The notes below the pieces were generated by a model. That model saw nothing but the letters and a program-made list of their open reading frames with translations, had not been told where the DNA came from and made no database searches. Shown one piece after another: positions 1 to 64,000 of a stretch of 64,000 bases of DNA. The translations under genes were made by a program, and so were the position numbers. The DNA is from Pelagicoccus sp. SDUM812005 (GTDB taxonomy: Bacteria; Verrucomicrobiota; Verrucomicrobiia; Opitutales; Opitutaceae), in the NCBI RefSeq assembly GCF_031127875.1, contig NZ_JARXIA010000006.1:62001-126000 (forward strand). The letters are read 5' to 3'. The first letter of the stretch is position 1. Every line of letters begins with the position of its first letter.

Positions 1-485
1 TTGATTTCCTCCTCGCTTACGGTGGTGCCGGACTTGCGGGCGATGAGGGTGATCCACTTGGTGAACTCTTCGCGGTAGAGGGTATCGGCCCGGGCGAGGG
101 CGGCTTGGATATCGGGGTCGCGGGTGGCTTCGGCGCACATTTCGATGAAGAGGACGGGGTTCATTTTCGTGCTGCCGTCCTTGCCCCACTCTTGTATGAG
201 CTCGAGGAGCTTGCTGATGTAGTCTTCGACGGTGTCGGAGTCTTCGGTGAGGGTGTGGCGTTCCGAGAGCTGGCGCTCGATGATGGCGAGGATAATGGCG
301 CTCTTGCTCTTGAAGTAGCGGTAGGCGAGGCCTTGGCTGATGCCGGCGGTTTCGGCGACGCGGGCCATGCTGGCGGCGTGGAAGCCGTGCTGGATGAAGC
401 AGGATTGGGCGGCGTCGAGGATGCGGTTGCGCTGGGCCTCGGCGCGTTCGGGGGAGCGGGGACTTTCTTTGTCGGAGGATTTCAT
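1..485 (-). CDS. TetR/AcrR-family transcriptional regulator (partial, C-terminus beyond window)
   Basis: The reading frame begins at 485 and runs off the left edge, so about 160 N-terminal residues are visible. They start MKSSDKESPRSPERAEAQRN and contain a typical TetR helix-turn-helix at about residues 20-65 (RILDAAQSCFIQHGF, then VAETAGISQGLAYRYFKSK). The ligand-binding part is only partly visible. Its ATG overlaps the TGA of the upstream outer-membrane channel gene (ATGA), so it is the last gene of the RND efflux operon. TetR proteins in this setting usually repress their own efflux operon and are released by a transported compound. The paired palindromes before the first gene (6205-6254) are the likely operators. 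Family assignment is firm; the inducer is unknown. Confidence 0.9.
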   Translation of the reverse strand, partial: MKSSDKESPRSPERAEAQRNRILDAAQSCFIQHGFHAASMARVAETAGISQGLAYRYFKSKSAIILAIIERQLSERHTLTEDSDTVEDYISKLLELIQEWGKDGSTKMNPVLFIEMCAEATRDPDIQAALARADTLYREEFTKWITLIARKSGTTVSEEEI

Positions 486-1903
486 GACTCTTCCATCCAG
501 CCGCCGCCCAAGGCTTTGTACAAAGCGATGCGGTTGCTTTGTTCGCTGAGCAGGGACTGTATGAGGGATTGGCGGGCACTGTATAGGGTCCTTTGAGCGT
601 CGAGCAAGGTCAGATAGCTGTCGCGTCCGGCCCGGTAGCGCAGCTCGGAGAGGCTTTGGGTTTCGTCGGCGGCTTCCACGAAGGCTTCGATGGCTTGGCG
701 GCGTTGGGCGAGGGTGGAGCTGAGGGCGAGGGCGTCGGCGACTTCCTTGAAGCTGCTTTGGATGGCTTTTTCGTAGCTGGCGAGGGCGATGTCCTGGTCG
801 GCCCGGGCGGCGTCGCGGTTGGCGCGCAGCTTGCCGGCTTGGAAGATGGGCACGGTGACTTGGGGAAGGAAGCTCCAGACGCCGGTGTTGTCGCCGAAGA
901 GGTCGGAGAGTTCTCCGCTGGCGCTGCCGACGGTTCCGGTGAGGGTGATGCGCGGGAAGAAGGCGGCGCGGGCGGCGGCCAGGTTGGCGTTGGCGGCGGC
1001 GAGCTGGTGTTCCTTTTGCTGGAGGTCGGGCCGGCGGAAGAGGGTTTCCGAGGGAATGCCGGCGGGAAGGGCGGCGAGGCCGCTGACTTCGAGGTCGAAG
1101 CGATCCGGCAGGTATTCTTCGGAGAGCTGGCTTCCTACCAGCAGCTCGAGGGCGGAGCGGCTCTGTACGGCTTGGCCGCGGTAGTAGGCGAGCTCGGCCT
1201 GGGCGCTGGCGAGCAGGGTACGCACTTGGCTGAGCTCCAGGTTGGAAACGCTGCCCAGCTCGTTGCCGCGCTGGGAGATCTCGAATTGTTCCTGGTAGCT
1301 TTGCAGGGTGGACTCGGCGATGCGCTGGAGCTCCAGGTTGGCGGAGTGGGTCAAGTAGGCGTTGGCGACTTCGGCGACCAGGCTAATCTGCACGCTGCGT
1401 TGGGCTTGCTCGGTGGCGAGGTACTGCTGCAAGGCGGCGCCGCTGAGGTTCTTGACGCGTCCGAAGAGGTCGATCTCGTATTGGGCGAGCCCGAGGTTGG
1501 CCTGGTAGGTTTCGACTTCGGCGACGGCGTCTCCACCGCTGCGGGTGAGGCTGGCGCTGGCGTTGACGGAGGGAATGCGATCCGATTTCTGGATACGGTA
1601 GGTGGCTCGGGCTCGTTCGACGTTTAGGGCGGCGATGCGCAGGTCTCGGTTGTGGGCGAGGGCTTGCTCGACGAGGCTTTCGAGTTTCGGATCGGTGAGG
1701 AAATTGCGCCAGCCGATTTCGGACGCGTACGGCGCGCCGAAGGCGTTTTCAGCCGGGTCGGCTGGCGTTGAGTATGTTGTGCCGGTAGACCAGTTTTCGC
1801 TGAGCTGAACGTCGGGCTCAGGAAGCTCGGTCTGAAGCGAGGCGCAGCCGGCGAGGCTGATGGCTGCAGCGAAGGCAGGAACTGTGATTTTAAAGTTACG
1901 CAT
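482..1903 (-). CDS. Outer-membrane efflux channel lipoprotein (NodT/OprM, TolC superfamily)
   Basis: This 473-residue protein has a lipoprotein signal peptide (MRNFKITVPAFAAAISLAGC, lipobox LAGC, Cys20). Two OEP repeats follow, with the long coiled helices and Ala/Gln-rich heptads of TolC-type tunnels; the motif RRPDLQQKEHQLAAANA at about 290-306 is typical of NodT-family channels. The length matches OprM. It should trimerise in the outer membrane and pass substrates from the RND pump and adaptor encoded just upstream. Its start lies inside the last codons of the RND gene (8-bp overlap), with AAGGA about 11 bases upstream, and its stop overlaps the TetR start. Tight coupling supports one polycistronic message. 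Substrates cannot be read from sequence. Confidence 0.93.
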   Translation of the reverse strand: MRNFKITVPAFAAAISLAGCASLQTELPEPDVQLSENWSTGTTYSTPADPAENAFGAPYASEIGWRNFLTDPKLESLVEQALAHNRDLRIAALNVERARATYRIQKSDRIPSVNASASLTRSGGDAVAEVETYQANLGLAQYEIDLFGRVKNLSGAALQQYLATEQAQRSVQISLVAEVANAYLTHSANLELQRIAESTLQSYQEQFEISQRGNELGSVSNLELSQVRTLLASAQAELAYYRGQAVQSRSALELLVGSQLSEEYLPDRFDLEVSGLAALPAGIPSETLFRRPDLQQKEHQLAAANANLAAARAAFFPRITLTGTVGSASGELSDLFGDNTGVWSFLPQVTVPIFQAGKLRANRDAARADQDIALASYEKAIQSSFKEVADALALSSTLAQRRQAIEAFVEAADETQSLSELRYRAGRDSYLTLLDAQRTLYSARQSLIQSLLSEQSNRIALYKALGGGWMEES

Positions 1904-4900
1904 GGCTCTGGTGTCCTTTCTTGCGGATGAAGAGGCGTTCGATGACGAAGAAGAAGAGCGGGACGAAGAAGATCCCGAGGAAGGTGCCGACTAGCATGCC
2001 GCCGAGGACTCCGGTACCGATGGCTTGCTGGGCTCCGGAGCCGGCCCCGCTGGCGATGGCGAGCGGAACGACGCCGAGGCCGAAGGCGAGCGAGGTCATG
2101 AGGATTGGCCGCAAGCGATCCTTAACGGCGTGCAAGGTCGCATCCAAAAGATGCATACCGTTCTCGAGGTTGATCTTGGCGAATTCGACGATGAGGATGG
2201 CGTTCTTGCTGGTGAGGCCGACGGTGGTGAGCATGGCGACTTGGAAGTAGACGTCGCGCTCGAAGCCGCGGGCCATGTTTGCCAGTACGGCGCCCACGAT
2301 GCCGAGCGGGGCGGCGAGCAGGACGGCGGTCGGGATGGACCAGCTTTCGTAGAGGGCGGCGAGGGCGAGGAAGACCATGAGCAAGGAAAGGGCGTAGAGG
2401 AGGGTGGTCTGGTTGCCCGCTTGGCGCTCCTGGTAGGAGGAGGCGGTCCACTCGATGCCAAAGCCTTCCGGCAGCTGTTGCACGAGCTTTTCTATTTCCA
2501 GCATGGCGTCGCCGGAGCTGGTGCCGAGGGCACCTTCGCCTTGTATTTGTACGGCTGATACGCCGTTGTATCGTTCGAGGCGAGGGGAACCGTAGTCCCA
2601 CTCGGTGGTACCGAAGGCGGAGAAGGGGACCATCTCGCCTTGATTGTTGGGCACGGACCACTTTTCGAAGTCTTCCGGTTGCATGCGGAAAGCCGCTTCG
2701 GACTGGACGTAGACGCGCTTGACGCGGCCGCGGTCGATGAAGTCGTCGATGTAGAGGCCGCCCCAGGCCACGCCGAGGGTGGTGTTGATGTCGCGGATGG
2801 AAAGCCCGAGGGAGGTGGCTTTGGCGTTGTCGATCAGGACCTTGAGCTGGGGGGCGTCTTCCATGCCGTTGGGGCGGACGCGGGTGAGCTTCGGGTTTTG
2901 GGCGGCGAGGCCGAGCAGTTGGTTGCGGGCGGCGATGAGGGCCTGGTGCCCTTGGCTGCCGTTGTCCTTCAGGTAGAAGGTGAAGCCTGCGGAGTTGCCC
3001 AGTTCGGTGATGGGCGGCGGGGCGAAGGCGTAGATGGTGGCGCCTTCGATCTTGCTGAAGGCGGCGTTGGCGCGATTGGCGAGGGCTTGGGCGCTTTGTT
3101 CCGGATCGGGGCGTTCGCTCCAGTCGGTCATGCTGATGAAGGCCATGCCGTTGGACTGTCCCGAGCCGGCGAAGCTGAAGCCCTGTACGGTGAACGCGTC
3201 GGCGATGACGCCGGCTTCTTCGTTGAGGAGGTAGTCTTCGACTTGCTCGATGACTTCGAGGGTGTGCTCCTTCGTGGCACCGACGGGGCCGATGATTTGG
3301 GCGTAGATGGAGCCTTGGTCTTCGTTGGGCAGGAAGCCGGTCGGCAGCTTGCTAAAGAGCAGGACCATGAGCCCGACGATGACGAGGAAGGCTGCGAAGA
3401 AGCTTTTGCGGTAGCCGATGATGCCTTTGACGGCGCCTTGGTAGCGGGTGTTGGCGCGATCGAAGGTCCGGTTGAACCAGCCGAAGAATCCTGTATCCTT
3501 AATGTGGTGACCTTTTTCGATCGGCTTCAGCATGGTGGCGCAGAGGGCCGGGGTGAAGACGATGGCCACGATGACCGAGAGGGCCATGGCGGATACGATG
3601 GTAATGGAGAACTGCTGGTAGATAACGCCGGTGGCGCCGCCTAGGAAAGCCATGGGCACGAAGACGGCGGAGAGCACGACGCCGATGCCGACGAGGGCTC
3701 CGGTGATTTGGTCCATGGATTTGCGGGCGGCTTCCTTGGGACTGAGCCCTTCCTCGCTCATGAGGCGCTCCACGTTTTCCACGACCACGATGGCGTCGTC
3801 CACGAGCAGACCGATGGCGAGCACCATGGCGAACATGGTAAGCATGTTTATGGAAAATCCGAATACAGCGAGAACGCCGAAGGTTCCCAGCAAGACGACC
3901 GGTATGGCGATGGTGGGGATGAGGGTGGCTCGCCAGTTCTGCAGGAAGAGGAACATGACGATGAAGACGAGGGCAACCGCTTCGAGCAAGGTGTGTACGA
4001 CGCCTTCGATAGCGACTTCCACGAAGGGGGTGTTGTCGAAGGGGATCTCCGCCTTCAGCCCTTCGGGGAGGAAGGGGGCGATGTCGTCGAGCAGCTCTTT
4101 GACCGCGGCGGCGGTTTCCAGGGCGTTGGCTCCGGAAGCGAGGGTGACGGCCATGCCGCCAGCCATTTGCCCGTTGTAGTGGGTTTCCAATCCGTAGATT
4201 TCGGAGCCGAGCTCGACCCGGGCGACGTCGCCGAGGCGGAGGATGGAACCGTCGGGTTCGCTGCGGATGACGATGTCGGCGAATTCCTCGGCGGTTTGCA
4301 GGCGTCCGCGGGTGTTGATGGTAAAGTTGATCTGCTGTCCTTCGACGGCGGGGGCGCCGCCGACTTGTCCGATGGAAACCTGTTGGTTTTGGGCTTGGAC
4401 GGCTGCGGTGATTTCCGAGACGGAAAGCTGGTAGGAATGGAGGGTGTTGGGATCGAGCCAAATGCGCATGGCGTATTGCCCGCCGAATACGCGGGTGCCG
4501 CCGACGCCGTCGACGCGAGCGATTTGGTCGGCCACGTTGGCCACGAGGTAGTCGGCGATATCCACGCGGCCCATGCTGCCGTCTTCGGAAACGAAGCCGA
4601 TGACCATGAGGAAGCCTTCGCCCGATTTGGATACGGTGACGCCTTGCTGCTGCACTTGGCTAGGGAGCAGGGCGGTCGCGGCTTGGATCTTGTTTTGCAC
4701 CTGCACTTGGGCGAGGTCGGGATCGGTGCCGGTTTCGAAGGTGGCGGTGATTTGGGAGGCGCCGGAGGAGTCGCTGGTGGCGGAGAGGTAGATGAGCCCG
4801 TCGAGGCCGGTGAGGCTTTGCTCGATGATTTGGGTGACGGAGTCTTCCACGACCTGGGCGGAGGCGCCCGGGTAGACAGCGGAGATGGCGACCGCTGGCG

Positions 4901-5018
4901 GGGCCACGGTCGGGTAGCGGGAGATGGGGAGCTGCGTCATGCTGAGCGCTCCTGCAATCATGATGGTGAGGGCGATAACCCATGAGAAGATGGGTCGGTC
5001 TATGAAAAATCGTGCCAT
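1896..5018 (-). CDS. RND multidrug efflux pump, HAE1 family (AcrB/MexB-like)
   Basis: The 1040-residue length is that of AcrB. The N-terminus MARFFIDRPIFSWVIAL is the usual first transmembrane helix, followed by a large periplasmic loop (PISRYPTVAPP...) and a second half-repeat with another porter loop. Transmembrane helix 4 carries the proton-relay pair in GLLVDDAIVVVENVERL (about residues 400-416). The second half ends with GVVPLAIASGAGSGAQQAIG, as in HAE1 pumps. It should work as a proton-driven trimer in the inner membrane with the neighbouring adaptor and channel. The gene is 39 bases downstream of the adaptor gene and overlaps the channel gene. Nothing looks truncated. The specific drug or metabolite is unknown. 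Confidence 0.96.
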   Translation of the reverse strand: MARFFIDRPIFSWVIALTIMIAGALSMTQLPISRYPTVAPPAVAISAVYPGASAQVVEDSVTQIIEQSLTGLDGLIYLSATSDSSGASQITATFETGTDPDLAQVQVQNKIQAATALLPSQVQQQGVTVSKSGEGFLMVIGFVSEDGSMGRVDIADYLVANVADQIARVDGVGGTRVFGGQYAMRIWLDPNTLHSYQLSVSEITAAVQAQNQQVSIGQVGGAPAVEGQQINFTINTRGRLQTAEEFADIVIRSEPDGSILRLGDVARVELGSEIYGLETHYNGQMAGGMAVTLASGANALETAAAVKELLDDIAPFLPEGLKAEIPFDNTPFVEVAIEGVVHTLLEAVALVFIVMFLFLQNWRATLIPTIAIPVVLLGTFGVLAVFGFSINMLTMFAMVLAIGLLVDDAIVVVENVERLMSEEGLSPKEAARKSMDQITGALVGIGVVLSAVFVPMAFLGGATGVIYQQFSITIVSAMALSVIVAIVFTPALCATMLKPIEKGHHIKDTGFFGWFNRTFDRANTRYQGAVKGIIGYRKSFFAAFLVIVGLMVLLFSKLPTGFLPNEDQGSIYAQIIGPVGATKEHTLEVIEQVEDYLLNEEAGVIADAFTVQGFSFAGSGQSNGMAFISMTDWSERPDPEQSAQALANRANAAFSKIEGATIYAFAPPPITELGNSAGFTFYLKDNGSQGHQALIAARNQLLGLAAQNPKLTRVRPNGMEDAPQLKVLIDNAKATSLGLSIRDINTTLGVAWGGLYIDDFIDRGRVKRVYVQSEAAFRMQPEDFEKWSVPNNQGEMVPFSAFGTTEWDYGSPRLERYNGVSAVQIQGEGALGTSSGDAMLEIEKLVQQLPEGFGIEWTASSYQERQAGNQTTLLYALSLLMVFLALAALYESWSIPTAVLLAAPLGIVGAVLANMARGFERDVYFQVAMLTTVGLTSKNAILIVEFAKINLENGMHLLDATLHAVKDRLRPILMTSLAFGLGVVPLAIASGAGSGAQQAIGTGVLGGMLVGTFLGIFFVPLFFFVIERLFIRKKGHQSHA

Positions 5019-5057
5019 AGCAGGTGTGCGTTAAGGGTGTTTTTCCGAGGAGGCGGT

Positions 5058-6191
5058 TCAGCCTTCGGAGGCAGCGGCGGCGTTGGTTTGCACCTTGGAT
5101 CCGGGGACGGCTTTCTGTATTCCGTTTACCACTACGCGATCTCCGGCGGAGAGGCCGCTCTCCACGATCCAGCGGTTTTCGACGGCTTGGCCGAGGGTGA
5201 CTTGGCGGTTTTCGACGGTTCCGTCGGCGGCCACGAGCTTGACGGAAGTGGAGCCGTCGAAGTTGCGGGATACGGCTTTTTGCGGCACTAGGATGCCGTT
5301 TTCGCGTTGGCCGACGCTGACGATGCCGCGCAGGTACATTCCCGGCAAGATGAGGTGGTCGGGATTGGGGACCTCGACGCGCAAGGTGTAGCTGCCGGTG
5401 CCGGGGTCGACGGTGGTTTCGGAGAAGGCGATCTTGCCCGGGTGGGGGTAGGGGCTGCCGTTTTCCAGGATGATCTGCACGGGCAGGTCGACGGCCTGCA
5501 GCTCGCCTTGGGCGAGGGCGGCGCGGAGCTGGAGCAGCTCGTTGCTGGATTGGGTGATGTCGACGTAGATGGGGTCGAGCTGTTGGATGGTGGCGAGCGG
5601 GGCGCTTTGGTTGGCGGTGACGAGGGCGCCTTGGGTGACGGAGGAGCGTCCGATCTGTCCGCTGATAGGTGCGGTGATGCGGCTGTAGTCGAGGGTGATC
5701 TGGGCGCTGGCGAGGGAAGCGGCGGCGAGCTGGGCCTGGGCCTCGGCTTGCTGGAGCTTGGCCTGGGAGGCGTCGTATTCCTGGGCGCTGATGGCCTTGG
5801 AGGAATAGAGTTCGGAGCTGCGCTTGGCTTCGGTGCGGGCCAGGGCGAGGGCGGCTTCGGCGTTTTGCAGGGTCGCTTGTGCGATGTTGGCGTTGGCGCG
5901 GTAGAGGGAGTCGTCCAGCTGGTAGAGCGCTTGGCCGGCCTCGACGGTTCCGCCCTCCTGGAAGAGGCGTTCGGCGACGATGCCGTTCACTTGGGGACGG
6001 ACTTCGGCGATGAGGGAGGCGGTGGCCCGGCCCGGGAGCTGGCGGGTGAGAGTGACGGCCTCGGTCTCGATTTCGGCCACGGTGACCGTAGGCGCCGGGC
6101 GGGAGGCGACGGCTGCGGGCTCGGGGCTGCAGCCGGCCACGAGGACGGAGATGAGGAAGACGGGAGCGCTGGTGCGGAGTAGAGCTTTCAT
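5058..6191 (-). CDS. RND efflux periplasmic adaptor subunit (membrane fusion protein, MexA/AcrA-like)
   Basis: The protein has a lipoprotein signal peptide (MKALLRTSAPVFLISVLVAGC, Cys21), a split lipoyl domain (EVRPQVNGIVAERLFQEGGTVEAG), a long alpha-hairpin rich in Ala/Gln/Glu at about 90-165, and beta-barrel and membrane-proximal domains ending IQKAVPGSKV. About 377 residues is normal for AcrA-type adaptors. I chose the ATG at 6191 over an upstream in-frame ATG at 6221 because the later start gives a clean lipobox. The earlier one would place a TetR-like palindrome inside the coding region. It is the first gene of the efflux operon and links pump to channel. Confidence 0.93.
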   Translation of the reverse strand: MKALLRTSAPVFLISVLVAGCSPEPAAVASRPAPTVTVAEIETEAVTLTRQLPGRATASLIAEVRPQVNGIVAERLFQEGGTVEAGQALYQLDDSLYRANANIAQATLQNAEAALALARTEAKRSSELYSSKAISAQEYDASQAKLQQAEAQAQLAAASLASAQITLDYSRITAPISGQIGRSSVTQGALVTANQSAPLATIQQLDPIYVDITQSSNELLQLRAALAQGELQAVDLPVQIILENGSPYPHPGKIAFSETTVDPGTGSYTLRVEVPNPDHLILPGMYLRGIVSVGQRENGILVPQKAVSRNFDGSTSVKLVAADGTVENRQVTLGQAVENRWIVESGLSAGDRVVVNGIQKAVPGSKVQTNAAAASEG

Positions 6192-6204
6192 GGTTTTAGC
6201 CCCG

Positions 6205-6254
6205 AATGAATGGTCGTTCATTTTGTCACGTCAACTAAGAAATGAACGTTCATT
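6205..6254. promoter_or_regulatory. Paired palindromes, probable TetR operators of the efflux operon
   Basis: Two related dyads lie just before the adaptor start. One at 6205-6222 has arms AATGAA and TTCATT around a 6-base centre; the other at 6241-6254 is the perfect palindrome AATGAACGTTCATT. TetR dimers commonly bind such dyads overlapping promoters, and the operon carries its own TetR gene. That the two are connected is inferred; no footprint can be read from sequence. Confidence 0.65.
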
Positions 6255-6268
6255 CATTTTAGTTGAAT

Positions 6269-6298
6269 AAAAAGCTCCCGCTCGAGTCTTGAAGCGGG
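6269..6298 (-). terminator. Intrinsic terminator after the MFS gene
   Basis: Read on the minus strand, a 6-bp stem CCCGCT/AGCGGG (6298-6293 with 6282-6277) is followed by AGC and a run of five T. It lies between the MFS gene and the efflux operon operators, separating the two transcription units. Confidence 0.6.
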
Positions 6299-6332
6299 GC
6301 GACCCGGTTCGGAGGGGGGCGCCCGGTAGGCC

Positions 6333-7637
6333 TTAGCCGCTGACTTCGCGCAGGCGCCAGGCGACGAGGGAACCGGCTACGGAGATGAGGCCGAGGATGC
6401 CGATGGCCCCGCTGGGGCCGAGGCTTTGGGCGAGGAATCCGAGACTGCCCATGAGGAGCAGGGCGATGCCGATGAGGGTATTGCCGACGGCGACGTATGC
6501 GGACTTGTCGCCGCTGATCATGTCGACGAGGTAGGCTTTTCGGCCGAGGCGCACGCCGGCGTAGAAGACGCTGATGGTGAAGAAGAGGATGGCTTGGGCG
6601 AGGGGGGCTTGCAGCCAACGGCTATCGCCGAACTGGTAGGCGAGGGCGATGCCGATGCCGAAGATGCCGCTGGCGAGGGAGGCCATCGCCATGGTCATGC
6701 GGCTGGAAAGGTCGGCGAAGCGTCCCCAGATGGGGCCTCCGATGGTCCCGGCGATGCCTCCGGCCACGATGAGCCAGCCGAGGGTGCTGGCGGAGTCGTT
6801 TCCTTCTTTGGCCATGAGGGTGTAGAAGGGTGGGGCGAGGGCGACGCTGAGCAGGAGTCCGCGGGCGAGCAGGTAGTGTCGAAATTCGCGGTCGTCGGTG
6901 AGGAGTGCCAGGTTTTCGCGGATGGCGTCGACGGGGCTGCGGGCTCCTTCGGTGGCGCCGGGCTCTTCTACGATTTGGGAGAAGCAAAGGGCGGAGAGGA
7001 GCCAGAGGGCTCCGGCGGCGAGGATGAGCACGAAGGGGAGGGAGCTGCCGGAGTCGCTTTTGGCGAAAGTGAGCCAGAGTCCAACGGCGAGCACGAGGGC
7101 GCTGGAGATGCCGGCGCTGTAGCCCATGAGGGCGCCTCTCCGTTTTTTGGATACGGTTTTGCCGATGACGTCTTTGGCGGATACGGAGCAAACGCCGCGA
7201 CCGAGGCTGTAGGCGAGCAGGAGAAATAGGGTGAGGTAGCCTGCGAGGGAGCTCGGCAGGAAGGGGGTGAGGCCTCCGACGAGGAGCAGGCAGACTCCGG
7301 AAAAGGCGGCCCCGGCGAGCCATGCGTTTTTGCGCTTTTCTTTCCGTCTCAGGTATTCGGATACGAACAGCTGAGGCAGGAGCACGCCTGCTTCGCGGAG
7401 GGGGACGATGAAGCCGACGAGGCCTAGGGGCGCTCCGAGGGAGCTGAAGAGCCAGGGAAGGACGAGGCGGGCGCTGCTGAGCTCGTCGGCGAGCTTGCTA
7501 AGGATATTGGAGGCAAGGTAGGCGAAGTAGTTTCGCGGCAGGTGCTTGCAGGCGGCGTCGGGGATGTCCTTGCAAAGTCGGGTCTCCTCTTCGCCATTGA
7601 CGCGGTCGTACAGGTCCCCGAGCGGCTCTAGTTTCAT
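6333..7637 (-). CDS. MFS transporter
   Basis: This 434-residue protein is very hydrophobic, with about 11-12 predicted membrane spans after a roughly 40-residue hydrophilic N-terminus (NYFAYLASNILSKLADELSSAR). The loop after the third span is basic (EYLRRKEKRKNAW), and a second basic loop (VIGKTVSKKRRGALMGYSAG) resembles the conserved loop of MFS carriers. It starts 36 bases after the FMN reductase gene on the same strand and is probably the last gene of the ECF41 sigma operon; a terminator follows. The substrate is unknown. The MFS call is good, the subfamily is not resolved. Confidence 0.8.
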   Translation of the reverse strand: MKLEPLGDLYDRVNGEEETRLCKDIPDAACKHLPRNYFAYLASNILSKLADELSSARLVLPWLFSSLGAPLGLVGFIVPLREAGVLLPQLFVSEYLRRKEKRKNAWLAGAAFSGVCLLLVGGLTPFLPSSLAGYLTLFLLLAYSLGRGVCSVSAKDVIGKTVSKKRRGALMGYSAGISSALVLAVGLWLTFAKSDSGSSLPFVLILAAGALWLLSALCFSQIVEEPGATEGARSPVDAIRENLALLTDDREFRHYLLARGLLLSVALAPPFYTLMAKEGNDSASTLGWLIVAGGIAGTIGGPIWGRFADLSSRMTMAMASLASGIFGIGIALAYQFGDSRWLQAPLAQAILFFTISVFYAGVRLGRKAYLVDMISGDKSAYVAVGNTLIGIALLLMGSLGFLAQSLGPSGAIGILGLISVAGSLVAWRLREVSG

Positions 7638-7673
7638 TCTATAGGAAGCGTTTGGGGACGAGCAGGCGGCGGC

Positions 7674-8201
7674 TTAGGTGCTTGTAAGTTGGGCGCAGGC
7701 GTTGCGGAGGAATTCGAGGCGCATGGGGTCGGTGATTCCGTTTTGGGGATCGAAGGAATCGGGGAAGCTGGGCAGGCTGAAGGTGGCTTTCAGGTCGGCG
7801 CCCATGCGGGGGAAGGTGGCTTTGGCTGCTTCGAGCACGGAGGCTCCGCCGCGTCCGCCTGGGGAGGTGGAGAGGAGGAGCATGGGCTTGCCGGCCCAGA
7901 CCTTTTGCTCGGCTCGGGAAGCCCAGTCGTAGAGGTTTTTGAAGGCGGCGGCATAGGAGCCGTTGTGCTCGGCGAGGGAGACGACGAGGGCGTCGTGCGA
8001 GCGGATGGCGGCGAGGAAGGCTTTGGCGTCGGAGGGGACTCCGTTGGCCTTTTCTTCGTCGGCGCTGTAGATGGGGAGGCGGTAGGAGCGCAGGTCGAGC
8101 TGGGTGACTTGGGCTCCCGGGACGAGGCTAGCAGCGAAGTTGGCGAGCTGACGATTGATGGAGGTGGAGCTGGTGGAGGCGCCGAAGGCGAGTACTTTCA
8201 T
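7674..8201 (-). CDS. NAD(P)H-dependent FMN reductase-type oxidoreductase
   Basis: The 175-residue single-domain flavodoxin-like protein has the FMN-phosphate loop near the N-terminus (AFGASTSSTSINRQLANF), the typical middle segment HDALVVSLAEHNGSYAAAFKNLYDWAS, and the STSPGGRGGASVLE loop at about 112-125. These match the NADPH-dependent FMN reductase family (ArsH/YieF/AzoR-like flavin reductases). It follows the ECF41 sigma gene by 63 bases. Oxidoreductases are among the standard neighbours and targets of ECF41 sigma factors, so it is probably part of that regulon. The electron acceptor is not known. Confidence 0.88.
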   Translation of the reverse strand: MKVLAFGASTSSTSINRQLANFAASLVPGAQVTQLDLRSYRLPIYSADEEKANGVPSDAKAFLAAIRSHDALVVSLAEHNGSYAAAFKNLYDWASRAEQKVWAGKPMLLLSTSPGGRGGASVLEAAKATFPRMGADLKATFSLPSFPDSFDPQNGITDPMRLEFLRNACAQLTST

Positions 8202-8264
8202 GCGGCGACTCTGGGGCGCGATCGGAGCCCAAGCAACTTGTTTGGGCCTGTTTTTGCTCTTTCT

Positions 8265-9167
8265 TCAGTTCGGGAGGCGGGCCTGGAGGAGGCGAAGCTT
8301 GTCGGGATTTCGCTGCATGAAGAGGGTTTGGATTTTTGCGTCCTGTATTTCGATGCTGAATACGGTGTCGAGATGGCCGTCGGTGTAAACGAGGGCAGCG
8401 GGTTGGTTGTTGAGCTGGGTGAAGCGGGCGGTTTTTTGTTGGCCGCTTTTCTGGGCTTTGCGGGCGAGGCCGAGGTGAAGTCGGACGATGAGCTCGCGGC
8501 TGCGCAGTGGCTTGCGTACGGCTTTGGCTTTGGCTCCGCCGTCGGAGTAGAGGATGGCGTCGGTGGCGAGGAGGGATTCGAGGGAGCGGGCGTCGCCTTC
8601 GGAGGCGGCTTGCAGGAAGGCGGCGAGGAGGCGTTGGTGGGAGTCGGGGTCGACGGGGGATTTGGGGCGTTGGCTGCGGAGGGCTTTGCGAGCCCGGGCC
8701 GCGAGCTGGCGGCAGGTGGCGGGTTCTTTTTCCAGGATGGAGGCGACGGACTGGAAGGGGTAGTCGAAGACGTCGTGCAGAATGAAGGCGGCACGTTCGG
8801 TGGGGGTGAGCTGCTCCATGGCGTGGAGCAGGGCGATCGTAATGGAATCGTCGATACTGGCGGAGTCGGCGGGGGTATGATCGGTGGTGATGAGGGGCTC
8901 GGGCAGCCAGGGGCCGACGTAGCTTTCGCGGCGGCGCTGGGCGGACTTGAGTCGGTCGAGGGAGAGTCGGCTGGCTACGGTGTGCAGCCAGGCGAGGGGT
9001 TCTCGGATGGAGGAGCGGGCCGACTCCGCGAGGGCGTGCCATTTGAGCAGGCTTTCCTGGGCGATGTCTTGGGCGTCGGCCCAGCTGCCGAGCATGCGGT
9101 AGGCGAGGTTTTCCAGGCTGGGTCGATGGGCTTCGATGGCGGTAGCGTGGGAGTCGGCCGGGTTCAT
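8265..9167 (-). CDS. ECF41-family RNA polymerase sigma factor with SnoaL-like C-terminal extension
   Basis: The 300-residue protein has sigma region 2 (NLAYRMLGSWADAQDIAQES) and region 4 (LTPTERAAFILHDVFDYPFQSVASIL), then a roughly 120-residue SnoaL-like domain. Three ECF41 signatures are visible: WLPEP in the linker, a DGG motif (YSDGGAKAKAV) and NPDKL near the C-terminus. In this family the fused extension replaces an anti-sigma factor and tunes activity. The gene lies 4 bases after an AhpD/CMD-like gene and before an FMN reductase gene, the classical ECF41 neighbourhood. A matching promoter lies upstream of the operon (9725-9751), suggesting autoregulation. The third residue of the DGG(G/A)K motif is Ala rather than the usual Gly. 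Confidence 0.93.
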   Translation of the reverse strand: MNPADSHATAIEAHRPSLENLAYRMLGSWADAQDIAQESLLKWHALAESARSSIREPLAWLHTVASRLSLDRLKSAQRRRESYVGPWLPEPLITTDHTPADSASIDDSITIALLHAMEQLTPTERAAFILHDVFDYPFQSVASILEKEPATCRQLAARARKALRSQRPKSPVDPDSHQRLLAAFLQAASEGDARSLESLLATDAILYSDGGAKAKAVRKPLRSRELIVRLHLGLARKAQKSGQQKTARFTQLNNQPAALVYTDGHLDTVFSIEIQDAKIQTLFMQRNPDKLRLLQARLPN

Positions 9168-9171
9168 GGTG

Positions 9172-9717
9172 TTAGGCTTCTAGGGACACGAGGGAGCAGG
9201 ATTTGTAGTAGCCGGTGGCACGTTTGACGACGGGAAAAACTTGGGCGGCGGCGATGACGAGGGCGAGCTCGATCAGGGTAGCGGGGCCGAGCTCCCACTT
9301 GAGTTCGCTGCGCAGGGTTTCGCAGTCGGGGCTGCCGGCGAGGCAGGCGCGGGCGAAGGCTTGGGTGCGGGCCAGCAGCTCGGGAAGTTCGCCTTGGTCG
9401 AAGACGAGGGCTTTGATGAGGGTGTCGGAGAGGCCGGCTTCCTGGGCGAAGCGGATGGCGAGCTGGAGGCAGGGGCCGCAGTCGGCGTAGCGGTAGGCGG
9501 TGAGCTTGGCGGCGAAATAGACTTCGAGCGGGGCGTGGACGCGGTGTCCTGCCATGGGGACGAAGTTGTTGAAGGTCTCGAGGGCTTCGGGGGCGTGCTC
9601 GAGCATGGCCTTCATGTAGGTGGCGTCGTAGCCGTAGGCGGCTTCGAAGGATTCGATCTGGCTGAGGGCAGCCTGTTTTGGCTCGGTGGCCTTGGGGGTT
9701 GTTTTTGTCGTCATCAC
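9172..9717 (-). CDS. Carboxymuconolactone decarboxylase/AhpD-like protein
   Basis: The 181-residue all-helical protein has the CMD/AhpD core: VPMAGHRVHAPLEVYFAAKL followed by the redox pair in DCGPCLQLAIRFAQEAG (CxxC at about 100-103). The AhpD relay histidine four residues after the second Cys is absent (Ala instead), so peroxidase-reductant activity is uncertain. CMD-like proteins are the best-known targets of ECF41 sigma factors. This is the first gene of that operon, 4 bases before the sigma gene. Either GTG at 9717 or ATG at 9714 could start it. The promoter lies so close that the mRNA may be nearly leaderless. The physiological substrate is unknown. Confidence 0.88.
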   Translation of the reverse strand: MMTTKTTPKATEPKQAALSQIESFEAAYGYDATYMKAMLEHAPEALETFNNFVPMAGHRVHAPLEVYFAAKLTAYRYADCGPCLQLAIRFAQEAGLSDTLIKALVFDQGELPELLARTQAFARACLAGSPDCETLRSELKWELGPATLIELALVIAAAQVFPVVKRATGYYKSCSLVSLEA

Positions 9718-9724
9718 TGGGGAT

Positions 9725-9751
9725 GACGAGATGGGAGAAGCGAACGTGACA
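9725..9751 (-). promoter_or_regulatory. Candidate ECF41-type promoter (TGTCACG-N16-CGTC)
   Basis: On the minus strand TGTCACG (9751-9745) is followed after 16 bases by CGTC (9728-9725), matching the ECF41 -35/-10 pattern (TGTCACA and CGTC). It sits just upstream of the AhpD-like gene that leads the sigma operon. The expected start of transcription is near 9718, only a few bases from the start codon. Confidence 0.75.
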
Positions 9752-9853
9752 GGACGAAGGTCTTTTTCTTGAGGAAAAGAACTGCGGAAGAGGGGCGCGG
9801 CGTTGGCGCCGGCCCGTCTGCTCTAATGATGCTCTCGGTCAGGGGCGGCCGCG

Positions 9854-11290
9854 TTACTGGGCGGGAACGAGGCGGTAGATGGAGCCGATGCGGGGGGATT
9901 GTTGGGTGAGCAGCACGTAGAGATAGCCGTCGGGGGCGCTGTATACGTCGCGGATGCGTCCTTGGCCTTTGAATACGATTTCGTCGGCGACGACTTGCTC
10001 GCCTTCGATGGTGAGGCGGTGGAGTTCTTCGGATGCCATGCCGGAGACGAAGAGGTTGTTTTTCCACTGCGGGAATTTGTCGCCGGTATAGAAGTCGATG
10101 CCGCAGATGGCGATGGAGGGGACCCAGTAGTGCTTGGGCTGCTCCATGCCTTGCTTGGCGGTGAGGTCGGTGATGGGGGAACCGTTGTAGTTCATCCCGT
10201 AGGTGATGACGGGCCAGCCGTAGTTGAGGCCGGGGCGAAGGAGATTGGTTTCGTCGCCGCCGCGGGGGCCGTGCTCGACTTCCCAAATGTCTCCAGTTTC
10301 TGGATGCGCGTCGAGGCCCTGGGGGTTACGGTGGCCGTAGGACCAGATGGTGGCGAGGGCGTTGGGAGTGTCGAAGAAGGGGTTGTCGGCGGGGATGCGT
10401 CCGTCGTCGTGGATACGGTGGATCTTGCCGTTGGGGCGGCTGAGGTCCTGGGCTTGGTCTTGGCGTCCGCGGTCGCCGATGCCGAAGTAGAGGTATCCGT
10501 CTTGGAAGACGAAGCGGGTGCCGTAGTGGGCTCCGGCGGAGGTGTGGAGGTCTTTGGGGGCATGGTAGATTTCTTCTTGGTCGATCCACTTGTCGCCTTG
10601 TATTCGCCCACGCACTACGGCGGTCATGCCAGCGTTCTTGCCGTTTTCCTTGCCGCCGACGTTTTCGGAGTAGCCGAGGTAGATCCAGCCGTTGTTGGCG
10701 TAGTCGGGGTGCTTTTGGACTTCGAGGAGTCCGCCTTGGCCGTGTTGCCAGACTTCGGGGGTGCCTTGGATGGCGGTGCGCTGGCCGTCTTGGAAGCGCC
10801 AGAGGATGCCGTCGCGCTGGGTGACGAGCAGGGAGTCGTCGGGCAGGAATTCGAGGGCCCAGAGGATGCCTTCGCCTTCGCCGACTTTTTCGAGGGTGAA
10901 GCTGTGCTTTTCGGAGGTGAAGATGCCGTCCTTGGGCTGGAAGGCGTCTTGGGGGAGCTCGGCGCGGGCGGCGATCTGGGTTTGCTCGCGGATGTAGATG
11001 ACGAGGGAGCGGATTTGCTTTTCCGAGAGGGAGTGCTTCCAGGGGATCATCTCGGTGTCGGGGATGCCTTCGGCGATGACGCGGGCGATGTCGGCGTCGC
11101 TGCTGCCGTGGGCCCAGACGCCGTCGACGAGGGAGCTGCCTTGGCCGCCGCGCAGGTTTTCTCCGTGGCAGGTGGCGCAGTAGGTGTTGAAGAGTTCGCT
11201 GACGTCTCCGGATCCGATGCGGTTTTGGGCGGAGGCGGAGTGGGCGAGGGTGGCGAGCGCGAGCGCGGCGATGGGGGCGTATGGTTTCAT
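9854..11290 (-). CDS. Cytochrome c / PQQ-dependent sugar dehydrogenase fusion (YliI/Asd-like)
   Basis: A signal peptide (MKPYAPIAALALATLAHSASA) precedes a c-type haem domain with CATCH at about residues 38-42 and a downstream Met ligand region. A six-bladed beta-propeller of the soluble glucose/aldose sugar dehydrogenase family follows (LWALEFLPDDSLLVTQRDG, GTRFVFQDGYLYFGIGDRG, WEVEHGPRGGDETN). The protein is probably periplasmic, oxidising aldoses with PQQ and passing electrons to its own haem. I place the start at the ATG at 11290 because it gives a clean signal peptide; the frame continues upstream to a TTG at 11362 without one. The gene is monocistronic. No PQQ synthesis genes are in the window. 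Confidence 0.9.
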   Translation of the reverse strand: MKPYAPIAALALATLAHSASAQNRIGSGDVSELFNTYCATCHGENLRGGQGSSLVDGVWAHGSSDADIARVIAEGIPDTEMIPWKHSLSEKQIRSLVIYIREQTQIAARAELPQDAFQPKDGIFTSEKHSFTLEKVGEGEGILWALEFLPDDSLLVTQRDGILWRFQDGQRTAIQGTPEVWQHGQGGLLEVQKHPDYANNGWIYLGYSENVGGKENGKNAGMTAVVRGRIQGDKWIDQEEIYHAPKDLHTSAGAHYGTRFVFQDGYLYFGIGDRGRQDQAQDLSRPNGKIHRIHDDGRIPADNPFFDTPNALATIWSYGHRNPQGLDAHPETGDIWEVEHGPRGGDETNLLRPGLNYGWPVITYGMNYNGSPITDLTAKQGMEQPKHYWVPSIAICGIDFYTGDKFPQWKNNLFVSGMASEELHRLTIEGEQVVADEIVFKGQGRIRDVYSAPDGYLYVLLTQQSPRIGSIYRLVPAQ

Positions 11291-11395
11291 GGCGTTAGAG
11301 CGGGGGATTGTTGGGAGGAATCTTCCGATTGCCAGACGAATGGCTGGGAAGATCTCTTGCAATCTTGTCTAACAGTTGAGCCGGACGCCCGGCGG

Positions 11396-11818
11396 CTAGC
11401 GGGGGGAGGGGGTGCTCGCCTTTTCGGGGTGGTGGCGGAGCTCGGCGTCCACGTGGCAGATGTGGTGGGAGAGCCAGTGTTCGATCTTGCTGAAGAGCTG
11501 GAGGGCCCACGCTTTTGAGTAGCCGTGGTGGCGGTAGTCCTGGACGTTGCGGGCGAAGAAGGCTTTGAACTCGAGGTGCTCGGAGCGGTTCTTTTGGGCG
11601 ACGGGGCAGCGGCGCTTGAGCATGCAGGCTTCCTCGTAGCGGAAGTGGTTTGCGATGTAGGTTTCGAGGAAGCTGAGCAGGTGGTCGACTTCTCTGGTAT
11701 CGACGTCCTCTTGCTGGGCTAGGGCTTCGAGCTTGTTGGCGAAGCGAAAGATTTGCTGGTGCTGTTCGTCGATATGAGAGTCGTGGGTCGCGAATTGGTT
11801 TTTCCATTCGATAGCCAT
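11396..11818 (-). CDS. Bacteriohemerythrin
   Basis: The 140-residue four-helix protein begins MAIEWKNQFATHDSHIDEQH. The di-iron ligands of hemerythrins are all present: His in HDSHIDEQH, HFRYEE (His and Glu), HLEF, and the C-terminal HHICHVD (His and Asp). It should bind O2 reversibly in the cytoplasm, for storage or sensing. The ATG at 11818 is chosen because GGAGG stands 7 bases before it; a longer frame starting at 11869 lacks such a site. It lies upstream of the sugar dehydrogenase on the same strand, 105 bases away. Confidence 0.92.
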   Translation of the reverse strand: MAIEWKNQFATHDSHIDEQHQQIFRFANKLEALAQQEDVDTREVDHLLSFLETYIANHFRYEEACMLKRRCPVAQKNRSEHLEFKAFFARNVQDYRHHGYSKAWALQLFSKIEHWLSHHICHVDAELRHHPEKASTPSPR

Positions 11819-12063
11819 GTACGTCCTCCGGATCGGAATCAGTTTTGCGCGCAAGGGGAAGGCCGGCAACGCCAGCTTGGATTGGCTGGCGAAGTATTAG
11901 GAGGGGTTGTGGGGCGCTTAAGGCGGCGGGGAGTCTGGTTATGGGCCTGCGCGAACAAATCAGAACGGCGCGCTGGTTTGGTGTCGGGTGGGGCGAGGTT
12001 TTTTTGGGGAGGGTTTGCGCTGCGGGACGGGCGTGAAGCCCGCGCCCTACGGTGATCTTGCAA
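11819..12063. other. Intergenic region with a GC-rich repeat fragment
   Basis: No convincing gene. At about 12029-12053 lies GCGTGAAGCCCGCGCCCTAC, one member of a dispersed family whose minus-strand form begins with GTAGGGCG; a tandem pair of related units occurs at 51981-52052. The rest shows no clear structure. Confidence 0.5.
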
Positions 12064-12096
12064 AACAGCCCGGCTGCTTGCGCGGGCCGGGCTGTT
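12064..12096 (-). terminator. Strong hairpin terminator after the RNase E/G gene
   Basis: An 11-bp perfect stem AACAGCCCGGC/GCCGGGCTGTT with an 11-base loop lies 60 bases past the stop of the ribonuclease gene. On the minus strand it ends in TTTTG. Its symmetry would let it work from both sides. Confidence 0.75.
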
Positions 12097-12156
12097 GGAT
12101 TTGGGGTGGGTAAGTGCGGTTGCGGCGGGGTGGGGCCGCGAGCGTGACCTTGGGGC

Positions 12157-13905
12157 TTAGCCGTAGGCGGCTCCGGTTTCGACGTCGATGACTCGGTAGT
12201 TTTCGACGTGGAAGTTGGGGTCGGCTCGGAAGGTGAGCTGGGCGTTGTAGTCTTTCTCGAGGGAGATGAGCAGGTCGGCGTCCTCTTCGCGCAGGCGATC
12301 GATGATCGAGGGGTTGACGAGGATGCGCAGCTTGATGGGTCGCTCGAGGTCGGGGGTGCGGTTGCGGGCGCGGCGGATGATGCCGGAGAGCTTGCGCTGG
12401 AGTTCGACGGAGACGGTGGTACCGGATTTGACGATGCCTTTGCCGCGGCAGTAGGGGCAGTCGGTGTAGAGGCCGGAGGAGACGGATTCCTGCATGCGCT
12501 GGCGGGTCATTTGCATGATGCCGAGCGGGGAGATGGGCAGGATGTGGGTCTTGGCCTTGTCGGCTGCCATGGCGTCGCGCATGCGGGAGAGGATGGCGTT
12601 GCGGTGGCGGCGCTGCTTCATGTCGATGAAGTCGATGATGATGAGTCCGCCGATGTTGCGCAGGCGGATCTGGCGGGCGACTTCTTCGGCGGCTTCGCAG
12701 TTTACCTGGAAGATGGTGTCGTTTTCGTTGCCCTTGTTCTTGTGGGAGCCGGTGTTGACGTCGATGGCGATGAGGGCCTCGGTCTCTTCGATGACGATGG
12801 CGCCTCCGGAGGGGAGGGGCACTTGCCGTTGGAAGGTTTGCTCGATCTGCTTCTCGATGTTGTAGCGCTCGAAGATGGGGATGGAGTCCTTGTAGAGCTG
12901 GATCTTGGAGGTGGAGCGCTTGGAGATCTGGGCGACGGTTTCGGAGATGCGCTCGTGGTCTTCGGCGTTGTCGATGAGGACGCGGTCGATGTCTTCGGTG
13001 AGGAAGTCGCGCACGGTGCGCTCGGCGAGGTCTGGCTCCTTGTAGAGGCAGGCGGGGGCGCGAGCGGAGTCCATCTTCTTTTGGATCTTCTCCCAGGTTT
13101 GCAGGAGGATGTGGAGGTCGCGCACGAAGTAGCGGGCTTTTTTGCCTTCGCCGGCGGTGCGGACGATGATGCCCATGCCTTCGGGGATGGTGAGGTCGCG
13201 GATGATCTTCTTGAGGCGGGCGCGTTCCTTGTTGTCTTCGATCTTGCGGGAGATGCCGCATTGGTCGGAGTTGGGAACGAGAACGATGAAGCGTCCGGGG
13301 AGGGAGAGGTTGGTGGTGGAGCGGGGGCCTTTGGTACCGATGGGGCCTTTGGTGATCTGGATGACGATCTCGGTGCCGATGGGGTAGTGCTGGGGGATGT
13401 CCTTGAGGGGGATCTTGGCCTGCTTCTTCTTTTTCTTGGAAGAGTTGACGCGGACGACCTCGATGGAGGAGTCGGCTTCCTGGGGCTGGATGTCCCAGTA
13501 GTGCAGGAAGGCGTTCTTGGGCATGCCGATGTCGACGAAGGCGGCTTTGAGGCCGGGGTCGAGGTTTTTGATGCGGCCTTTGAAGATGCCGCCGACGATG
13601 CGTTGGGCGGAGTGGCGTCGCTCGATGTCGAACTTGTCGAGGATGCCGTCGACGAGGGAGCCGACTCGGATTTCGAGGGGCTCGGAGTTGATGATGAGTT
13701 CGCGGTAGGGTTTTTTCTCCCCTTTGAACTTTTCAATGATCTTGGTCATTAGCGGGCGTTTCTTGGCGCGCTGGTTCGCTTCCGCCCGGAGCTTGTCCTG
13801 ATCGACGCGGGTGCCGGTCTGGGGCTTGGGTGGGTGGCGAAGCTCTTCGTCTAGTTTGCTCGCTTGGTCTGGTGCTTGGTTTTTGTTTGTTTCTTGTTCG
13901 CTCAT
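12157..13905 (-). CDS. rng: Ribonuclease E/G family endoribonuclease
   Basis: This 582-residue protein has a short acidic/basic N-terminal tail, an S1 RNA-binding domain ([20 protein letters not shown], about 105-125, with a KKKKK insertion), a 5'-sensor/RNase H-like region, and the catalytic DNase-I-like domain with both metal-binding Asp segments: LIAIDVNTG and [11 protein letters not shown]. The zinc-link CPYCRGKG is present at about 475. The length is between E. coli RNase G (489) and RNase E (1061), so it lacks a long degradosome scaffold. It should cleave AU-rich single-stranded RNA in mRNA decay and rRNA/tRNA maturation. It follows rodA, an order linking RNA processing and cell-shape genes in many bacteria. 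Confidence 0.94.
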
Positions 13906-14026
13906 TTGGGCGCGTTTCCTGTGTTTCTGCAGGGGGCGGCCTTGAATGGAGAGCGGCGGCGGTTTGGTTTCCTGTTTGGACGGTATTTCTCGAAGGCGTT
14001 GGGCGCGTCGGCTTTTTAGGGCAGAC

Positions 14027-15229
14027 TTAGAAATCCTTTCGATAGCGATAGACGCTTTGAACCAGTCCCAGGAGGATGCAGCAGCTCACCATGAAGGTGC
14101 CTCCATGACTTAAGAAGGGGAGCGGCAATCCTGTGATCGGCATCAGGCCAATAGTCATAGCGATGTTCACGAAGACGTGGACGGAGAACAGGGCGACGAC
14201 GCCAAGCACGAGCAAGGTACCGAAGCGGTCCTTGGCTTGGCCGGCGATGCGCAGGCTGTTTGCTAGTAATATTCCGAAGAGGCTGATCACGACTGCGCTT
14301 CCGATAAAGCCGGCTTCTTCCGCGAGTACGGAGAAGATGAAGTCGTTATGGGCTACCGACCGGGGCAGGTAGCCGAGTTGGGCCTGGGAGCCCTGTCTGA
14401 CGCCTTTGCCAAACAGGCCGCCCGAGGCGACTGAAATGATGGATTGTTCCCGGTTCCAGCCGGTCCCGCGTGGGTCGGCTTTGTCGGGGTTTACGAAGGT
14501 TAAAATGCGGTTGCGTTGGTAATCTTTGAGGGGGAACCAGGTGGTTTCCTGGTAGCGGCCGTCGATGTTTTGAGGATCGATGCCGTTTTCGTCTAAAAAT
14601 TTTACGTAGTTGTGGTTATCGATTAAAATGGCTCCCACCAGCGCCACGAAAAGGAGGATGGCGGTGGTGAAAAAACGTTTGGAAAGGTTAGAGGCGTATA
14701 GTTGCGCGAACACGAAGAAGGGTATGACCATGGACGATCCAAGGTCGGGCTGAGCCAAGATCAATAGAAAGGGTATGGAAATCGCAAGCGCCATTTTAGC
14801 AAGCACTTGGAGAGAATCCTTCACGTCTCCGACCTCGGAGCGGGTGAGGATGCTGGCGCTGATGACGATGCCGGCGAGCTTGGCGACTTCGACGGGCTGG
14901 AAGGTGTAGAAGCCGAGGTTGAGCCAGCGTTCCGCTCCGTAGCGCGAGACGCCTAGGGGGCTCCATTTGACCATGACGAGCATGACGACGGCGAGCAGCC
15001 AGAGCCAGTGGCTGTACTTCATGAAGAGGGCGTAGTTGGTGAGGGAGATGCCGGTGTAGAGGCTCATGCCGATGAAGAGCCAGGCGATTTGGCTGAGCCA
15101 CTCGCTGCCGCCGCGGGAGGACTGGGCGCTGTATATAAAGAGGATGCCGATGGCGGCGAGCAGCAGCATGCAGATGGGGTTGATGAGATCGACCCTGGGA
15201 TGGTGGTGCTTGTTGGAAGACGGGAGCAA
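14027..15229 (-). CDS. rodA: Rod-shape SEDS peptidoglycan polymerase RodA
   Basis: The 400-residue membrane protein has about 10 spans and the SEDS signature near its end ([11 protein letters not shown], about 365-375). The glycosyltransferase-loop motif [22 protein letters not shown] is at about 255-276, and [19 protein letters not shown] is a RodA rather than FtsW trait. It polymerises lipid II during elongation with a class B PBP. The apparent first codon is a TTG at 15229 with no clear ribosome binding site, so the true start is slightly uncertain. It lies upstream of the RNase E/G gene (121-bp gap). No mreBCD or PBP2 gene lies in the window, although the gene immediately upstream is divergent. 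Confidence 0.93.
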
Positions 15230-15385
15230 GGCAGGAGAAGGTGGTGAGTGGTAAGCAGCGAGCGGTGAATGCGCGGTGGGCGCGGCTGGGGCTCACTTCT
15301 GCTGGCTTGAGATTGGTCTGGGGCTGGCGGAAATGGGAAGGAAAAAGAGTGGCGGCGGCGGGGTTTTGTTTCCTAATTTCGAGCC

Positions 15386-15775
15386 TTGGAATCGAAAGGT
15401 CTAGATAAGGTGCGTATCGACCGCTGGCTTTGGGCGGTGCGGGTTTTCAAGACGCGTGGCGACGCGGCGGAAGCCTGCAAGGGCGGCAAGGTGGAAATCG
15501 GGGGCGAGAACGTGAAGCCGTCCCGCCCGGTTCGGGTCGGCGAAACGGTGGAGGTGATGAAGGACGGAGTCCTGCGGGAGTACAAGGTGCTGGGCTTGCT
15601 GCTGAAGCGGGTGGGAGCGAAGGTGGCGGCCAATTTCGTGGAGGACCTGACCCCTCCGGAGCGCTTGGAGGCGCGACGGGAAACGCTGGCTCAGGTGGTC
15701 CTGAGGCGGGAGGCGGGCAGCGGGCGGCCGACCAAGCGGGAGCGGCGGGACATGGAGCGGCTGTTCGGGGATTGA
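15386..15775 (+). CDS. S4-domain RNA-binding protein, Hsp15/HslR-like
   Basis: The 129-residue basic protein opens with the S4 fold: VRIDRWLWAVRVFKTRGDAAEACKGGKVEI, the alpha-L motif of Hsp15. The Hsp15-like basic tail has TPPE and GSGRPTKRERRDMERL. Hsp15 binds stalled 50S subunits carrying nascent peptidyl-tRNA, and this protein likely has a related ribosome-recycling role. The start is uncertain. A TTG at 15386 gives 129 residues; a GTG at 15410 would begin directly at the S4 motif. It is divergent from rodA and probably has its own promoter in the 156-bp gap. Confidence 0.87.
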   Translation: MESKGLDKVRIDRWLWAVRVFKTRGDAAEACKGGKVEIGGENVKPSRPVRVGETVEVMKDGVLREYKVLGLLLKRVGAKVAANFVEDLTPPERLEARRETLAQVVLRREAGSGRPTKRERRDMERLFGD

Positions 15776-15847
15776 TAGGGGAGTTTTCCGGTTCGAGATT
15801 CGTTCTTTTGGCGTTGGATTTTTGGAGGGGCGTTCTAGCTTGGCGAA

Positions 15848-16027
15848 ATGGAAGAAGAACCGAAGGAACCGAGTAAGGTGAAGACCATCTACTTGCCGGT
15901 GGCAATTGCGTCGGCGTTTGCGCTGGTGCTGTGGATCGGCATGCCGGAGCTCGGCGTTTTGGCGATCGGCTCGGCTTGGTTCGGAACGGTGCTATTCATG
16001 AGCCTCTGGGGCGCCTTCTACTCGTGA
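15848..16027 (+). CDS. Small two-span membrane protein upstream of ilvA
   Basis: A 59-residue frame (MEEEPKEPSKVKTIYLPVAI...) has a charged N-terminus and two hydrophobic segments (about 15-30 and 38-57) separated by a GMPEL turn. Its TGA overlaps the GTG start of the threonine deaminase gene (GTGA), so the two are probably translationally coupled. I do not recognise a family. Overlap with ilvA and the well-formed hydrophobic pattern argue that it is real. Confidence 0.65.
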   Translation: MEEEPKEPSKVKTIYLPVAIASAFALVLWIGMPELGVLAIGSAWFGTVLFMSLWGAFYS

Positions 16028-17544
16028 GCGAAGCGGATCTAGAGGAGCTCTTTAACGAGACCTTGGCGGCGCGGCGACGCGTCTACGAGGCGGCTTCGGC
16101 GACGCCGCTGGAGAAGCTGGAGCTGGGCACGGAGGAGGAGGTCTACGTGAAGCGGGAGGACACTTCTCCGATCCACGCCTACAAGTGGCGCGGCGCCTAC
16201 AACCGCATGAAGCTGCTCAGCGAGGGCGAGCGGAAGCGGGGCGTGGTGTGCGCCTCGGCGGGCAACCATGCCCAAGGGGTGGCCTTGGCGGCCCGGAAGC
16301 TGGGCACGACGGCGACGGTTTTTATGCCGCGTTCGACGCCGCTGATGAAGCAGGAGGCGGTGAAGGCGATCGGCGGATCGGCGGTGAAGGTGATTTTGGA
16401 GGGCGACGCTTACGACGAAGCCTCGGCGGCGGCGAAGGCTTTGTCGGCGGAGACGGGGCAGACTTTTGTGCATCCATACGACGACTTGGCGGTGATCGCG
16501 GGCCAGGGGACTATGGCGGACGAGATCGTGATGGCCGGCGTAGGAGCGTTTGACGTGGTCTACTTGCAGATCGGCGGCGGTGGAATGGCGTCGGGCGTGG
16601 CCTGCTGGCTGAAGCGCTACTATCCGGAGATCGAGGTGGTCGGGGTGGAAGGCGTGGACCAGGCGTCCATGGCGGCTGCGGTGGCGAACGGGTCTCCGGT
16701 TACCTTGGAGTACTTGGATGTGTTTTGCGACGGGACGGCGGTGAAGCGGGCGGGCGATTTGACGAGCCAGTTTTGCGCGAAGCTGATCGACCGTTTCGTG
16801 ACGGTGACGAACGCGGAAGTGTGCGCGGCGGTGCAGCTGCTTTGGGAGCGCTTGCGGGCGATTCCGGAGCCGGCCGGCGCCATGGGGCTGGCGGCTTGGA
16901 TGAAGGAGCGCGAGCGCTGCCGCGGGAAGCGGGTGCTGACCATCATGTGCGGCGGCAACATGGACTTCGGCCAGCTGTCGTGGATCGTGCGCCATGCGGG
17001 CATCGGTTCGGCTCACCGCAAGTACTACCGTTTCGAGATCGAGGAGCGTCCGGGGGCATTGCTGTCGCTGCTGGAGCGCTTTCCGGCAGGGGTGAGCATC
17101 GTGGAGTTTCAGCACGGAGCGGTGCAGGGGCGAGCGGCGAAGCCGGTGATCGGCTTGGACGCGATGCCTCAGGAGCTGCAGTTGTTCGAGAGGAACTTGC
17201 AGGCTTTGAGCATTCCTTACGAGGATGCGACGGGCCAGGAGGACGTGGAGTTTCGCATCATCCACTACGATGCGGCCATGCTGGAGCGTCCGCTCTTTAT
17301 CCGGATCGAGTTTCCGGAGCGCCCGGGGGCCTTGAAGGAGTTTTTGGGCAACAATTGCCGCGACGCCAGTATCGTCTATTTCAATTACAACTACACGGGC
17401 GAGCGCGTGGGGCGGGCTTTGATCGGCTTCGATTTCGCGAGCGACGCGTCGCGGGCGGCGTTTCGCGTTGCGGTGCTGGAGCGCGATACGGTCCTGCGCT
17501 ACGCGAAGGAGATTTCGCCCGAGGCGATGAGGCGGATTGTATAG
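16024..17544 (+). CDS. ilvA: Threonine ammonia-lyase (threonine deaminase), biosynthetic, two ACT-like domains
   Basis: The roughly 506-residue protein has the PLP lysine in SPIHAYKWRGAYNR, the phosphate/substrate loop SAGNHAQGVALAA, the glycine loop IGGGGMASG, and two C-terminal ACT-like regulatory repeats (RFEIEERPGALLSLLERF and FIRIEFPERPGALKEFL). It converts L-threonine to 2-oxobutanoate and ammonia, the first step to isoleucine, and the ACT repeats are the usual site of isoleucine inhibition. The start is taken as the GTG at 16024, overlapping the stop of the small membrane protein gene. The frame is open further upstream but encodes no family sequence there. Confidence 0.95.
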   Translation: MSEADLEELFNETLAARRRVYEAASATPLEKLELGTEEEVYVKREDTSPIHAYKWRGAYNRMKLLSEGERKRGVVCASAGNHAQGVALAARKLGTTATVFMPRSTPLMKQEAVKAIGGSAVKVILEGDAYDEASAAAKALSAETGQTFVHPYDDLAVIAGQGTMADEIVMAGVGAFDVVYLQIGGGGMASGVACWLKRYYPEIEVVGVEGVDQASMAAAVANGSPVTLEYLDVFCDGTAVKRAGDLTSQFCAKLIDRFVTVTNAEVCAAVQLLWERLRAIPEPAGAMGLAAWMKERERCRGKRVLTIMCGGNMDFGQLSWIVRHAGIGSAHRKYYRFEIEERPGALLSLLERFPAGVSIVEFQHGAVQGRAAKPVIGLDAMPQELQLFERNLQALSIPYEDATGQEDVEFRIIHYDAAMLERPLFIRIEFPERPGALKEFLGNNCRDASIVYFNYNYTGERVGRALIGFDFASDASRAAFRVAVLERDTVLRYAKEISPEAMRRIV

Positions 17545-17982
17545 GTCTACTGGCTGCTGGGTTCTGGGTACAGGGCTGAGAGTAGGTAAGCGGTTTAGGG
17601 GTGGTCTTTCGGGGAGGTGAGGGTTTCCCTGATGTGGGGTTGCTTTGGGTTAAGTTGCTGTTTGTTAGATGGTTGTAATCTATACGGTGGGGCGGGTTTG
17701 CGTGAATCCCTTATTGGAGAGGGATTGGAACCCTAGGAGTGTAAAGAATTCTGAAAAAAAGGAGGCTTTAGGAGCGGAAACGGCGGCGCTTCACAGGTTC
17801 TTTACAGGATTCCTGAGCGCTGCCCCTCAGGCACCCTAGAGGATTTGCGCATTTGGCCCCTATTGCCCGCATAGGGGGCAAGCTGAGAGGTAAGTTCCTG
17901 AAGGTGAGTTGCTTGCTGGGGGTGTTTTTTCGAGCGATTGTTTAGTCAATCCAGCAGATCCCACTGCGAAACAAACAACATC
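17545..17982. other. Intergenic region upstream of the VPDSG-CTERM gene
   Basis: No gene seen. A small hairpin (CCCCTAT, 7-base loop, ATAGGGG) lies at about 17857-17877 with no T-run, so it is more likely a leader or regulatory element than a terminator. The promoter of the downstream gene should lie here, but I could not pick one with confidence. Confidence 0.4.
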
Positions 17983-18609
17983 ATGAAAACGAAACTCTTC
18001 ACTCTTTCCGCTGTAGCGCTTGCCTTTTTGGCGAGCCAAGCGTCAGCCATCAGCTTCCAGTACTCCGACTACCGCGATGCGGATTTCGTAGGAAAGTTGC
18101 TCACCAACGAAGTGGGCATTGACCAGGTGGACAACTCGTTTGCCAGCGGCGTCTTCGATATCGTGAACGATGACGGCGATATCTACACTTGGGACAAGTA
18201 TGGGTTCACTCCGGGAGCGGAGGTCATCACGGCGGCGGAAATTGGCTTTGGCTTCTACGACTTGAGCCAATCGACTCCGAACTACTTGGGGGATTTTCGC
18301 TATCTCTTGGGGCAAGGGCTCTCCTCCTTGGCGGGATCGCTTACTTCTCCCGGGACGACTCTCTTCGAATTTGATTTGGCGACGGCCTACATGGGCAACA
18401 TTGCAGGCGACCTAATCTTGGATCTGCAGGACGACGGTTTGCTGGCTTGGAGAGTGGAGCTCGACGACAGCTTCCAAGGGGAAGTCACCTTGTACTGGGC
18501 GGCGTTGGCTGCGGATGCGGAGCGAGTTCCGGATTCCGGCAGCACCGCGGCTCTGCTGGGGCTTTCGATCTTCGCAGGCTTGGTCGCTCGCCGTCGCATG
18601 ACCGCCTAG
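17983..18609 (+). CDS. Exported protein with VPDSG-type CTERM sorting signal
   Basis: The 208-residue protein has an N-terminal signal peptide (MKTKLFTLSAVALAFLASQASA), an acidic Gly/Asp-rich beta-type middle, and a C-terminal tripartite tag: VPDSGSTAALLGLSIFAGL followed by VARRR. That is the VPDSG variant of the PEP-CTERM signal (TIGR03778-type), typical of Verrucomicrobiota and recognised by an exosortase. Such proteins are often co-encoded with exopolysaccharide clusters, and here it directly precedes one. No exosortase gene lies in the window. The start at 17983 is chosen for its signal peptide; the mature function is unknown. Confidence 0.85.
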   Translation: MKTKLFTLSAVALAFLASQASAISFQYSDYRDADFVGKLLTNEVGIDQVDNSFASGVFDIVNDDGDIYTWDKYGFTPGAEVITAAEIGFGFYDLSQSTPNYLGDFRYLLGQGLSSLAGSLTSPGTTLFEFDLATAYMGNIAGDLILDLQDDGLLAWRVELDDSFQGEVTLYWAALAADAERVPDSGSTAALLGLSIFAGLVARRRMTA

Positions 18610-18637
18610 TCGAACCGATTTTCTACCGCGATCGAAG

Positions 18638-18667
18638 GAGGATGCTGTTTTGGCATCCTCTTTTTTT
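18638..18667 (+). terminator. Intrinsic terminator after the VPDSG-CTERM gene
   Basis: Perfect 8-bp stem GAGGATGC/GCATCCTC with a 7-base loop is followed immediately by a run of seven T, 28 bases past the stop codon. A textbook intrinsic terminator. Confidence 0.93.
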
Positions 18668-19031
18668 GTGGTAGTTGATTAGGGATTTGGTGGGCTGCGT
18701 GTTTCTATTCTCTGCCTTGCCCGCTGTTGGGAGCCGTCGGCGAGTGGCCGTGAGTGAAAGTGGGGGGAGGGCCGTGTTTAGGCAGACGCTCTTGCATCAG
18801 GCTCAGGTTATTGGCCAAAACGGGCGTGTTTGGGCAGCTTACGATTCCAGCGATCGAGCTCATTGAAGCAAAAGGCCAGTATGAGATGGAGTCATGCTAA
18901 GTGTCATGCCCTAGAGGCCTCTATCCTTTGGAGGGGAGTATGAGGTCGAAGGGGATCCGAGACGTGCGTCTCACCTCTTACGTTTGCAATCAATTCGATT
19001 CTAATGGCTTGCTTTTTTTTGAATCCCACGT
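18668..19031. other. Intergenic region before the polysaccharide dehydratase gene
   Basis: No gene seen. A perfect 14-base palindrome GAGACGTGCGTCTC sits at 18959-18972, about 60 bases before the GTG start. A T8 run lies at about 19013-19020. The palindrome could be an operator or short hairpin controlling the downstream gene. Confidence 0.4.
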
Positions 19032-21125
19032 GTGACTGACATTCGCATCTACGTAGTAATCCTCACGGTTGTTGGCCTCCTCTTAATCATCAAATTTGGC
19101 TCGCGATCAGAGGGTGTTCTCTTATCCACGCACAGCTTCCTCATGCCGATGAAAACTAGTTCAAATATGTGGGTCCATAAGTTGGGTCGTCTCTCACTAC
19201 TAAGTGCGATCTATTCGATCATTTGCGTGGCAAGCCTCACTCTCGCTTTCGAGTTCAGGGACGATTTCACCATTTCGGACGCAACGGCCGGCATGCTGTG
19301 GTCCACGGTTTTCTGGCTTCTGCCCATCAAGTTGGTTTCCCTCTACTTTTTCGGTCAGTATCGCGGCCTGCTCACCTTTTTCCGCTTGCCCGATGTGTAT
19401 CGGGTGGGGGCGGCTTATGGGATTCCGAGTCTCTTGTTTTTTGTCGCTTCCTTCTACACGCAATTCGGCATCCTTCATTCCAAGGCTGCCATCATCCTAG
19501 ACTTTTTCTTTTCGGTTAGCCTGCTCTGTATCTTCCGCACTTCGCTTCGTATTTATCGGGAAAAGAGAACAGGAATGCGGGTGCTCTCGGACCCATCCGA
19601 CCAACATCGCGTCGTAATTTTTGGGGCTGGCCATACGGGCGCTGCTCTCGCGGCCGATTTGATGGCGAAACGCCATCGTTCGCTGACTCCGGTGGCTTTT
19701 ATCGATGACGACCCCTTCAAGTGGGATAAAAACGTGCATGGCCTGAAGGTGTACAGTTCGATTTCGAAGGCCTGTGACGCCAATTCCGGATGCGGCGCCA
19801 CGAAGCTAATTGTGGCGATGCCGGCGGCGAGTCCCTCTAAGATTCGCGAGATCACGGAGGAAGCGAGCAAGCTCTCCTTGAAGGTGGAGATCGTGCCTTC
19901 CTGGGAAGACCTGGCTTCGGGGCGTAAGCGGGTGGATAAGATCCGCCCTGTCAAAATCGACGACCTTTTGGGCCGTAACTCCATCAAGCTTCACTCCAAG
20001 AAAGTCATTGGAGAGCTTACCGGCAAGGTGGTAATGGTCACGGGCGCTGGAGGAACGATCGGCGGCGAGCTCTGTCGTCAAATCGCCCAGTGTAATCCCA
20101 GCATGGTCCTGATGGTGGAGCGTGCGGAGTACCTGCTGTTCCAAACGGAGCAGAAATTGAAGTCCGAGTTTCCAGACGTCGCCTCCCACGCTTTTATCGG
20201 AGATATCACGGACGAGGCTCGCATGGACTTTCTCATGGGAGGCTTTCTGCCCGACGTGATTTTCCACGCGGCGGCCCACAAGCACGTGCCTATGATGGAG
20301 CACCAGCCGGGCGAAGCGATCCGCAACAACACTTTGGGAACGGCGTTGCTTGCGGACCTCGCGATCAAGTACGAGGTGGAACGCTTTGTGTTCATATCCA
20401 CGGATAAGGCGGTCAATCCGACGAACGTCATGGGCGTTTCCAAGCGCCTGGCTGAGATCTTCCTCCAATCCTTGCAGGATTCCACGCGGATCCCGCAGTT
20501 CGTAGCGGTACGATTTGGAAACGTGCTCGGGTCTTCGGGAAGCGTGATTCCAACTTTTAAGCGACAGATCGAAGAAGGTGGCCCCATCACGGTTACCCAT
20601 CCGGAAATTACCCGCTATTTCATGACAGTTCCGGAGGCCGTCGGGCTCGTGCTCGAGTGTTCGGTCGATGCGGAAGGTGGCGAGATATTCGTGCTAGACA
20701 TGGGAGAGCCCATGAAGATTTACGATCTCGCCAAGCAGATGATCAAGTTGAGTGGCCTGCGCGAGGGAGAGGATATCGATATCGTTTTCTCCGGACTGCG
20801 TCCTGGGGAGAAGCTCTACGAAGAGCTGCAGCATGGTCAGGAAACGCTGGAATTGACGGAGAACAAAAAGGTATTCCGCTTTACAGGGCAGAAATCGAAG
20901 GAATGCGAAGTGCGCAAGTTTCTCAAGGAGCTGTCGCCGATGCTGCGGACCTCCGACTACAATGCTTTAAAGCGCAAGTTGCATAGCTTCGTTCCGGAAT
21001 ACGTCCCCGATTTTTCGGCGCCTAATTGGGCTCCTGCCCATGCCGAGGTCGGTTCCGCCTACCGCAAGCAAGGGCCGGAGGTAAAGGGAGAGAAGCTCGT
21101 TTCTTTTAAAGGAAATACCGCTTAG
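19032..21125 (+). CDS. Membrane-bound UDP-N-acetylglucosamine-type 4,6-dehydratase (PglF/WbpM/CapD-like)
   Basis: The protein has four to five N-terminal membrane spans (to about residue 180), a first Rossmann-like domain (VVIFGAGHTGAALAADL), then an SDR domain with VMVTGAGGTIGGELCRQIA. The family active-site region is STDKAVNPTNVMGVSKRLAE, where Met replaces the usual SDR Tyr, as is normal in this subfamily. The C-terminal FSGLRPGEKLYEEL is a family hallmark. It should convert UDP-GlcNAc to its 4-keto-6-deoxy form, the first step to bacillosamine-type or fucosamine-type sugars. PglE-, PglD- and PglC-like genes at 30-32.4 kb would use the product. The GTG at 19032 adds about 37 residues with an extra hydrophobic stretch; an ATG at 19143 is an alternative. 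Confidence 0.9.
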   Translation: MTDIRIYVVILTVVGLLLIIKFGSRSEGVLLSTHSFLMPMKTSSNMWVHKLGRLSLLSAIYSIICVASLTLAFEFRDDFTISDATAGMLWSTVFWLLPIKLVSLYFFGQYRGLLTFFRLPDVYRVGAAYGIPSLLFFVASFYTQFGILHSKAAIILDFFFSVSLLCIFRTSLRIYREKRTGMRVLSDPSDQHRVVIFGAGHTGAALAADLMAKRHRSLTPVAFIDDDPFKWDKNVHGLKVYSSISKACDANSGCGATKLIVAMPAASPSKIREITEEASKLSLKVEIVPSWEDLASGRKRVDKIRPVKIDDLLGRNSIKLHSKKVIGELTGKVVMVTGAGGTIGGELCRQIAQCNPSMVLMVERAEYLLFQTEQKLKSEFPDVASHAFIGDITDEARMDFLMGGFLPDVIFHAAAHKHVPMMEHQPGEAIRNNTLGTALLADLAIKYEVERFVFISTDKAVNPTNVMGVSKRLAEIFLQSLQDSTRIPQFVAVRFGNVLGSSGSVIPTFKRQIEEGGPITVTHPEITRYFMTVPEAVGLVLECSVDAEGGEIFVLDMGEPMKIYDLAKQMIKLSGLREGEDIDIVFSGLRPGEKLYEELQHGQETLELTENKKVFRFTGQKSKECEVRKFLKELSPMLRTSDYNALKRKLHSFVPEYVPDFSAPNWAPAHAEVGSAYRKQGPEVKGEKLVSFKGNTA

Positions 21126-21511
21126 TCGCGCAGGTTCTTCTTTGATGTTCCCTATGTTGAGGGCCCTCTCAATTCGGTGAGGCTGAGTCTTAGCGGGGGG
21201 ATCCCCGAGTTCCGATTCATCCTTGCTGTACTAGGATGGGTCAGGGAAGGCAGTTTCGTAAGGGGGGCTGAAGACGTAAGTGATTCAGCATTGAGTGCAC
21301 TCCCTGCCTGTGGCAGTTGCTTGCTGAGAAAGAGTACCCCGGTTTGTTTTTTTATATGCCGCGGCGAAGCATTCCTCTGGGCAGGCTCGCGAATTCAGAT
21401 ACTCCCACGAAGCAAGCGGGTGAAGTCGAGAGGGAAGGCGACGGGAGTAATAATCGGGTAACGGAAGCAGGATGCTTCCGCTACTGTCGGGAAGTCTGCG
21501 ACGTCGTTTCG
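21126..21511. other. Convergent intergenic region with a perfect hairpin
   Basis: No gene seen. The hairpin CGGAAGC-aggat-GCTTCCG, extendable by GTA/TAC, lies at 21458-21484 between the converging dehydratase and wzz genes. It lacks a T-run on either strand but is placed where a shared terminator would be expected. Confidence 0.45.
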
Positions 21512-22441
21512 TTATTCGGAACGGGCTTCTTGTCGTTTGGCTGTCTCTACGAAGTGCAGAACGAAGCAAAGGAAGAGGCCGAAAAAGCCGCCCAGCATGC
21601 CGGCCGCGATGACGATAAGGGCTCGTTTTGGGCGTACTCGAATTTCGGGTACAACGGCAGGGTCGATTACCTTGAAAGCGTAGTCCTCTTTCGCATTCGC
21701 CAGCATGGCGTTCTTGGTTTGGCTTTCGATAAGTCCGTAGAGGGATTCCTTGATTTCCAGTACGCGGGTTTCGCTGATTTGCTTGTTCAGGTACTCGAGA
21801 TTCTTTCTCGCCTCTTGCTTGGCTTGTTCGCGCAGGTGGCTATTAAGGCGGTTGGCCAGCAGGTTGGCCCAGCTTGCTGCGAGCTCGGGGTCTTGTAGTT
21901 CTACGGCGAGGGTGACGATTCCTGTTTTCTTGTCTTCCGAGACGCTCAGGCACTCTTTGGTGAAGCGTTCGTAGGTTTCTAGCTTGGTAGGGCGGTTGCT
22001 GCTTTGTCTTCTTTCGCTGGATGCGGTCCAGGACTTCGTTTCTTCGTCCCATTCGTCCGGGAATATCGCCTTCTGCGCTTCCTCGGTTTCGATAAAGGGG
22101 AGCAGGAATTGGCGGGATTTTAAGGTAGCGATGGCGGTTTCCGTTGAGCCACCGCCTCCTACGTTGATGCCTGCCATGGAGGCGAGCCCGCCGAATTGTC
22201 CGGCTAGGGCTGCTAGTCCGCCGCCTCCCTGTTCCTCGGAATTGGGCACCAAGGTTGTTTCGGCTTTATAAATCTCTGGCTGGTTGAGAGCGTAGAAGAT
22301 TCCGATGATGGCGAAGAGGGGACCGAAGGTAAGCCACGGCCACTTGCGCTTCCAGACGATGTTCCAGAGGTCGATGAGGGAGAGTTCATCTTCTTCAGGA
22401 GGGTAAGGGTACTGTGGATACTGTGACGGTGTGTCGGGCAT
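21512..22441 (-). CDS. Wzz-type polysaccharide chain-length determinant
   Basis: The 309-residue protein has a Pro/Tyr-rich N-terminus, the first membrane span after the Wzz signature (SLIDLWNIVWKRKWPWLTFG, about 20-40), and a periplasmic coiled domain (YLNKQISETRVLEIKESLYG). A second span near the C-terminus is preceded by the proline-containing motif VIDPAVVPEIRVRPKRALIV. No tyrosine-kinase domain follows, so it is a Wzz/PCP-1 or PCP-2a-like co-polymerase without BY-kinase. It should set chain length in the Wzy pathway. A glycine-rich segment (GGGGLAALAGQFGGLASMAG) at about 72-91 is typical of exopolysaccharide Wzz proteins. It lies downstream of the Wza-like gene, split from it by the GxxExxY cassette. 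Confidence 0.9.
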   Translation of the reverse strand: MPDTPSQYPQYPYPPEEDELSLIDLWNIVWKRKWPWLTFGPLFAIIGIFYALNQPEIYKAETTLVPNSEEQGGGGLAALAGQFGGLASMAGINVGGGGSTETAIATLKSRQFLLPFIETEEAQKAIFPDEWDEETKSWTASSERRQSSNRPTKLETYERFTKECLSVSEDKKTGIVTLAVELQDPELAASWANLLANRLNSHLREQAKQEARKNLEYLNKQISETRVLEIKESLYGLIESQTKNAMLANAKEDYAFKVIDPAVVPEIRVRPKRALIVIAAGMLGGFFGLFLCFVLHFVETAKRQEARSE

Positions 22442-22454
22442 TTGATAAAGGATG

Positions 22455-22495
22455 TTTTAACCGCAGAGTTCGCTGAGGACGCGGAGTTCTCTAAA
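22455..22495 (+). repeat. AACCGC-type dispersed repeat, left border of GxxExxY cassette 1
   Basis: TTAACCGCAGAGTTCGCTGAG and then GACGCGGAGTTCT. It is in inverted orientation to the copy at 22869-22913, and its right end contains the stop codon of the GxxExxY gene. Related copies lie at about 25461-25507, 26507-26545, 28482-28550 and 49051-49090. Confidence 0.8.
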
Positions 22496-22868
22496 AATTG
22501 TTCACGAGGCGTTTGATGCCTTGCTTCATCTGGGTGACGTTGAAGTTAAGTAAGTACCCTAGATTCAATTTCGATAGTTTTAGGTAGGTGAGTAGCTGCG
22601 CTGTGTGGATGTCGTTTAGTTCGTCCACGACTTTGAGCTCTAGAATGATCTTGGACTCTACGAGTATGTCCAAGCGATAGCCTTCATCGAGTTCTAAGCC
22701 CTTGTATGTTATCGGTTGGACCTTCTGCCGTTCGGTTTTAATTCCCCGCAGAGTAAGCTCATGTACTAGGCAGCGTTCGTAAGTCGATTCAAGAAGTCCA
22801 GGGCCTAGCTCCCTGTGAACCTCAATCGCTGCTCCGATAATTTCAAACGTCAGTTTCTCCGTATCCAT
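22491..22868 (-). CDS. GxxExxY protein (PDDEXK_3 family), copy 1
   Basis: The 125-residue protein has the family motif in [22 protein letters not shown] and a PD-(D/E)xK-like core: [21 protein letters not shown] (Asp at about 64, ELK at about 76-78), then [22 protein letters not shown]. The family (PF13366) has a nuclease-type fold but no established cellular role. The gene sits between the Wza-like and wzz genes, which would otherwise be adjacent. Its start codon touches one AACCGC-type repeat and its stop codon lies in another, inverted copy, so the whole 460-bp unit looks like an insertion. Coding quality looks intact. A second, different copy is at 53032-53421. Confidence 0.9.
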
Positions 22869-22913
22869 TCTCTGCGTACTCTGCGTACTCTGCGTACTCT
22901 GCGGTTAATTAAA
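22869..22913 (-). repeat. AACCGC-type dispersed repeat with 9-bp tandem units, right border of GxxExxY cassette 1
   Basis: On the plus strand this holds three tandem CTGCGTACT units followed by CTGCGGTTAATTAAAA; on the minus strand it reads TTAACCGCAGAGTACGCAGAG. It is the inverted partner of the copy at 22455-22495 and overlaps the last codons of the Wza-like gene. Confidence 0.8.
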
Positions 22914-25446
22914 ATGAATTGATAGCGGCGGCGCCGAGGGCGATTTGGTAGAAGATTTGGCTGGTGGTGGTCCAGAGCTTGAGCGGGGCGACGCGGTCAA
23001 CGTCGATTGGCACTACCACAGTATCACCGGCTTCGATAATGGTTCCACCTTTGGGGAAGAAGCGGGAGCGCTGCTCGGTGACGACTTGGCCGTTGGCGCG
23101 AACGATATAGATCTGTTTCTTGTCGGCTTTCTTGGTGAGCCCGCCTGACAGGTTGATATAATCGATGTGGGAGAGCCCGCTTTGATAGAGGTGGGAAGTC
23201 GGGTAGTTTACGCTGCCGATAATGGTGACGGCCTGTGGGCGCTGCTTGATGATTAATTCGTCACCATCGATAACGGTGATATCTTCAAGTCCATCCAGGA
23301 TGTCGGGCAGGTTGATGACAAGGCGGCCAACGGCCTCGGTATTTTCGAGTTGATCGAGGAGGGATTGGGCAGTTTCTACGCCGTCGAGGCTGATGGCGTC
23401 GCTTTGGATGGAGGCAGCTGCGATGTCACTGCTGAGGCGTTCGCGTAGTTTTTTCAGGTTAGCTGCTTCGCTGAGGCGTAGGCTTTCTCGAAGGAACACT
23501 GCAGACTCAGGGTGCGCGAGATCGGTGATCCCGCCTGCTCGCTCGATGACTTGGGAAAGTCTCTCTCCTCTTTCGACGACGTAGGTTCCCGGGAATTTGA
23601 CTTCACCCTTGATGGTTATGGTTTCTTGCTCGGTCCATTCGGGGACGCGCTTGATGTTGAGTTGATCGAATTCCTGTAGGGCGATATCTTGCTGGCCAGC
23701 GGAGTCGCTCAGTGAGCCCGCGAGGCTCACAGGGATGAGCAGTGAATCGCGATTGGTCTTGTTGTTGTCCTGGTAGCGGACCAGTTCGGCTTGCAGGGTG
23801 TAGGCGTCTTCGGTGAATCCCCCTGCGGCCCGCACGAGGTCCGACACGTTCATGGAGCGGTCGAGGGGGTATTCTCCAGGGTGGCGAACTCTTCCGGTAA
23901 TGGTGACCACCTTTTGTGGCTCCTCGCTGGTGCTCTGGGCTTTGAGTCGAGCTACGATTTCGCCCAATCCTTCTCGGGCTTCGGTGAGGGCGTGGGGCTT
24001 TAGTTTTTCGCCCTTTTCGTTGATCGCCTCTCTATCTACTGGGGTAGCGTCGAAGACCATGATGCGGTCCTTGGGCTCCAGCAAGAGGTCGTGTTTGCTG
24101 TCTTTATGCAGGAAGAGTTGTTCTAAGCTGAAGGATCGGGTGGTGGTCACCCCGGTAATTGGGTTTCGGGACACCACTAGAGCGTAGTCGAGGTCAGCAG
24201 TTGGGAGGAGCTGCTCGACGTGGGGAATTATATTGGAGATGCGCTGGCCTTCTTTCCAAGCGTAGTCGCCGGGGCGTTCGACGGCACCCTGGAGTCGGAC
24301 GAAGTTTTCGACGCGATCCAAAGCGGAGAAGATTCGAATGATGTCGCCGTTTTGCACGAAATCCGAGCGCTTGTCGCTGGCGCTGAGGTCGACGTCGATC
24401 AGCTCTTTCAGGCCGCTGGAGGAGATGCGCTCGATTTGGGAAATGGAGGGGTAGGCTTTTGGGGTGAGTCCTCCAGCCATTTCGAAGAGGGTCTGGATGC
24501 TGGTGTCTTCTTTGATTTCGTAGATGGCCGGACGTCGTACTTCGCCGGCGATGCCGACCAAGGTGCCGACAGGGGGAACGAAGATCACGTCGCCTGGTTG
24601 AAGGCGAGCGTCGCTCGACGTGTCGCCATTGAGCAACAGCTCGTAAAGGTCGAGGGTGGCCACGACTTCGCCGTTTCGTTTGAGCTGAATGTTGCGCAGG
24701 GAGCCGATGGGGCGAATGCCGCCGCTGACGAAAAGGGCGTTGGTCAGGGTGGAGAGGGAGCTGACTGTGTAGGCGCCGGGGCGGTTGACGTCGCCTAGCA
24801 TGAAGATGCGCATGGACCGCAGTTCCCCTAAGCTGACGAAGGCGTCGACGCCGATCATCTGTTCCTTTACGCGTTCTACGATGGTGGTTTTTAGCTCGTT
24901 GAAGCTTTGGCCCGCTACGGGCATGGGGCCAAGATCGGGGATTTGCAGTACGCCGTCGCGCGATACGTAGAGGTCGTAGGAGGCTGCTTGCTTCCCAAAA
25001 AACTGGATACGTACTTGGTCGCCGGGACCGATGACATAGTCGACAGGCACAGGGATTTCGGTGACGGGAGCGAAGGTGGTAGGGGAGCCTTCGAAGAGGT
25101 CGTAGCCAAACTGCTTGAGCTCGTCCTTAACGACCTTCGCTTCGCTCTTCTCCTCTTCGTCAGCCAACTTGCCTGCCGTATCGAATTCCTCTTCTACCTG
25201 TTCGTTGCCTTCCTTAGCCTTGGGGGTGCCTTTCTTGACAACTTCCGGCGTTTCTAGGGCCTGGTTAGCGCTGTTGCTGGATTGCTGGGATTGGTACTTG
25301 CGCAGTTCGTCCATGGCCTGGGCTCTAAGGGGCGCAGGGAGAGAATTGAGCTTGGCCTGCTGCTCGGCGGATAGCGTTTGGGCCTGCGAAGCAGTCGCGG
25401 CGCTGAAGGCGAGGGCGAGTAATAGGAGTGGATTGAGCAACTTCAT
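22909..25446 (-). CDS. Large Wza-like polysaccharide export protein with multiple SLBB domains
   Basis: The 845-residue protein has a signal peptide (MKLLNPLLLLALAFSAATASQAQ), an acidic low-complexity stretch (about 55-105), the Poly_export domain (YVIGPGDQVRIQFFGKQ), and about six SLBB-type repeats marked by G-(E/D/S)-V-x-x-P-G-x-Y/H motifs. Examples are MLGDVNRPGAYTV, ITGRVRHPGEYPL, IKGEVKFPGTYVV and IIGSVNYPTSHLY. It ends in a hydrophobic helix. It is more than twice the length of E. coli Wza and has no lipobox, resembling long exporters of Bacteroidota and Verrucomicrobiota. It should form the outer-membrane or periplasmic exit conduit. Its stop codon is next to the repeat that borders the GxxExxY cassette. 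Confidence 0.9.
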   Translation of the reverse strand: MKLLNPLLLLALAFSAATASQAQTLSAEQQAKLNSLPAPLRAQAMDELRKYQSQQSSNSANQALETPEVVKKGTPKAKEGNEQVEEEFDTAGKLADEEEKSEAKVVKDELKQFGYDLFEGSPTTFAPVTEIPVPVDYVIGPGDQVRIQFFGKQAASYDLYVSRDGVLQIPDLGPMPVAGQSFNELKTTIVERVKEQMIGVDAFVSLGELRSMRIFMLGDVNRPGAYTVSSLSTLTNALFVSGGIRPIGSLRNIQLKRNGEVVATLDLYELLLNGDTSSDARLQPGDVIFVPPVGTLVGIAGEVRRPAIYEIKEDTSIQTLFEMAGGLTPKAYPSISQIERISSSGLKELIDVDLSASDKRSDFVQNGDIIRIFSALDRVENFVRLQGAVERPGDYAWKEGQRISNIIPHVEQLLPTADLDYALVVSRNPITGVTTTRSFSLEQLFLHKDSKHDLLLEPKDRIMVFDATPVDREAINEKGEKLKPHALTEAREGLGEIVARLKAQSTSEEPQKVVTITGRVRHPGEYPLDRSMNVSDLVRAAGGFTEDAYTLQAELVRYQDNNKTNRDSLLIPVSLAGSLSDSAGQQDIALQEFDQLNIKRVPEWTEQETITIKGEVKFPGTYVVERGERLSQVIERAGGITDLAHPESAVFLRESLRLSEAANLKKLRERLSSDIAAASIQSDAISLDGVETAQSLLDQLENTEAVGRLVINLPDILDGLEDITVIDGDELIIKQRPQAVTIIGSVNYPTSHLYQSGLSHIDYINLSGGLTKKADKKQIYIVRANGQVVTEQRSRFFPKGGTIIEAGDTVVVPIDVDRVAPLKLWTTTSQIFYQIALGAAAINSF

Positions 25447-25460
25447 GGGAAAGGGTGAAG

Positions 25461-25507
25461 GTTAACCGCTAAGATCGCGAAGGACGCAAAGTTTTTTTAA
25501 TCGCGAA
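25461..25507 (+). repeat. AACCGC-type dispersed repeat
   Basis: TTAACCGCTAAGATCGCGAAG followed by GACGCAAAG and a T7 run, then a partial second AATCGCGAA unit. Same family as 28482-28550. Confidence 0.7.
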
Positions 25508-25690
25508 CGTCGTGTATCGAGCACCTTGTGCGACCCTTGAGGAGCAGAGTGACGAGACAATTTCGCTTGCCGCGTCTCTTCGTGATGACGTTTGGGGCAA
25601 AACGCGACGAAACAATGGGGGAATTGTTAGATGCCCTACGGATGCTTTGCGCTCCTCGAGCGCGGCGAGCGTTCAGGTTGCGGGGTTGGG

Positions 25691-25738
25691 TCAGATTGGC
25701 CTTCGGCCAAGTAGGTGTCGCTGAGCGACGGTAGGTTT
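25691..25738 (+). repeat. Double-hairpin repeat, copy 1
   Basis: Stem 1 TTGGCC-ttc-GGCCAA, spacer GTAGGTG, stem 2 TCGC-tga-GCGA, then CGGTAGGTTT. It is one of eight copies in the window, all in the same orientation. Confidence 0.85.
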
Positions 25739-25881
25739 CGTTCTCTTAATCGCAGAACACAGTTGATTGATCTTCAGGTTTCCAGAGCGAATTGCTGGAC
25801 GCTCTACTCGCCCACCGTCCTTTCACGATCACAGTAATCTGTGGCTTATCCAATTGGGCATCAAATCACTGAGATGATGCA

Positions 25882-26166
25882 TCAGTATCTCGATTCCCTG
25901 CTGTGCCAGATCCTTACGATGACCACGTAGTCGTTCAACACGTAGTAGCGCAACACGTACGCTCCAGCAGCGAAAGGGATGAACAGTTCGCGTCTGCCGC
26001 TGTTGTCTTTCATCAAGTGTCCTATGTCGGGAAAGTCGCTCAGCATCTCAGATTTCTCCAGAATGGATTCGATCGCCCGAGCCGCGGCGTTCGGACTCTT
26101 TTCGAATAGAAACTCAAATAGCCTTCGTATGTCTTCCTCGGATTCCTTTAGCCAGACCGGCCTCAT
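25882..26166 (-). CDS. ParE/RelE-type toxin
   Basis: The 94-residue protein has the ParE fold pattern: N-terminal helical hairpin (ESEEDIRRLFEFLFEKSPNA, ILEKSEMLSDFPDIGHLMK), then beta-strands GRRELFIPFAAGAYVLRYYV and a C-terminal VIVRIWHSRE. ParE toxins poison gyrase, while related RelE toxins cleave mRNA. The sequence favours ParE because of the C-terminal IWHSRE. Its ATG overlaps the TGA of the upstream antitoxin gene (ATGA), the usual antitoxin-first layout. It lies in repeat-rich DNA inside the polysaccharide locus, where such modules often stabilise acquired DNA. Confidence 0.9.
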   Translation of the reverse strand: MRPVWLKESEEDIRRLFEFLFEKSPNAAARAIESILEKSEMLSDFPDIGHLMKDNSGRRELFIPFAAGAYVLRYYVLNDYVVIVRIWHSRESRY

Positions 26167-26429
26167 GAAGCCGCTTGCCGTGCCCTAGACAGAAGCTGTT
26201 CTAGTTTTTGCTTCATCTCAGAATGGCTGATATGCTCACCGGTGTGGAGAAAGTGCTCCAGTCGATCCTTGTCTTCGATTCGTTCCCTTTCGAAACGCTC
26301 CTCATCCTCCAAATACCGGCCCACGGCTTCTTTTATGAGGTAATTCATGCTCCGGTCTCGCTGTTCGGCTAGCCATTTGAGTCGGTCCTGAGTCTCAGGG
26401 TCGAGCCTTATTCCTTGGGTTTTCGCCAT
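26163..26429 (-). CDS. Ribbon-helix-helix antitoxin (ParD/CopG-like)
   Basis: The 88-residue protein begins MAKTQGIRLDPETQDRLKWL and continues with SMNYLIKEAVGRYLED, the ribbon-helix-helix DNA-binding fold. A charged C-terminal tail should wrap the toxin. The start at 26429 is chosen because the fold begins there; the frame is open further upstream without family sequence. On the minus strand two direct AGCGACA units about 20 bases apart lie just before the start codon (within 26430-26460) and are candidate autoregulatory half-sites. It forms a module with the ParE-type toxin gene. Confidence 0.88.
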   Translation of the reverse strand: MAKTQGIRLDPETQDRLKWLAEQRDRSMNYLIKEAVGRYLEDEERFERERIEDKDRLEHFLHTGEHISHSEMKQKLEQLLSRARQAAS

Positions 26430-26954
26430 GATGTCGCTATCTGTTGCACAGTGTCGCTGTTCTGTCAATTTGGAAGGATTCCGTGTCGAAGTCTGGCTGC
26501 GGTAAGGGTTAAGGTTAAGCCGCGGATGAACGCAAATTTTCTGAGAACTCTCATGGGAAGGTCTGATGACCTTTTTGCAAAGGGCAGCCTGATGGCTGCG
26601 GGCGCTTTTGATGGGGTGCTGCTTCGCGGGCGTTGTGCGGTTTGTTCGCGAAATGGGGTCAGGTTGGCCTTCGGCCGAGGAGGTGTCGCGGATCGACGTT
26701 AGGGTTTGTTTTTCACGGCGGAGATTGCCCAACCCAGTCTGCTGGTCGACGCTTGAGGAGTATGGCGACGAGACTATTTGGGATAAATAAATGGGGCAAG
26801 TTTCGGGTCGTTCGTTGGATTGCTCTTGGGTTGAACAGCCGCTCCGTTAGTCTGCTGAAACAACCCAATCTCTCCCTCGGCGAGCTTAGCGTCCTCGGCA
26901 GTTATTTGATCTTCAATGCCAAATCTGCAGTTTTCAATTTGGGCGTTTGCCGAA
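26430..26954. other. Repeat-rich intergenic region
   Basis: No gene beyond the TA promoter. It contains a decayed AACCGC-type repeat (about 26507-26545), a double-hairpin repeat (26658-26708) and a GAGGAG...GACGAGAC piece (about 26754-26775). The last 80 bases before the Wzi gene end have no clear terminator. Confidence 0.55.
26658..26708 (+). repeat. Double-hairpin repeat, copy 2
   Basis: Stem 1 GGCC-ttc-GGCC, spacer GAGGAGGT, stem 2 GTCG-cggat-CGAC, then GTTAGGGTTTG. The stems keep pairing although loops and flanks differ from the other copies. Confidence 0.8.
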
Positions 26955-28469
26955 CTAGAAACTTGTGGTAATCGTCACATGCCCGCCGAAGTCCGAATCG
27001 CTCTTGCCGGTAACCTGGTTCTCCTCGTCGATGTAGTGGATTCCGAAGGTGAGCTTCGGATGGCTAATGGCTGAACGCTGATCGCTGACGAAAGGTAGAA
27101 GGGTGAGGTCATTCAGTTCCGCGAACACTTCGAGCGAGCTTCCTTCGACTGGGTCGATGGTGATGGAATGGGGGCCGCGGCCGTCGCGGTTAAGGGAGTA
27201 GTTGCGGTACTTGGCTCCCCAGAGGTTGCCGTTTTCCTGCACGATGAATCCGCCGATGGAGCGCATGACGCCGTCTCCATCCATGGCGTGTCCAATTGCT
27301 TGGCCCTTGCGACGGTAACCAGAACGGTAGATGCCGTGGTTGTAGGCGGTGTTAAAGTCGCGGGAGGGCGTCGGATCGCGTCGTAGGTAGCCGGCTCGGG
27401 TGTCTGCCCATTCGAAGTAGACCCGCCAAGTTGCGTCGGATCGGTCGAGCTTTCCCCACGTTTCAATTCCAGCCAGAAGCATATTGGCGTCGGGGAGGAA
27501 TGTTTCTTCGTCTTCGCCGATAATTTGTAAGTAGTGAGCCAAATTGTAGCCGGGGATACGCAGGCGGTAATCAATGCCCGCTAGTTGATTGCCCGGTTCG
27601 TTGTCCGCTGTCACGCCGTTGACGCGGTTGTCTTCGCCGAGGAGAAGCATTTTGAAGGTGTCCAACCCTCCTGGGCGACCGTCTCCCGCCCACTGAGCGG
27701 TGCGACTGAGTCCGATATCGAGATTTTCCCAGCCGAAGGGGGTGAAGTCGATGCGCATGCCGAAGAGCCGGGCGTCGGATCCGGGCCGATCCCCTTCGTC
27801 GTTGTCGAGCTGCCCCATGAACGTGTTGAAGGTCCAGGGACCGATCCATTTTAGCCACTTGCTTTCGAAGGCATCGGGCGAAATGCGGGTGAGTGAGAGG
27901 GCGGGGACAGGGCGGGCATTGTTGGAGAGGATCAGCGAGCCGTCCCAGCCGGGCCCCCACCAGCGGTCCACCTGGTCGATGCCGAAGGACCAGTTGCCGA
28001 GGGCTATCGCGAGGTAGGTCCCGTCGAGTCGGAACTCGTCGCCGTCAAGGGGATTGTCCGCGTAAGTGAGGCTGATGTTCCCTGCGAACCATTCGCTCAG
28101 CCATGACTGGGATAGGGAGGCTTCAAACTGCTCGCGCGGCTGCGAGCCGAAGGATCGGAAAGGGAGCGTATCAGTCGCGAGGGAAATCGAAGTTTTCGTC
28201 TTTCTTAATCCCAGTTCGCTCTCTTCTTCGTAGTTGTCTTCGAATCTGTTTAATGGTGCTCCGAATCCCGAATCTTCAATCTTCAATCTTGAATCGGGCG
28301 TGGCACGCCCCATTGGCCAAGGCCACGTTAGCGCGGCGCTCTCGATGGCCCCGTTGTCCCGCAGCAGTTGCATGTCGTGCCGGCTCGCGATGGAATCCGA
28401 CTCGATGCGGGGGGAGGCGAATGCGTTAGTGGCGAGGGTGATGGCGAAGAGTGGAAGGAGCTTTTGCAT
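26955..28469 (-). CDS. Capsule assembly Wzi-family outer-membrane protein
   Basis: The 504-residue protein has a signal peptide (MQKLLPLFAITLATNAFA), a short helical N-terminal part (IASRHDMQLLRDNGAI), and an outer-membrane beta-barrel with the Wzi hallmark region VDRWWGPGWDGSLILSNNARP. It ends in a Phe (TITTSF), as barrel proteins do. Wzi is a lectin that anchors capsule to the cell surface. Residues about 58-70 (PDSRLKIEDSGFG) are encoded by a low-complexity, repeat-like stretch (28262-28300) that may be an in-frame insertion. It is transcribed towards the Wza-like and wzz genes but separated from them by TA and repeat DNA. Confidence 0.9.
   Translation of the reverse strand: MQKLLPLFAITLATNAFASPRIESDSIASRHDMQLLRDNGAIESAALTWPWPMGRATPDSRLKIEDSGFGAPLNRFEDNYEEESELGLRKTKTSISLATDTLPFRSFGSQPREQFEASLSQSWLSEWFAGNISLTYADNPLDGDEFRLDGTYLAIALGNWSFGIDQVDRWWGPGWDGSLILSNNARPVPALSLTRISPDAFESKWLKWIGPWTFNTFMGQLDNDEGDRPGSDARLFGMRIDFTPFGWENLDIGLSRTAQWAGDGRPGGLDTFKMLLLGEDNRVNGVTADNEPGNQLAGIDYRLRIPGYNLAHYLQIIGEDEETFLPDANMLLAGIETWGKLDRSDATWRVYFEWADTRAGYLRRDPTPSRDFNTAYNHGIYRSGYRRKGQAIGHAMDGDGVMRSIGGFIVQENGNLWGAKYRNYSLNRDGRGPHSITIDPVEGSSLEVFAELNDLTLLPFVSDQRSAISHPKLTFGIHYIDEENQVTGKSDSDFGGHVTITTSF
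28262..28300 (-). repeat. Low-complexity repeat inside the Wzi gene
   Basis: On the minus strand this reads CCCGATTCAAGATTGAAGAT then TGAAGATTCGGGATTCGG: tandem GATTGAA units between CCCGATTC and its complement GAATC...GGG. It stays in frame and encodes PDSRLKIEDSGFG near the N-terminus of the mature protein. Confidence 0.55.
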
Positions 28470-28481
28470 GTGAAGGCTTTT

Positions 28482-28550
28482 CTTAACCGCGAAGAGCGCG
28501 GAGGACGCAAAGTTATTTTAACCGCGAACTGCGAGACAATCGCGGAGTTT
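28482..28550 (+). repeat. AACCGC-type dispersed repeat, two units
   Basis: TTAACCGCGAAGAGCGCGGAG then GACGCAAAGTTATTTTAACC and GCGAACTGCGAGACAATCGC. It directly follows the signal-peptide end of the Wzi gene. Confidence 0.7.
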
Positions 28551-28715
28551 GTGGGGAGTTGTGTACCGGAGCGACACCAACCAGACGTGTCAAAAAGTGG
28601 AGGACTTGGTTTTGATTTAACCACTACCGAGGAACGAAGTGACGACAATCGAGGAGCGAAGCGAAGAGACAATAGACACAGATGGGCACTGATTGTGGTA
28701 ATTCAGGAATGAGGA

Positions 28716-28766
28716 TTGTCAGGTTGGCCTGTGGCCAAATAGGTGTCGCTTTGCGACTTTAGGTTC
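28716..28766 (+). repeat. Double-hairpin repeat, copy 3
   Basis: ATTGTCAGG, stem 1 TTGGCC-tgt-GGCCAA, ATAGGT, stem 2 GTCGC-ttt-GCGAC, TTTAGGTT. Confidence 0.85.
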
Positions 28767-28786
28767 ACTCGCTTCGCGATCATAGA

Positions 28787-28930
28787 TCACCGATCCGGCG
28801 TAGGCGGCCTGATCCAATCTCCTGCACCTTTGCCGATGACGATGGAGCGGAAGTAGTCTTTGACGCAGAGGGTCTTACGCATACGGATCGCGGTTTCGGC
28901 CGGCGCTTTGAGCGTGAACAGAGTCGATAT
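28787..28930 (-). pseudogene. C-terminal gene remnant A (unknown family)
   Basis: The minus strand translates to LKAPAETAIRMRKTLCVKDY, then FRSIVIGKGAGDWIRPPTPD and a stop at 28787. A clearly related remnant (ETDAQMLETLCVKDYFRYIL, then GKGAGDRVKPP) ends at 29832, in the same orientation, about 1 kb away. Conservation of TLCVKDYFR and GKGAGD, and of the stop position, shows both derive from one protein's C-terminus. Upstream coding sequence is lost within about 20-30 codons. I do not recognise the parent family. Confidence 0.6.
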
Positions 28931-29061
28931 CCTGAGCTCGTGCTCAAGGCAACGCGGTGATTTCGGGGGGTGCCAGAAAACTTTCCGTCAGCCGCGTTGG
29001 ATCGAGGGGGCAAATCAGGACCCGGTCACGACCTTAGAGCGAGTTTATCGTTGACTTGGTA

Positions 29062-29090
29062 CATGGTTTGGTTGCGTATGTGAAACCATG
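29062..29090. promoter_or_regulatory. Inverted repeat over the start codon of the PIN toxin gene
   Basis: Perfect 8-bp arms CATGGTTT (29062-29069) and AAACCATG (29083-29090) with a 13-base centre; the right arm contains the ATG. A likely autoregulatory operator for the toxin-antitoxin pair, or a hairpin limiting toxin translation. Confidence 0.65.
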
Positions 29091-29504
29091 CGAGTTGTTC
29101 TGGACTCGAATGTACTTTATGCGGGTTTGTACTCGTCAAAGGGGGCTTCGTACCTCGTGCTGCAAGATTTGGCGAATTCGGTTTTGGACGTGGGGTTGTC
29201 AGTAGGGCTGTACGAAGAATACTCCGATGTGTTGCGGCGCCCGCCCTTGTCGGGGGATTTCACAGACGAAGAGGCGGAATCGGTTCTGGATTTTATATGC
29301 AGTAAGGCGAAGCTTTTGGATGTCTTTTTCCTCTGGCGGCCCGTCCTCAAGGATCCGAAGGACGATCTCGTCCTTGAGGCAGCTGTCGCTTTTGAGGCTC
29401 ATGCTATTTTAACCCACAACAAGAAGGACTTTTCCGGATGCGAGAAATTCGGGATCAAGGTTCTTACACCTGGCGAATATCTTAAGAAGAAAGGAAAACG
29501 ATGA
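29088..29504 (+). CDS. PIN-domain toxin (putative toxin-antitoxin, PIN_3/TIGR00305-like)
   Basis: The 138-residue protein begins MRVVLDSNVLYAGLYSSKGA, giving the first catalytic Asp of a PIN RNase. A conserved Glu lies in LYEEYSDVLRRP, and acidic residues in KDPKDDLVLEAAVAFEAHAI are followed by LTHNKKDFSGCEKFGIKVLTP, the typical C-terminus of this PIN group. It should cut RNA with Mg2+. The toxin gene comes first and overlaps the antitoxin gene by ATGA, the reverse of classical vapBC. It lies between two related gene remnants (28787 and 29832). Confidence 0.9.
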   Translation: MRVVLDSNVLYAGLYSSKGASYLVLQDLANSVLDVGLSVGLYEEYSDVLRRPPLSGDFTDEEAESVLDFICSKAKLLDVFFLWRPVLKDPKDDLVLEAAVAFEAHAILTHNKKDFSGCEKFGIKVLTPGEYLKKKGKR

Positions 29505-29740
29505 GCGCGATTACAATCAGGCTACCAGAGTCACTGCATCGAAAACTAAAGGAGGTCGCCAAGCGCGACGGAATTTCGTTGAACCAGTTCATAAGCTCCG
29601 CTGCGTCCGAGAAGCTGTCAGCAGTGTTGACGCTTGAGTATCTGAAGGAGCGTGCGAACCGTGGTAGCGAGAAGGCGTTTCGAGAAATCCTCGGCAGCGT
29701 TAGGGATCGACCACCGCTTGAGTCGGATCAGCTCAATTAG
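29501..29740 (+). CDS. Ribbon-helix-helix antitoxin of the PIN module
   Basis: The 79-residue protein starts MSAITIRLPESLHRKLKEVA and continues KRDGISLNQFISSAASEKLS, a ribbon-helix-helix fold of the HicB/Arc type; the remainder is a charged toxin-binding tail. Its ATG overlaps the toxin stop (ATGA), so both are translated together. It probably represses its promoter through the inverted repeat at the toxin start. Confidence 0.88.
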   Translation: MSAITIRLPESLHRKLKEVAKRDGISLNQFISSAASEKLSAVLTLEYLKERANRGSEKAFREILGSVRDRPPLESDQLN

Positions 29741-29831
29741 CCTCTGCGATCATCGCGATCTCGAAGCCGCATAGCGGCTGGGCGGTCAGGACACCGCATT
29801 TTGCTCGGGGGTCACCGATTGCGATCATGGA

Positions 29832-29986
29832 TCAACTATTCGCCGCAGGCGGCTTCACGCGGTCTCCCGCTCCCTTGCCGGTCACGGTCAAGAGGATGTA
29901 GCGGAAATAGTCTTTGACGCAGAGGGTTTCGAGCATCTGGGCATCGGTTTCGGCCAGCGGCTTCGGGGTGGACTGGACATGTCGGC
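29832..29986 (-). pseudogene. C-terminal gene remnant B (unknown family)
   Basis: Translates on the minus strand to LSRHVQSTPKPLAETDAQML, then ETLCVKDYFRYILLTVTGKG, AGDRVKPPAANS and a stop at 29832. Related to remnant A. It begins right at the stop codon of the PglE-like aminotransferase gene in a different frame, so it is probably transcribed as part of the operon's 3' end but has no start of its own. Confidence 0.6.
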
Positions 29987-31162
29987 TCAGCGTTTGGCTT
30001 GTTCGCAGACGGATTTGATCACGTTGCAGGTCTTTTCGATTTCTTCGCTTGTGAGTGTCGGGTGGACGAGGAACATCAGTGCGGTTTCGCCGAGCTCTTT
30101 GGCGATGGGTAGGCTCTCGCTAGGAGCAAGTCCCATCCTCTGGAATGCTCCTTCTAGGTAGACTTCCGAGCAGGAGCCGCTGAAGCAGGGAGCTCCCTGT
30201 TCTGTGATGGTATTCATAATTCGGTCGCGGGTCCAATTGGACTTGAGCGACTCCGGTCGAACGAAGGTGTAGAATTTGTACCACGCGTGCTCTCTGCCAA
30301 TCGAGGGCAAGGGCGTACGTAAGCAGGGCATGCCTTTGCAGGTTTCGGCGATTTGCATAGCGTTTTTAGTGCGTGTCTCTTTCCAGTCAGGCATTCGTTT
30401 TAGCTGGATGCGGCCAATTGCGGCTTGCACTTCCATCATGCGCCAGTTGTGGCCGAGGGAATTGTGGAGCCAGCGAAAGCCGGGAGGGTGCTGTTTGTGG
30501 TACACCGTGTCGTAGTCTTTACCATGGTCTTTAAGAGACCAAACCTTACTCCAAAGCTCTTGATTGTTGGTGGTCACCATGCCGCCTTCACCACCGGTCG
30601 TCATGATCTTGTCCTGACAGAAGGACCATGCAGCAAGATCGCCAAAGGAGCCTACCGACTTGCCGTTTATTTTGGCTCCATGAGCTTGCGCACAGTCTTC
30701 AACCACAAACAAGCTATGCTCCTTTGCTAGAGTGTTGATACTGTCCATGTCGCAGGGCCAGCCTCCAAGATGGACGCAAAGAATGGCTTTCGTTTTCGAT
30801 GTGAGGAGTGGCTCGATCGTGCCCACGGTTATGTTTTGGCTATCCCGATCGACGTCTGCGAATACAGGTCGGGCTCCGGAATTCGCGATGGATGAGGCAC
30901 TCGCAAGGAAGGTCCGTGATGTCACGATGACTTCGTCGCCGGGACCAATGTCGAGGGCCGCCCAGCAGGCGTCGAGGGCTAGAGTTCCGTTCGCCACGGC
31001 GACTGCGTATTCACAATCGCACAACGAGGCGAATTCCTTCTCGAACGCGCGGCATTCTCGGCCGGTCCAGTAGTTGACACGGTTGGATAGGATCACCTGT
31101 TTGACGGCTTCGGCTTCTTCTTCGGTGAAAGAAGGCCAAGGGCTGAAATGAGTGTTTAGCAT
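29987..31162 (-). CDS. DegT/DnrJ/EryC1-family sugar aminotransferase, PglE-like
   Basis: The 391-residue PLP enzyme has ANGTLALDACWAALDIGPGD (cofactor phosphate region), VVEDCAQAHGAKING, and the PLP-binding Lys in SFCQDKIMTTGGEGGM at about 187. This is the fold-type I pattern of nucleotide-sugar aminotransferases. Next to NeuD/PglD-type acetyltransferase and PglC-type transferase genes it most likely aminates the 4-keto sugar made by the 19-kb dehydratase, giving UDP-4-amino-4,6-dideoxy-GlcNAc. The ATG at 31162 is preferred because it begins the family sequence and overlaps the upstream gene by only 7 bases. It is the last gene of the long minus-strand operon. Confidence 0.88.
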   Translation of the reverse strand: MLNTHFSPWPSFTEEEAEAVKQVILSNRVNYWTGRECRAFEKEFASLCDCEYAVAVANGTLALDACWAALDIGPGDEVIVTSRTFLASASSIANSGARPVFADVDRDSQNITVGTIEPLLTSKTKAILCVHLGGWPCDMDSINTLAKEHSLFVVEDCAQAHGAKINGKSVGSFGDLAAWSFCQDKIMTTGGEGGMVTTNNQELWSKVWSLKDHGKDYDTVYHKQHPPGFRWLHNSLGHNWRMMEVQAAIGRIQLKRMPDWKETRTKNAMQIAETCKGMPCLRTPLPSIGREHAWYKFYTFVRPESLKSNWTRDRIMNTITEQGAPCFSGSCSEVYLEGAFQRMGLAPSESLPIAKELGETALMFLVHPTLTSEEIEKTCNVIKSVCEQAKR

Positions 31163-31806
31163 GTCGGTTGCTTTTTCTTGGCAGGATTTCCGTAGGCAAG
31201 GGTATTGTCGTCGATGGAAGAAACGACGACGGAGCCTGCTCCGATTACACAGTTCGAGCCAATAGAGAGGTTGTTTTTGACGCAGCTCCCAATTCCGATC
31301 CATGTAAGTCCACCTATTGTGACGGTGCCTCCTATGGAGGAGTTCGGGCTGATGTGGACGCCGTCAGCGATGGTGCAATCGTGCTCTACGACCGCTTTTG
31401 TGTTGATGATGGTGAACTTTCCGATGGTAGTCCTTGCGTTGACGACAGCTCCTGCTGCGACGAAGGCGCCCGCGTGGGTTTGTGCGTACTTCGAAACGAC
31501 CGCAGAAGGATCGATGATTGCGGGGAGGCTGTATCCGGTGTGTTCCAGCTTTTGAGCTAATTCGAAACGGATCTTATTGTTTCCGATTCCCAATGCGAAG
31601 TCGTATTCTTGTGGATTCAGTCCCATTGCGGTTTCGCTGGTACCTTGAATTCGATAGGGAGGATTGTCTGTTTTTTCAGGAAAGGCGTCATCGTAGAACT
31701 CAATATGTTTCCACTTTGCCGTTTTCTCGGCGCTTTCTGCGAGAACGAGGCCATGGCCGCTGGCCCCGATGATCGCAAGCTTCTTGAGGTGACTAGTTTC
31801 GCTCAT
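31156..31806 (-). CDS. NeuD/PglD-family sugar O/N-acetyltransferase
   Basis: The roughly 216-residue protein starts [20 protein letters not shown], the Rossmann-like N-terminal UDP-sugar-binding domain of PglD. A left-handed beta-helix of hexapeptide repeats follows (TIGKFTIINTKAVVEHDCTI, GVHISPNSSIGGTVTIG), ending AGSVVVSSIDDNTLAYGNPA. The His of the VEHDC segment matches the catalytic base of PglD. It should N-acetylate the amino sugar made by the downstream aminotransferase to give UDP-diNAcBac or a similar sugar. The start at 31806 overlaps the sugar transferase gene by 14 bases. Confidence 0.88.
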   Translation of the reverse strand: MSETSHLKKLAIIGASGHGLVLAESAEKTAKWKHIEFYDDAFPEKTDNPPYRIQGTSETAMGLNPQEYDFALGIGNNKIRFELAQKLEHTGYSLPAIIDPSAVVSKYAQTHAGAFVAAGAVVNARTTIGKFTIINTKAVVEHDCTIADGVHISPNSSIGGTVTIGGLTWIGIGSCVKNNLSIGSNCVIGAGSVVVSSIDDNTLAYGNPAKKKQPTC

Positions 31807-32389
31807 TCCCAGTGAACTTTTCCATGGTCGCACTGGTTTCGGACGAAATGCCTTCTTTGGCGAATACTTTCATCACCGTCATCAGGAGAATTTTAGCGTC
31901 CAGCCAGAGCGATTGATTTTCTACGTAGTACAGGTCGAGTTCGAATTTCTGTTCCCAACTAATCGCGTTGCGACCGTTAACTTGGGCCCAGCCTGTTATC
32001 CCAGGGCGAACCTCATGTCGTCGCATCTGGCGTTCGTTGTATAAGGGGAGGTATTCCATGAGGAGGGGACGCGGCCCAACAAGGCTCATTTCGCCCTTCA
32101 GCACATTCCAGAGCTCCGGGAGTTCGTCTAGACTCGTCGCTCGCAGCAAGCGGCCAAATTTCGTGAGTCGTTCAGAGTCTGAAAGTGGATTGCCCTGAGA
32201 GTCGACAAGGTTTTTCATGGACCGAAATTTAGTCATCGCGAAAGGCTGACCTCCTTTCCCTGGGCGAATTTGTGTGAAAAAGATGGGCCTCCCAATCTTC
32301 AGCCACGCGAAGATTGAGATAAGTACGATTAGTGGAAACAGTGCTCCCAAGAGTGTGAGTGAGATTATTATGTCTGTTAGCCTTTTCAA
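31793..32389 (-). CDS. Initiating sugar-1-phosphate transferase (monotopic PGT, PglC-like)
   Basis: The 198-residue protein is the minimal bacterial sugar transferase. An N-terminal re-entrant membrane helix ([20 protein letters not shown]) is followed by [10 protein letters not shown], the catalytic Asp-Glu pair in [35 protein letters not shown] and [18 protein letters not shown]. It should attach the first sugar phosphate to undecaprenyl phosphate at the inner membrane. Its small size and PglD/PglE-like neighbours point to a diNAcBac-like substrate. The start codon is TTG. The repeat unit's first sugar is therefore inferred, not shown. Confidence 0.92.
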
Positions 32390-32411
32390 TGTTTTAAAGA
32401 GTCGTTGTTTC

Positions 32412-33647
32412 TCACTTATTGGGAATGCGTTTTGTATCAGCGAATCTAGAGAGCAGTGCTTCGTATCTTTTGGCCATTAGGTCTCGGGAGAACATGGTTT
32501 CGGCGATAGTTCTGATTCTTTTTGATGATTCGATCCGCTTTGCCTCTGAAGAGGACAATTGAGTTATGTAGTCCAGTATTGGTGCTGTAGATCTATCTTT
32601 GGAGATGAATCCAATATCGTTTTCCTCTACGACGTCAGCAAGCCAAGTTGTCCGAGTGAAGATAGTAGGTAGGCCTGCTGCCGCGTAGTCGAAGAACTTG
32701 TTGGGGGAATTTTCGTAAAAAATGGGCTCGGATCGGAACGAAACCAAGCCTGCGTGGCAGCTCGAGAATAGTTTCGGTAGTTCGTTCTTCGCAACTTTTC
32801 CCAAAATTTTGAGGTTCGAAAGCTTGTTCTCAAAGGCGAATTTTTCGAGCCAGAAAAGCCTGTTTCCTTCGCCTGCGAATACCCATTCAACTTGTTTCAT
32901 AGGCTTTGCTGCTAACACAAGCTCTCCGAGAAACTCGATATCATTCGCTAGGCTAATACTTCCGGAATATAGAATTCTGAATTTATCTGATTTGGAGCGG
33001 CGTGTGCAGTTTGGATAAAAACGGTCTGTATCGGAGCAATTGGGAATTGTTGTGCACTTTTCTGCGGGGACTCCCTTGCCAAGGATTCTCGACTCCATTC
33101 CAGAAGACAAGGGTACAATATGGCACGCCTTTTTATACGCAATCCTCTCTAGGAAGAATGCCAATTTCTTGAGCGTTCGATTTCTGAGTGCGCCGATTTC
33201 AATCGCAACATCGGGCCAAACATCGCGAACTTCGAATATGAAGGGAGTCTTGTGAACCAAGCTGCAGGTTAGGGCAGGGATTGCGATCGTGAGCGGTGTA
33301 CTAGTTGCAAGGACCAAATTGTATTTTTTTCCATGTCGTAAACAGAATAGAGTAGATTCAATCGTGAATCGAAAAAAAGAGGCGACTCTTCTATGGAATC
33401 CCATGGTGTTGTGATATTTCGATCCGAGTAGTTTAACTGTAAAGCCCTCGATTTTAGATGTTCCTCGAGTGGTGAGTGTTTGGTCATAACCATGCCCTGT
33501 GATGATCGTTATGTCGTAATTTTTGTGGCTCCATCGCTTGGCGAACTCATAGCTTCTTGTTCCTCCGTGTCCTTTTGGGGTGCAAAAATGCTGATGTATG
33601 TAGAGCAGTTTTCGTTTAGATTTGTCTATGGATTGCTGCACGTTCAT
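32412..33647 (-). CDS. Glycosyltransferase family 4 (WbuB-like)
   Basis: The roughly 411-residue GT-B enzyme starts MNVQQSIDKSKRKLLYIHQH. The N-terminal domain has FCTPKGHGGTRSYEFAKRW and TPFIFEVRDVWPDVAIEIGA, the WbuB/FucNAc-transferase style. The C-terminal nucleotide-sugar half has LGKVAKNELPKLFSSCHAGL and FYENSPNKFFDYAAAGLPTI. It should add the second sugar of the repeat unit on the cytoplasmic face. The start at 33647 is chosen because a longer frame would overlap asnB by over 100 bases without family sequence. The DNA here is clearly AT-richer than in the core genes. Confidence 0.88.
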   Translation of the reverse strand: MNVQQSIDKSKRKLLYIHQHFCTPKGHGGTRSYEFAKRWSHKNYDITIITGHGYDQTLTTRGTSKIEGFTVKLLGSKYHNTMGFHRRVASFFRFTIESTLFCLRHGKKYNLVLATSTPLTIAIPALTCSLVHKTPFIFEVRDVWPDVAIEIGALRNRTLKKLAFFLERIAYKKACHIVPLSSGMESRILGKGVPAEKCTTIPNCSDTDRFYPNCTRRSKSDKFRILYSGSISLANDIEFLGELVLAAKPMKQVEWVFAGEGNRLFWLEKFAFENKLSNLKILGKVAKNELPKLFSSCHAGLVSFRSEPIFYENSPNKFFDYAAAGLPTIFTRTTWLADVVEENDIGFISKDRSTAPILDYITQLSSSEAKRIESSKRIRTIAETMFSRDLMAKRYEALLSRFADTKRIPNK

Positions 33648-33664
33648 GCCGGTTCTTAAGCTTT

Positions 33665-35536
33665 TTAAATACTGATGTATTTCTCGAATTTTCTGAGCCA
33701 GATTTCTAAGGCTATTGGGTTGAAGATTTCTCGAAACCAAATTCGACCCGAGTTTGCTTTTTGATTGCAATACGAGTTGTATAGCTTGTGAAGCCCCTGC
33801 TCCTTTATTAATCCCGATTTAAACATCAATGCATCAGAAGGCATGTACTCATTAAGGATATGGTCTCGGAGTTGATGCTTTATCCATTCGCTTTGTGGAT
33901 TGACGAAGCCTTGTTTATCTTTCCTCCATGTTATTTCACTCGGAAGGTGTTTTTCCATGGCCCTGCGAAACGCATACTTGGTCCAACCTCCGTTTAGTTT
34001 AAGGTGGGGGGGGAGGCTTAGAGCATAGTCTACGAAGGTCGATTCTAGAAAGGGAAGTCGGATTTCCCGGCTATAAGACATCGACATTCTGTCTTCATAG
34101 TGGTTGAGATTTGGTACGGAATATAGGCATACATCTTCAATTTGCCGCGATTTTAAGGATTGGCCTTTTTTGATGCCGAGCGGAATTAGGCCTGGTTCAT
34201 TGAGTTTCGGACCGAGATGCTCGATATCTGATTTTTTACCTAACCCGGGAATGTAGCGTTTTGCTTCCGCGAAATTGAATTGGTTTACGATAGACTTGTT
34301 CTTGTAGAAGCCAGCTATGACACTCAGGGCTTTTGCAATTTTTCCTTCTCGAAGAAGAGTTTGAACGTAGAAGCCCAGATATTTCTTGTAGCCGCATAGT
34401 AGTTCGTCTGCTCCTTGCCCACTCAGTATCACAGTAATGCCAAGCTCTTTGGCTCGCTGCATCAGTTTGCGGTGGGCAAGGTTTGAGAGATTTGATATCG
34501 GGTGATCTGCAAACCAAGTTGCTTCCTCTAAGTCAGAGAATAGTTTGTTTGGGTTCTCTGTTAGTTGAATGGAGTGAACTTGTCGATCTAAGTATTTCCC
34601 CATTCTGTTGATATGCTCAGATTCATCGAATCTACTATCGCTACTAACTGCTGAAAGGAGTGTTGCGTCTGAGTTTGATATTTTGATCGCCACGGACGCG
34701 ATTGCAGACGAATCTAATCCGCCAGAAAGTAATATGCCGACGGGGACATCGCTCCTAAGTCGACGCTCAACGCTTTTGGTGAAAGAGGATTCTAGCTGTT
34801 CAAATATTTCACATTCGGTTTGGTTCGGGTCGAACGCTTTTTTGCCGATGGTTGCGTATGCGTAGGGCTGAGGGTATAGTTTATCCTTTTTGAGGTCGAG
34901 CGTCATTGAGCTCGCTGGAGCAAGCTGATGGATCCCTTCGAAGAATGTTTCCTCCGTCGAATCAATGAGCGACTGAAGAATGTACCTTTTAATTGGGGTT
35001 GGGTTCAGCTCATGTTTGCGACCTGTGAGCTCGAGTAGGCATTTGAGTTCCGAAGCAAATAGGAACGTTCCTTCAGCGTAGGTCCAGTAGAGGGGCTTTT
35101 CACCGTATCGATCTCTAGACAAGGTTAGGATACCTTCCGCGTCGTTGAAAAACGAATAAGCCCACATGCCGTCCGCTTTTTGGTTGGTGCTGTCGGACCC
35201 CCAGTGTTCCAGGGCGTTCAAGAGAACCTCGCTATCTGAATTGCCGTTGAAGTGATTGCCTTTTGAAGTTAATTCCCGCTTGAGCTCCAAATAGTTGTAT
35301 AATTCACCATTAAACGAGAGGACTGACTCGTTTTTCGAGACCATTGGTTGGTGTCCGGCTCGGCTTAGGTCTATAATGGAGAGTCTTTGATGAGCGAAAC
35401 CGACTTTCCAGGAGTGATGGTTTCCATGCCACTCGCCCTGAGTGTCTGGCCCTCTGTGCTGTTGGCTTTTGATTGCATTGTGCCAAAGATTCTTGTCTAT
35501 GGCGTTTTTAGAAATGTAACCGATGATTCCACACAT
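33665..35536 (-). CDS. asnB: Asparagine synthetase (glutamine-hydrolysing)-like amidotransferase
   Basis: The 623-residue protein has the Ntn glutaminase nucleophile at Cys2 (MCGIIGYISKN), glutamine-site RGPDTQGEW, and the synthetase domain with PP-loop GILLSGGLDSSAIASVA and ILSGQGADELLCGYKKYLG. In polysaccharide clusters such AsnB paralogues are thought to amidate uronic acid carboxyls; given the predicted ManNAc3NAcA, that is my inferred role, with ordinary asparagine synthesis as the alternative. A C8 tract (G8 on the plus strand, 34006-34013) lies in the SLPPHLKLN codons and could slip. It sits between two glycosyltransferase genes, with a 1-base gap from the upstream one. Confidence 0.88.
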   Translation of the reverse strand: MCGIIGYISKNAIDKNLWHNAIKSQQHRGPDTQGEWHGNHHSWKVGFAHQRLSIIDLSRAGHQPMVSKNESVLSFNGELYNYLELKRELTSKGNHFNGNSDSEVLLNALEHWGSDSTNQKADGMWAYSFFNDAEGILTLSRDRYGEKPLYWTYAEGTFLFASELKCLLELTGRKHELNPTPIKRYILQSLIDSTEETFFEGIHQLAPASSMTLDLKKDKLYPQPYAYATIGKKAFDPNQTECEIFEQLESSFTKSVERRLRSDVPVGILLSGGLDSSAIASVAIKISNSDATLLSAVSSDSRFDESEHINRMGKYLDRQVHSIQLTENPNKLFSDLEEATWFADHPISNLSNLAHRKLMQRAKELGITVILSGQGADELLCGYKKYLGFYVQTLLREGKIAKALSVIAGFYKNKSIVNQFNFAEAKRYIPGLGKKSDIEHLGPKLNEPGLIPLGIKKGQSLKSRQIEDVCLYSVPNLNHYEDRMSMSYSREIRLPFLESTFVDYALSLPPHLKLNGGWTKYAFRRAMEKHLPSEITWRKDKQGFVNPQSEWIKHQLRDHILNEYMPSDALMFKSGLIKEQGLHKLYNSYCNQKANSGRIWFREIFNPIALEIWLRKFEKYISI

Positions 35537-35537
35537 G

Positions 35538-36674
35538 TTATATGGGCACTCCTGTTTTATTAGAATACAGCAGGCTGTAAAGCGACTGTAGCTTCTTCTC
35601 TTGTGAATTCCACGAATAGTGTTCTTGGACGGACTGGCGCCCTCTTTCGCCTAATTGTGTGCAAAGGCTATCGTCAGTTGCTAGAAGTTTCATTGCTTGA
35701 AATATTTTTATCTGGTCCTCGGGTGGAACGGTTAATCCGCAATCTGCTTTGTCTACGACGGCTCTGTAAAGTGGAAAGTCCGATGTGATGACTGGGATTC
35801 CAATCGACATATACTCAAACAGTTTTGTCGGATATGAGGTAATAAAGTTTTCCTCGCGATCCAGTATTGCTAGCCCGACTTGGCAGCGCGCTATTTGGGG
35901 CCATGCTTCATCGGCTCGGATTCTCCCTGGGGCATTCAGCCAACCCTCGTTGAGTGCTTCCGTAAAATCAGGATCCGAGCTTACTTTTGGGTCGATTGGT
36001 CCGATACACAGAAAAGTGGCTGAAATTCCTGTTTCGCGTAGTCGTTTTACTGCTCTGATTGCAGGGACGATTCCTCGATTGTGCGAAACTGCACCGAGGT
36101 AGCCGAAAGTGAAATCCTTTTGGGGCGATCGCTTGGGGATCGATTCAGTTTTCGGGTAATTTAGAATAGTTACCTTTGAGCTTAGCCAGGTGTAGTTGCT
36201 TTTGTACGAGTTTTCTGCGAAAATAACAAAGTCGCAAAGAGTTAAAATTCGCTCGAAAATTTTGTACAGTAAGTGAATCGAACTCTTTTGGTTAGGCGAT
36301 AGGTAATGCTTGCTTGCGATGTCCTTTGGGACATTCTCATGCATGTCGAATATAACGCTTACTCTCAATGCTTTTAAGAGAGGGATCAGGGTGATTAGCT
36401 CTGGGTCGTGGATGTGAATAATGTCAGGCTTTCTGCGGGTGGAATTGATGGCGAGTGATAATATTCCAGATAAGAAACGCTTGGTCCGGTTTGCTGGTGC
36501 GTCACCAATGCTTTGGATTTTCACTTTCGCGTTGGTTTCAGGTGGTAGGCCATCTTTCACCCACAGTGTGACTGAATATCTATGGTCCTTGGCGAGTGAT
36601 TGACACTCTTTTAAGAGGATCCGAGTGTCGCCTCTCTGGTGTACTGTGGTTGCGTGAACGATATCCATTTTCAC
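35538..36674 (-). CDS. Glycosyltransferase, GT4-like
   Basis: The roughly 378-residue GT-B protein has HATTVHQRGDTRILLKECQS near the N-terminus, DIIHIHDPELITLIPLLKAL, IFDMHENVPKDIASKHYLSP, and the C-terminal YPTKLFEYMSIGIPVITSDF, the acceptor/donor loop of family 4 enzymes. It should extend the lipid-linked repeat unit. A GTG at 36674 or an ATG at 36668 could start it; the former overlaps the stop of the upstream polymerase gene. The sugar transferred is unknown. AT-rich DNA. Confidence 0.85.
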   Translation of the reverse strand: MKMDIVHATTVHQRGDTRILLKECQSLAKDHRYSVTLWVKDGLPPETNAKVKIQSIGDAPANRTKRFLSGILSLAINSTRRKPDIIHIHDPELITLIPLLKALRVSVIFDMHENVPKDIASKHYLSPNQKSSIHLLYKIFERILTLCDFVIFAENSYKSNYTWLSSKVTILNYPKTESIPKRSPQKDFTFGYLGAVSHNRGIVPAIRAVKRLRETGISATFLCIGPIDPKVSSDPDFTEALNEGWLNAPGRIRADEAWPQIARCQVGLAILDREENFITSYPTKLFEYMSIGIPVITSDFPLYRAVVDKADCGLTVPPEDQIKIFQAMKLLATDDSLCTQLGERGRQSVQEHYSWNSQEKKLQSLYSLLYSNKTGVPI

Positions 36675-37924
36675 TATATTGTGCCACGGAAGTGAGAGCG
36701 AATGGTTGGTTTTTGCTCTCGGATTGTCGCAGTCAAGATTGAGAGCGAGGTTGTGAAGAAGAGAGCTCTGTTGTCGTTCAAGTCGCCACTTACCATAGCG
36801 TTTGTTAAGTTAAAGAGGTGAATTGAAAGAATGGTAAGCACGATGGAATTGGGGCACCCTTTTGTATGCGCTGCAATAAGCGACCCGAAGGAATGGGCTA
36901 TCAGTAGGCAAAGCGCGATGAATGGGACTATTCCATATTCAGTGATAACTTCTAGGAATAGATTGTGTGAGTATACTCTGTCTGTTCCGTCTCCTAGTCC
37001 TCCCGCACCAGTGCCTGTTAGTGGATTTGTGTTGATTGCCTCAAGGGATGCGTTGATTAGTGATATTCTCGCAGTGGCGGAGTCGCCCATGCCTGTTTCG
37101 TTGAAAAGTACAGTTATGCGATTGAGGGTGTGGAAGTCGAAGGTAGTCTGTGATTTTAGGGAGCCGATCGCGACAATTAATGCTACTCCAAATAGGCAAC
37201 CGAATCCTATCTGCTCTAGTTTTTGTTTCCCGTGGGATAGTGATGACAAATAATATATTATATTCGCTGCTGTTGTGGTTAACAGTGCGATCAGTGGCAT
37301 TCTTCCGCCAGTTATAAAGGTCGAGGTGGTGAGGCCAATGGTGGCAGCTATTAGTATTGTGAATGCTCCGATTTTACCGGTTGCGAGTGCGACTGTTGAA
37401 AGGCAGATTCCTATGCAGGCTCCGGTTGCGATGAATCTAGAACTCGATAGGTAGTTGATTTCGATAGTCTCTTCTGGGTTGGTAGACTGTTTGTAAAAAT
37501 ATAGAATTGCGTACAAAAGGGCGAGTGCGAATGTCGTGTGTATTATTGCAGATAGTTTTATGTTTCTAACAATGAGAGGGAGGACTAGGATTGGTGTGGT
37601 TATTAAGCAAAAGTTTATGGCTTTGCTTAGGGAATAGATTCCTTGTGGGGACCAAGCGACTGAGGTGGCGACCAAAATTGGTATGGGAGCGAAAAAGGCT
37701 AGTGCAATTATGATTTGCTTTGGGAGTTTTTTCTTTATGGATATGCGTCCGATAGCTGTCGCTGTGCAAAGGACAAGGGCGGCTCCTGTGAAGTCAAAGG
37801 GGAGTAGTGAAAAAGGAGCGACGGCCTTCAACTTTCCTGCAAATACTAGAAGCACGATGGATACTTCGAAGTGTGGGATTTTTGGCAGTCTTATTGCGAG
37901 TTTGGGCCGTTGGAGAGTGCTCAT
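36674..37924 (-). CDS. O-antigen/capsule polymerase, Wzy-like
   Basis: The 416-residue integral membrane protein has about 11-12 spans and little hydrophilic sequence apart from one periplasmic loop. That loop carries GTGAGGLGDGTDRVYSHNLF followed by LEVITEYG, the Wzy_C/WaaL-like motif with its conserved His. It should polymerise repeat units on the periplasmic side together with Wzz. It overlaps the next glycosyltransferase start and begins 6 bases after the previous gene. As usual for Wzy, overall sequence is divergent, so the call rests on topology, motif and context. Confidence 0.85.
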   Translation of the reverse strand: MSTLQRPKLAIRLPKIPHFEVSIVLLVFAGKLKAVAPFSLLPFDFTGAALVLCTATAIGRISIKKKLPKQIIIALAFFAPIPILVATSVAWSPQGIYSLSKAINFCLITTPILVLPLIVRNIKLSAIIHTTFALALLYAILYFYKQSTNPEETIEINYLSSSRFIATGACIGICLSTVALATGKIGAFTILIAATIGLTTSTFITGGRMPLIALLTTTAANIIYYLSSLSHGKQKLEQIGFGCLFGVALIVAIGSLKSQTTFDFHTLNRITVLFNETGMGDSATARISLINASLEAINTNPLTGTGAGGLGDGTDRVYSHNLFLEVITEYGIVPFIALCLLIAHSFGSLIAAHTKGCPNSIVLTILSIHLFNLTNAMVSGDLNDNRALFFTTSLSILTATIREQKPTIRSHFRGTI

Positions 37925-37930
37925 TGTGCC

Positions 37931-39127
37931 CTATATGATGTTGATTGTGCAGCTCCCAGATGATTTGATGATTGCCTCTTCTGTTCTGCAGCGTGTGCTC
38001 CACGGTTTGAAAACCTTTTGCGCAACTTCTTTCGCACTCTTCATTAGTTTTAGTCGTTCCTGCGGTGCTTCGTACAACCGAGCTATCTCGTGAGCTCCTT
38101 GATCGGCGTTCATGATCAATATTGCACTTTTTTTGTTTGCGACGAGCGAGTTTAGGGAGCCATCGTTTCGTGCCATTAAGAGAGCTCCTGTCGCAAGTGC
38201 TTCTATTGCGACGTTACCTAGGTTGGATAGATCGTATAGGGAGAGTGTTGCGAAGGAGGAGCTGTAGGTCTGAATCATTTCTTCTTTATTCAGTCGTTCG
38301 TGGTGTGTGAAGTAAGGGGCAACTCCGAGGTTTTCGGCTTTCTCAAGTAGTTCAGTGTGCCAGCTTTTGTCGTAGATGTGCCCTGCGCAAACCAGCCTGA
38401 ATTTTAAATGATGTATGTGATGAAGCTTTGATAGGATCTCGAGCGCAATATCTTGTCTTTTCCATCTTTCGAGTCTTGCGGGGTAGAAGAGAATTTGCTC
38501 GCCTCTTGGCGTTTTGCTCTCGCGTGAGATGGGTGGAAGATCGACTCCGTTTAGTAGAAAATGAAAACTGTAAAGAGAGTTTCCAATGTTCTTATGAAGT
38601 ATATCGCCTTTGGTGCCATCGTTGGTTATCAGTAGGAATGCTTTTGGCAGGATCAAGGCCAAAGCCTCTAGGGGGTGTTGTAGTAGGGTTTTGAGCAGGG
38701 ATTGTTTTCCTGACTTCTCTGCGAGGAAAGTGCCGTATAGGCGCTGCCCTGCTTTGATGTTGAGTAGTAGGGCTGGAATATTCGCTACGGTGCCGGAGGA
38801 ACCTTGCATATAGACAAAATCATACTTTCGCTTTACCAACGTTTTGGTGACTGTTGCGGTGGCTGAGAGATAAGAGGTAGCACGTGTCAGTGTGCCTTTT
38901 GTTTGAAAGCGGAAAGTTCGGACTTTGCATTTTCCTAACCAATGTTCCCTTGGGAGGGTTATTGTGGAGTTTTTATCGGAAGCAATTAGTAGATCTATCG
39001 AGTGGCTGTGCTCTAGTAGGTGCTTGAGAGGTTTGATGAAGGCAGGCATGCCTGAGGCTTCGGCTTTGTTTTCCAATAGAATATCTTTCAACCCACTCCA
39101 GAAGGCTGTGACGTAGAGTATGCGCAT
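37931..39127 (-). CDS. Glycosyltransferase, GT4-like
   Basis: The 398-residue protein begins MRILYVTAFWSGLKDILLEN. It has a GT-B layout with RGEQILFYPARLERWKRQDI (inter-domain region), FRLVCAGHIYDKSWHTELLE, and NLGNVAIEALATGALLMARN, where the second Glu of the EX7E-type motif would lie. It probably adds another sugar to the repeat unit. It ends 6 bases before the Wzy gene and follows the WbpG-like gene by 7 bases, so it belongs to the same transcript. Specificity is unknown. Confidence 0.83.
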   Translation of the reverse strand: MRILYVTAFWSGLKDILLENKAEASGMPAFIKPLKHLLEHSHSIDLLIASDKNSTITLPREHWLGKCKVRTFRFQTKGTLTRATSYLSATATVTKTLVKRKYDFVYMQGSSGTVANIPALLLNIKAGQRLYGTFLAEKSGKQSLLKTLLQHPLEALALILPKAFLLITNDGTKGDILHKNIGNSLYSFHFLLNGVDLPPISRESKTPRGEQILFYPARLERWKRQDIALEILSKLHHIHHLKFRLVCAGHIYDKSWHTELLEKAENLGVAPYFTHHERLNKEEMIQTYSSSFATLSLYDLSNLGNVAIEALATGALLMARNDGSLNSLVANKKSAILIMNADQGAHEIARLYEAPQERLKLMKSAKEVAQKVFKPWSTRCRTEEAIIKSSGSCTINII

Positions 39128-39134
39128 AGTGGGA

Positions 39135-40271
39135 TTATGTGGTTCTCTTTCTTTTCAGGTGAAGGTCTAGTGCGGTTTCGTAGATGAATTTGTGAATCTT
39201 ATGGTTGTGGTATCCTTTGTAATCTTTGTATGATTTTATGGGAGTCTTCATTATCTTCTCAAAGCTCTCCTCGTCTAGATCTAGTTTCTTGATAACGAAT
39301 TCCTTGTCCTCTCGGAGCATCGCTTCGTTGGGGTATGGAGACTTTTGGAGGTTCTGGAGAGCGTCATTTCTAGACATCTCGCCCATGCAGATTAGGTTGG
39401 AGTGGTGTGCTCGTCGTTTGTCGAAGCCGAATTTTATGGGTTGTATATACCCTTGTGTGAAGCGTGTGTAAATAGATTCGTAGTGCTTTCCACCGTAGTA
39501 AACCCAGCCAAGCTCGTTCTGGATCGTTTGCATTGCTTCCGTCTTACTGAAAGGGATCAAGTCGAGCAGGTTGATTACGATGTGTTTGTTTAGTAGACGC
39601 GTGCGATAAAGATCCAGTCGCGTCATTCTTGGGTAGGTTTTTAAGGGGGAGTTTTCGAACTGTTTGTGTATGTTCTTTATGAGTAGCCAATCCATCTGGC
39701 CGACCATTTCCGACCACGCAGGATCCATTATATGTTCCATGCGAAAATTGGACCCGTTTATTATATAGCGAGTGCCAAACTTAATGGCCGATTTGTTGAG
39801 TAGTGCATATATGGCATGGTCGGTTGGGATCTCCATGCCTGGTATTGATGCCTTTAGGAATGAGAGTTGTAGGTCTTTGAATTCGTTCCAGTCGATGACA
39901 TGCGTGTACAGGTCGATGTCTAGCTTATTTAAAGTGTTCTCAATGTTTTTTACTGCTAATTGAGAGTTCCATCCGTTGTCTAGGTGTACTGCAATAGGTC
40001 TAAGGCCAAGCTCTTTTGCTTTGTAGGCGGTATAGGTGCTGTCCACGCCTCCGCTTACTCCGATTACGCAATCGTACTGTTTTCCTTTTCCTTCTCGCTG
40101 GATTTGTGTGACCCATCGGTTGAGGGTGGAGCCTGAACTGTCTACAATTTTTCCTTCCTTATCGTGGAAGGAATTGCAGAAATTGCATGTGCCATCGGTG
40201 TTTGCCTGTATGCTTGGTGCGGTTGAGTCCATGACGCAACGATTGCATATAAAATAGTCTGCACTTTTCAT
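39135..40271 (-). CDS. wbpG: N-acetyl sugar amidotransferase WbpG-like
   Basis: The 378-residue ATP-pyrophosphatase-type enzyme has an N-terminal zinc-like knuckle (CNRCVMDST ... CNFC), PP-loop GVSGGVDSTYTAYKAKELGL, PIAVHLDNGWNSQLAVKNIE, and the family C-terminal half with MGEMSRNDALQNLQ. In Pseudomonas O antigen synthesis and in pseudaminic/legionaminic acid pathways this family, fed ammonia by HisH/HisF homologues, turns an N-acetyl group into an acetamidino group. The hisF and hisH homologues are directly upstream (overlap ATGA with hisF). The target is most likely ManNAc3NAcA, given the wbp genes. Confidence 0.92.
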   Translation of the reverse strand: MKSADYFICNRCVMDSTAPSIQANTDGTCNFCNSFHDKEGKIVDSSGSTLNRWVTQIQREGKGKQYDCVIGVSGGVDSTYTAYKAKELGLRPIAVHLDNGWNSQLAVKNIENTLNKLDIDLYTHVIDWNEFKDLQLSFLKASIPGMEIPTDHAIYALLNKSAIKFGTRYIINGSNFRMEHIMDPAWSEMVGQMDWLLIKNIHKQFENSPLKTYPRMTRLDLYRTRLLNKHIVINLLDLIPFSKTEAMQTIQNELGWVYYGGKHYESIYTRFTQGYIQPIKFGFDKRRAHHSNLICMGEMSRNDALQNLQKSPYPNEAMLREDKEFVIKKLDLDEESFEKIMKTPIKSYKDYKGYHNHKIHKFIYETALDLHLKRKRTT

Positions 40272-41023
40272 TGGTTAATTCTTTTGAGCTGATCTCTTTC
40301 TGGATAATTTATCAGTACTGATCTATGGGGGCCGTGGTATACGAATATACTTCCTGCGGCGGCACTGCAATTGAGTGAAAATACATTTTCTGCTTCTTTG
40401 TAATTGCTCGCTCCTCCATTTGCGATGATTGGAATGGAAACGAGTTGTCGTACGTTTTCGATTAATTGAAGATCGTAACCTTTGTAGGTGCCTTCTCTAT
40501 TTATTGACGTGATGACTAATTCACCAACGCCAAGATCTTCAACTGATCTGACATAATCCGCTAGGGGAACGTTTATCTTCCTTTTTCCAGAGTGTGTGTA
40601 GGCTGCTTGCTTTCCAAATAAGCTTTGTTTTACGTCTATGGAGGCAACAATGCTTTGATTGCCAAATGACCTAGCCGCTTCCTTCGTGAGTGAGGGGTTT
40701 AGTGCAAGGCTAGAGTTTAGGATCACCTTTTCGATTCCAAGAGAGAAAATCTGTTCGATTTGGGCTATTGTCGTAATTCCACCCCCGTAGGAAAGAGGGA
40801 AGAAGCACTCGTTGGTGATAGATTTTATGAAATTGAAATCAGGTCCTCTATTTTTGGTTGATGCATCGATATCGAGTACGGCGATTTCATCGACTTCCTT
40901 TTCGTTGAAGATCTTTAAGGTGTTTATCGGATCGCCAATGTAGCGCGGCTTGCTAAATTGAATCGTTTTTACGAACCCTCGATCTTTGTACAGTAGGGTT
41001 GGAATCAGTCGTTTCTCAAACAT
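40268..41023 (-). CDS. hisF: HisF-like cyclase subunit for sugar amidination
   Basis: The 251-residue TIM barrel starts MFEKRLIPTLLYKDRGFVKT and has EIAVLDIDASTKNRGPDFNF, LSYGGGITTIAQIEQIFSLG, VASIDVKQSLFGKQAAYTHS and PIIANGGASNYKEAENVF. It matches the second HisF class found in surface-sugar clusters rather than the histidine operon, and none of the other his genes are here. With HisH it supplies ammonia to the WbpG-like enzyme. The start at 41023 overlaps the hisH end by 8 bases; a longer frame lacks family sequence. Confidence 0.92.
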   Translation of the reverse strand: MFEKRLIPTLLYKDRGFVKTIQFSKPRYIGDPINTLKIFNEKEVDEIAVLDIDASTKNRGPDFNFIKSITNECFFPLSYGGGITTIAQIEQIFSLGIEKVILNSSLALNPSLTKEAARSFGNQSIVASIDVKQSLFGKQAAYTHSGKRKINVPLADYVRSVEDLGVGELVITSINREGTYKGYDLQLIENVRQLVSIPIIANGGASNYKEAENVFSLNCSAAAGSIFVYHGPHRSVLINYPERDQLKRINQ

Positions 41024-41669
41024 CGGAAATCCAATCGATGAAGTTGCGGAAAAATAACTTCCCATGTTTGTGGCTTTTTTCGGGGTGGAACTGTGCGGCG
41101 AGAATATTTTCTTTTATAAAACCGGATATGAATGTTGTACCGTAGGTAGTTGTTGCGGATTGTAGTGTTTCGTTCGGTTTGATTAATCCGTATGAGTGTA
41201 CGAAATAGAAGCGAGCGTTATCTAGCCCTTTGAATAAGCCCTGTACGGTGTCTGTGCGAATGCGGTTCCATCCCATGTGGGGGATGATCATGGATTCTCC
41301 ATTGTGTTCTCTTGGCAATTTTTTGATGGAAGCATCGATCCATTTTAGACCGGGGCAGGAGCCTTCTTCTGAGTCGTTGCACATGAGCTGCATGCCTAAG
41401 CAAATACCAAGTATTGGAGTTTTGTTTTTGAGTACGGCCCTTGTAAGGGGTTCTTCGAACCCAAGGTTTCGAAGTCGTGTGATGCCGTGGTCGAACCTGC
41501 CTACTCCCGGCAGCACTAAAGCGTTGTATCGCTCAATATGCTGATGATCTTTGATACGTTCAGCTTTTCCTCCTACGGACTTGATTATGTTTATTATTGA
41601 TCCTGTGTTTCCAATGCTAAGATCCAGAACGCCGACGGTTGTTTGCTTTGTGTCGATGGCTGTGTTCAT
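41016..41669 (-). CDS. hisH: HisH-like glutamine amidotransferase for sugar amidination
   Basis: The 217-residue class I glutamine amidotransferase has the nucleophile Cys in PILGICLGMQLMCNDSEEGS and the catalytic His-Glu in AAQFHPEKSHKHGKLFFRNF, with VGVLDLSIGNTGSIINII at the N-terminus. It partners with the HisF-like barrel, as shown by the 8-base overlap. It begins after a 139-bp gap holding a T9/G8 tract (41695-41711), so this may be the head of its own transcript. That would make the amidination trio separately adjustable. Confidence 0.92.
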   Translation of the reverse strand: MNTAIDTKQTTVGVLDLSIGNTGSIINIIKSVGGKAERIKDHQHIERYNALVLPGVGRFDHGITRLRNLGFEEPLTRAVLKNKTPILGICLGMQLMCNDSEEGSCPGLKWIDASIKKLPREHNGESMIIPHMGWNRIRTDTVQGLFKGLDNARFYFVHSYGLIKPNETLQSATTTYGTTFISGFIKENILAAQFHPEKSHKHGKLFFRNFIDWISDV

Positions 41670-41694
41670 TGTTTGGTGGTTGGTGTCGGGTTGC

Positions 41695-41711
41695 TTTTTT
41701 TTTGGGGGGGG
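41695..41711. promoter_or_regulatory. Homopolymer tracts T9 and G8 upstream of hisH
   Basis: Nine T directly followed by eight G (A9/C8 in the transcribed direction) lie 26-42 bases before the hisH start codon, in the only sizeable gap (139 bp) of this part of the operon. Such tracts change length by slippage and could vary promoter spacing or leader length. Confidence 0.5.
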
Positions 41712-41808
41712 TATTTGCGGGGGAAATAGTTTGGACTAGGTGCATTGCTTTTGGATTGGTTTCCGCGAAAATAAAGCTTTTTCGGCATAGGAGCGTGTGT
41801 TGAGTTTT

Positions 41809-43143
41809 TTATACTATGTTTATTAGTAACAGTATTATGGGAGGTAGGCTTGCTAGGCAGTTTAGCGGTGTTGTTGATTTTGTTAGGCTAAGTAAATATA
41901 GTGAGTAGAGGTACCAGACAATTGAGCCTGAGATGGAGTATACGAGGATTGTGGTTTCTAGGGAGGATCCGATAAGTATTGGTATTGTGAATGACCCTAC
42001 GCGCTGGATGTAGAGAATGATGGAAAAGTATAGAGAGAACTCTTGTTTGTTGCATACCCAAACCAAGGCAGAAAGAGGAGCTGCAATTAGTTGGTAGGCA
42101 GTTGCGGTAATTAAATATTGAGAAAGTAGGCCCGCTCTGGCCCAATTCTCTCCAAATACTATAGCAAATAAATTCTCTCCGAATAGGAGTAGTACGACAG
42201 TTAGTGGGATCGAGATTGCCGAGAGACTGCGGTAGGTCTTTTGAGTGAGTTGAGAGAGTTGTTCTGGAGTGTCTTTTAGATCGTTTGCCCTTTTGTAGAA
42301 AACTTGGCCTGTAGCTTGCGCTATGACGGATACAGGAAGTGATATTACCCGTTGGCTAAGGCTGATGAGGCCGGAGGTAGCGCTGTCGAATAGTATCGTA
42401 GCCAAGAAAATTGGGGAGTTTGCCGAAGTTGTGTTTAACAAGTCTGCCCATAGGTCGAACTTTGGGAATTTTGAATGTTTCCGAGCTGTCTCTCGGAGCT
42501 TATTTATGTTTTGGGTTTCGCTTAGGAAAAGGTGTCTCAGTATCTTTGAATCCTTTATTAAGGGTATGATGGAAAGGGCTGTAGACAGGGTTTGGGCTAG
42601 TGTAAGGCTGAGTCCTGTTGGCCATTTGATACCTGTAAGTATTGATGTTCCTGCTCTAGCGGTTGACTGGGTTATGGTGGATTTTGCTATGGAGTTGTAG
42701 CCATTTTGACTGTTCTGATAATTTGTCAGTATCGAAACGACTGAAGTCGATAGCGCGAGAACGGGAATCAATAGTGCAACTGAGATTGGAATGTCACTTG
42801 GAAGTGCATTCGTATACCATAAAAGTGGTAGAATAGTTAGGAAAACGATAAAAGAAATCGCCGCCAGACTTAGCGCTAGTTGCACTAGTCGTATCTTTTC
42901 GATTCTTGTGTTCGTAGTGACGATTGCAAATTGATAGCGTAGAGTCGAAAAGACTGCTAATGATGCAGCTGTGGAAGCCGCGAAGGCAGCTACTCCAAAG
43001 GCATCGGGAGAGTACAGTCTGGTGAGGGCCACATTGGAGAGCAGGGCTATTATTTGTGCTGCGGTTGTGCTGCTAGCCAGTTTCGCTATATTCGAGAGAA
43101 ATGCTCGGTTGTTTGAAGAAGAGCTCACTCGGTTCGGAATCAA
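41809..43143 (-). CDS. Oligosaccharide flippase, Wzx-like
   Basis: The 444-residue protein has about 12-14 membrane spans and the polysaccharide-synthesis MATE/MOP pattern: NIAKLASSTTAAQIIALLSNVALTR at the N-terminus, LISLSQRVISLPVSVIAQAT in the middle and conserved charged loop residues (YKRANDLKDTPEQLSQLTQK). It should flip the lipid-linked repeat unit across the inner membrane. The first codon is a TTG at 43143. This gene is among the most AT-rich in the window. It lies 39 bases after the epimerase gene and before the hisH gap. Confidence 0.88.
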   Translation of the reverse strand: MIPNRVSSSSNNRAFLSNIAKLASSTTAAQIIALLSNVALTRLYSPDAFGVAAFAASTAASLAVFSTLRYQFAIVTTNTRIEKIRLVQLALSLAAISFIVFLTILPLLWYTNALPSDIPISVALLIPVLALSTSVVSILTNYQNSQNGYNSIAKSTITQSTARAGTSILTGIKWPTGLSLTLAQTLSTALSIIPLIKDSKILRHLFLSETQNINKLRETARKHSKFPKFDLWADLLNTTSANSPIFLATILFDSATSGLISLSQRVISLPVSVIAQATGQVFYKRANDLKDTPEQLSQLTQKTYRSLSAISIPLTVVLLLFGENLFAIVFGENWARAGLLSQYLITATAYQLIAAPLSALVWVCNKQEFSLYFSIILYIQRVGSFTIPILIGSSLETTILVYSISGSIVWYLYSLYLLSLTKSTTPLNCLASLPPIILLLINIV

Positions 43144-43182
43144 AGGGTGTTTATTGTGGCTTTTGAGAATGGAAAGAAGGCC

Positions 43183-44277
43183 TCAGTCACAGTGTTCGAG
43201 CAAGTGACTCAAAATTTTTATTGAAGCGTTTCCCGTGCCGTATTCGTCTATGGTTTTCTTGTGTTTGGATGGACCTGTTGCTTTTAAACTTTCAAGAATA
43301 CGATTCTTGCTTGCTCCTGCGAGTTGATTCCAGCCAGCGGTCACGGTTTCAATCCATTCCGTTTCGTCTCTTAGTGTTATGCATTCTGTTTTGTGGAAGT
43401 ATGCTTCTTTTTGCATGCCGCCCGAATCGGTTAGGACGGCTATGGCGTTCTTAATCAGAATCTGTGTGTCGAGGTAAGATGTCGGAGGGATTATTAGGAC
43501 ATCCTTATTGAATTTGAGTTGGTGTTTCGTGAGTGCAATATCTGTTCTCGGATGGATAGGAAGCACAATTGTGTGGTTGCTAGAAAGTTCGTTTATAGCG
43601 GATACAATTTCCGCCAGCCTTGAATTGTTGTCGGTGTTTTCTGCTCTGTGGATGGTTGCGAAGATGAAGCTAGAAGCAGATAGGTTGAGGCTGCGGAGGG
43701 TCTTGCTTTGACTCTCTGCCTGTTTGGTGAAAGCGAGCGTGGCGTCGTACATTACATCACCGACAGGATGAACGCCCTTTGTGATTCCTTCCTTATGCAA
43801 GTTTGTTACCGATGCAGTTGTAGGACAGAAAAGCAGTGTCGAAACGTGATCGGTGAGAACCCGGTTTATTTCTTCGGGCATTTGTCTGTTGAATGAGCGT
43901 AGGCCAGCTTCTACATGGGCGACTGGAATGTGAAGCTTTGCGGCGGCAAGCGCCCCTGCGAGGGTCGAATTGGTATCGCCGTACACTAAAAGCATGTCCG
44001 GCGAGGAGTCTATAAGATGTTCTTCAATTGCTTTTAACATCTCGCCTGTCATCTGCCCGTGTGTGCCGCCCCCCAGTTTAAGGTTCTTTGTTGGCTTGGG
44101 GATTTTTAGTTCCTCGAAGAATATGGAACTCATTCTCTCGTCGTAGTGCTGTCCTGTGTGTATAATGTTTTCAATTATTTTATTATCGTTGTTGGCGTTG
44201 TGATCAACGATGGCTTTACTGACGGCGGCAGCCTTGATAAACTGTGGTCGAGCTCCGACGATTGTAGTAAGTCTCAT
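43183..44277 (-). CDS. wbpI: UDP-N-acetylglucosamine 2-epimerase family, WbpI-like
   Basis: The 364-residue non-hydrolysing epimerase has MRLTTIVGARPQFIKAAAVS, HTGQHYDERMSSIFFEELKI, VYGDTNSTLAGALAAAKLHI, HVEAGLRSFNRQMPEEINRV and DSGGMQKEAYFHKTECITLR, all family motifs. WecB acts on UDP-GlcNAc. In the wbp pathway WbpI epimerises UDP-GlcNAc(3NAc)A to UDP-ManNAc(3NAc)A, and the neighbouring wbpE, D, B and A homologues make that the likely substrate. It follows wbpE by 25 bases. Confidence 0.9.
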   Translation of the reverse strand: MRLTTIVGARPQFIKAAAVSKAIVDHNANNDNKIIENIIHTGQHYDERMSSIFFEELKIPKPTKNLKLGGGTHGQMTGEMLKAIEEHLIDSSPDMLLVYGDTNSTLAGALAAAKLHIPVAHVEAGLRSFNRQMPEEINRVLTDHVSTLLFCPTTASVTNLHKEGITKGVHPVGDVMYDATLAFTKQAESQSKTLRSLNLSASSFIFATIHRAENTDNNSRLAEIVSAINELSSNHTIVLPIHPRTDIALTKHQLKFNKDVLIIPPTSYLDTQILIKNAIAVLTDSGGMQKEAYFHKTECITLRDETEWIETVTAGWNQLAGASKNRILESLKATGPSKHKKTIDEYGTGNASIKILSHLLEHCD

Positions 44278-44302
44278 GGTATCTGTCGAGTTTCGAGTAA
44301 AT

Positions 44303-45403
44303 TTAGATTGTAGTGGCTAATGTGGTTTTTATGGAGTCAATATCGTTTCTTTTCAGATACGGGCTCATGGGGAGGCTCAGGCCTTGCGATGCTACTTTTT
44401 CGGTGATTGGGAAGTCGCCCTTTTTGTGGTTAAGGTAGGCGAAGACGGGTTGCAGGTGAAGAGGTGTGGCGTAGTAGCTGACGGAGGGGATGCCTTGGTC
44501 TTTCAGCTGTTGGTTGAGGGTGTCGGGTTTTGGGGTGAGAATGGTGTACTGGGCGTAGACGGAGGTGTTTTCCGGGCCGACGCGCGGAGCTTGGACTTTG
44601 GTGGTGCCTGCGAAGACTTGGTCGTAACTTTGGGCCACGGACTGGCGGAGTTTTGTTTCTTCGTCGAAGATATCCAGTTTGCAGAGGAGGATGGCGGCTT
44701 GGATGGTATCGAGACGTCCGTTTAGGCCGAGCAATGGATGGTGGTGTTTTTGGGCTTGGCCGTGGACGCGGATCTGGCGCATGCGTTGGGCGAGGTCGTC
44801 GTTGTCTGTGAAGAGGGCCCCGCCGTCTCCGTAGCACCCTAGAGGCTTGGAGGGGAAGAAGGAGGTGCTGCCGATAGTGGAGAGTCCGCAGGAGCGCTTG
44901 CCGTGGTGGGTGGCGCCGAAGCTTTGGGCGGCGTCTTCGATGACGGCGAGGTTCCCGTGTTTGGCGGCGATTTGGTTGATCGCGGTCATGTTTGCGGTTT
45001 GGCCAAAGATGCCGACGGGTATGATGGCTTTGGTTTTGGGGGTGATGGCGGCTTCGAGTTTTGCGGGGTCCATGTTCCAGGTGTCTTCTTCGATGTCGAC
45101 GAAGACGGGGGTGGCGCCGATCAGGGCGATCATTTCGGCGGTTGAGATCCAGGTGTAGGGGACGGTGATGACCTCATCACCCGCACCGATGCCGAGGGCC
45201 ATCATGGCGATGAGGAGGGAGTCGGTCCCGCTGGCAACGCCGATGCAGTGCTTAACGCCGACGTAGTTGGCTAGACGTTCTTCGAGTTCTTGGACCTCGG
45301 GGCCCATGATGTATTTGCCGTGTTCGAGGACGCGTGCGATGGCGACGTCGATTTGCGGTTTGATGCGGTCTTGCTGCGCTTTGAGATCGATGAAAGGGAC
45401 CAT
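44303..45403 (-). CDS. wbpE: UDP-3-keto-GlcNAcA aminotransferase, WbpE-like (DegT family)
   Basis: The 366-residue PLP enzyme has VPFIDLKAQQDRIKPQIDVA, GVASGTDSLLIAMMALGIGA, VIEDAAQSFGATHHGKRSCG and the PLP Lys in STSFFPSKPLGCYGDGGALF at about 185. These motifs, with the start VPFIDLKAQ, are those of WbpE. It should install the 3-amino group using glutamate. Neighbours on both sides are the other wbp-type genes. From here upstream (towards 48.3 kb) base composition returns to the GC-rich level of the core genome, unlike the genes below 44 kb. Confidence 0.92.
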   Translation of the reverse strand: MVPFIDLKAQQDRIKPQIDVAIARVLEHGKYIMGPEVQELEERLANYVGVKHCIGVASGTDSLLIAMMALGIGAGDEVITVPYTWISTAEMIALIGATPVFVDIEEDTWNMDPAKLEAAITPKTKAIIPVGIFGQTANMTAINQIAAKHGNLAVIEDAAQSFGATHHGKRSCGLSTIGSTSFFPSKPLGCYGDGGALFTDNDDLAQRMRQIRVHGQAQKHHHPLLGLNGRLDTIQAAILLCKLDIFDEETKLRQSVAQSYDQVFAGTTKVQAPRVGPENTSVYAQYTILTPKPDTLNQQLKDQGIPSVSYYATPLHLQPVFAYLNHKKGDFPITEKVASQGLSLPMSPYLKRNDIDSIKTTLATTI

Positions 45404-45418
45404 TGTAAATCTGGGAGA

Positions 45419-46078
45419 CTAGGAGTTGGTTTGCTGTTTAAATTCGTCGTAGCTGCGTTCGCCTTTGCTGAGGGAGTCTGGTAGTGGCTGGTCTTCGGTT
45501 AAGTCGAGGCAGGTGAGGGCGCCGTCTTTTTCTTGGTAGCGGTAGCCGCTTTCCGGGCAGGTCATGATGCCCGCAGCGTCCGGATTCTTGAGGATGTGTC
45601 CGTGGCGGCTCATCCAGCCCGCTTTCTTGCCGGGAACGCCGACAATGAGGGCGTAGTCGGGCACGTCCTTCGCGACGACGGCGCCGGCGGCGATGAAGCA
45701 GTAGCGGCCGAGGGTGATGCCGCAGACGATGGTGGCGTTTGCTCCGATGGTGGAGCCGCGGCGGATGAGCGTTTTTTCGTAGAGGTTGCGGCGGATTACT
45801 TGGGACCGCGGGTTGGTGACGTTGGTCAGCACGCAGGATGGGCCTAGGAAGACATCGTCTTCGATGACGGTGCCAGTGTAGATGGCGACGTTGTTTTGCA
45901 CTTTGACGTTGTCGCCGACAACGACCTCGTCGGAGACCATGGTATTTTGTCCGAAGCTGCAGTTTTGGCCGATGCGGGCTTTGGAGAATACGTGGGCGAA
46001 GTGCCAGATCTTTGAGTTGTCTCCGATCTGGGCGCCTTGGTCGACGATGGCAGTGGGGTGGGCGTAGAAGGAACTCAT
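45419..46078 (-). CDS. wbpD: UDP-3-amino sugar N-acetyltransferase, WbpD-like
   Basis: The 219-residue left-handed beta-helix protein has repeated hexapeptides (TAIVDQGAQIGDNSKIWHFA, IGQNCSFGQNTMVSDEVVVG), a GPSCVLTNVTNPRSQVIRRN loop, and AAGAVVAKDVPDYALIVGVP. The tail MTCPESGYRYQ is also found in WbpD-type enzymes. It acetylates the 3-amino group made by the WbpE-like enzyme. The start overlaps the oxidoreductase gene stop by 4 bases (ATGA), giving tight coupling. Confidence 0.92.
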   Translation of the reverse strand: MSSFYAHPTAIVDQGAQIGDNSKIWHFAHVFSKARIGQNCSFGQNTMVSDEVVVGDNVKVQNNVAIYTGTVIEDDVFLGPSCVLTNVTNPRSQVIRRNLYEKTLIRRGSTIGANATIVCGITLGRYCFIAAGAVVAKDVPDYALIVGVPGKKAGWMSRHGHILKNPDAAGIMTCPESGYRYQEKDGALTCLDLTEDQPLPDSLSKGERSYDEFKQQTNS

Positions 46079-47019
46079 AGCATCATGAGGCGTTCGAGTG
46101 TAGTGACGACGTCGATACCGTTTTGCCCATCGGAGATGGGCGTGGTGCGGCTAGCGACGCAGTCGAGGAAGTGCTGGAGCTCGAGCTTGAGGGGTGGCTC
46201 GGTGCCTTCGAAGACGACTTTGCTGCCTTGGTCGCAGTTGTTGAGATCGGCGTCTATGGTCTTGTTGTGATAGGTGACACGGCTGTTGATTTCGTCGAAT
46301 AAGAGCATACCCTTTTCGCCTACAATGGTCAGTTGGCGACGGTTTTCCGGCCAAATCCAGGAGTTGTGCAGGTGGGCTTTGACGCCGTCGACGAATTGCA
46401 TGTGCACATAGACGTCGTCCTCGACTGTTTTCTGCAGTCCGCAATGGCCGGAGGCAAAGATGTGCTTTGGCTGTTCGCCAACTAGATAGAGTAGGACGGC
46501 GATGTCGTGGACCCCGAGGCTCCAGGTGACGTTCTCTACATAGCGGGCGCGGCCCAGTTTTTTGCGTTCTTGGTGGAGGTGGTAGAGCTTGCCCAGCTTG
46601 CCTTCCGAGATGAACTTTTTTATGAACTGGATAGCAGGTTGGTAGAGTAGGAGGTGGCCGACCATCAGGATGCGGTTGTTTCGCTCTGCAAGGGCTTGCA
46701 GAGCGATGGCCTCCTTGGAGGCGAGGGTCATTGGCTTTTCAACGAAGACGTCCTTGCCGTTTTCGAGAAAGTAGCTGGCGACTTCGTGGTGGGTTGGGGC
46801 TGGTGTAGCGATGGCCACTGCATCGATCTGGTCGAGTGGGACCTGGTGGTAGTCGTCGTAGATGGGGATCTTCGGGAGCTGCTCTTTGAACTTGGCTTGA
46901 AGGTCTGGATGGGACTCGGCAATGCAAACGAGGGCTCTCAGTTGCTCGAAGTTGTTAACGAGATTTTTGCCCCAGTTTCCTGCTCCGATTACAGCTACGT
47001 TGGATGAATTCTCAGACAT
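46075..47019 (-). CDS. wbpB: NAD-dependent sugar 3-dehydrogenase, WbpB-like (Gfo/Idh/MocA family)
   Basis: The 314-residue oxidoreductase has the Rossmann start VAVIGAGNWGKNLVNNFEQL, IDAVAIATPAPTHHEVASYF, and DVFVEKPMTLASKEA with the EKP motif (catalytic Lys). The His region WSLGVHDIAVLLYLVGEQPK follows. WbpB oxidises the 3-hydroxyl of UDP-GlcNAcA and works as a coupled pair with WbpE. Adjacent genes fit that pathway exactly. Length and motifs are complete. Confidence 0.92.
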   Translation of the reverse strand: MSENSSNVAVIGAGNWGKNLVNNFEQLRALVCIAESHPDLQAKFKEQLPKIPIYDDYHQVPLDQIDAVAIATPAPTHHEVASYFLENGKDVFVEKPMTLASKEAIALQALAERNNRILMVGHLLLYQPAIQFIKKFISEGKLGKLYHLHQERKKLGRARYVENVTWSLGVHDIAVLLYLVGEQPKHIFASGHCGLQKTVEDDVYVHMQFVDGVKAHLHNSWIWPENRRQLTIVGEKGMLLFDEINSRVTYHNKTIDADLNNCDQGSKVVFEGTEPPLKLELQHFLDCVASRTTPISDGQNGIDVVTTLERLMML

Positions 47020-47031
47020 GAATAGGTAGCG

Positions 47032-48309
47032 TTACGCTTTGTAATATTTTGAAGGCGTATTGGTGATGCAATTACGAGTGTCGATCAGGGGGCATTTGAA
47101 CTTCGAGAAGTTAAAACTTTTGTACTCATCGTGATGGGTGGCAAGGAGGATGCAGTCGTAATCGTCCGTGATTTCCACTGATTTGCGTCCGGCCAAGTCT
47201 GGGTGTTCGCGGGAAGGTTGTATTTCTGGGACGTGGGGATCGTTGAAGGAAACTTCGGCGCCACGCGTTTCAAGTTTTTCTAGCAGGACGTAACTGGGGG
47301 ATTCACGGGCGTCGTCGACGTTTGGCTTGTAGGCGATGCCGAGTAGGAGGATGCGAGAGCCATTGATGGATTTCTTTTCCGCGTTTAGTGCGTCAGAGAC
47401 TTTGGATACAACGTAGTCGGGCATGGCGGTGTTGATCTCGCCAGCCAGCTCTATGAAACGAGTGTGCTGGTCAACTTCGCGTGCTTTCCAAGTCAGGTAG
47501 AAGGGATCGATGGGAATGCAGTGCCCGCCGAGGCCGGGGCCGGGGTAGAAAGGCATGTAGCCGAAGGGTTTTGTGGCGGCGGCGTTTATGACTTCCCAGA
47601 CGTCGATGCCCATCTTGTCGTAGACGACTTTGAGCTCGTTGACCAACGCGATGTTGACGGAGCGAAAGATGTTTTCGGTGAGTTTGGTGGCTTCGGCGAT
47701 GCGGCAGGAAGGGACGGGATGGACGGCGTCGAGAGCCTTGCTGTAGAGAGCGACGCATTTGTCGAGACAGACTTGAGTGTAGCCGCCCATTACCTTGGGG
47801 ATGGTCTTGACGCTGTGGTCAGTGCGGCCTGGGTCTTCGCGTTCTGGAGAGAAGGCGAGGTGAAAGTCTTTACCGGCTGTAAGACCAGAGCCTTCTTCGA
47901 GGATGGGGCGGAGTTCGTCTTCGGTGGTTCCGGGGTAGGTGGTGCTCTCGAGCACGACGAGTTTGTTGGGGGTTCCTTTGTTGAGGTAGGGGGCGATGGA
48001 GCGGCCGGTGGCAAGTACGTAGGAGAGATCCGGCTCTCGGTATTTGTTTAGCGGGGTGGGGACGCAGATGATGATGGCTTCCACTTCCTCGATGCGACTA
48101 AAATCAGTGCTGGCTTCGAATAAGCCTTGGTCCACGATTGGAGCGATATCGTCGGAACTGATGTGCTTTATATAGCTCTTTCCGCTGTTGAGCTTGTCGA
48201 CTTGCGTTTTGTTGACGTCGAGTCCGATTACTTTGACGTCAGATTGGCAAAATCGAATTGAGAGAGGGAGGCCGACATAGCCGAGTCCTACGATTGCTAT
48301 ATTTTTCAT
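47032..48309 (-). CDS. wbpA: UDP-N-acetylglucosamine 6-dehydrogenase, WbpA-like
   Basis: The 425-residue enzyme has the NAD-binding start MKNIAIVGLGYVGLPLSIRF, the VPTPLNKYREPDLSYV loop, ESTTYPGTTEDELRPILEEG, and the catalytic Cys in PFYPGPGLGGHCIPIDPFYL at about 263. The C-terminal UDP-binding domain has LLGIAYKPNVDDARESPSYV. It oxidises UDP-GlcNAc to UDP-GlcNAcA, opening the ManNAc3NAcA pathway. It is the first enzyme gene of the operon, 23 bases after the GbsR/MarR-type regulator gene. Confidence 0.93.
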   Translation of the reverse strand: MKNIAIVGLGYVGLPLSIRFCQSDVKVIGLDVNKTQVDKLNSGKSYIKHISSDDIAPIVDQGLFEASTDFSRIEEVEAIIICVPTPLNKYREPDLSYVLATGRSIAPYLNKGTPNKLVVLESTTYPGTTEDELRPILEEGSGLTAGKDFHLAFSPEREDPGRTDHSVKTIPKVMGGYTQVCLDKCVALYSKALDAVHPVPSCRIAEATKLTENIFRSVNIALVNELKVVYDKMGIDVWEVINAAATKPFGYMPFYPGPGLGGHCIPIDPFYLTWKAREVDQHTRFIELAGEINTAMPDYVVSKVSDALNAEKKSINGSRILLLGIAYKPNVDDARESPSYVLLEKLETRGAEVSFNDPHVPEIQPSREHPDLAGRKSVEITDDYDCILLATHHDEYKSFNFSKFKCPLIDTRNCITNTPSKYYKA

Positions 48310-48332
48310 GCAGAAGTGCGTGGATTGTGAAA

Positions 48333-48836
48333 TTAGATTACGGTTGGTTTGCTTTTGTCGCCTAGGAATTTTGAGACGAAGGGCAGGACGAGGTCGGCCT
48401 TTTTGCTCCAGGTGCGGATGGTGGCAAGTTGGTCTTGGTATTCGCCTAGTTCTGTTTTTCGGGTCTGGTTTTGGATGGCTTTTAGCTGTTCAGCGCCGGA
48501 TGCGAGCTGGGGTTTAATGCGCTCTTTTATCAAACCGTCAGCGATGCGGCGGAGGCTGGTTTCGGCTTTGAAGTGGTCGCGGCGGTCGCCGGGGATGTAA
48601 GTGGGGTTTAGGGCGTTGATGCTGCGCAGGAAGCGGATGCCTTGGCTAGCGGAGCCTTTGCTGATTTGCAGTTGCTCGATGACGTCGTCGAGAGCGAGAG
48701 GCGCATCGGTCGCGAAAAAGAGGCCGTAGATTTCGCCGATGGATTTGGGGATACCGAAGGCTTGGGCGGCGTTCACGAAGTAGGCGATGATGGCGTCGCG
48801 CGTTTCGCTGGATGGGGCTTCACTGTAATTCGCCAT
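48333..48836 (-). CDS. GbsR/MarR-family transcriptional regulator leading the polysaccharide operon
   Basis: The roughly 167-residue protein begins MANYSEAPSSETRDAIIAYF and has a winged-helix domain with the GbsR-type signature IPKSIGEIYGLFFATDAPLA, then LDDVIEQLQISKGSASQGIR (recognition helix). A helical dimerisation tail follows. The ATG at 48836 starts the family sequence; upstream in-frame codons do not resemble it. It is probably the first gene of the 18-gene run and may autoregulate it. Effector unknown. Confidence 0.87.
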   Translation of the reverse strand: MANYSEAPSSETRDAIIAYFVNAAQAFGIPKSIGEIYGLFFATDAPLALDDVIEQLQISKGSASQGIRFLRSINALNPTYIPGDRRDHFKAETSLRRIADGLIKERIKPQLASGAEQLKAIQNQTRKTELGEYQDQLATIRTWSKKADLVLPFVSKFLGDKSKPTVI

Positions 48837-49050
48837 TGAAGATTTAAAAATTAATAATGGTTGGTCGCGTTGCTCCTGTGTCGGCGTCGCCTCGGTAGAA
48901 GATCGAGAAGGTCGCGTGATGGGAAATGCGGGAAGTACTGAAGGTTGGTTCAGGGAGTTCAAGAAAAAATGAACACGGCCGCGGATGCGGCCGATCGGTT
49001 ATCGGTGATCCGGTAATCTAGGATCGGGATTGGCAAAGTGTGTGGACGTG

Positions 49051-49090
49051 CATTAACCGCTGAGTACGCTAGGGGCACGGAGTTTTGGTG
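49051..49090 (+). repeat. AACCGC-type dispersed repeat
   Basis: ATTAACCGCTGAGTACGCTAG then GGGCACGGAGTTTTGG. Immediately abuts double-hairpin copy 4. Confidence 0.7.
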
Positions 49091-49140
49091 GTTAGGTTGG
49101 CCAGCGGCCAAATAGGTGTCGCTGGGCGACGTGAGGTTTG
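49091..49140 (+). repeat. Double-hairpin repeat, copy 4
   Basis: GTTAGG, stem 1 TTGGCC-agc-GGCCAA, ATAGGT, stem 2 GTCGC-tgg-GCGAC, GTGAGGTTTG. Confidence 0.85.
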
Positions 49141-49231
49141 TTTTTTGTCACCAAGATGCGCGAAGAGTCGGGTTGTATCTGGCCTTCGCTACAACGAAGG
49201 CGGTCGCGTAATGTGTGGTTGTTTCGGGGAG

Positions 49232-49280
49232 GAATTGTCAGGTCGGCTTCGCCGAGCAGGTGCCTACGGCACGTAGGGTG
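49232..49280 (+). repeat. Double-hairpin repeat, copy 5 (most divergent)
   Basis: ATTGTCAGG, stem 1 TCGGC-ttc-GCCGA, GCAGG, stem 2 TGCC-tac-GGCA, CGTAGGGTG. Both stems differ in sequence from the other copies yet still pair, which is strong evidence that the folded form matters. Confidence 0.8.
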
Positions 49281-49341
49281 GGGGGAGTTTGGGTTCTGCG
49301 ACGGAGGATGTTTGGGTGGAAATTGGGTGGCCCATGGGGAG

Positions 49342-49737
49342 TCAAATCCAGGGCCAGAGGCGTAGGCCGGGGATTTTTCGGAAATGCTGGTCGAAGGTGA
49401 CCAAAGTGGAGCCCGATTCGATGCAGGCACTGGCGATCCAGATGTCGTTTATGGGAATTGGGCTACCGGCGCGTTTGAGCTGGTCTTGGGTTTCGCCGTA
49501 TATCTGTGCGGTCTCCAGGGTTGGGAGCCAGAAATCGACAGTGGGTTTGTTCAAGAAGGCTTTGAGCTGACTTAGGTTTTCTTGGAGTTTGCTGCCGCCT
49601 CGAAAACCGTAGTGGAGTTCGCCGATCACGAACAGGGGCAGGTACACGGTGGTTGCGCTGGCAAGGGTGTCGAGGACCTTTTCGTCGCCCTTCATGAAGG
49701 CGCTGTAGGCATTGGTGTCTAAGGTGATCTTTGCCAT
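49342..49737 (-). CDS. vapC: VapC-type PIN-domain toxin
   Basis: The 131-residue PIN RNase has first Asp in ITLDTNAYSAFMKGDE, Glu in FVIGELHYGFRGGSKLQENL, later Asp residues in PIPINDIWIASACIESGSTL and the VTFDQHFRKIPGLRLW end. All are VapC hallmarks. VapC toxins cut tRNA or rRNA. The antitoxin gene ends on the base before its ATG. This module marks the outer edge of the polysaccharide operon region, next to double-hairpin repeats. Confidence 0.92.
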   Translation of the reverse strand: MAKITLDTNAYSAFMKGDEKVLDTLASATTVYLPLFVIGELHYGFRGGSKLQENLSQLKAFLNKPTVDFWLPTLETAQIYGETQDQLKRAGSPIPINDIWIASACIESGSTLVTFDQHFRKIPGLRLWPWI

Positions 49738-49998
49738 CTACCGCTCCCAGTCGCTGGAATTGACAGTCTGAACTTTGCTCGTGCGCTCGTCGAAGGCTGA
49801 TGCGTCCTCTTGGGACCAGCTGCCGAAGAGGTCGGTGAAGTCGGATCTGTGGTCTTCTATTGCCTTTCTGTCCAAGCCCAAGCTGGTGCGTAGGATGGAT
49901 TTCACTGTTCGGTTGAGCGAGGTTCCGTCTCTGCGGGCTCGCTTTTCGAGTTGCTCGGCCAGATCAGCATCTAGTTTGTGAATTGTGATTGATTTCAT
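49738..49998 (-). CDS. vapB: Ribbon-helix-helix antitoxin of the VapC module (FitA-like)
   Basis: The 86-residue protein has MKSITIHKLDADLAEQLEKR then ARRDGTSLNRTVKSILRTSL, the FitA/Arc ribbon-helix-helix fold. An acidic C-terminal toxin-binding tail follows (SDFTDLFGSWSQEDASAFDE). The stop is immediately followed by the vapC start. Upstream is a 7-bp inverted repeat (49998-50027) that begins at the start codon and is a good operator candidate. Confidence 0.9.
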   Translation of the reverse strand: MKSITIHKLDADLAEQLEKRARRDGTSLNRTVKSILRTSLGLDRKAIEDHRSDFTDLFGSWSQEDASAFDERTSKVQTVNSSDWER

Positions 49999-50027
49999 GG
50001 TTCATGAATGGATGAAGGAGTGAACCA
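49998..50027. promoter_or_regulatory. Inverted repeat at the vapB start, candidate operator
   Basis: Perfect 7-bp arms TGGTTCA (49998-50004) and TGAACCA (50021-50027) separated by 16 bases, covering the region just before the vapB ATG. Antitoxins of this kind bind such repeats to repress their own operon. Confidence 0.65.
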
Positions 50028-50356
50028 CGTCAATGTTTCTGCATAGTCTGGCTTTCTGGAGGACAGCGGGGTGGCGCTTACGGGGAGTGTCAGGTTGGCC
50101 TGCGGCCAATTAGGTGTCGCTGGGCGACGAGAAGTTTTCTAGCCACGGATTTCACAGAGGACAGGGAAGGATGAGGGGGCATGCGAATCGGTTTTGGTAT
50201 GGGTCGTCGCCTGAGGGTTGATTCTGCAGGGCGGACGGAGTGGCATCCGCCGCTCCAAGAAAGTGGAGAGGGGTTTTACCTTCGATTTGGGATTTTATAT
50301 TTTCAATAGCGAGTGGTGCGAATGCCTTTGGAGTTGCCTTGGTGGGGCTTTGTTAG
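50028..50356. other. Intergenic region before the epimerase gene
   Basis: Contains double-hairpin repeat copy 6 (50087-50138) and otherwise no recognisable gene. The promoter of the plus-strand epimerase gene should lie between about 50230 and 50350, but none stands out. Confidence 0.45.
50087..50138 (+). repeat. Double-hairpin repeat, copy 6
   Basis: GTGTCAGG, stem 1 TTGGCC-tgc-GGCCAA, TTAGGT, stem 2 GTCGC-tgg-GCGAC, GAGAAGTTTT. Confidence 0.85.
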
Positions 50357-51358
50357 ATGGGTCGTGCGGTGCGTGTTTTGATTACAGGGATTGCTGGTTT
50401 CATTGGCTCGAACTTGGCCTTGCGCTTGCAGGCGGCGGGCTGGGATGTGTCGGGAGTGGACGCGTTTACGGACTACTATGCGGTGCCTTTGAAGCGGGAT
50501 ACAGTGGGGCGGCTGAAGGCTGGCGGGATCGAGGTGCTGGAGGCGGATCTGGGGGGAGGGATTTGGGAGGAGGATCTGGTTGGCGCGGCGGCCTCAGCGA
50601 TGCCGCCCTACCTTGAAAACGTGGATGCGGTGGTGCACCTGGCTGCCCAGCCGGGGATTTCGGCGAAGACGCCTTGGGAGGACTACAATCGGAATAATGT
50701 GGTGGCGACGCATCGCTTGCTGGAGGCGGCGAGAGTGGCGGGAGTGAAGCGTTTTGTGAATGTGTCCTCGTCCTCCGTCTATGGCCTGCGGGCGATGGAT
50801 TCGGAGGTGGGTGAGCCGAAACCGGCTTCGTGGTATGGGGAAACGAAGTTGGCGGCGGAGTTGGAGGTGATGGGAGCCCATCGCTTGAATGGGTTTCCTG
50901 CTTGTTCGCTGCGCTTGTTTTCGGTGTACGGGGAACGGGAGCGGCCGGATAAGCTGTTTCCGCGGCTGATTCGAGCGATCGCGAAGGACGAGGAGTTTCC
51001 GTTGTTCGAGGGTAGCTGGGAACATCAACGGTCCTTCACTTATGTGGGCGACATTTGCGAGGCGATCTCTTGCGTTTTGGGAAACTGGGAGAAGGTCGAG
51101 GGAGAGATTTTCAACGTGGGTACGGATCAGTGCTTTACCACAGGGGAAGCGATCGAGACGGTGCAGGAGATCATGGGGAAGAAGGCTCGGATCGAGGTCT
51201 TGCCTCCGCGTCCGGGAGATCAGGCGGCCACGCATGCGAATATTGAGAAGGTCCGCAATACTTTGGGGTGGGAGCCGCGGACGTCGTTGCGGGAAGGCTT
51301 GGAGCGGATGGTGAAATGGTACCGGGCCGAGGTTGAGGGGAAGCTTGATTGGCGGTAG
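50357..51358 (+). CDS. NAD-dependent UDP-sugar 4-epimerase (UDP-glucuronate 4-epimerase-like SDR)
   Basis: The 333-residue extended SDR has VLITGIAGFIGSNLALRLQA (NAD-binding), VVHLAAQPGISAKTPWEDYN, the catalytic Ser region NVSSSSVYG with YGETKLAAE (YxxxK), and a typical substrate loop SLRLFSVYGERERPDKLFPR. The FDAFTDYY-like segment (GVDAFTDYYAVPLKR) is shared with UDP-glucuronate 4-epimerases, which make UDP-GalA. It is single on the plus strand, facing the convergent fucose genes. It probably feeds the polysaccharide. It is GC-rich, like the core genome. Confidence 0.85.
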   Translation: MGRAVRVLITGIAGFIGSNLALRLQAAGWDVSGVDAFTDYYAVPLKRDTVGRLKAGGIEVLEADLGGGIWEEDLVGAAASAMPPYLENVDAVVHLAAQPGISAKTPWEDYNRNNVVATHRLLEAARVAGVKRFVNVSSSSVYGLRAMDSEVGEPKPASWYGETKLAAELEVMGAHRLNGFPACSLRLFSVYGERERPDKLFPRLIRAIAKDEEFPLFEGSWEHQRSFTYVGDICEAISCVLGNWEKVEGEIFNVGTDQCFTTGEAIETVQEIMGKKARIEVLPPRPGDQAATHANIEKVRNTLGWEPRTSLREGLERMVKWYRAEVEGKLDWR

Positions 51359-51584
51359 GTTCTCCCTTTAGGGGCACGAAGGATCATGATGTAGGGCGAC
51401 AGGCGGAAGTGGGGTGACCGCAAAAAACGCTAATGTTCGCGAAATCGTTCGGAAGGTTGGTTTTTTTTAATCGCTGTCCGTCCATCGCCTAAGGTGATGG
51501 AGGATTGGAAAACAGGAGAGAAGGGCTTTTCACTTTTTGGTGGCTGTAGTTCGCTGACGCGTCAGGCTTCGTAGTGAGGTGCCT

Positions 51585-51736
51585 ATGGATTTTCAGTTGG
51601 TGACAAACAAGGTTTTGCAGAGCTTTGATGAGCAAGGAGTCCGATATGCTTTGATTGGGGGCTACTGGGTGACTATTTCGCTCTTTTTGATCGGGGTGAG
51701 ATTTTAAAGAGTTTGAAGGAGGTGTATTGTGGCTAG
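51585..51736 (+). pseudogene. Nucleotidyltransferase gene (MNT/AbiEii-like) collapsed by internal deletion
   Basis: The intact-looking start MDFQLVTNKVLQSFDEQGVR then YALIGGY is the N-terminus of small nucleotidyltransferases, where the catalytic GG/DxD region should follow. Instead the frame ends after 41 codons. A +1 frame immediately downstream encodes GDYFALFDRGEILKSLKEVY then CG and a stop, which looks like the protein's own C-terminus. So most of the gene, including the DxD motif, is deleted and the ends are joined out of frame. The partner gene downstream is retained. Confidence 0.7.
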
Positions 51737-51938
51737 GTTGAGCAGGGAGGAAAAGGGGGAGTTTCTCCAGGATTCGCTTTCGGAGGACCGTCGGGAGGAG
51801 TTTCGGGCCTTGGAGGCGGGGGCGAGAAGGCCGTTGTCGGTGGAGGAGCTGAACGCGTTTTTGAATTGGGCTCAGCAATTTATGACGAAGGATGTTTCGA
51901 AGCGAGGTCCGATAAGGGGAGACCGGTTTTTGCTGTAG
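51729..51938 (+). CDS. Small helical partner protein of a degraded nucleotidyltransferase pair
   Basis: The 69-residue charged helical protein (MARLSREEKGEFLQDSLSED) starts with GTG, preceded by GGAGG 7 bases upstream. It overlaps the stop of the collapsed nucleotidyltransferase frame, as would be expected of a coupled two-gene module. I do not recognise a characterised family. Because the first gene is destroyed, this one is probably a leftover, although its own frame is undamaged. Confidence 0.6.
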   Translation: MARLSREEKGEFLQDSLSEDRREEFRALEAGARRPLSVEELNAFLNWAQQFMTKDVSKRGPIRGDRFLL

Positions 51939-51980
51939 GGGCGGAAGGTTGGCCTTAGCGACCGCGAGCTTGGCTTGAAG

Positions 51981-52052
51981 ATTCGGCGTGCCCGGCGGTC
52001 ACGCCCTACCTTCATTCGGGACTCGGGGTGTCCGGCGGTTGCGGCCTACCTT
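51981..52052. repeat. Tandem pair of GGTAGGGCG-type repeats
   Basis: Two units start 40 bases apart (51981 and 52021): ATTCGGCGTGCCCGGCGGTC then ACGCCCTACC, and ACTCGGGGTGTCCGGCGGTT then GCGGCCTACC. The second overlaps the stop codon of the fcl gene (minus strand GGTAGGCC). A related fragment is at 12029-12053. Confidence 0.6.
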
Positions 52053-52996
52053 TGGCGGAGACTGCCTTGCTCCAGCTGCTCGAGGAAGAGGGGGTAGGTT
52101 TTTTCGATGCCTTCTTCGAGGGGGATCTGGGCGGTCCAGCCGAGATCGCGCAGGCGGGAGACGTCCATGAGCTTGCGGGGGGTGCCGTCGGGCTTGCTGA
52201 GGTCGTTGACGATCTGGCCGGTGTAGCCGACGGTCTTTGCTACGAGTTCGGCGATTTGCTTGATGCTGTGCTCGACGCCGGTGCCGGCGTTCAAGATGCT
52301 GGGTGGGTCTTGTAGTTGAAGGGCGAATACTATGGCGTCGGCTAGGTCGTCGGCGTGCATGAGCTCGCGCAGGGGAGTTCCGGTTCCCCACATGGTGACT
52401 TCGGGGGCCTGGGCTTCCTTGGCTTCGTGGAAGCGGCGGATGAGGGCGGGCAGGAGGTGGGAGTTGTCGGGGTGGTAGTTGTCGCCGGGGCCGTAGAGGT
52501 TGGTGGGCATGAGGGAGTGGTAGAGGACTCCGTATTGCTTGCGGTAGTACTCGCAGAGCTTGAGGCCGGCGATCTTGGCGATGGCGTAGGCTTCGTTGGT
52601 GGGCTCCAGCGGGGAGGTGAGCAGGCAGTCCTCGCGCAGGGGTTGGGGCGCCAGCTTGGGGTAGATGCAGGAGGAGCCAAGGAAGAGGAATCTGGATACG
52701 CCGCTCTGGTAGGCGGCGTGAATGGTATTGCTGGCGATGGCTAGGTTCTGGTAGCCGAAGTCGGCGGGGTAGGTATTGTTAGCGTGGATACCGCCGACTT
52801 TGGCGGCGGCCATGACCACGACGTCGGGCTGGTGGGCTTGGAAGAAGGCTTCGACGTCGGCTTGGCGGGTGAGGTCGAGCTCGGAGGAGGATGCAGTGAT
52901 CGTGTTAGTGAAGCCGAGGGCGTGGAGGCGACGGATGACGGCGGAGCCGACCATGCCGTTGTGGCCGGCGACGTAGATCTTGGAAGAGGGAGTCAT
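52046..52996 (-). CDS. fcl: GDP-L-fucose synthase
   Basis: The 316-residue SDR starts [20 protein letters not shown] and has the family segment [40 protein letters not shown] with the catalytic Ser, and [20 protein letters not shown] (YxxxK). It converts GDP-4-keto-6-deoxy-mannose to GDP-L-fucose by epimerisation and reduction. It is downstream of gmd but separated from it by the second GxxExxY cassette. Its last codons and stop lie in a GGTAG-type repeat. Confidence 0.94.
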
Positions 52997-53005
52997 GTGA
53001 GACGG

Positions 53006-53060
53006 GAATTGTCAGGTCGGCCTGCGGCCGATTAGGTGTCGCTGCGCGACGGTAGGTTTG
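53006..53060 (+). repeat. Double-hairpin repeat, copy 7, left border of GxxExxY cassette 2
   Basis: AATTGTCAGG, stem 1 TCGGCC-tgc-GGCCGA, TTAGGT, stem 2 GTCGC-tgc-GCGAC, GGTAGGTTTG. It contains the last nine or so codons and the stop of the GxxExxY gene. Confidence 0.88.
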
Positions 53061-53421
53061 GGTGGTAGGCTCTTTTGACTTGGAGCTTGGGGGCGCCGAA
53101 GTTGAGGAGCAGGCCGGTTTGGAGGTTTGCGGCTTTGATGTAGTTAATAAGTTGGGCGTGGTGTTCTGGTGCTAGGGCGGTTAGTGCCTTGAGTTCTAGG
53201 ATGAGAGTGTCGTCGACTAGGATGTCGGCGAAAAATTCTCCAACTAGATGACCTCGGAAGTGCACGTCTATGGGGTGCTGTTGAGAGACTTTGAAACCGT
53301 CTTCGGTGAGAGCGATGGCGAGACTGTTCTCAAATATCTTCTCGTTGAAACCGTGTCCTAGCTCGGCATGAACTTGGTGGGCGATGGTTATGATTTTGGA
53401 CGTAACAGGGTCTTGGATCAT
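53032..53421 (-). CDS. GxxExxY protein (PDDEXK_3 family), copy 2
   Basis: The 129-residue protein has the family motif as VHAELGHGFNEKIFENSLAI (Phe in place of the usual Tyr) and the nuclease-like core HLVGEFFADILVDDTLILEL then KALTAL, followed by HHAQLINYIKAANLQTGLLL. It differs clearly from copy 1 at 22491, so it is not a recent duplicate. It lies between gmd and fcl, two genes normally adjacent. Direct copies of the double-hairpin repeat stand on both sides: copy 8 is 20 bases before the start codon, and copy 7 supplies the C-terminal residues and stop. No cellular function is established for the family. Confidence 0.9.
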   Translation of the reverse strand: MIQDPVTSKIITIAHQVHAELGHGFNEKIFENSLAIALTEDGFKVSQQHPIDVHFRGHLVGEFFADILVDDTLILELKALTALAPEHHAQLINYIKAANLQTGLLLNFGAPKLQVKRAYHPNLPSRSDT

Positions 53422-53440
53422 GAGGGAGTTGGGTTCTGGG

Positions 53441-53492
53441 GATTGTCAGGTTGGCCTGCGGCCAAATAGGTGCCGCGGGGCGGCAGAGGTTC
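53441..53492 (+). repeat. Double-hairpin repeat, copy 8, right border of GxxExxY cassette 2
   Basis: GATTGTCAGG, stem 1 TTGGCC-tgc-GGCCAA, ATAGG, stem 2 TGCCGC-ggg-GCGGCA with overlapping pairing options, GAGGTTC. Same orientation as copy 7. Confidence 0.85.
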
Positions 53493-53563
53493 TTATTTGA
53501 ATAACCTTCTCGACGAAGTCGACCTACTTTGGCGAAAGCCAAACCTGACCATGCAGGCCGCGC

Positions 53564-54577
53564 CTAAGCGAGGGCCTTTTTGATTTTGGCTTCGTCTTGG
53601 GCGAGCTTGAGGTCGGCGTCGACCATGATCTTGACGAGCTCCTTGAACTTGACCTTGGGCTCCCAGCCGAGCTGCTTCTTGGCCTTGGCGGGGTCGCCGA
53701 TGAGCAGGTCCACCTCGGCGGGGCGCTCGTAGCGGTCGTCGTAGTCGACGTACTTTTCCCAGTCGAGGTCGAGCAGGGCAAAGGTCTCTTGCACGAACTC
53801 CTTGACGGTGTGGGTCTCGTTGGTGGCGATGACGTAGTCGTCGGGCTGGTCTTGCTGCAGCATGAGCCACATCATCTCGACGTACTCCTTGGCGTAGCCC
53901 CAGTCGCGCTTGGCGTCTAGGTTGCCGAGGTAGAGCTTGTCCTGTAGGCCCATCTTGATGCGAGTGGCGGCCCGCGTGATCTTGCGGGTGACAAAGGTTT
54001 CGCCGCGGCGGGGGGACTCGTGGTTGAAGAGGATGCCCGAGCAGGCGAAGAGGTTGTAGGACTCGCGGTAGTTTACGGTGAGCCAGTGGGCGTACATCTT
54101 GGCGCAGCCGTAAGGCGAACGCGGCCAGAAGGGAGTGGTCTCGGTCTGGGGAACTTCTTGGACCTTGCCGAACATTTCCGAGGAGGAGGCTTGGTAGTAT
54201 TTGGTCTTGTTGACGAGCTTGGCTTCGCGGATCGCTTCGAGGATGCGTACCGAGCCGACGCCGACGACGTCGCCGGTGTACTCGGGCACGTCGAAGGAAA
54301 CGCGGACGTGGGACTGGGCTCCGAGGTTGTAGATCTCGTCAGGCTGGAGATCGTAGAGCAGCTTGACCATCTGTACGGAGTCGGCGAGGTCGCCGTAGTG
54401 CAGGAAGAGCTTAACGCCGTTGACGTGCGGGTCTTGGTAGAGGTGGTCGATGCGGGAGGTGTTGAAGGTGGAGGCCCGGCGGATAACGCCGTGGACTTCG
54501 TAACCCTTTTCTAGGAGGAGTTCTGCGAGGTAGGATCCGTCTTGTCCTGTGATGCCGGTGATGAGGGCTTTTTTCAT
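53564..54577 (-). CDS. gmd: GDP-mannose 4,6-dehydratase
   Basis: The 337-residue SDR has [60 protein letters not shown], the catalytic [20 protein letters not shown] with [19 protein letters not shown], and [19 protein letters not shown]. These are near-invariant Gmd motifs. It makes GDP-4-keto-6-deoxy-D-mannose for Fcl. The ATG at 54577 begins the conserved sequence; an upstream extension of the frame is unrelated. Its message probably reads through the GxxExxY cassette into fcl. Confidence 0.95.
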
Positions 54578-54740
54578 AAATCTTTTGGCTGGATATAGGG
54601 AAAAACGGGCAAGCAAAGGGCTTCGCTGAGATTTGTCGAACAGTTCTTTGTTGGGATTACGGATGTTCGTTTTGGGTGAGCCTTCCCGTTTTTCAATAGG
54701 CTGCGGCCGGAGGAGGGACTTCTGTGTGGCATCTCCTCGC

Positions 54741-54777
54741 AAAAAAAAACGCCCGCCGCGGATTGCGGTGGGCGTTT
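54741..54777 (-). terminator. Intrinsic terminator after the GNAT gene
   Basis: On the minus strand, stem CGCCC-a-CCGC/GCGG-c-GGGCG followed by a run of nine T, 60 bases past the GNAT stop. Very strong. Confidence 0.92.
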
Positions 54778-54836
54778 GGGAAAGGCGGGCTTTCTGCCAG
54801 CAGCTGTGACGGCGTCGCGTCGCAGTTCGCTAGGGC

Positions 54837-55352
54837 CTAGGCGCAGCGCAGCTTGTTGGGGCGCGGCGCCCGGGTCGACTTGCTCTGCCAGTACCAGCGG
54901 GTGGGCGGCGTGGGCTCTTCCGCGGGGGCGGGCTCGGCTTCGAAGGAGCGCTGGTGGCTGGGAAGCGGGGAGCTGACATTGAGCAGGGCTTCGACGATCT
55001 CCTGGGCGTAGCCGCGTCCGAGCTCGCTGGAGGCCAGCGCGTTGATGGGGCCGCGGCTATGGTGGCGCGAGCTGAATCCGGTGACTCCGATCGCGTGGCC
55101 GGTGTCTTTGTGGATGACGATCCACCAGCTGCCGGCTCCGGAGCGGCGATCTTCGAGCATGCGGATAATAGCGGTGCAGGCCGCCTCGAGCGTGCTGTTG
55201 GCAGGACCGACCGTGGCATGTGCGAAGAAGGGATCGGCTGCTGCGAGTTCGTGCAGCTCGAACGCGTCTTCGAGGCGCGGGGTTCGGAGGATGAGTCGCT
55301 CCGTCTCGATGATCGAGGGGGGTAGCTTCTCTGATGGTCTTGCGTGTGTCAT
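54837..55352 (-). CDS. GNAT-family N-acetyltransferase with atypical C-terminus
   Basis: The 171-residue protein has the RimJ/RimL-like start IIETERLILRTPRLEDAFEL, SWWIVIHKDTGHAIGVTGFS and the acetyl-CoA loop region ELGRGYAQEIVEALLNV. After about residue 125 the usual N-x-x-S...VLEKLGF end of GNAT proteins is missing. It is replaced by a Pro/Glu/Arg-rich tail (EAEPAPAEEPTPPTRWYWQS). The fold may therefore be incomplete, or the tail is lineage-specific. Substrate unknown. It is monocistronic, between a strong terminator and a structured leader that itself contains a terminator (55401-55432). Confidence 0.75.
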   Translation of the reverse strand: MTHARPSEKLPPSIIETERLILRTPRLEDAFELHELAAADPFFAHATVGPANSTLEAACTAIIRMLEDRRSGAGSWWIVIHKDTGHAIGVTGFSSRHHSRGPINALASSELGRGYAQEIVEALLNVSSPLPSHQRSFEAEPAPAEEPTPPTRWYWQSKSTRAPRPNKLRCA

Positions 55353-55400
55353 GTTTTGTTTCTCCCTAGTTGGTAAAATTGAAATGCTTTTGTTCGGGCC

Positions 55401-55548
55401 AAAAAAAGGCCGAACGTCTTTTGGCGTTCGGCTTGGCAGTGCGGTGGTGGATAGTGGGGCGCGTTAGCGCTGTCGCTCCGTTATCCTTTTCGCGTGCCAA
55501 GCCAGGTTCCATTGACGGCAGGCTGACGCTGCCTGTGCTGGGACCGCT
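55401..55548 (-). ncRNA. Structured leader RNA with intrinsic terminator upstream of the GNAT gene
   Basis: Reading on the minus strand from about 55548: hairpin GGCAG/CTGCC, a 9-nt segment GGCTTGGCA (55503-55495), a domain closed by GGATA/TATCC, then the exact complement TGCCAAGCC (55438-55430). The terminator GCCGAACG/CGTTCGGC with CTTTTTTT (55432-55401) follows, 49 bases before the GNAT ATG. The long-range 9-bp pairing shares three bases with the terminator stem, so the two could compete. It may be a cis-acting attenuator/riboswitch-like leader or an independent small RNA. I cannot match it to a known family. Confidence 0.5.
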
Positions 55549-55732
55549 TGAGTATTGAAATGTTGCTGTGTTTGAGAACGTTTCATCGATGAATTGAATG
55601 CCTTAAAGCAGTCGCCGCGCCTAAAAGGAAGTTTTTTAATGAAAAGATAAGGTTACGACGGTGACGTGCTTGTTTACGTTCTTTTAAATCGCTGTATTGC
55701 AAGGGATTCACTTCTCGGCATCGTTTTGATCA

Positions 55733-57016
55733 GTGATGCGAAAGTTTACGCAATGCCTCGGCCTCTTTTTTAGCAGTTTGCTTTTTGCCTCTTGGGCAGG
55801 GGCGGTGGAGCCCGAGTTTGCGAGGCTGAGGGAGGAAACCTTCGAGGCGGCCTGGAGCCAGGTGGGGGCCAGCTACTACGACGGGAGCTTCGGCGGCCTG
55901 GACTGGGATGCGGTGGGCGAACGCTATCGGGCCCGGCTTCCGCAGGCGGAGGACATGGACGAGGTGCGGGCCTTGATATCGGAGATGATCTACGAGCTAG
56001 GGGACTCCCACTTGGCGCTGGTGTCCTCCGACTACGATCCGGAGGAGCTGATCAAGCCGTGGTCGGGCGGCACGGCGGGGGTGGATGCTTGCTACGCGGG
56101 GAATCGGATCGTGTTCTACCGCGTCGATCCGGCGGGGGCTGCCTATCGGGCTGGTGTGCGAAATGGGGACGTCCTGCTGGCGGTCGATGGAGTTAAGGTG
56201 AAGGCCTTCCGGGCCATGCTCAAACGCACGGGCCAGCCGGAGCATGTGCTGAAATACAGTTTGATAACGGCGTTGCTGTCCCGCTTGCAGACGGAAGCGG
56301 GGGACCGGGTGGAGCTGGAGCTGCGCTCGCCGGGCGGTCGCAAGCGTTCCGTAGTGGTGGAGCTCGAGCGCTATCGGAGTCGGTCAACGGAACCGTTGGG
56401 CCGTTTGGGGAGGATGCCGTTGGCCTTGGAAACGGCCGTGCGCGAGGATGGGGTCGGCTACCTGCGGTTCAATCTTTGGTTTCCGGCGGTGATGCCCGAG
56501 ATCAGGGAGTTTTTCGGCGAATTGCCGGCGGAGGCGCCGGGACTCGTCATCGATCTGCGGGGCAATCCGGGCGGCATGATGGTGATGGCGGGCGGTTTGG
56601 CCGGCTTGCTCCTGCAGGAGCAGGCGACCTTGGGGCGCACGACCTTGCGGTCGGGGCATATGAATGTGGTGGGCTTTCCGCAACGAAACGCCTTTGCGGG
56701 GAAGGTGGCGGTCCTGGTGGACGAGACGAGCGTTTCGACGAGCGAGGTTTTTGCCATTGGCATGCAGGAGTTGGGGCGGGTGCGAGTCTTTGGGCAGCCT
56801 ACGCCGGGCGCGGCCTTGCCCTCGGTTTTCTTCGGCTTGCCCAATGGAGACTCCCTGCAAATTGCTCTGGGCGACTTCAAGACCCCGCAAGGGGTGAGCT
56901 TGGAAGCGAAGGGGGTGATGCCCGACGAAATCGTTTCCATTTCGCCAGTTGATCTTTCCCAAGGGAAGGACAGTGTTCTTTCCGCAGCTCTCAGCTGGAT
57001 CCAATCAACCCACTAG
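55733..57016 (+). CDS. S41-family peptidase with PDZ domain
   Basis: The 427-residue secreted or periplasmic protein has a signal peptide (MMRKFTQCLGLFFSSLLFASWAGA), an N-terminal helical part, and a PDZ domain at about 115-200 (VDPAGAAYRAGVRNGDVLLAVDGVKVKAF). The S41 fold follows, with YLRFNLWFPAVMPEIREFF, LVIDLRGNPGGMMVMAGG and the nucleophile Ser in ETSVSTSEVFAIG. The Lys expected in the G-x-x-T-x-G-K segment is absent (GQPTPGAALPS), so it is closer to IRBP/tricorn-like S41 enzymes, or inactive. Start is GTG 55733 or ATG 55736. It leads a plus-strand row with the next two exported proteins. Confidence 0.87.
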   Translation: MMRKFTQCLGLFFSSLLFASWAGAVEPEFARLREETFEAAWSQVGASYYDGSFGGLDWDAVGERYRARLPQAEDMDEVRALISEMIYELGDSHLALVSSDYDPEELIKPWSGGTAGVDACYAGNRIVFYRVDPAGAAYRAGVRNGDVLLAVDGVKVKAFRAMLKRTGQPEHVLKYSLITALLSRLQTEAGDRVELELRSPGGRKRSVVVELERYRSRSTEPLGRLGRMPLALETAVREDGVGYLRFNLWFPAVMPEIREFFGELPAEAPGLVIDLRGNPGGMMVMAGGLAGLLLQEQATLGRTTLRSGHMNVVGFPQRNAFAGKVAVLVDETSVSTSEVFAIGMQELGRVRVFGQPTPGAALPSVFFGLPNGDSLQIALGDFKTPQGVSLEAKGVMPDEIVSISPVDLSQGKDSVLSAALSWIQSTH

Positions 57017-57021
57017 CTTCT

Positions 57022-57765
57022 ATGAAACTTCCCTCACTCTCCAAGGCCGCTGTTGCCATTGCCCTTTTAATGATGCCGTTCGCGGCGACCGTCCGCGCGG
57101 CGCTGCCTTCCGAGGTGGCTGCGGTTTTGGAGGCGAACATCGAGGCGAGCGGCGGTCGCGAGCTGATTTCCTCCATCGAGTCCTCTCGCCTGAAGGGGAC
57201 CATGTCGATTCCGGCGATCGGGATGACCGGCACGACGGAGATGGCGATGAAGTCGCCCGACAAACTTTACGTGGCCCAGACGATTCCGGGGATGGGAACC
57301 ATGGTGCAGGCCTACGATGGCGAAGTGGGCTGGGCCAACGACCCGATGCAAGGCTTCCGTCACCTGAGCGAAGGGGAAATCTCTTCGCTGAAGCAAAACG
57401 ACAACTTTTCCGACATGCTTGCCTACGACGAAGTCTATGCTTCCGGCGAGAAGTTGGCCGACGCGGAAGTCGCGGGTCAGGCGACTTCGGTTTTGAAGCT
57501 TGTTTCCGCGGAGACGGGCTTGGAGCAAACCTGTTACTACAGCAAGGACTCCGGCCTGCTGCTGCGCATGGACATGATGGTCGACATGGGGCCGATGGGC
57601 AAGCTGCCGGCGAGCATGACGATCAAGTCCTACCAAGTGCAGGATGGCGTTTCCTTCCCCGCCGTGTTGGAGATGACGAATGCGGGCATGGTCATCAATA
57701 TGACTTTCGATTCCCTGGAGATAAACCTCGAGCTGGACGATTCCCTTTTTGCTGCCCCGCAATGA
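57022..57765 (+). CDS. Exported protein of unknown function, LolA/lipoprotein-sorting-like fold suspected
   Basis: The 247-residue protein has a signal peptide (MKLPSLSKAAVAIALLMMPFAATVRA) and an alpha/beta pattern reminiscent of outer-membrane lipoprotein-sorting proteins: VLEANIEASGGRELISSIES, then strands such as SRLKGTMSIPAIGMTGTTEM and SPDKLYVAQTIPGMGTMVQA. SKDSGLLLRMDMMVDMGPMG and VSFPAVLEMTN follow. It is Met-rich (GMGTM, DMMVDMGPMG). It begins 6 bases after the S41 peptidase gene, so they form an operon. Family assignment is tentative; no catalytic residues are evident. Confidence 0.7.
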   Translation: MKLPSLSKAAVAIALLMMPFAATVRAALPSEVAAVLEANIEASGGRELISSIESSRLKGTMSIPAIGMTGTTEMAMKSPDKLYVAQTIPGMGTMVQAYDGEVGWANDPMQGFRHLSEGEISSLKQNDNFSDMLAYDEVYASGEKLADAEVAGQATSVLKLVSAETGLEQTCYYSKDSGLLLRMDMMVDMGPMGKLPASMTIKSYQVQDGVSFPAVLEMTNAGMVINMTFDSLEINLELDDSLFAAPQ

Positions 57766-57783
57766 TAACCGAACCTATATTAT

Positions 57784-58224
57784 ATGAAGCCTATGAATCC
57801 AAAGAAACTAATCGTATCGATAATCGCATTCTTCAGCATCGCTCTCGGAGCTTCCGCAGCGCTCGAACGCCAGCCTTCGCCCGAAGGGGCTGAAGTTTAT
57901 ATCATTTCGCCCAAGGACGGCGAGGTGGTGGGCAAAACCTTTACGGTTCGGTTCGGCTTGAAGGGAATGGGGGTTGCTCCAGCGGGTATCAATCAAGCGA
58001 ATACGGGGCACCATCATTTGCTTATCAACGCGGAATCGTTGCCTGCGATGGACATGCCGATGCCGATGTCGGACGGCCTCAAGCACTTTGGCGGCGGGCA
58101 GACCGAGGTGGAACTGACTCTGGCGCCCGGCAAGCACCGTCTGCAGCTCGTGCTGGGCGACTACTTGCACATCCCGCATCAGCCGGCAGTGATTTCCAAG
58201 GAAATCACGGTGACGGTTAAGTAA
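57784..58224 (+). CDS. DUF4399-domain exported protein
   Basis: The 146-residue protein has a signal peptide (MKPMNPKKLIVSIIAFFSIALGASA) and the DUF4399 core: AEVYIISPKDGEVVGKTFTV, GMGVAPAGINQANTGHHHLL and ELTLAPGKHRLQLVLGDYLH. The GHHHLL cluster and the LGDYLHIPHQP His residues hint at metal binding, but function is unknown. It is 19 bases after the previous gene and is followed by a strong terminator, so it ends the three-gene operon. Confidence 0.88.
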   Translation: MKPMNPKKLIVSIIAFFSIALGASAALERQPSPEGAEVYIISPKDGEVVGKTFTVRFGLKGMGVAPAGINQANTGHHHLLINAESLPAMDMPMPMSDGLKHFGGGQTEVELTLAPGKHRLQLVLGDYLHIPHQPAVISKEITVTVK

Positions 58225-58272
58225 GGGAGAGCGAAGGGCGGTTTCGCCTCGCTCCTCGAGAAAACGCTTTGC

Positions 58273-58306
58273 AGCGCCTGTCCGGATTTCGGGCAGGCGC
58301 TTTTTT
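58273..58306 (+). terminator. Intrinsic terminator after the DUF4399 gene
   Basis: Stem AGCGCCTG-t-CCG / CGG-g-CAGGCGCT with a 5-base loop, followed by six T. It closes the S41-LolA-like-DUF4399 operon. Confidence 0.93.
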
Positions 58307-58433
58307 GGAGGCGAACGCGATTGGTTTTGCAGGCTTTACGTAGAAAACGCTTGTGCGATCCGAGGCCTTCGCTAGCTCTTGGGGAGCGGCGGTTGGCTGC
58401 CGCGCCTATGGTTCCCAATATTCCTCTGCTTTC

Positions 58434-59543
58434 ATGAACGATTCCTCGAGCTCTTTTGGCGGCGACGCTCCCGTACCTTCGGATGTTGCGGTGGCCAACG
58501 CTAGTTACCCCTTCAGCTTTACTGGCCAATCGGGCGAGTACTTCCGTATTTGGATTGTGAATATGTTGCTCACCTTGGTGACGCTGGGATTCTATACGCC
58601 GTGGGCTCGGGTGCGTACCCGGCGGTATTTTCATGCGAACACGCATTTGGACGGGCATGCGTTCGACTACTTGGCGAAGCCGATCAACATCTTCTGGGGC
58701 TACCTGATCGTGCTTTTCGTGGTGGGCGGTTACTATGCGGCCGGCCTTTTTAATCCGGTCTTCACGATCCCGTTTTTCCTGCTGTACGTCTTTGGCGGTC
58801 CTTGGGTGGTCTACAAGGCGATGCGTTTCAAGGCGCACAACACGAGCTACCGCAACGTGCGTTTCCAGTTTCACGGGACGGTGGGGGATGCCTATGTCAT
58901 CTATCTGGGCTTGGCGATTTTGATCCCGTTCACCGGAGGCTTGATCATCCCGTACTGGATCATGAAGCAAAAGGAGTACTTCTACAAGAACCTGAGCTTC
59001 GGCGGGCGGAAGTTCGATTTCACGCCTCAGGCGGGCGAATACTATGTCGCCTACATCGTGGCGGCCGTGATCGTAGCCGGAATCTACGGGATGGTCCTGC
59101 TGGGCTTTTTCGCCACGGCCATCGTGGGCGCTGGCTCGGGAGCGCTGGAGGGGAGCGAAATGCCGCCCGTGTTGGTCGCGGGAATCATGACTGCTTTGTA
59201 TATCCCGATTATGTTGGGCATGGTTTTCGTTCAAATCTACGTGTATGTAACGCTTTTCAACTACAACCTGGATCGCTTGCTGGTGCAGCAGACGGCCTTT
59301 AAGTCTTCGCTCAAGATCGGGAAGTTCTATTGGATCAGTTTGACCAATATTCTGGCGACGGTTTTCAGCTTCGGACTCTTGGCTCCCTGGGCGGCGATCC
59401 GCAAAACGCGCTACGTGGCGGAGTCGGTGGAGCTGTCGCATCCGGAAACGGGATTTGGCGATTTCGTGGTGAGAGCGGGAGAGGAGCAGTCCGCGATCGG
59501 CGACGCCGCGGCGGATATGTTCGAGATGGATATCGGATGGTAG
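58434..59543 (+). CDS. yjgN: YjgN-family (DUF898) membrane protein
   Basis: The roughly 369-residue protein has a short Ser-rich cytoplasmic start (MNDSSSSFGG) and the DUF898 segments YPFSFTGQSGEYFRIWIVNM, LLTLVTLGFYTPWARVRTRR and RNVRFQFHGTVGDAYVIYLG. A second repeat has YFYKNLSFGGRKFDFTPQ and a C-terminal YWISLTNILATVFSFGLLAP then WAAIRKTRYV. There are seven to eight membrane spans. The ATG at 58434 starts the recognisable sequence. It overlaps the M48 peptidase gene by 7 bases, a pairing common for this family, which suggests a joint membrane or envelope role. Confidence 0.92.
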   Translation: MNDSSSSFGGDAPVPSDVAVANASYPFSFTGQSGEYFRIWIVNMLLTLVTLGFYTPWARVRTRRYFHANTHLDGHAFDYLAKPINIFWGYLIVLFVVGGYYAAGLFNPVFTIPFFLLYVFGGPWVVYKAMRFKAHNTSYRNVRFQFHGTVGDAYVIYLGLAILIPFTGGLIIPYWIMKQKEYFYKNLSFGGRKFDFTPQAGEYYVAYIVAAVIVAGIYGMVLLGFFATAIVGAGSGALEGSEMPPVLVAGIMTALYIPIMLGMVFVQIYVYVTLFNYNLDRLLVQQTAFKSSLKIGKFYWISLTNILATVFSFGLLAPWAAIRKTRYVAESVELSHPETGFGDFVVRAGEEQSAIGDAAADMFEMDIGW

Positions 59544-60598
59544 GGCAGGTCGAAGGCGAGTTTTTCGAGGTCGGTTCGTCGCGCAGGGTTGAGGCGACGG
59601 TGAGCCTGCACGCGTTCGAGGAGCTCGAGCTGCGCTTCCAAGGCGGGAGTCGCTCGTATCCGAAAGGCCAATACTTGGTGGAGCCGGCTTTGGGTTCGCT
59701 GCCGCGGGTAGTGCTCTTCAAGGAGGCGGGCGGAGACTGCCGCTTCGAAACGAGCGACCTCGCCGGATTTCGCGAGCTGGAAAAGGGGCTTTCCTCCGGA
59801 AAGGTTTGGACCGCAATCGCGTGGCTGGAGGGGCGCTGGAAGGGAACCTTGGCGAGTGTCGCATTGTTGGCTTTCTTCACCTTTGGCTTTTTCCAGTGGG
59901 GCTTGCCGGCCTTGGCTTGGAAGGTGGCTCGCGACATGCCGCAGTCGTGGCGGGTGTCGATGACCGAGCAGAGCATCGAGTCCATGGAGCGGTTCGACTA
60001 CTTGCAGGAAAGCGCCTTGGCGGCGGAGGAGCAGGCGCGGGTGCAGGGGATCTTTCGGGAAGCCTTGGAGTTGGCCGGACTGAGCGACTCTCCCTACGAC
60101 TACGAGTTGCGTATCTTTGGCGGGGAGGCGATTGGCGCGAACGCGTTCGCTTTTCCTTCCGGCTTGGTGGTGGCGACGGATGCGTTTATCGAGCTTTGCG
60201 AGACGGACGAGCAGATCAAGGCGGTCTTTTTGCACGAGCTGGCCCACGTCGAGGAGCAGCATGGCATTCGCGGCTTGGTGCAGCGCGGTGGCGTGTTTAT
60301 CGTGTTTTCGATCCTGGTGGGAGATGCGAGTTCGGCCATTTCCTTGGCGGAAGGGATTCCGGCGATGGTGATGAATTCCCAGTATTCGCAGCGGTTCGAG
60401 ATGGAGTCCGACACCTTTGCGGCGGAGTTGCTGGAGGCATCGGGCATCGGGGCGGAAGCGATGGAGGAGATCTTGCTCCTCCTGCACAAGGACGCGCCGG
60501 AGGTGCCGGTGGCAAGCTACCTGTCGAGCCATCCCAGCTTGCGGGAGCGCGTGGAGAACCTGCGGCGGATTCAGGAAGGGGCAGAGGAGCGGCCCTAG
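59537..60598 (+). CDS. M48-family zinc metallopeptidase, membrane-anchored
   Basis: The roughly 353-residue protein has a cytoplasmic-looking beta-rich N-terminus, one strong membrane span (LASVALLAFFTFGFFQWGLP, about 105-125), and an M48 domain. That domain has NAFAFPSGLVVATDAFIELC, zinc motif HELAH in AVFLHELAHVEEQHGIRG, and third ligand Glu in RFEMESDTFAAELL. C-terminal SYLSSHPSLRERVENLRR is the usual end of this family. It overlaps the yjgN gene. It probably degrades or processes envelope proteins. Confidence 0.92.
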   Translation: MVGQVEGEFFEVGSSRRVEATVSLHAFEELELRFQGGSRSYPKGQYLVEPALGSLPRVVLFKEAGGDCRFETSDLAGFRELEKGLSSGKVWTAIAWLEGRWKGTLASVALLAFFTFGFFQWGLPALAWKVARDMPQSWRVSMTEQSIESMERFDYLQESALAAEEQARVQGIFREALELAGLSDSPYDYELRIFGGEAIGANAFAFPSGLVVATDAFIELCETDEQIKAVFLHELAHVEEQHGIRGLVQRGGVFIVFSILVGDASSAISLAEGIPAMVMNSQYSQRFEMESDTFAAELLEASGIGAEAMEEILLLLHKDAPEVPVASYLSSHPSLRERVENLRRIQEGAEERP

Positions 60599-60609
60599 CG
60601 GGAGGGCAG

Positions 60610-60804
60610 CTAGTCGCTCTCCTCGGGCTCTCCGTCCGGAATGACGGCCCCGGCAACTTTGGCGGTGGTCTTGACGCCGGTAGTGGCGGTCTTGACTCCG
60701 AGCTTGGTCGTCTTGGCGGCGACTTTTACGGGGACGGCCGCGACGCAGCCTCCGAGGAAGCAGAGGCAGGTGGTGGCGAGGAGTAGTTGCAGGGCGCGTT
60801 TCAT
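60610..60804 (-). CDS. Small lipoprotein, NF038104-like
   Basis: The 64-residue protein has the lipoprotein signal MKRALQLLLATTCLCFLGGC (lipobox LGGC) and a Val/Ala/Lys-rich repetitive body (KVAAKTTKLGVKTATTGVKT) ending GAVIPDGEPEESD. This pattern, with the AVIPD end, is that of a small lipoprotein family of unknown function. It is convergent with the M48 gene, whose stop is 12 bases away. Base composition is normal. Confidence 0.8.
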   Translation of the reverse strand: MKRALQLLLATTCLCFLGGCVAAVPVKVAAKTTKLGVKTATTGVKTTAKVAGAVIPDGEPEESD

Positions 60805-61017
60805 GGTAGGGGGAACGGAGTTGGTCGGTCGGGAGCTCAGCGGTTGGTTGAGGATTGAGCAATGCGGCTTAGCGGAGGCGATGCTTTTGTTGTCTTTTCG
60901 AAAAGGTAGTGCTGCGGCTTTGACTTAGGATCTTCTAGGCATTCCTATTGTCAGCTCCCATATTGCTCTTTCGCGGACCGTTTCGCGAAGAGGGCCTAAC
61001 TCTTAATCCTGCTCCTT

Positions 61018-62781
61018 ATGATCGTCACTCGGAAGATTGGTTCACTGATTCGCGGAAAAACTACGCCGTTCCAAATTTACGCGGCCTGCTTGCTAGGGGC
61101 TCTCATCGGCTTCATCCCCGGCTTCGCCCAAGCTCCGGCCCTGATGGCTTTCTGGATCCTGCTGTTGCTGGTATTGAACGCGAACCTCTTCCTGGCGGGC
61201 ATCGTCCTGCTTCTGAGCAAGTTGGTCCTGCTGGTGGCGATGCCGGCAATTTTTGCGGTGGGCCGCTTCTTGCTGGAAGGCCCGACGCAGGGTCTCTTCA
61301 AGGCGCTGATCAACGCGCCGGTGACGGCCTACTCCGGGTTGGACTACTATGTGGTCGCAGGGGGGCAGCTGGTGGCTCTGGTTCTGGGACTTGTGTTGGC
61401 GTTTTTCCTGAAGCGATCGATTACGAACTATCGCAAGAAGATGATGGCGATGTCGGAGGATTCGGCTCGTTTGAAGAAGTACAACGAGAAGACTTGGGTA
61501 AAGGTCCTGAAGTTTCTGTTCCTAGGGAAGGGTCGCGGCAAAAAGAGCTACGAGGAGTTGCTCGCCGTAAAGCTGGGCAATCCGATTCGCATCTGGGGCT
61601 TGGCTATCGTAGTGGTACTGGGCGTGTTGCTGGGGCTGGGCTTCAGCAAGCTGTCCGCTCCGCTACTGACTTCGCTGGCGAAATCTAATCTTGAGACCGC
61701 GAACGGGGCGACGGTCGACCTGGAGGGAGTGGATCTGAGCTTGAAGGAGGGGAAGCTGGAAGTGCTGGGACTCGCCATGGCGGATGCCCAAAATTTGGAT
61801 ACCAATATTTTTTCCTCCAAGCGGATCGTTGCCGACGTGAATACGACGGACCTGCTGCGCAAGCGTTTCTCCATCGATAACTTGGTGATCGAGAAGGCGG
61901 CGTCGGGCGATGCTCGAGCGACTCCAGGGGAACAGATCGGACCGAAGCCGAAGACGGACAAGAAGCTCGAGCTGCCGGAGTTCGACGATCTCGACAGCGT
62001 GTTGGAGAATGCCGACGAATGGAAGGAACGCTTGGCACAGGCGAAGCGTTGGCTGGAACAGATGACGGCTGGCGGCGAGGAGGCTAAGGAAGCCTTGAGC
62101 TGGAAGGAAGAGTTGAACAGCCGGATTCGCGCCTTGGGGCATGCGAACGTGAAGGCGGATTTCTTGACGGAAGGCAGCCCCACTTTGTGGATACGCCGGA
62201 TCGAGGCAAAGGGGATCAATACTCCTTATTTCGAAGGGGCGACGCTTGACTTGAACGGAGCGGACCTTTCGACGCACCCGGCCTTGGCGGCCGCGGCGCC
62301 GACCGTGAGTTTAGTGGCGAACAACGACAAGTTTGACGCGCGGCTCAGCCTGGCGGGAGCCAGTGGCACCGGTACCAACGACTTGAAGATGCAGCTCAAG
62401 CAGGTCGCGGTCGACCCGCTGGCGGCCAAGATTAAGTCGGACGGAAATCCTCCGCTTTCTGGTGGAACGATGGATATCGACCTGAGCGGCATCATCGGAA
62501 CGACGGACAACGACTTGGTGGCGCAGGTGACCTTTGCCGGTTCGACGGCCCGTATCGCGGGCAACCCCGTTAGCTTGGATGGCGTCACTTTGCCCTTGCA
62601 GATTCGCGGTCCTTTGGACCGTCCGGGGATCAAGCTGGAGTCGAAGGCGCTCGAGAAGATCGCTGGCGCCGCCTTGAAAAAGAAGGCGGTCGACGAAGTA
62701 TCCAAAAAGTTGGGACTTGAGGGAGACGAGTCGGATGCAGCGGGCAAGCTGCTGGAAGGTCTCTTCAAGAAAAAGAAATAG
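61018..62781 (+). CDS. Fused TIGR03546-like membrane domain and TIGR03545/AsmA-like domain
   Basis: The first roughly 160 residues resemble TIGR03546/DUF2062-type membrane proteins: MIVTRKIGSLIRGKTTPFQI, YAACLLGALIGFIPGFAQAP and three to four spans. After a basic linker a further span (WGLAIVVVLGVLLGLGFSKL) leads into a TIGR03545/AsmA-like part with SNLETANGATVDLEGVDLSL, SKRIVADVNTTDLLRKRFSI and DNLVIEKAASGDARATPGEQ. A helical segment and a C-terminal GAALKKKAVDEVSKKLGLEG follow. The two families are usually separate, adjacent genes; here they are one frame. An envelope-homeostasis or lipid-transport role is a guess. Confidence 0.75.
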   Translation: MIVTRKIGSLIRGKTTPFQIYAACLLGALIGFIPGFAQAPALMAFWILLLLVLNANLFLAGIVLLLSKLVLLVAMPAIFAVGRFLLEGPTQGLFKALINAPVTAYSGLDYYVVAGGQLVALVLGLVLAFFLKRSITNYRKKMMAMSEDSARLKKYNEKTWVKVLKFLFLGKGRGKKSYEELLAVKLGNPIRIWGLAIVVVLGVLLGLGFSKLSAPLLTSLAKSNLETANGATVDLEGVDLSLKEGKLEVLGLAMADAQNLDTNIFSSKRIVADVNTTDLLRKRFSIDNLVIEKAASGDARATPGEQIGPKPKTDKKLELPEFDDLDSVLENADEWKERLAQAKRWLEQMTAGGEEAKEALSWKEELNSRIRALGHANVKADFLTEGSPTLWIRRIEAKGINTPYFEGATLDLNGADLSTHPALAAAAPTVSLVANNDKFDARLSLAGASGTGTNDLKMQLKQVAVDPLAAKIKSDGNPPLSGGTMDIDLSGIIGTTDNDLVAQVTFAGSTARIAGNPVSLDGVTLPLQIRGPLDRPGIKLESKALEKIAGAALKKKAVDEVSKKLGLEGDESDAAGKLLEGLFKKKK

Positions 62782-62817
62782 TCCAGCTTCGTATTTTTCG
62801 AAAAATTTATTACCTAA

Positions 62818-63879
62818 ATGAAAAGCCTTTATTGCGGGGCCTGCGGGGCTCGAGTGTATTTCCAAAATAGCGTTTGCTTGAGCTGCCATTGCTCCTTGGC
62901 TTTCGACCTTGAGGAGGCGGAGATGGTGGCCATCTCCGGACCGAAGGCGAATGCTGACTTCAAGCTATGCAAGAACGGGGTGGACTACGGGAATTGCAAT
63001 TGGGCGATTCGAGCGAATTCAGAATCTGAATACTGCCAATCGTGCAGCTTGACGGAAGTGATTCCGGATGTGGGCCAGCCCGAGTACTTGAAGGCGTGGG
63101 GGAAGCTCGAGGAAGCGAAGCGCCGTTTGGTCTGCAATTTGGACCACTTGGGATTGAGGCCTGTTTTGAAAAGCGATGAGAACCCAGAGGGCTTGGCGTT
63201 TCGCTTCCTGGCGGATTCGAAAAAGGCCGGCGAGCCTCGAGTATTGACGGGACACGACGACGGAGTGGTGACGGTTAACATCGCCGAAGCCGACGACGTG
63301 GAGCGCGAGCGCATGCGGCTGGCGATGAACGAGCGGTATCGCACCTTGGTCGGGCATCTGCGTCACGAGGTGGGGCATTACTACTGGGATCGGCTGGTGG
63401 TAGGCGAGCAGCTGGAGGCTTTTCGTCGTTTGTTTGGGGATGAGTCAGCCGACTATGCGGAAGCGCTGCAGGCGCATTACGCGAAGGGGGTGACGGCCGA
63501 TTGGCAGGAGTCGTTTATCAGCGCCTACGCAGCGGCCCATCCTTGGGAGGACTGGGCGGAGACTTGGGCCCATTATCTGCACATGATGGATTCCTTGGGG
63601 ACGGCGTGCCATTCGAAGATCCGAATGAAGGGGGCGAAACCGGAAGATCCAGTTTTCAACTACGCGGAGATCGATTTGCGTTCTTTCGATTCCATTATCC
63701 GGAATTGGCCAGGACTAGCTTGCATGATCAACAGCTTCAACCGCAGCCTCGGCATGTCGGATGCGTATCCGTTCGTGATTCAGCCGCGGGTGGTAGAGAA
63801 GCTGCGGTTCATTCACGAGCTGATGCCTTTCCTGTTGGAAGAAGAGGAGCCGAGCGTCGCGGATGTGGCTGAAGACTAG
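62818..63879 (+). CDS. Putative zinc-binding metallopeptidase (Peptidase_Mx family)
   Basis: The 353-residue protein has an N-terminal zinc-ribbon-like segment (YCGACGARVYFQNSVCLSCH), a second Cys set (LCKNGVDYGNCNWAIRANSE, YCQSCS), and the gluzincin motif in LVGHLRHEVGHYYWDRLVVG (HEVGH). Downstream, the conserved HPWEDWAETWAHYLHMMDSL probably supplies the third ligand. These are the features of the zinc-binding metallopeptidase family PF15887. Cytoplasmic, substrate unknown. It follows the fused membrane protein gene by 36 bases and may share its transcript. Its stop overlaps the stop of the convergent gene. Confidence 0.9.
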   Translation: MKSLYCGACGARVYFQNSVCLSCHCSLAFDLEEAEMVAISGPKANADFKLCKNGVDYGNCNWAIRANSESEYCQSCSLTEVIPDVGQPEYLKAWGKLEEAKRRLVCNLDHLGLRPVLKSDENPEGLAFRFLADSKKAGEPRVLTGHDDGVVTVNIAEADDVERERMRLAMNERYRTLVGHLRHEVGHYYWDRLVVGEQLEAFRRLFGDESADYAEALQAHYAKGVTADWQESFISAYAAAHPWEDWAETWAHYLHMMDSLGTACHSKIRMKGAKPEDPVFNYAEIDLRSFDSIIRNWPGLACMINSFNRSLGMSDAYPFVIQPRVVEKLRFIHELMPFLLEEEEPSVADVAED

Positions 63880-64000
63880 CTCTGGCTTTGGCTTTGCTCG
63901 AGTTCCGGATCGTAGATTTCGGCGGCCATGTATTGGCGGCTGAAGGCGATGGCGATGGCGCCGAGCTCGGCTTTGATGGTGTCGATCATCTTGTCCCCGT
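63876..64000 (-). CDS. C-terminal end of an unidentified protein (partial)
   Basis: Reading in from the right edge on the minus strand, the last 41 residues are visible: GDKMIDTIKAELGAIAIAFS then RQYMAAEIYDPELEQSQSQS and a stop at 63876, within the CTAG shared with the convergent peptidase gene. The sequence is amphipathic and acidic; no family can be named from so little. Confidence 0.6.
   Translation of the reverse strand, partial: GDKMIDTIKAELGAIAIAFSRQYMAAEIYDPELEQSQSQS

Follow-up and report, generated by a model that had tools for sequence, protein, structure and literature searches.

Among described systems, the intervening sequences of 23S rRNA genes, as found in Coxiella and Leptospira, are one of those closest to the locus presented here. 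According to the portion of PMC4990558 on which we draw, these sequences contain one small open reading frame (for the four-helix-bundle protein S23) between inverted ends, occur sporadically, are removed by RNase III, and have an unclear origin and mobility; a pentameric ring is also reported there for a Xanthomonas relative. REP/BIME palindromes and their RAYT transposases, for which the available portion of PMC3733652 gives GTAG and CGTC families, offer another point of comparison. Four-helix-bundle genes located between cas genes have been presented as an associated function (PMC3936711, in the portion available), and a GxxExxY gene has appeared as the neighbor of a reverse transcriptase labeled CRISPR-like (PMC8934634, likewise in part). 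The name of the latter family (TIGR04256 / PF13366) denotes a motif, not a function.

We analyzed a 64,000-nt stretch of DNA (the window; G000:C85:62001-126000) from a 6.65-Mb draft genome (G000), in which a GxxExxY gene with hairpin repeats separates gmd from fcl. As in the 23S rRNA intervening sequences, one small open reading frame is placed between inverted ends, and inverted repeats arranged on the same plan flank PF05635 genes of this phylum. The window gene differs in belonging to another family, of predicted nucleases, in occupying an operon gap rather than rRNA, and in having hairpin arrays rather than one long stem. Shared with REP/BIME are short hairpins with a common tag, head-to-head dimers, and a structure kept by compensatory change; here, however, the tag is AGGT at steps of about 20 nt, coupled to a clade of GxxExxY proteins, and no triple AGGT array stands in the flanks (at most 1.5 kb) of the Y1_Tnp genes.

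Anatomy of the insert

The gene product is, by its profile scores, a clear GxxExxY / PDDEXK_3 family member, reaching 130.2 bits against TIGR04256 (cut-off 35) and 126.6 bits against Pfam PF13366 (cut-off 22). PDDEXK_3 was the only Pfam family found in it, with no match to the S23 four-helix bundle. The gene lies in the middle of gmd, GxxExxY, and fcl, all three on the minus strand, and is the sole gene recognized within the 539-bp unit (Table 1).

Table 1. Positions of the insert, its repeats, neighboring genes, and other features discussed (window coordinates unless a contig is given).
Feature	Position	Strand	Basis or remark
Whole insert between fcl and gmd, 539 bp: TIR-R2, GxxExxY gene, TIR-R1, TIR-L	53011..53549	-	sequence, junction comparison
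Right-hand double-hairpin repeat (TIR-R2), AGGT words at 53014, 53034, 53054	53011..53059	+	repeat search, folding
GxxExxY (PDDEXK_3) gene, 129 aa	53032..53421	-	ORF and family profiles; predicted Cas4/lambda-exonuclease-like nuclease
Left-hand double-hairpin repeat (TIR-R1), direct relative to 53011-53059	53445..53492	+	repeat search, folding
TIR-L, the inverted double-hairpin arm at the outer end on the gmd side	53503..53549	-	sequence
fcl, GDP-L-fucose synthase, downstream host gene	52046..52996	-	483.6 bits, under model cut-off of 500
gmd, GDP-mannose 4,6-dehydratase, upstream host gene	53564..54574	-	family profile; start set at ATG, frame itself open to 54742
AGGT double-hairpin copy	25681..25745	+	repeat search
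AGGT double-hairpin copy	26649..26713	+	repeat search
AGGT double-hairpin copy	28709..28773	+	repeat search
AGGT double-hairpin copy, with diverged neighbor at 49228-49297	49082..49146	+	repeat search
AGGT double-hairpin copy	50080..50144	+	repeat search
GxxExxY gene of the window's first cassette (wz locus)	22503..22868	-	flanking inverted repeats
Integron-integrase-like genes	G000:C43:1207-2163, G000:C65:687-1649, G000:C23:2213-2965		two above family cut-off, third below and with a stop

Read in the orientation of gmd, the insert consists of TIR-L (GTCAGG...AAGGTT, 53549-53503), TIR-R1 (AACCTC...CCTGAC, 53492-53445), the gene, and TIR-R2 (AAACCTACC...CCTGAC, 53059-53011). TIR-L and TIR-R1 together form a 105-bp palindrome with four hairpins (53445-53549). 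An earlier note on this DNA had described the gene as flanked by direct repeats, and two direct double-hairpin copies are indeed present at the gene, each folding into two hairpins; the left copy, however, is half of the palindrome, and the outer ends of the insert are inverted. Because that palindrome ends at 53549, the insert spans 53011-53549. The same note had the repeat encoding the end of the protein, which agrees with the core of the right-hand copy overlapping the nine final codons, the stop codon among them. The AGGT word occurs three times per arm at steps of about 20 nt (20/20, 20/19, and 21/18 in three arms), with the hairpins between.

Seven double-hairpin copies, all on the plus strand, were found in the window, with matches starting at 53002 and 53436 for the two at the gene and at the start positions in Table 1 for the other five. 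For the core pattern, seven matches compare with an expectation of 0.32, and none of 100 shuffles reached seven. The eighth, diverged copy was matched by a repeat model, R1 (E 0.014), whose matches rest mainly on sequence, its structure being one column out of register. The genome search with R1 scored 150 of 1,778 first-look candidates, and a pattern search was added for that reason. By pattern, the 6.6-Mb genome has eight copies, seven of them within one 28-kb stretch of the window; the remaining one lies in contig C118, where a similar head-to-head palindrome stands without a gene. The core pattern was present in 7 of 141 genomes (the host genome included), of which six belong to this genus and one, with a single match carrying two mismatches, to another. 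Across 19 copies found in the genus, pairing was intact in 98.6% of pair cells, and two-sided changes in the hairpin stems numbered 11 against 2.6 after shuffling; judged from these alignments, the double hairpins are maintained by compensatory change.

Direct AGGT double hairpins also bracket toxin-antitoxin genes, namely ParE (25882-26166) with an RHH antitoxin (26163-26432) between the copies at 25681-26713, and a PIN toxin (49342-49737) with a FitA-like antitoxin (49738-49998) between those at 49082-50144. Copies in genome G003 (L104 11098-12581) bracket what by eye is an apparent DUF433/DUF5615-type pair. The other GxxExxY cassette of the window is flanked by inverted repeats of 9-nt words (~22457-22489 and 22870-22908), so that the two cassettes differ in repeat type (9-nt words at 22.5 kb and hairpins at 53 kb). 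An Rfam search of the whole window gave no match. A further palindromic repeat, recognized by eye, lies 3' of fcl (51936-52045); it is of GTAG type and distinct from the AGGT family. Midway through the polysaccharide region, over positions 32001-44000, G+C content drops to 44-47% from surrounding values of 53-64%, which may reflect recently acquired genes.

A predicted nuclease under purifying selection

The AlphaFold2 model of the window protein (pLDDT 93.2, pTM 0.86) had Cas4 SSO0001 (E 2.6e-4, TM 0.51 by query), LHK-Exo, lambda exonuclease, and MGME1 as its best PDB folds in Foldseek, with AdnAB and AddAB also matched. Similarity was moderate, and four matches reached E <= 0.001; a PDB sequence search with the protein returned no relative at E 1. 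Residues E27, D66, Q90, and Y94 were invariant in 80 GxxExxY sequences, while E76 and K78 were conserved in at least 90%. We take these E, D, E-x-K, and Q-x-x-x-Y residues to have catalytic roles, and the protein is predicted from its fold to be a Cas4/lambda-exonuclease-like PD-(D/E)XK nuclease with its active-site set kept. Searches of defense and phage protein libraries gave no match for this protein or for one four-helix-bundle protein.

Ten of 14 GxxExxY pairs yielded a dN/dS value (0.02-0.13), with all ten having dS > 1, so that the ratios are rough. The remaining four pairs were synonymously saturated with pN well below pS, including the window gene and its orthologue in genome G004 (pN 0.167, pS 0.760). 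These substitution patterns clearly indicate that the GxxExxY protein is kept by purifying selection. Horizontal replacement, judged by synonymous change in GxxExxY beyond that of flanking genes, was not convincing: GxxExxY ranked highest or close to it, yet strong divergence was also found in wz and rfb genes.

Recurrent occupation of gene junctions

We compared the gmd-fcl junction across 18 genomes in which the two genes are adjacent (in 2 of 20 stretches there was no fcl beside gmd). The host genome and G004 have an orthologous cassette with 72-73% protein identity. By eye, the G004 cassette has the same order of parts and different hairpin sequences, and a repeat word supplies the stop codon there too; the joint between gene and repeat is thus old, as the note had suggested. 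Other members of the genus differ: G007 has a divergent GxxExxY (41% identity) with quite different end repeats, G006 a four-helix-bundle gene, G005 an inverted repeat without a gene, G003 a solo repeat end, G002 an empty junction of only 33 bp, and G001 a 101-bp gap lacking any clear element. Beyond the genus, six junctions measured 8-29 bp and four 93-354 bp, and a 19th genome, from another genus (G030), carries a four-helix-bundle gene. The junction therefore varies between species, as the earlier note had anticipated, with empty, gene-less, and differently occupied forms within the genus in place of one arrangement common to all relatives; its proposal that gene and repeats form one unit is likewise supported. 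The excision scar that it envisaged, a single AGGT copy left between gmd and fcl, was seen by eye in none of the seven other species of the genus. The insert at 53011-53549 is a recurrent, unit-like one, and the junction has been occupied repeatedly by different lineages. Within the 354-bp gmd-fcl gap of another genome (L116, G012:C1:402000-410000), three nested inverted word-repeat elements were recognized by eye, and these could reveal the target sequence of an insertion.

Similar recurrence was found elsewhere. Among eight species of the genus, seven have GxxExxY at the leuB-alaS junction, representing three lineages or more that differ in their end words; by eye, those of G002 and G006 contain in-frame stops, and the eighth species, G001, has a 143-bp gap with no GxxExxY. 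The gene has been retained there through speciation in G000, G003, and G007. Starred branches separate the leuB-alaS genes of this genus from those of genus g3 in a tree built from 99 proteins, which means that the site was occupied on two occasions or more; in the same tree, the gmd-fcl gene of G007 has a long branch and an unsure placement. The gatA-gatB junction holds GxxExxY in 17 of 101 labeled loci (a labeling in which two leuB-alaS genes were entered twice), representing many genera (e.g., L047, L048, and L138). Eleven of these 17 genes fall in one clade together with one other row, and from this tree gatA-gatB may be an old, vertically kept insertion. Apart from gatA-gatB, leuB-alaS, and gmd-fcl, the neighbors of GxxExxY are scattered.

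Homology between elements at different loci was limited to the unit in two of the pairs examined closely (three among the matches listed). In genome G038, a 467-bp stretch (82.9%) is common to two loci, and its limits fall no more than about 20 bp from the outermost words; two loci from different genomes (L194 and L198) have 433 bp in common, stopping at the words. In the third pair (L127 and L167), a 70% shared stretch ends at the words on one side only.

End repeats in two protein families

We assessed how general such end repeats are by scoring 300-bp flanks, a repeat being counted when better than in all 60 shuffles. Inverted repeats flanked 78 of 92 GxxExxY loci sampled at the level of genus, family, and order and 27 of 30 four-helix-bundle loci, against 1 of 30 gmd and 0 of 23 fcl control flanks. 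Direct repeats were found at 22 of the same 92 GxxExxY loci and either kind at 82, the window locus being among the direct-only ones. Its score was 8.5 in the simple inverted-repeat test, under the shuffle maximum of 12.5, and 21.0 in the direct test, above the maximum of 15.5. It exceeds shuffles in just the direct test, because its outer arms share words and not hairpin sequence: words and hairpin layout are common to both arms, with no significant inverted alignment. A wider GxxExxY set, drawn from named genomes of more than 15 phyla by their titles (mostly other phyla, with a few Verrucomicrobia) and picked by likeness to the window's clade, gave inverted repeats at 61, direct at 26, and either at 65 of 70 usable loci among 80. 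A second, phylum-wide four-helix-bundle set gave inverted repeats at 22 of 28. Rows dropped were 1 of 93 GxxExxY (flank too short), 10 of 80 in the wider set, 1 of 29 in the new four-helix-bundle set, and 7 of 30 fcl controls (three not found, four too short). The first GxxExxY set comprised, of about 150 places, 30 loci and 60 more in rough score order; the GxxExxY samples are high-scoring loci and include orthologues (17 at gatA-gatB). GxxExxY was found in 100 of 141 genomes of the genus, family, and order, and the four-helix-bundle family in 139 of 194 genomes sampled from the phylum (130 over cut-off); the host genome has no four-helix-bundle gene.

The arms are runs of similar short words, with about three words in GxxExxY elements (by eye) and four or five in 51 of the 80 four-helix-bundle arms counted (36 of 116 gave no count). 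The best self-match lag was 8-10 nt in 84/86 and 60/66 GxxExxY elements and 7 or 14 nt in 24/26 and 23/26 four-helix-bundle elements, these counts excluding elements with arm scores below 12 or short flanks (13/99, 13/79, 4/30, and 2/28, the window's element included). No comparable lag was seen when the top chance matches from gmd and fcl flanks were taken with 10 nt added per side. The period is thus linked to the protein family, and the repeat type follows family and subfamily rather than genome or site, to judge from the distribution of words. Of 96 elements classed at both ends, 89 had the same word class at each (shuffled mean 30, maximum 43), with the class being unassignable for 55 of 178 elements. 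On the protein tree, whose resolution is poor (17 starred branches among 124 inner ones), word class required 31 changes, compared with 69 on average and no fewer than 62 after shuffling; restricted to relatives, the figures were 20 changes, a shuffled mean of 36, and a shuffled minimum of 31. The GAA class (six rows) did not cluster. One locus of the wider set (L219) is the same gene as L160 and was excluded from the word-class, tree, period, and wider-set orientation counts. By eye, the window gene, its G004 orthologue, and their nearest relatives (L160 and L147) all lie in hairpin arrays, which in this small clade belong to three sequence families of like layout. An association of word type with protein clade would also be expected from simple co-inheritance. 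The left and right arms of GxxExxY elements match also at positions that differ between words (0.84 vs 0.92), and stem pairing may be under selection besides word recognition.

Orientation, target sites, and carriers

Between co-directional neighbors, GxxExxY was in sense orientation at 52 loci and antisense at 6 (93 loci in total). The same bias appeared in the wider set (43 sense vs 6 antisense of 79, or 32 vs 6 of 63 without recurrent sites) and for four-helix-bundle genes (31 vs 4 of 58), with neighbor orientation being taken from a greedy longest-ORF caller, not curated genes. Among 121 elements other than the window's own, target-site duplication left no signal in adjacent 3-mers (1 vs 2.5 expected), and there were two adjacent 6-mers where the null maximum was one. 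MITEs and small insertion sequences resemble the GxxExxY elements in the terminal inverted repeats prevailing in the family and in gene-less derivatives, and are unlike them in that the latter lack this duplication signal and have ends made of repeated words, with GxxExxY the sole gene recognized in the 539-bp window unit. Carriage by plasmids or phages was rejected: at E 1e-5, only 8 of 72,556 plasmid records matched the window's other GxxExxY protein, all below 60% identity, and none of 50,697 phage records matched the 53032-53421 protein.

Explanations for the insert

We consider it probable (about 0.6) that the stretch 53011-53549 represents a widespread type of small mobile element, with a nuclease gene between terminal repeats of short words. 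The element would have entered the gap between two genes of a host operon in the sense direction, probably making use of host transcription. The GxxExxY protein may recognize the words of its own ends, and cutting or end processing by this nuclease could start copying or moving of the unit via host repair, a route that would leave no detectable target-site duplication. An unrelated four-helix-bundle family, known from the 23S rRNA intervening sequences, would be carried by elements of the same plan with 7-nt words. Since these elements share the plan without a nuclease, the mover may instead be an enzyme of the host or one acting in trans; both kinds of element could share such a trans-acting enzyme, and Y1 transposases as well as two integron-integrase-like genes are present in the genome.

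A broader reading, which we offer tentatively and hold to be slightly short of an even chance, is that both families belong to an undescribed superclass of elements in which one small protein lies between repeats of about three to five short words. The family would dictate the period (7 nt for the four-helix bundle, 9-10 nt for GxxExxY, and hairpin units, here of 20 nt, in the window's clade), the word would co-evolve like a recognition code, and the rRNA intervening sequences would be rare rRNA-inserted members. By analogy, the four to five words per four-helix-bundle arm might speculatively correspond to a pentameric ring with one word per subunit. If this is true, a single explanation covers both families, neither of which has an assigned function: they would be passengers or drivers of very small mobile elements. 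There is then also a testable frame for how rRNA intervening sequences move, with the period rule a sharp prediction for protein-repeat binding. It would also be a warning about guilt by association, as four-helix-bundle genes among cas genes and the GxxExxY gene beside a reverse transcriptase may be inserts; for the former, an insert is the simpler reading. The open literature on both families, terminal repeats, and Verrucomicrobia, represented mostly by titles and abstract openings with subscription journals mostly outside, contains no apparent description of such elements. The end repeats of GxxExxY relatives in many phyla and of the second family, with a spacing typical of each, suggest that a class of very small mobile elements has been overlooked, although a prior description is possible.

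Several features of the insert could arise at the RNA level, if the end repeats paired in the operon transcript and RNase III excised the insert, which would then be tolerated, with the proteins as passengers or RNA binders. The inverted ends, the strong sense bias in operons, and the matching of GxxExxY arms outside the words are consistent with this, as is the same plan for the protein of the 23S intervening sequences, for which RNase III removal is reported (PMC4990558, in the portion available). The fixed word period per protein family and the repetition of words within an arm are left unexplained, however, the window's outer arms have little in common beyond words and hairpin layout, and excision accounts for tolerance more than for movement. 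We regard it as rather unlikely as the explanation, and it may be compatible with a mobile element. More improbable is that GxxExxY is a useful host gene (e.g., for repair or defense), self-regulated via its flanking repeats, inherited vertically at favored sites, and occasionally lost. Low dN/dS, persistence at gatA-gatB, and gene decay in G002 and G006 (in-frame stops, by eye) agree with it, and persistence at leuB-alaS under purifying selection fits a useful host gene as well as a mobile element. Against it stand the different lineages, even an unrelated gene family, at one junction, the unit-limited homology at two loci of one genome with neighbors otherwise scattered, and the defense library, which held no match.

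The double hairpins with a common motif, together with the head-to-head palindromes at 53445-53549 and in contig C118, recall REP/BIME-type palindromes spread by a host RAYT (Y1 transposase), with GxxExxY caught between two of them by chance. Five Y1_Tnp genes are present in the genome, and copies without GxxExxY exist, some around toxin-antitoxin genes. Yet no triple AGGT array was found at the five Y1_Tnp loci (flanks <= 1.5 kb), one of which has just two lone AGGT pairs about 20 nt apart, and the genome has just eight copies by pattern, seven of which fall in one 28-kb stretch. The nearest relatives of the window gene (L160 and L147) have, by eye, different hairpin repeats in the same layout, and other GxxExxY genes have word repeats, which ties the repeats to the gene and not to one REP family; spread by a RAYT with chance capture of the gene seems improbable. 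We give very little weight to an integron-like cassette array with the repeats as attC-like sites for an integron integrase. Toxin-antitoxin genes are typical integron cassette cargo and are bracketed here by direct copies, and two genes in the genome score above the integron-integrase cut-off. The attC consensus is RYYYAAC...GTTRRRY, and no such site was found in the window or the integrase stretches by a simple scan run without a positive control. Host genes lie between the repeat copies, and beside the integrases there is no AGGT array, just two lone AGGT pairs about 20 nt apart. Arrays of another word, CGCAGAT, follow the first two integrase-like genes (G000:C43 and G000:C65).
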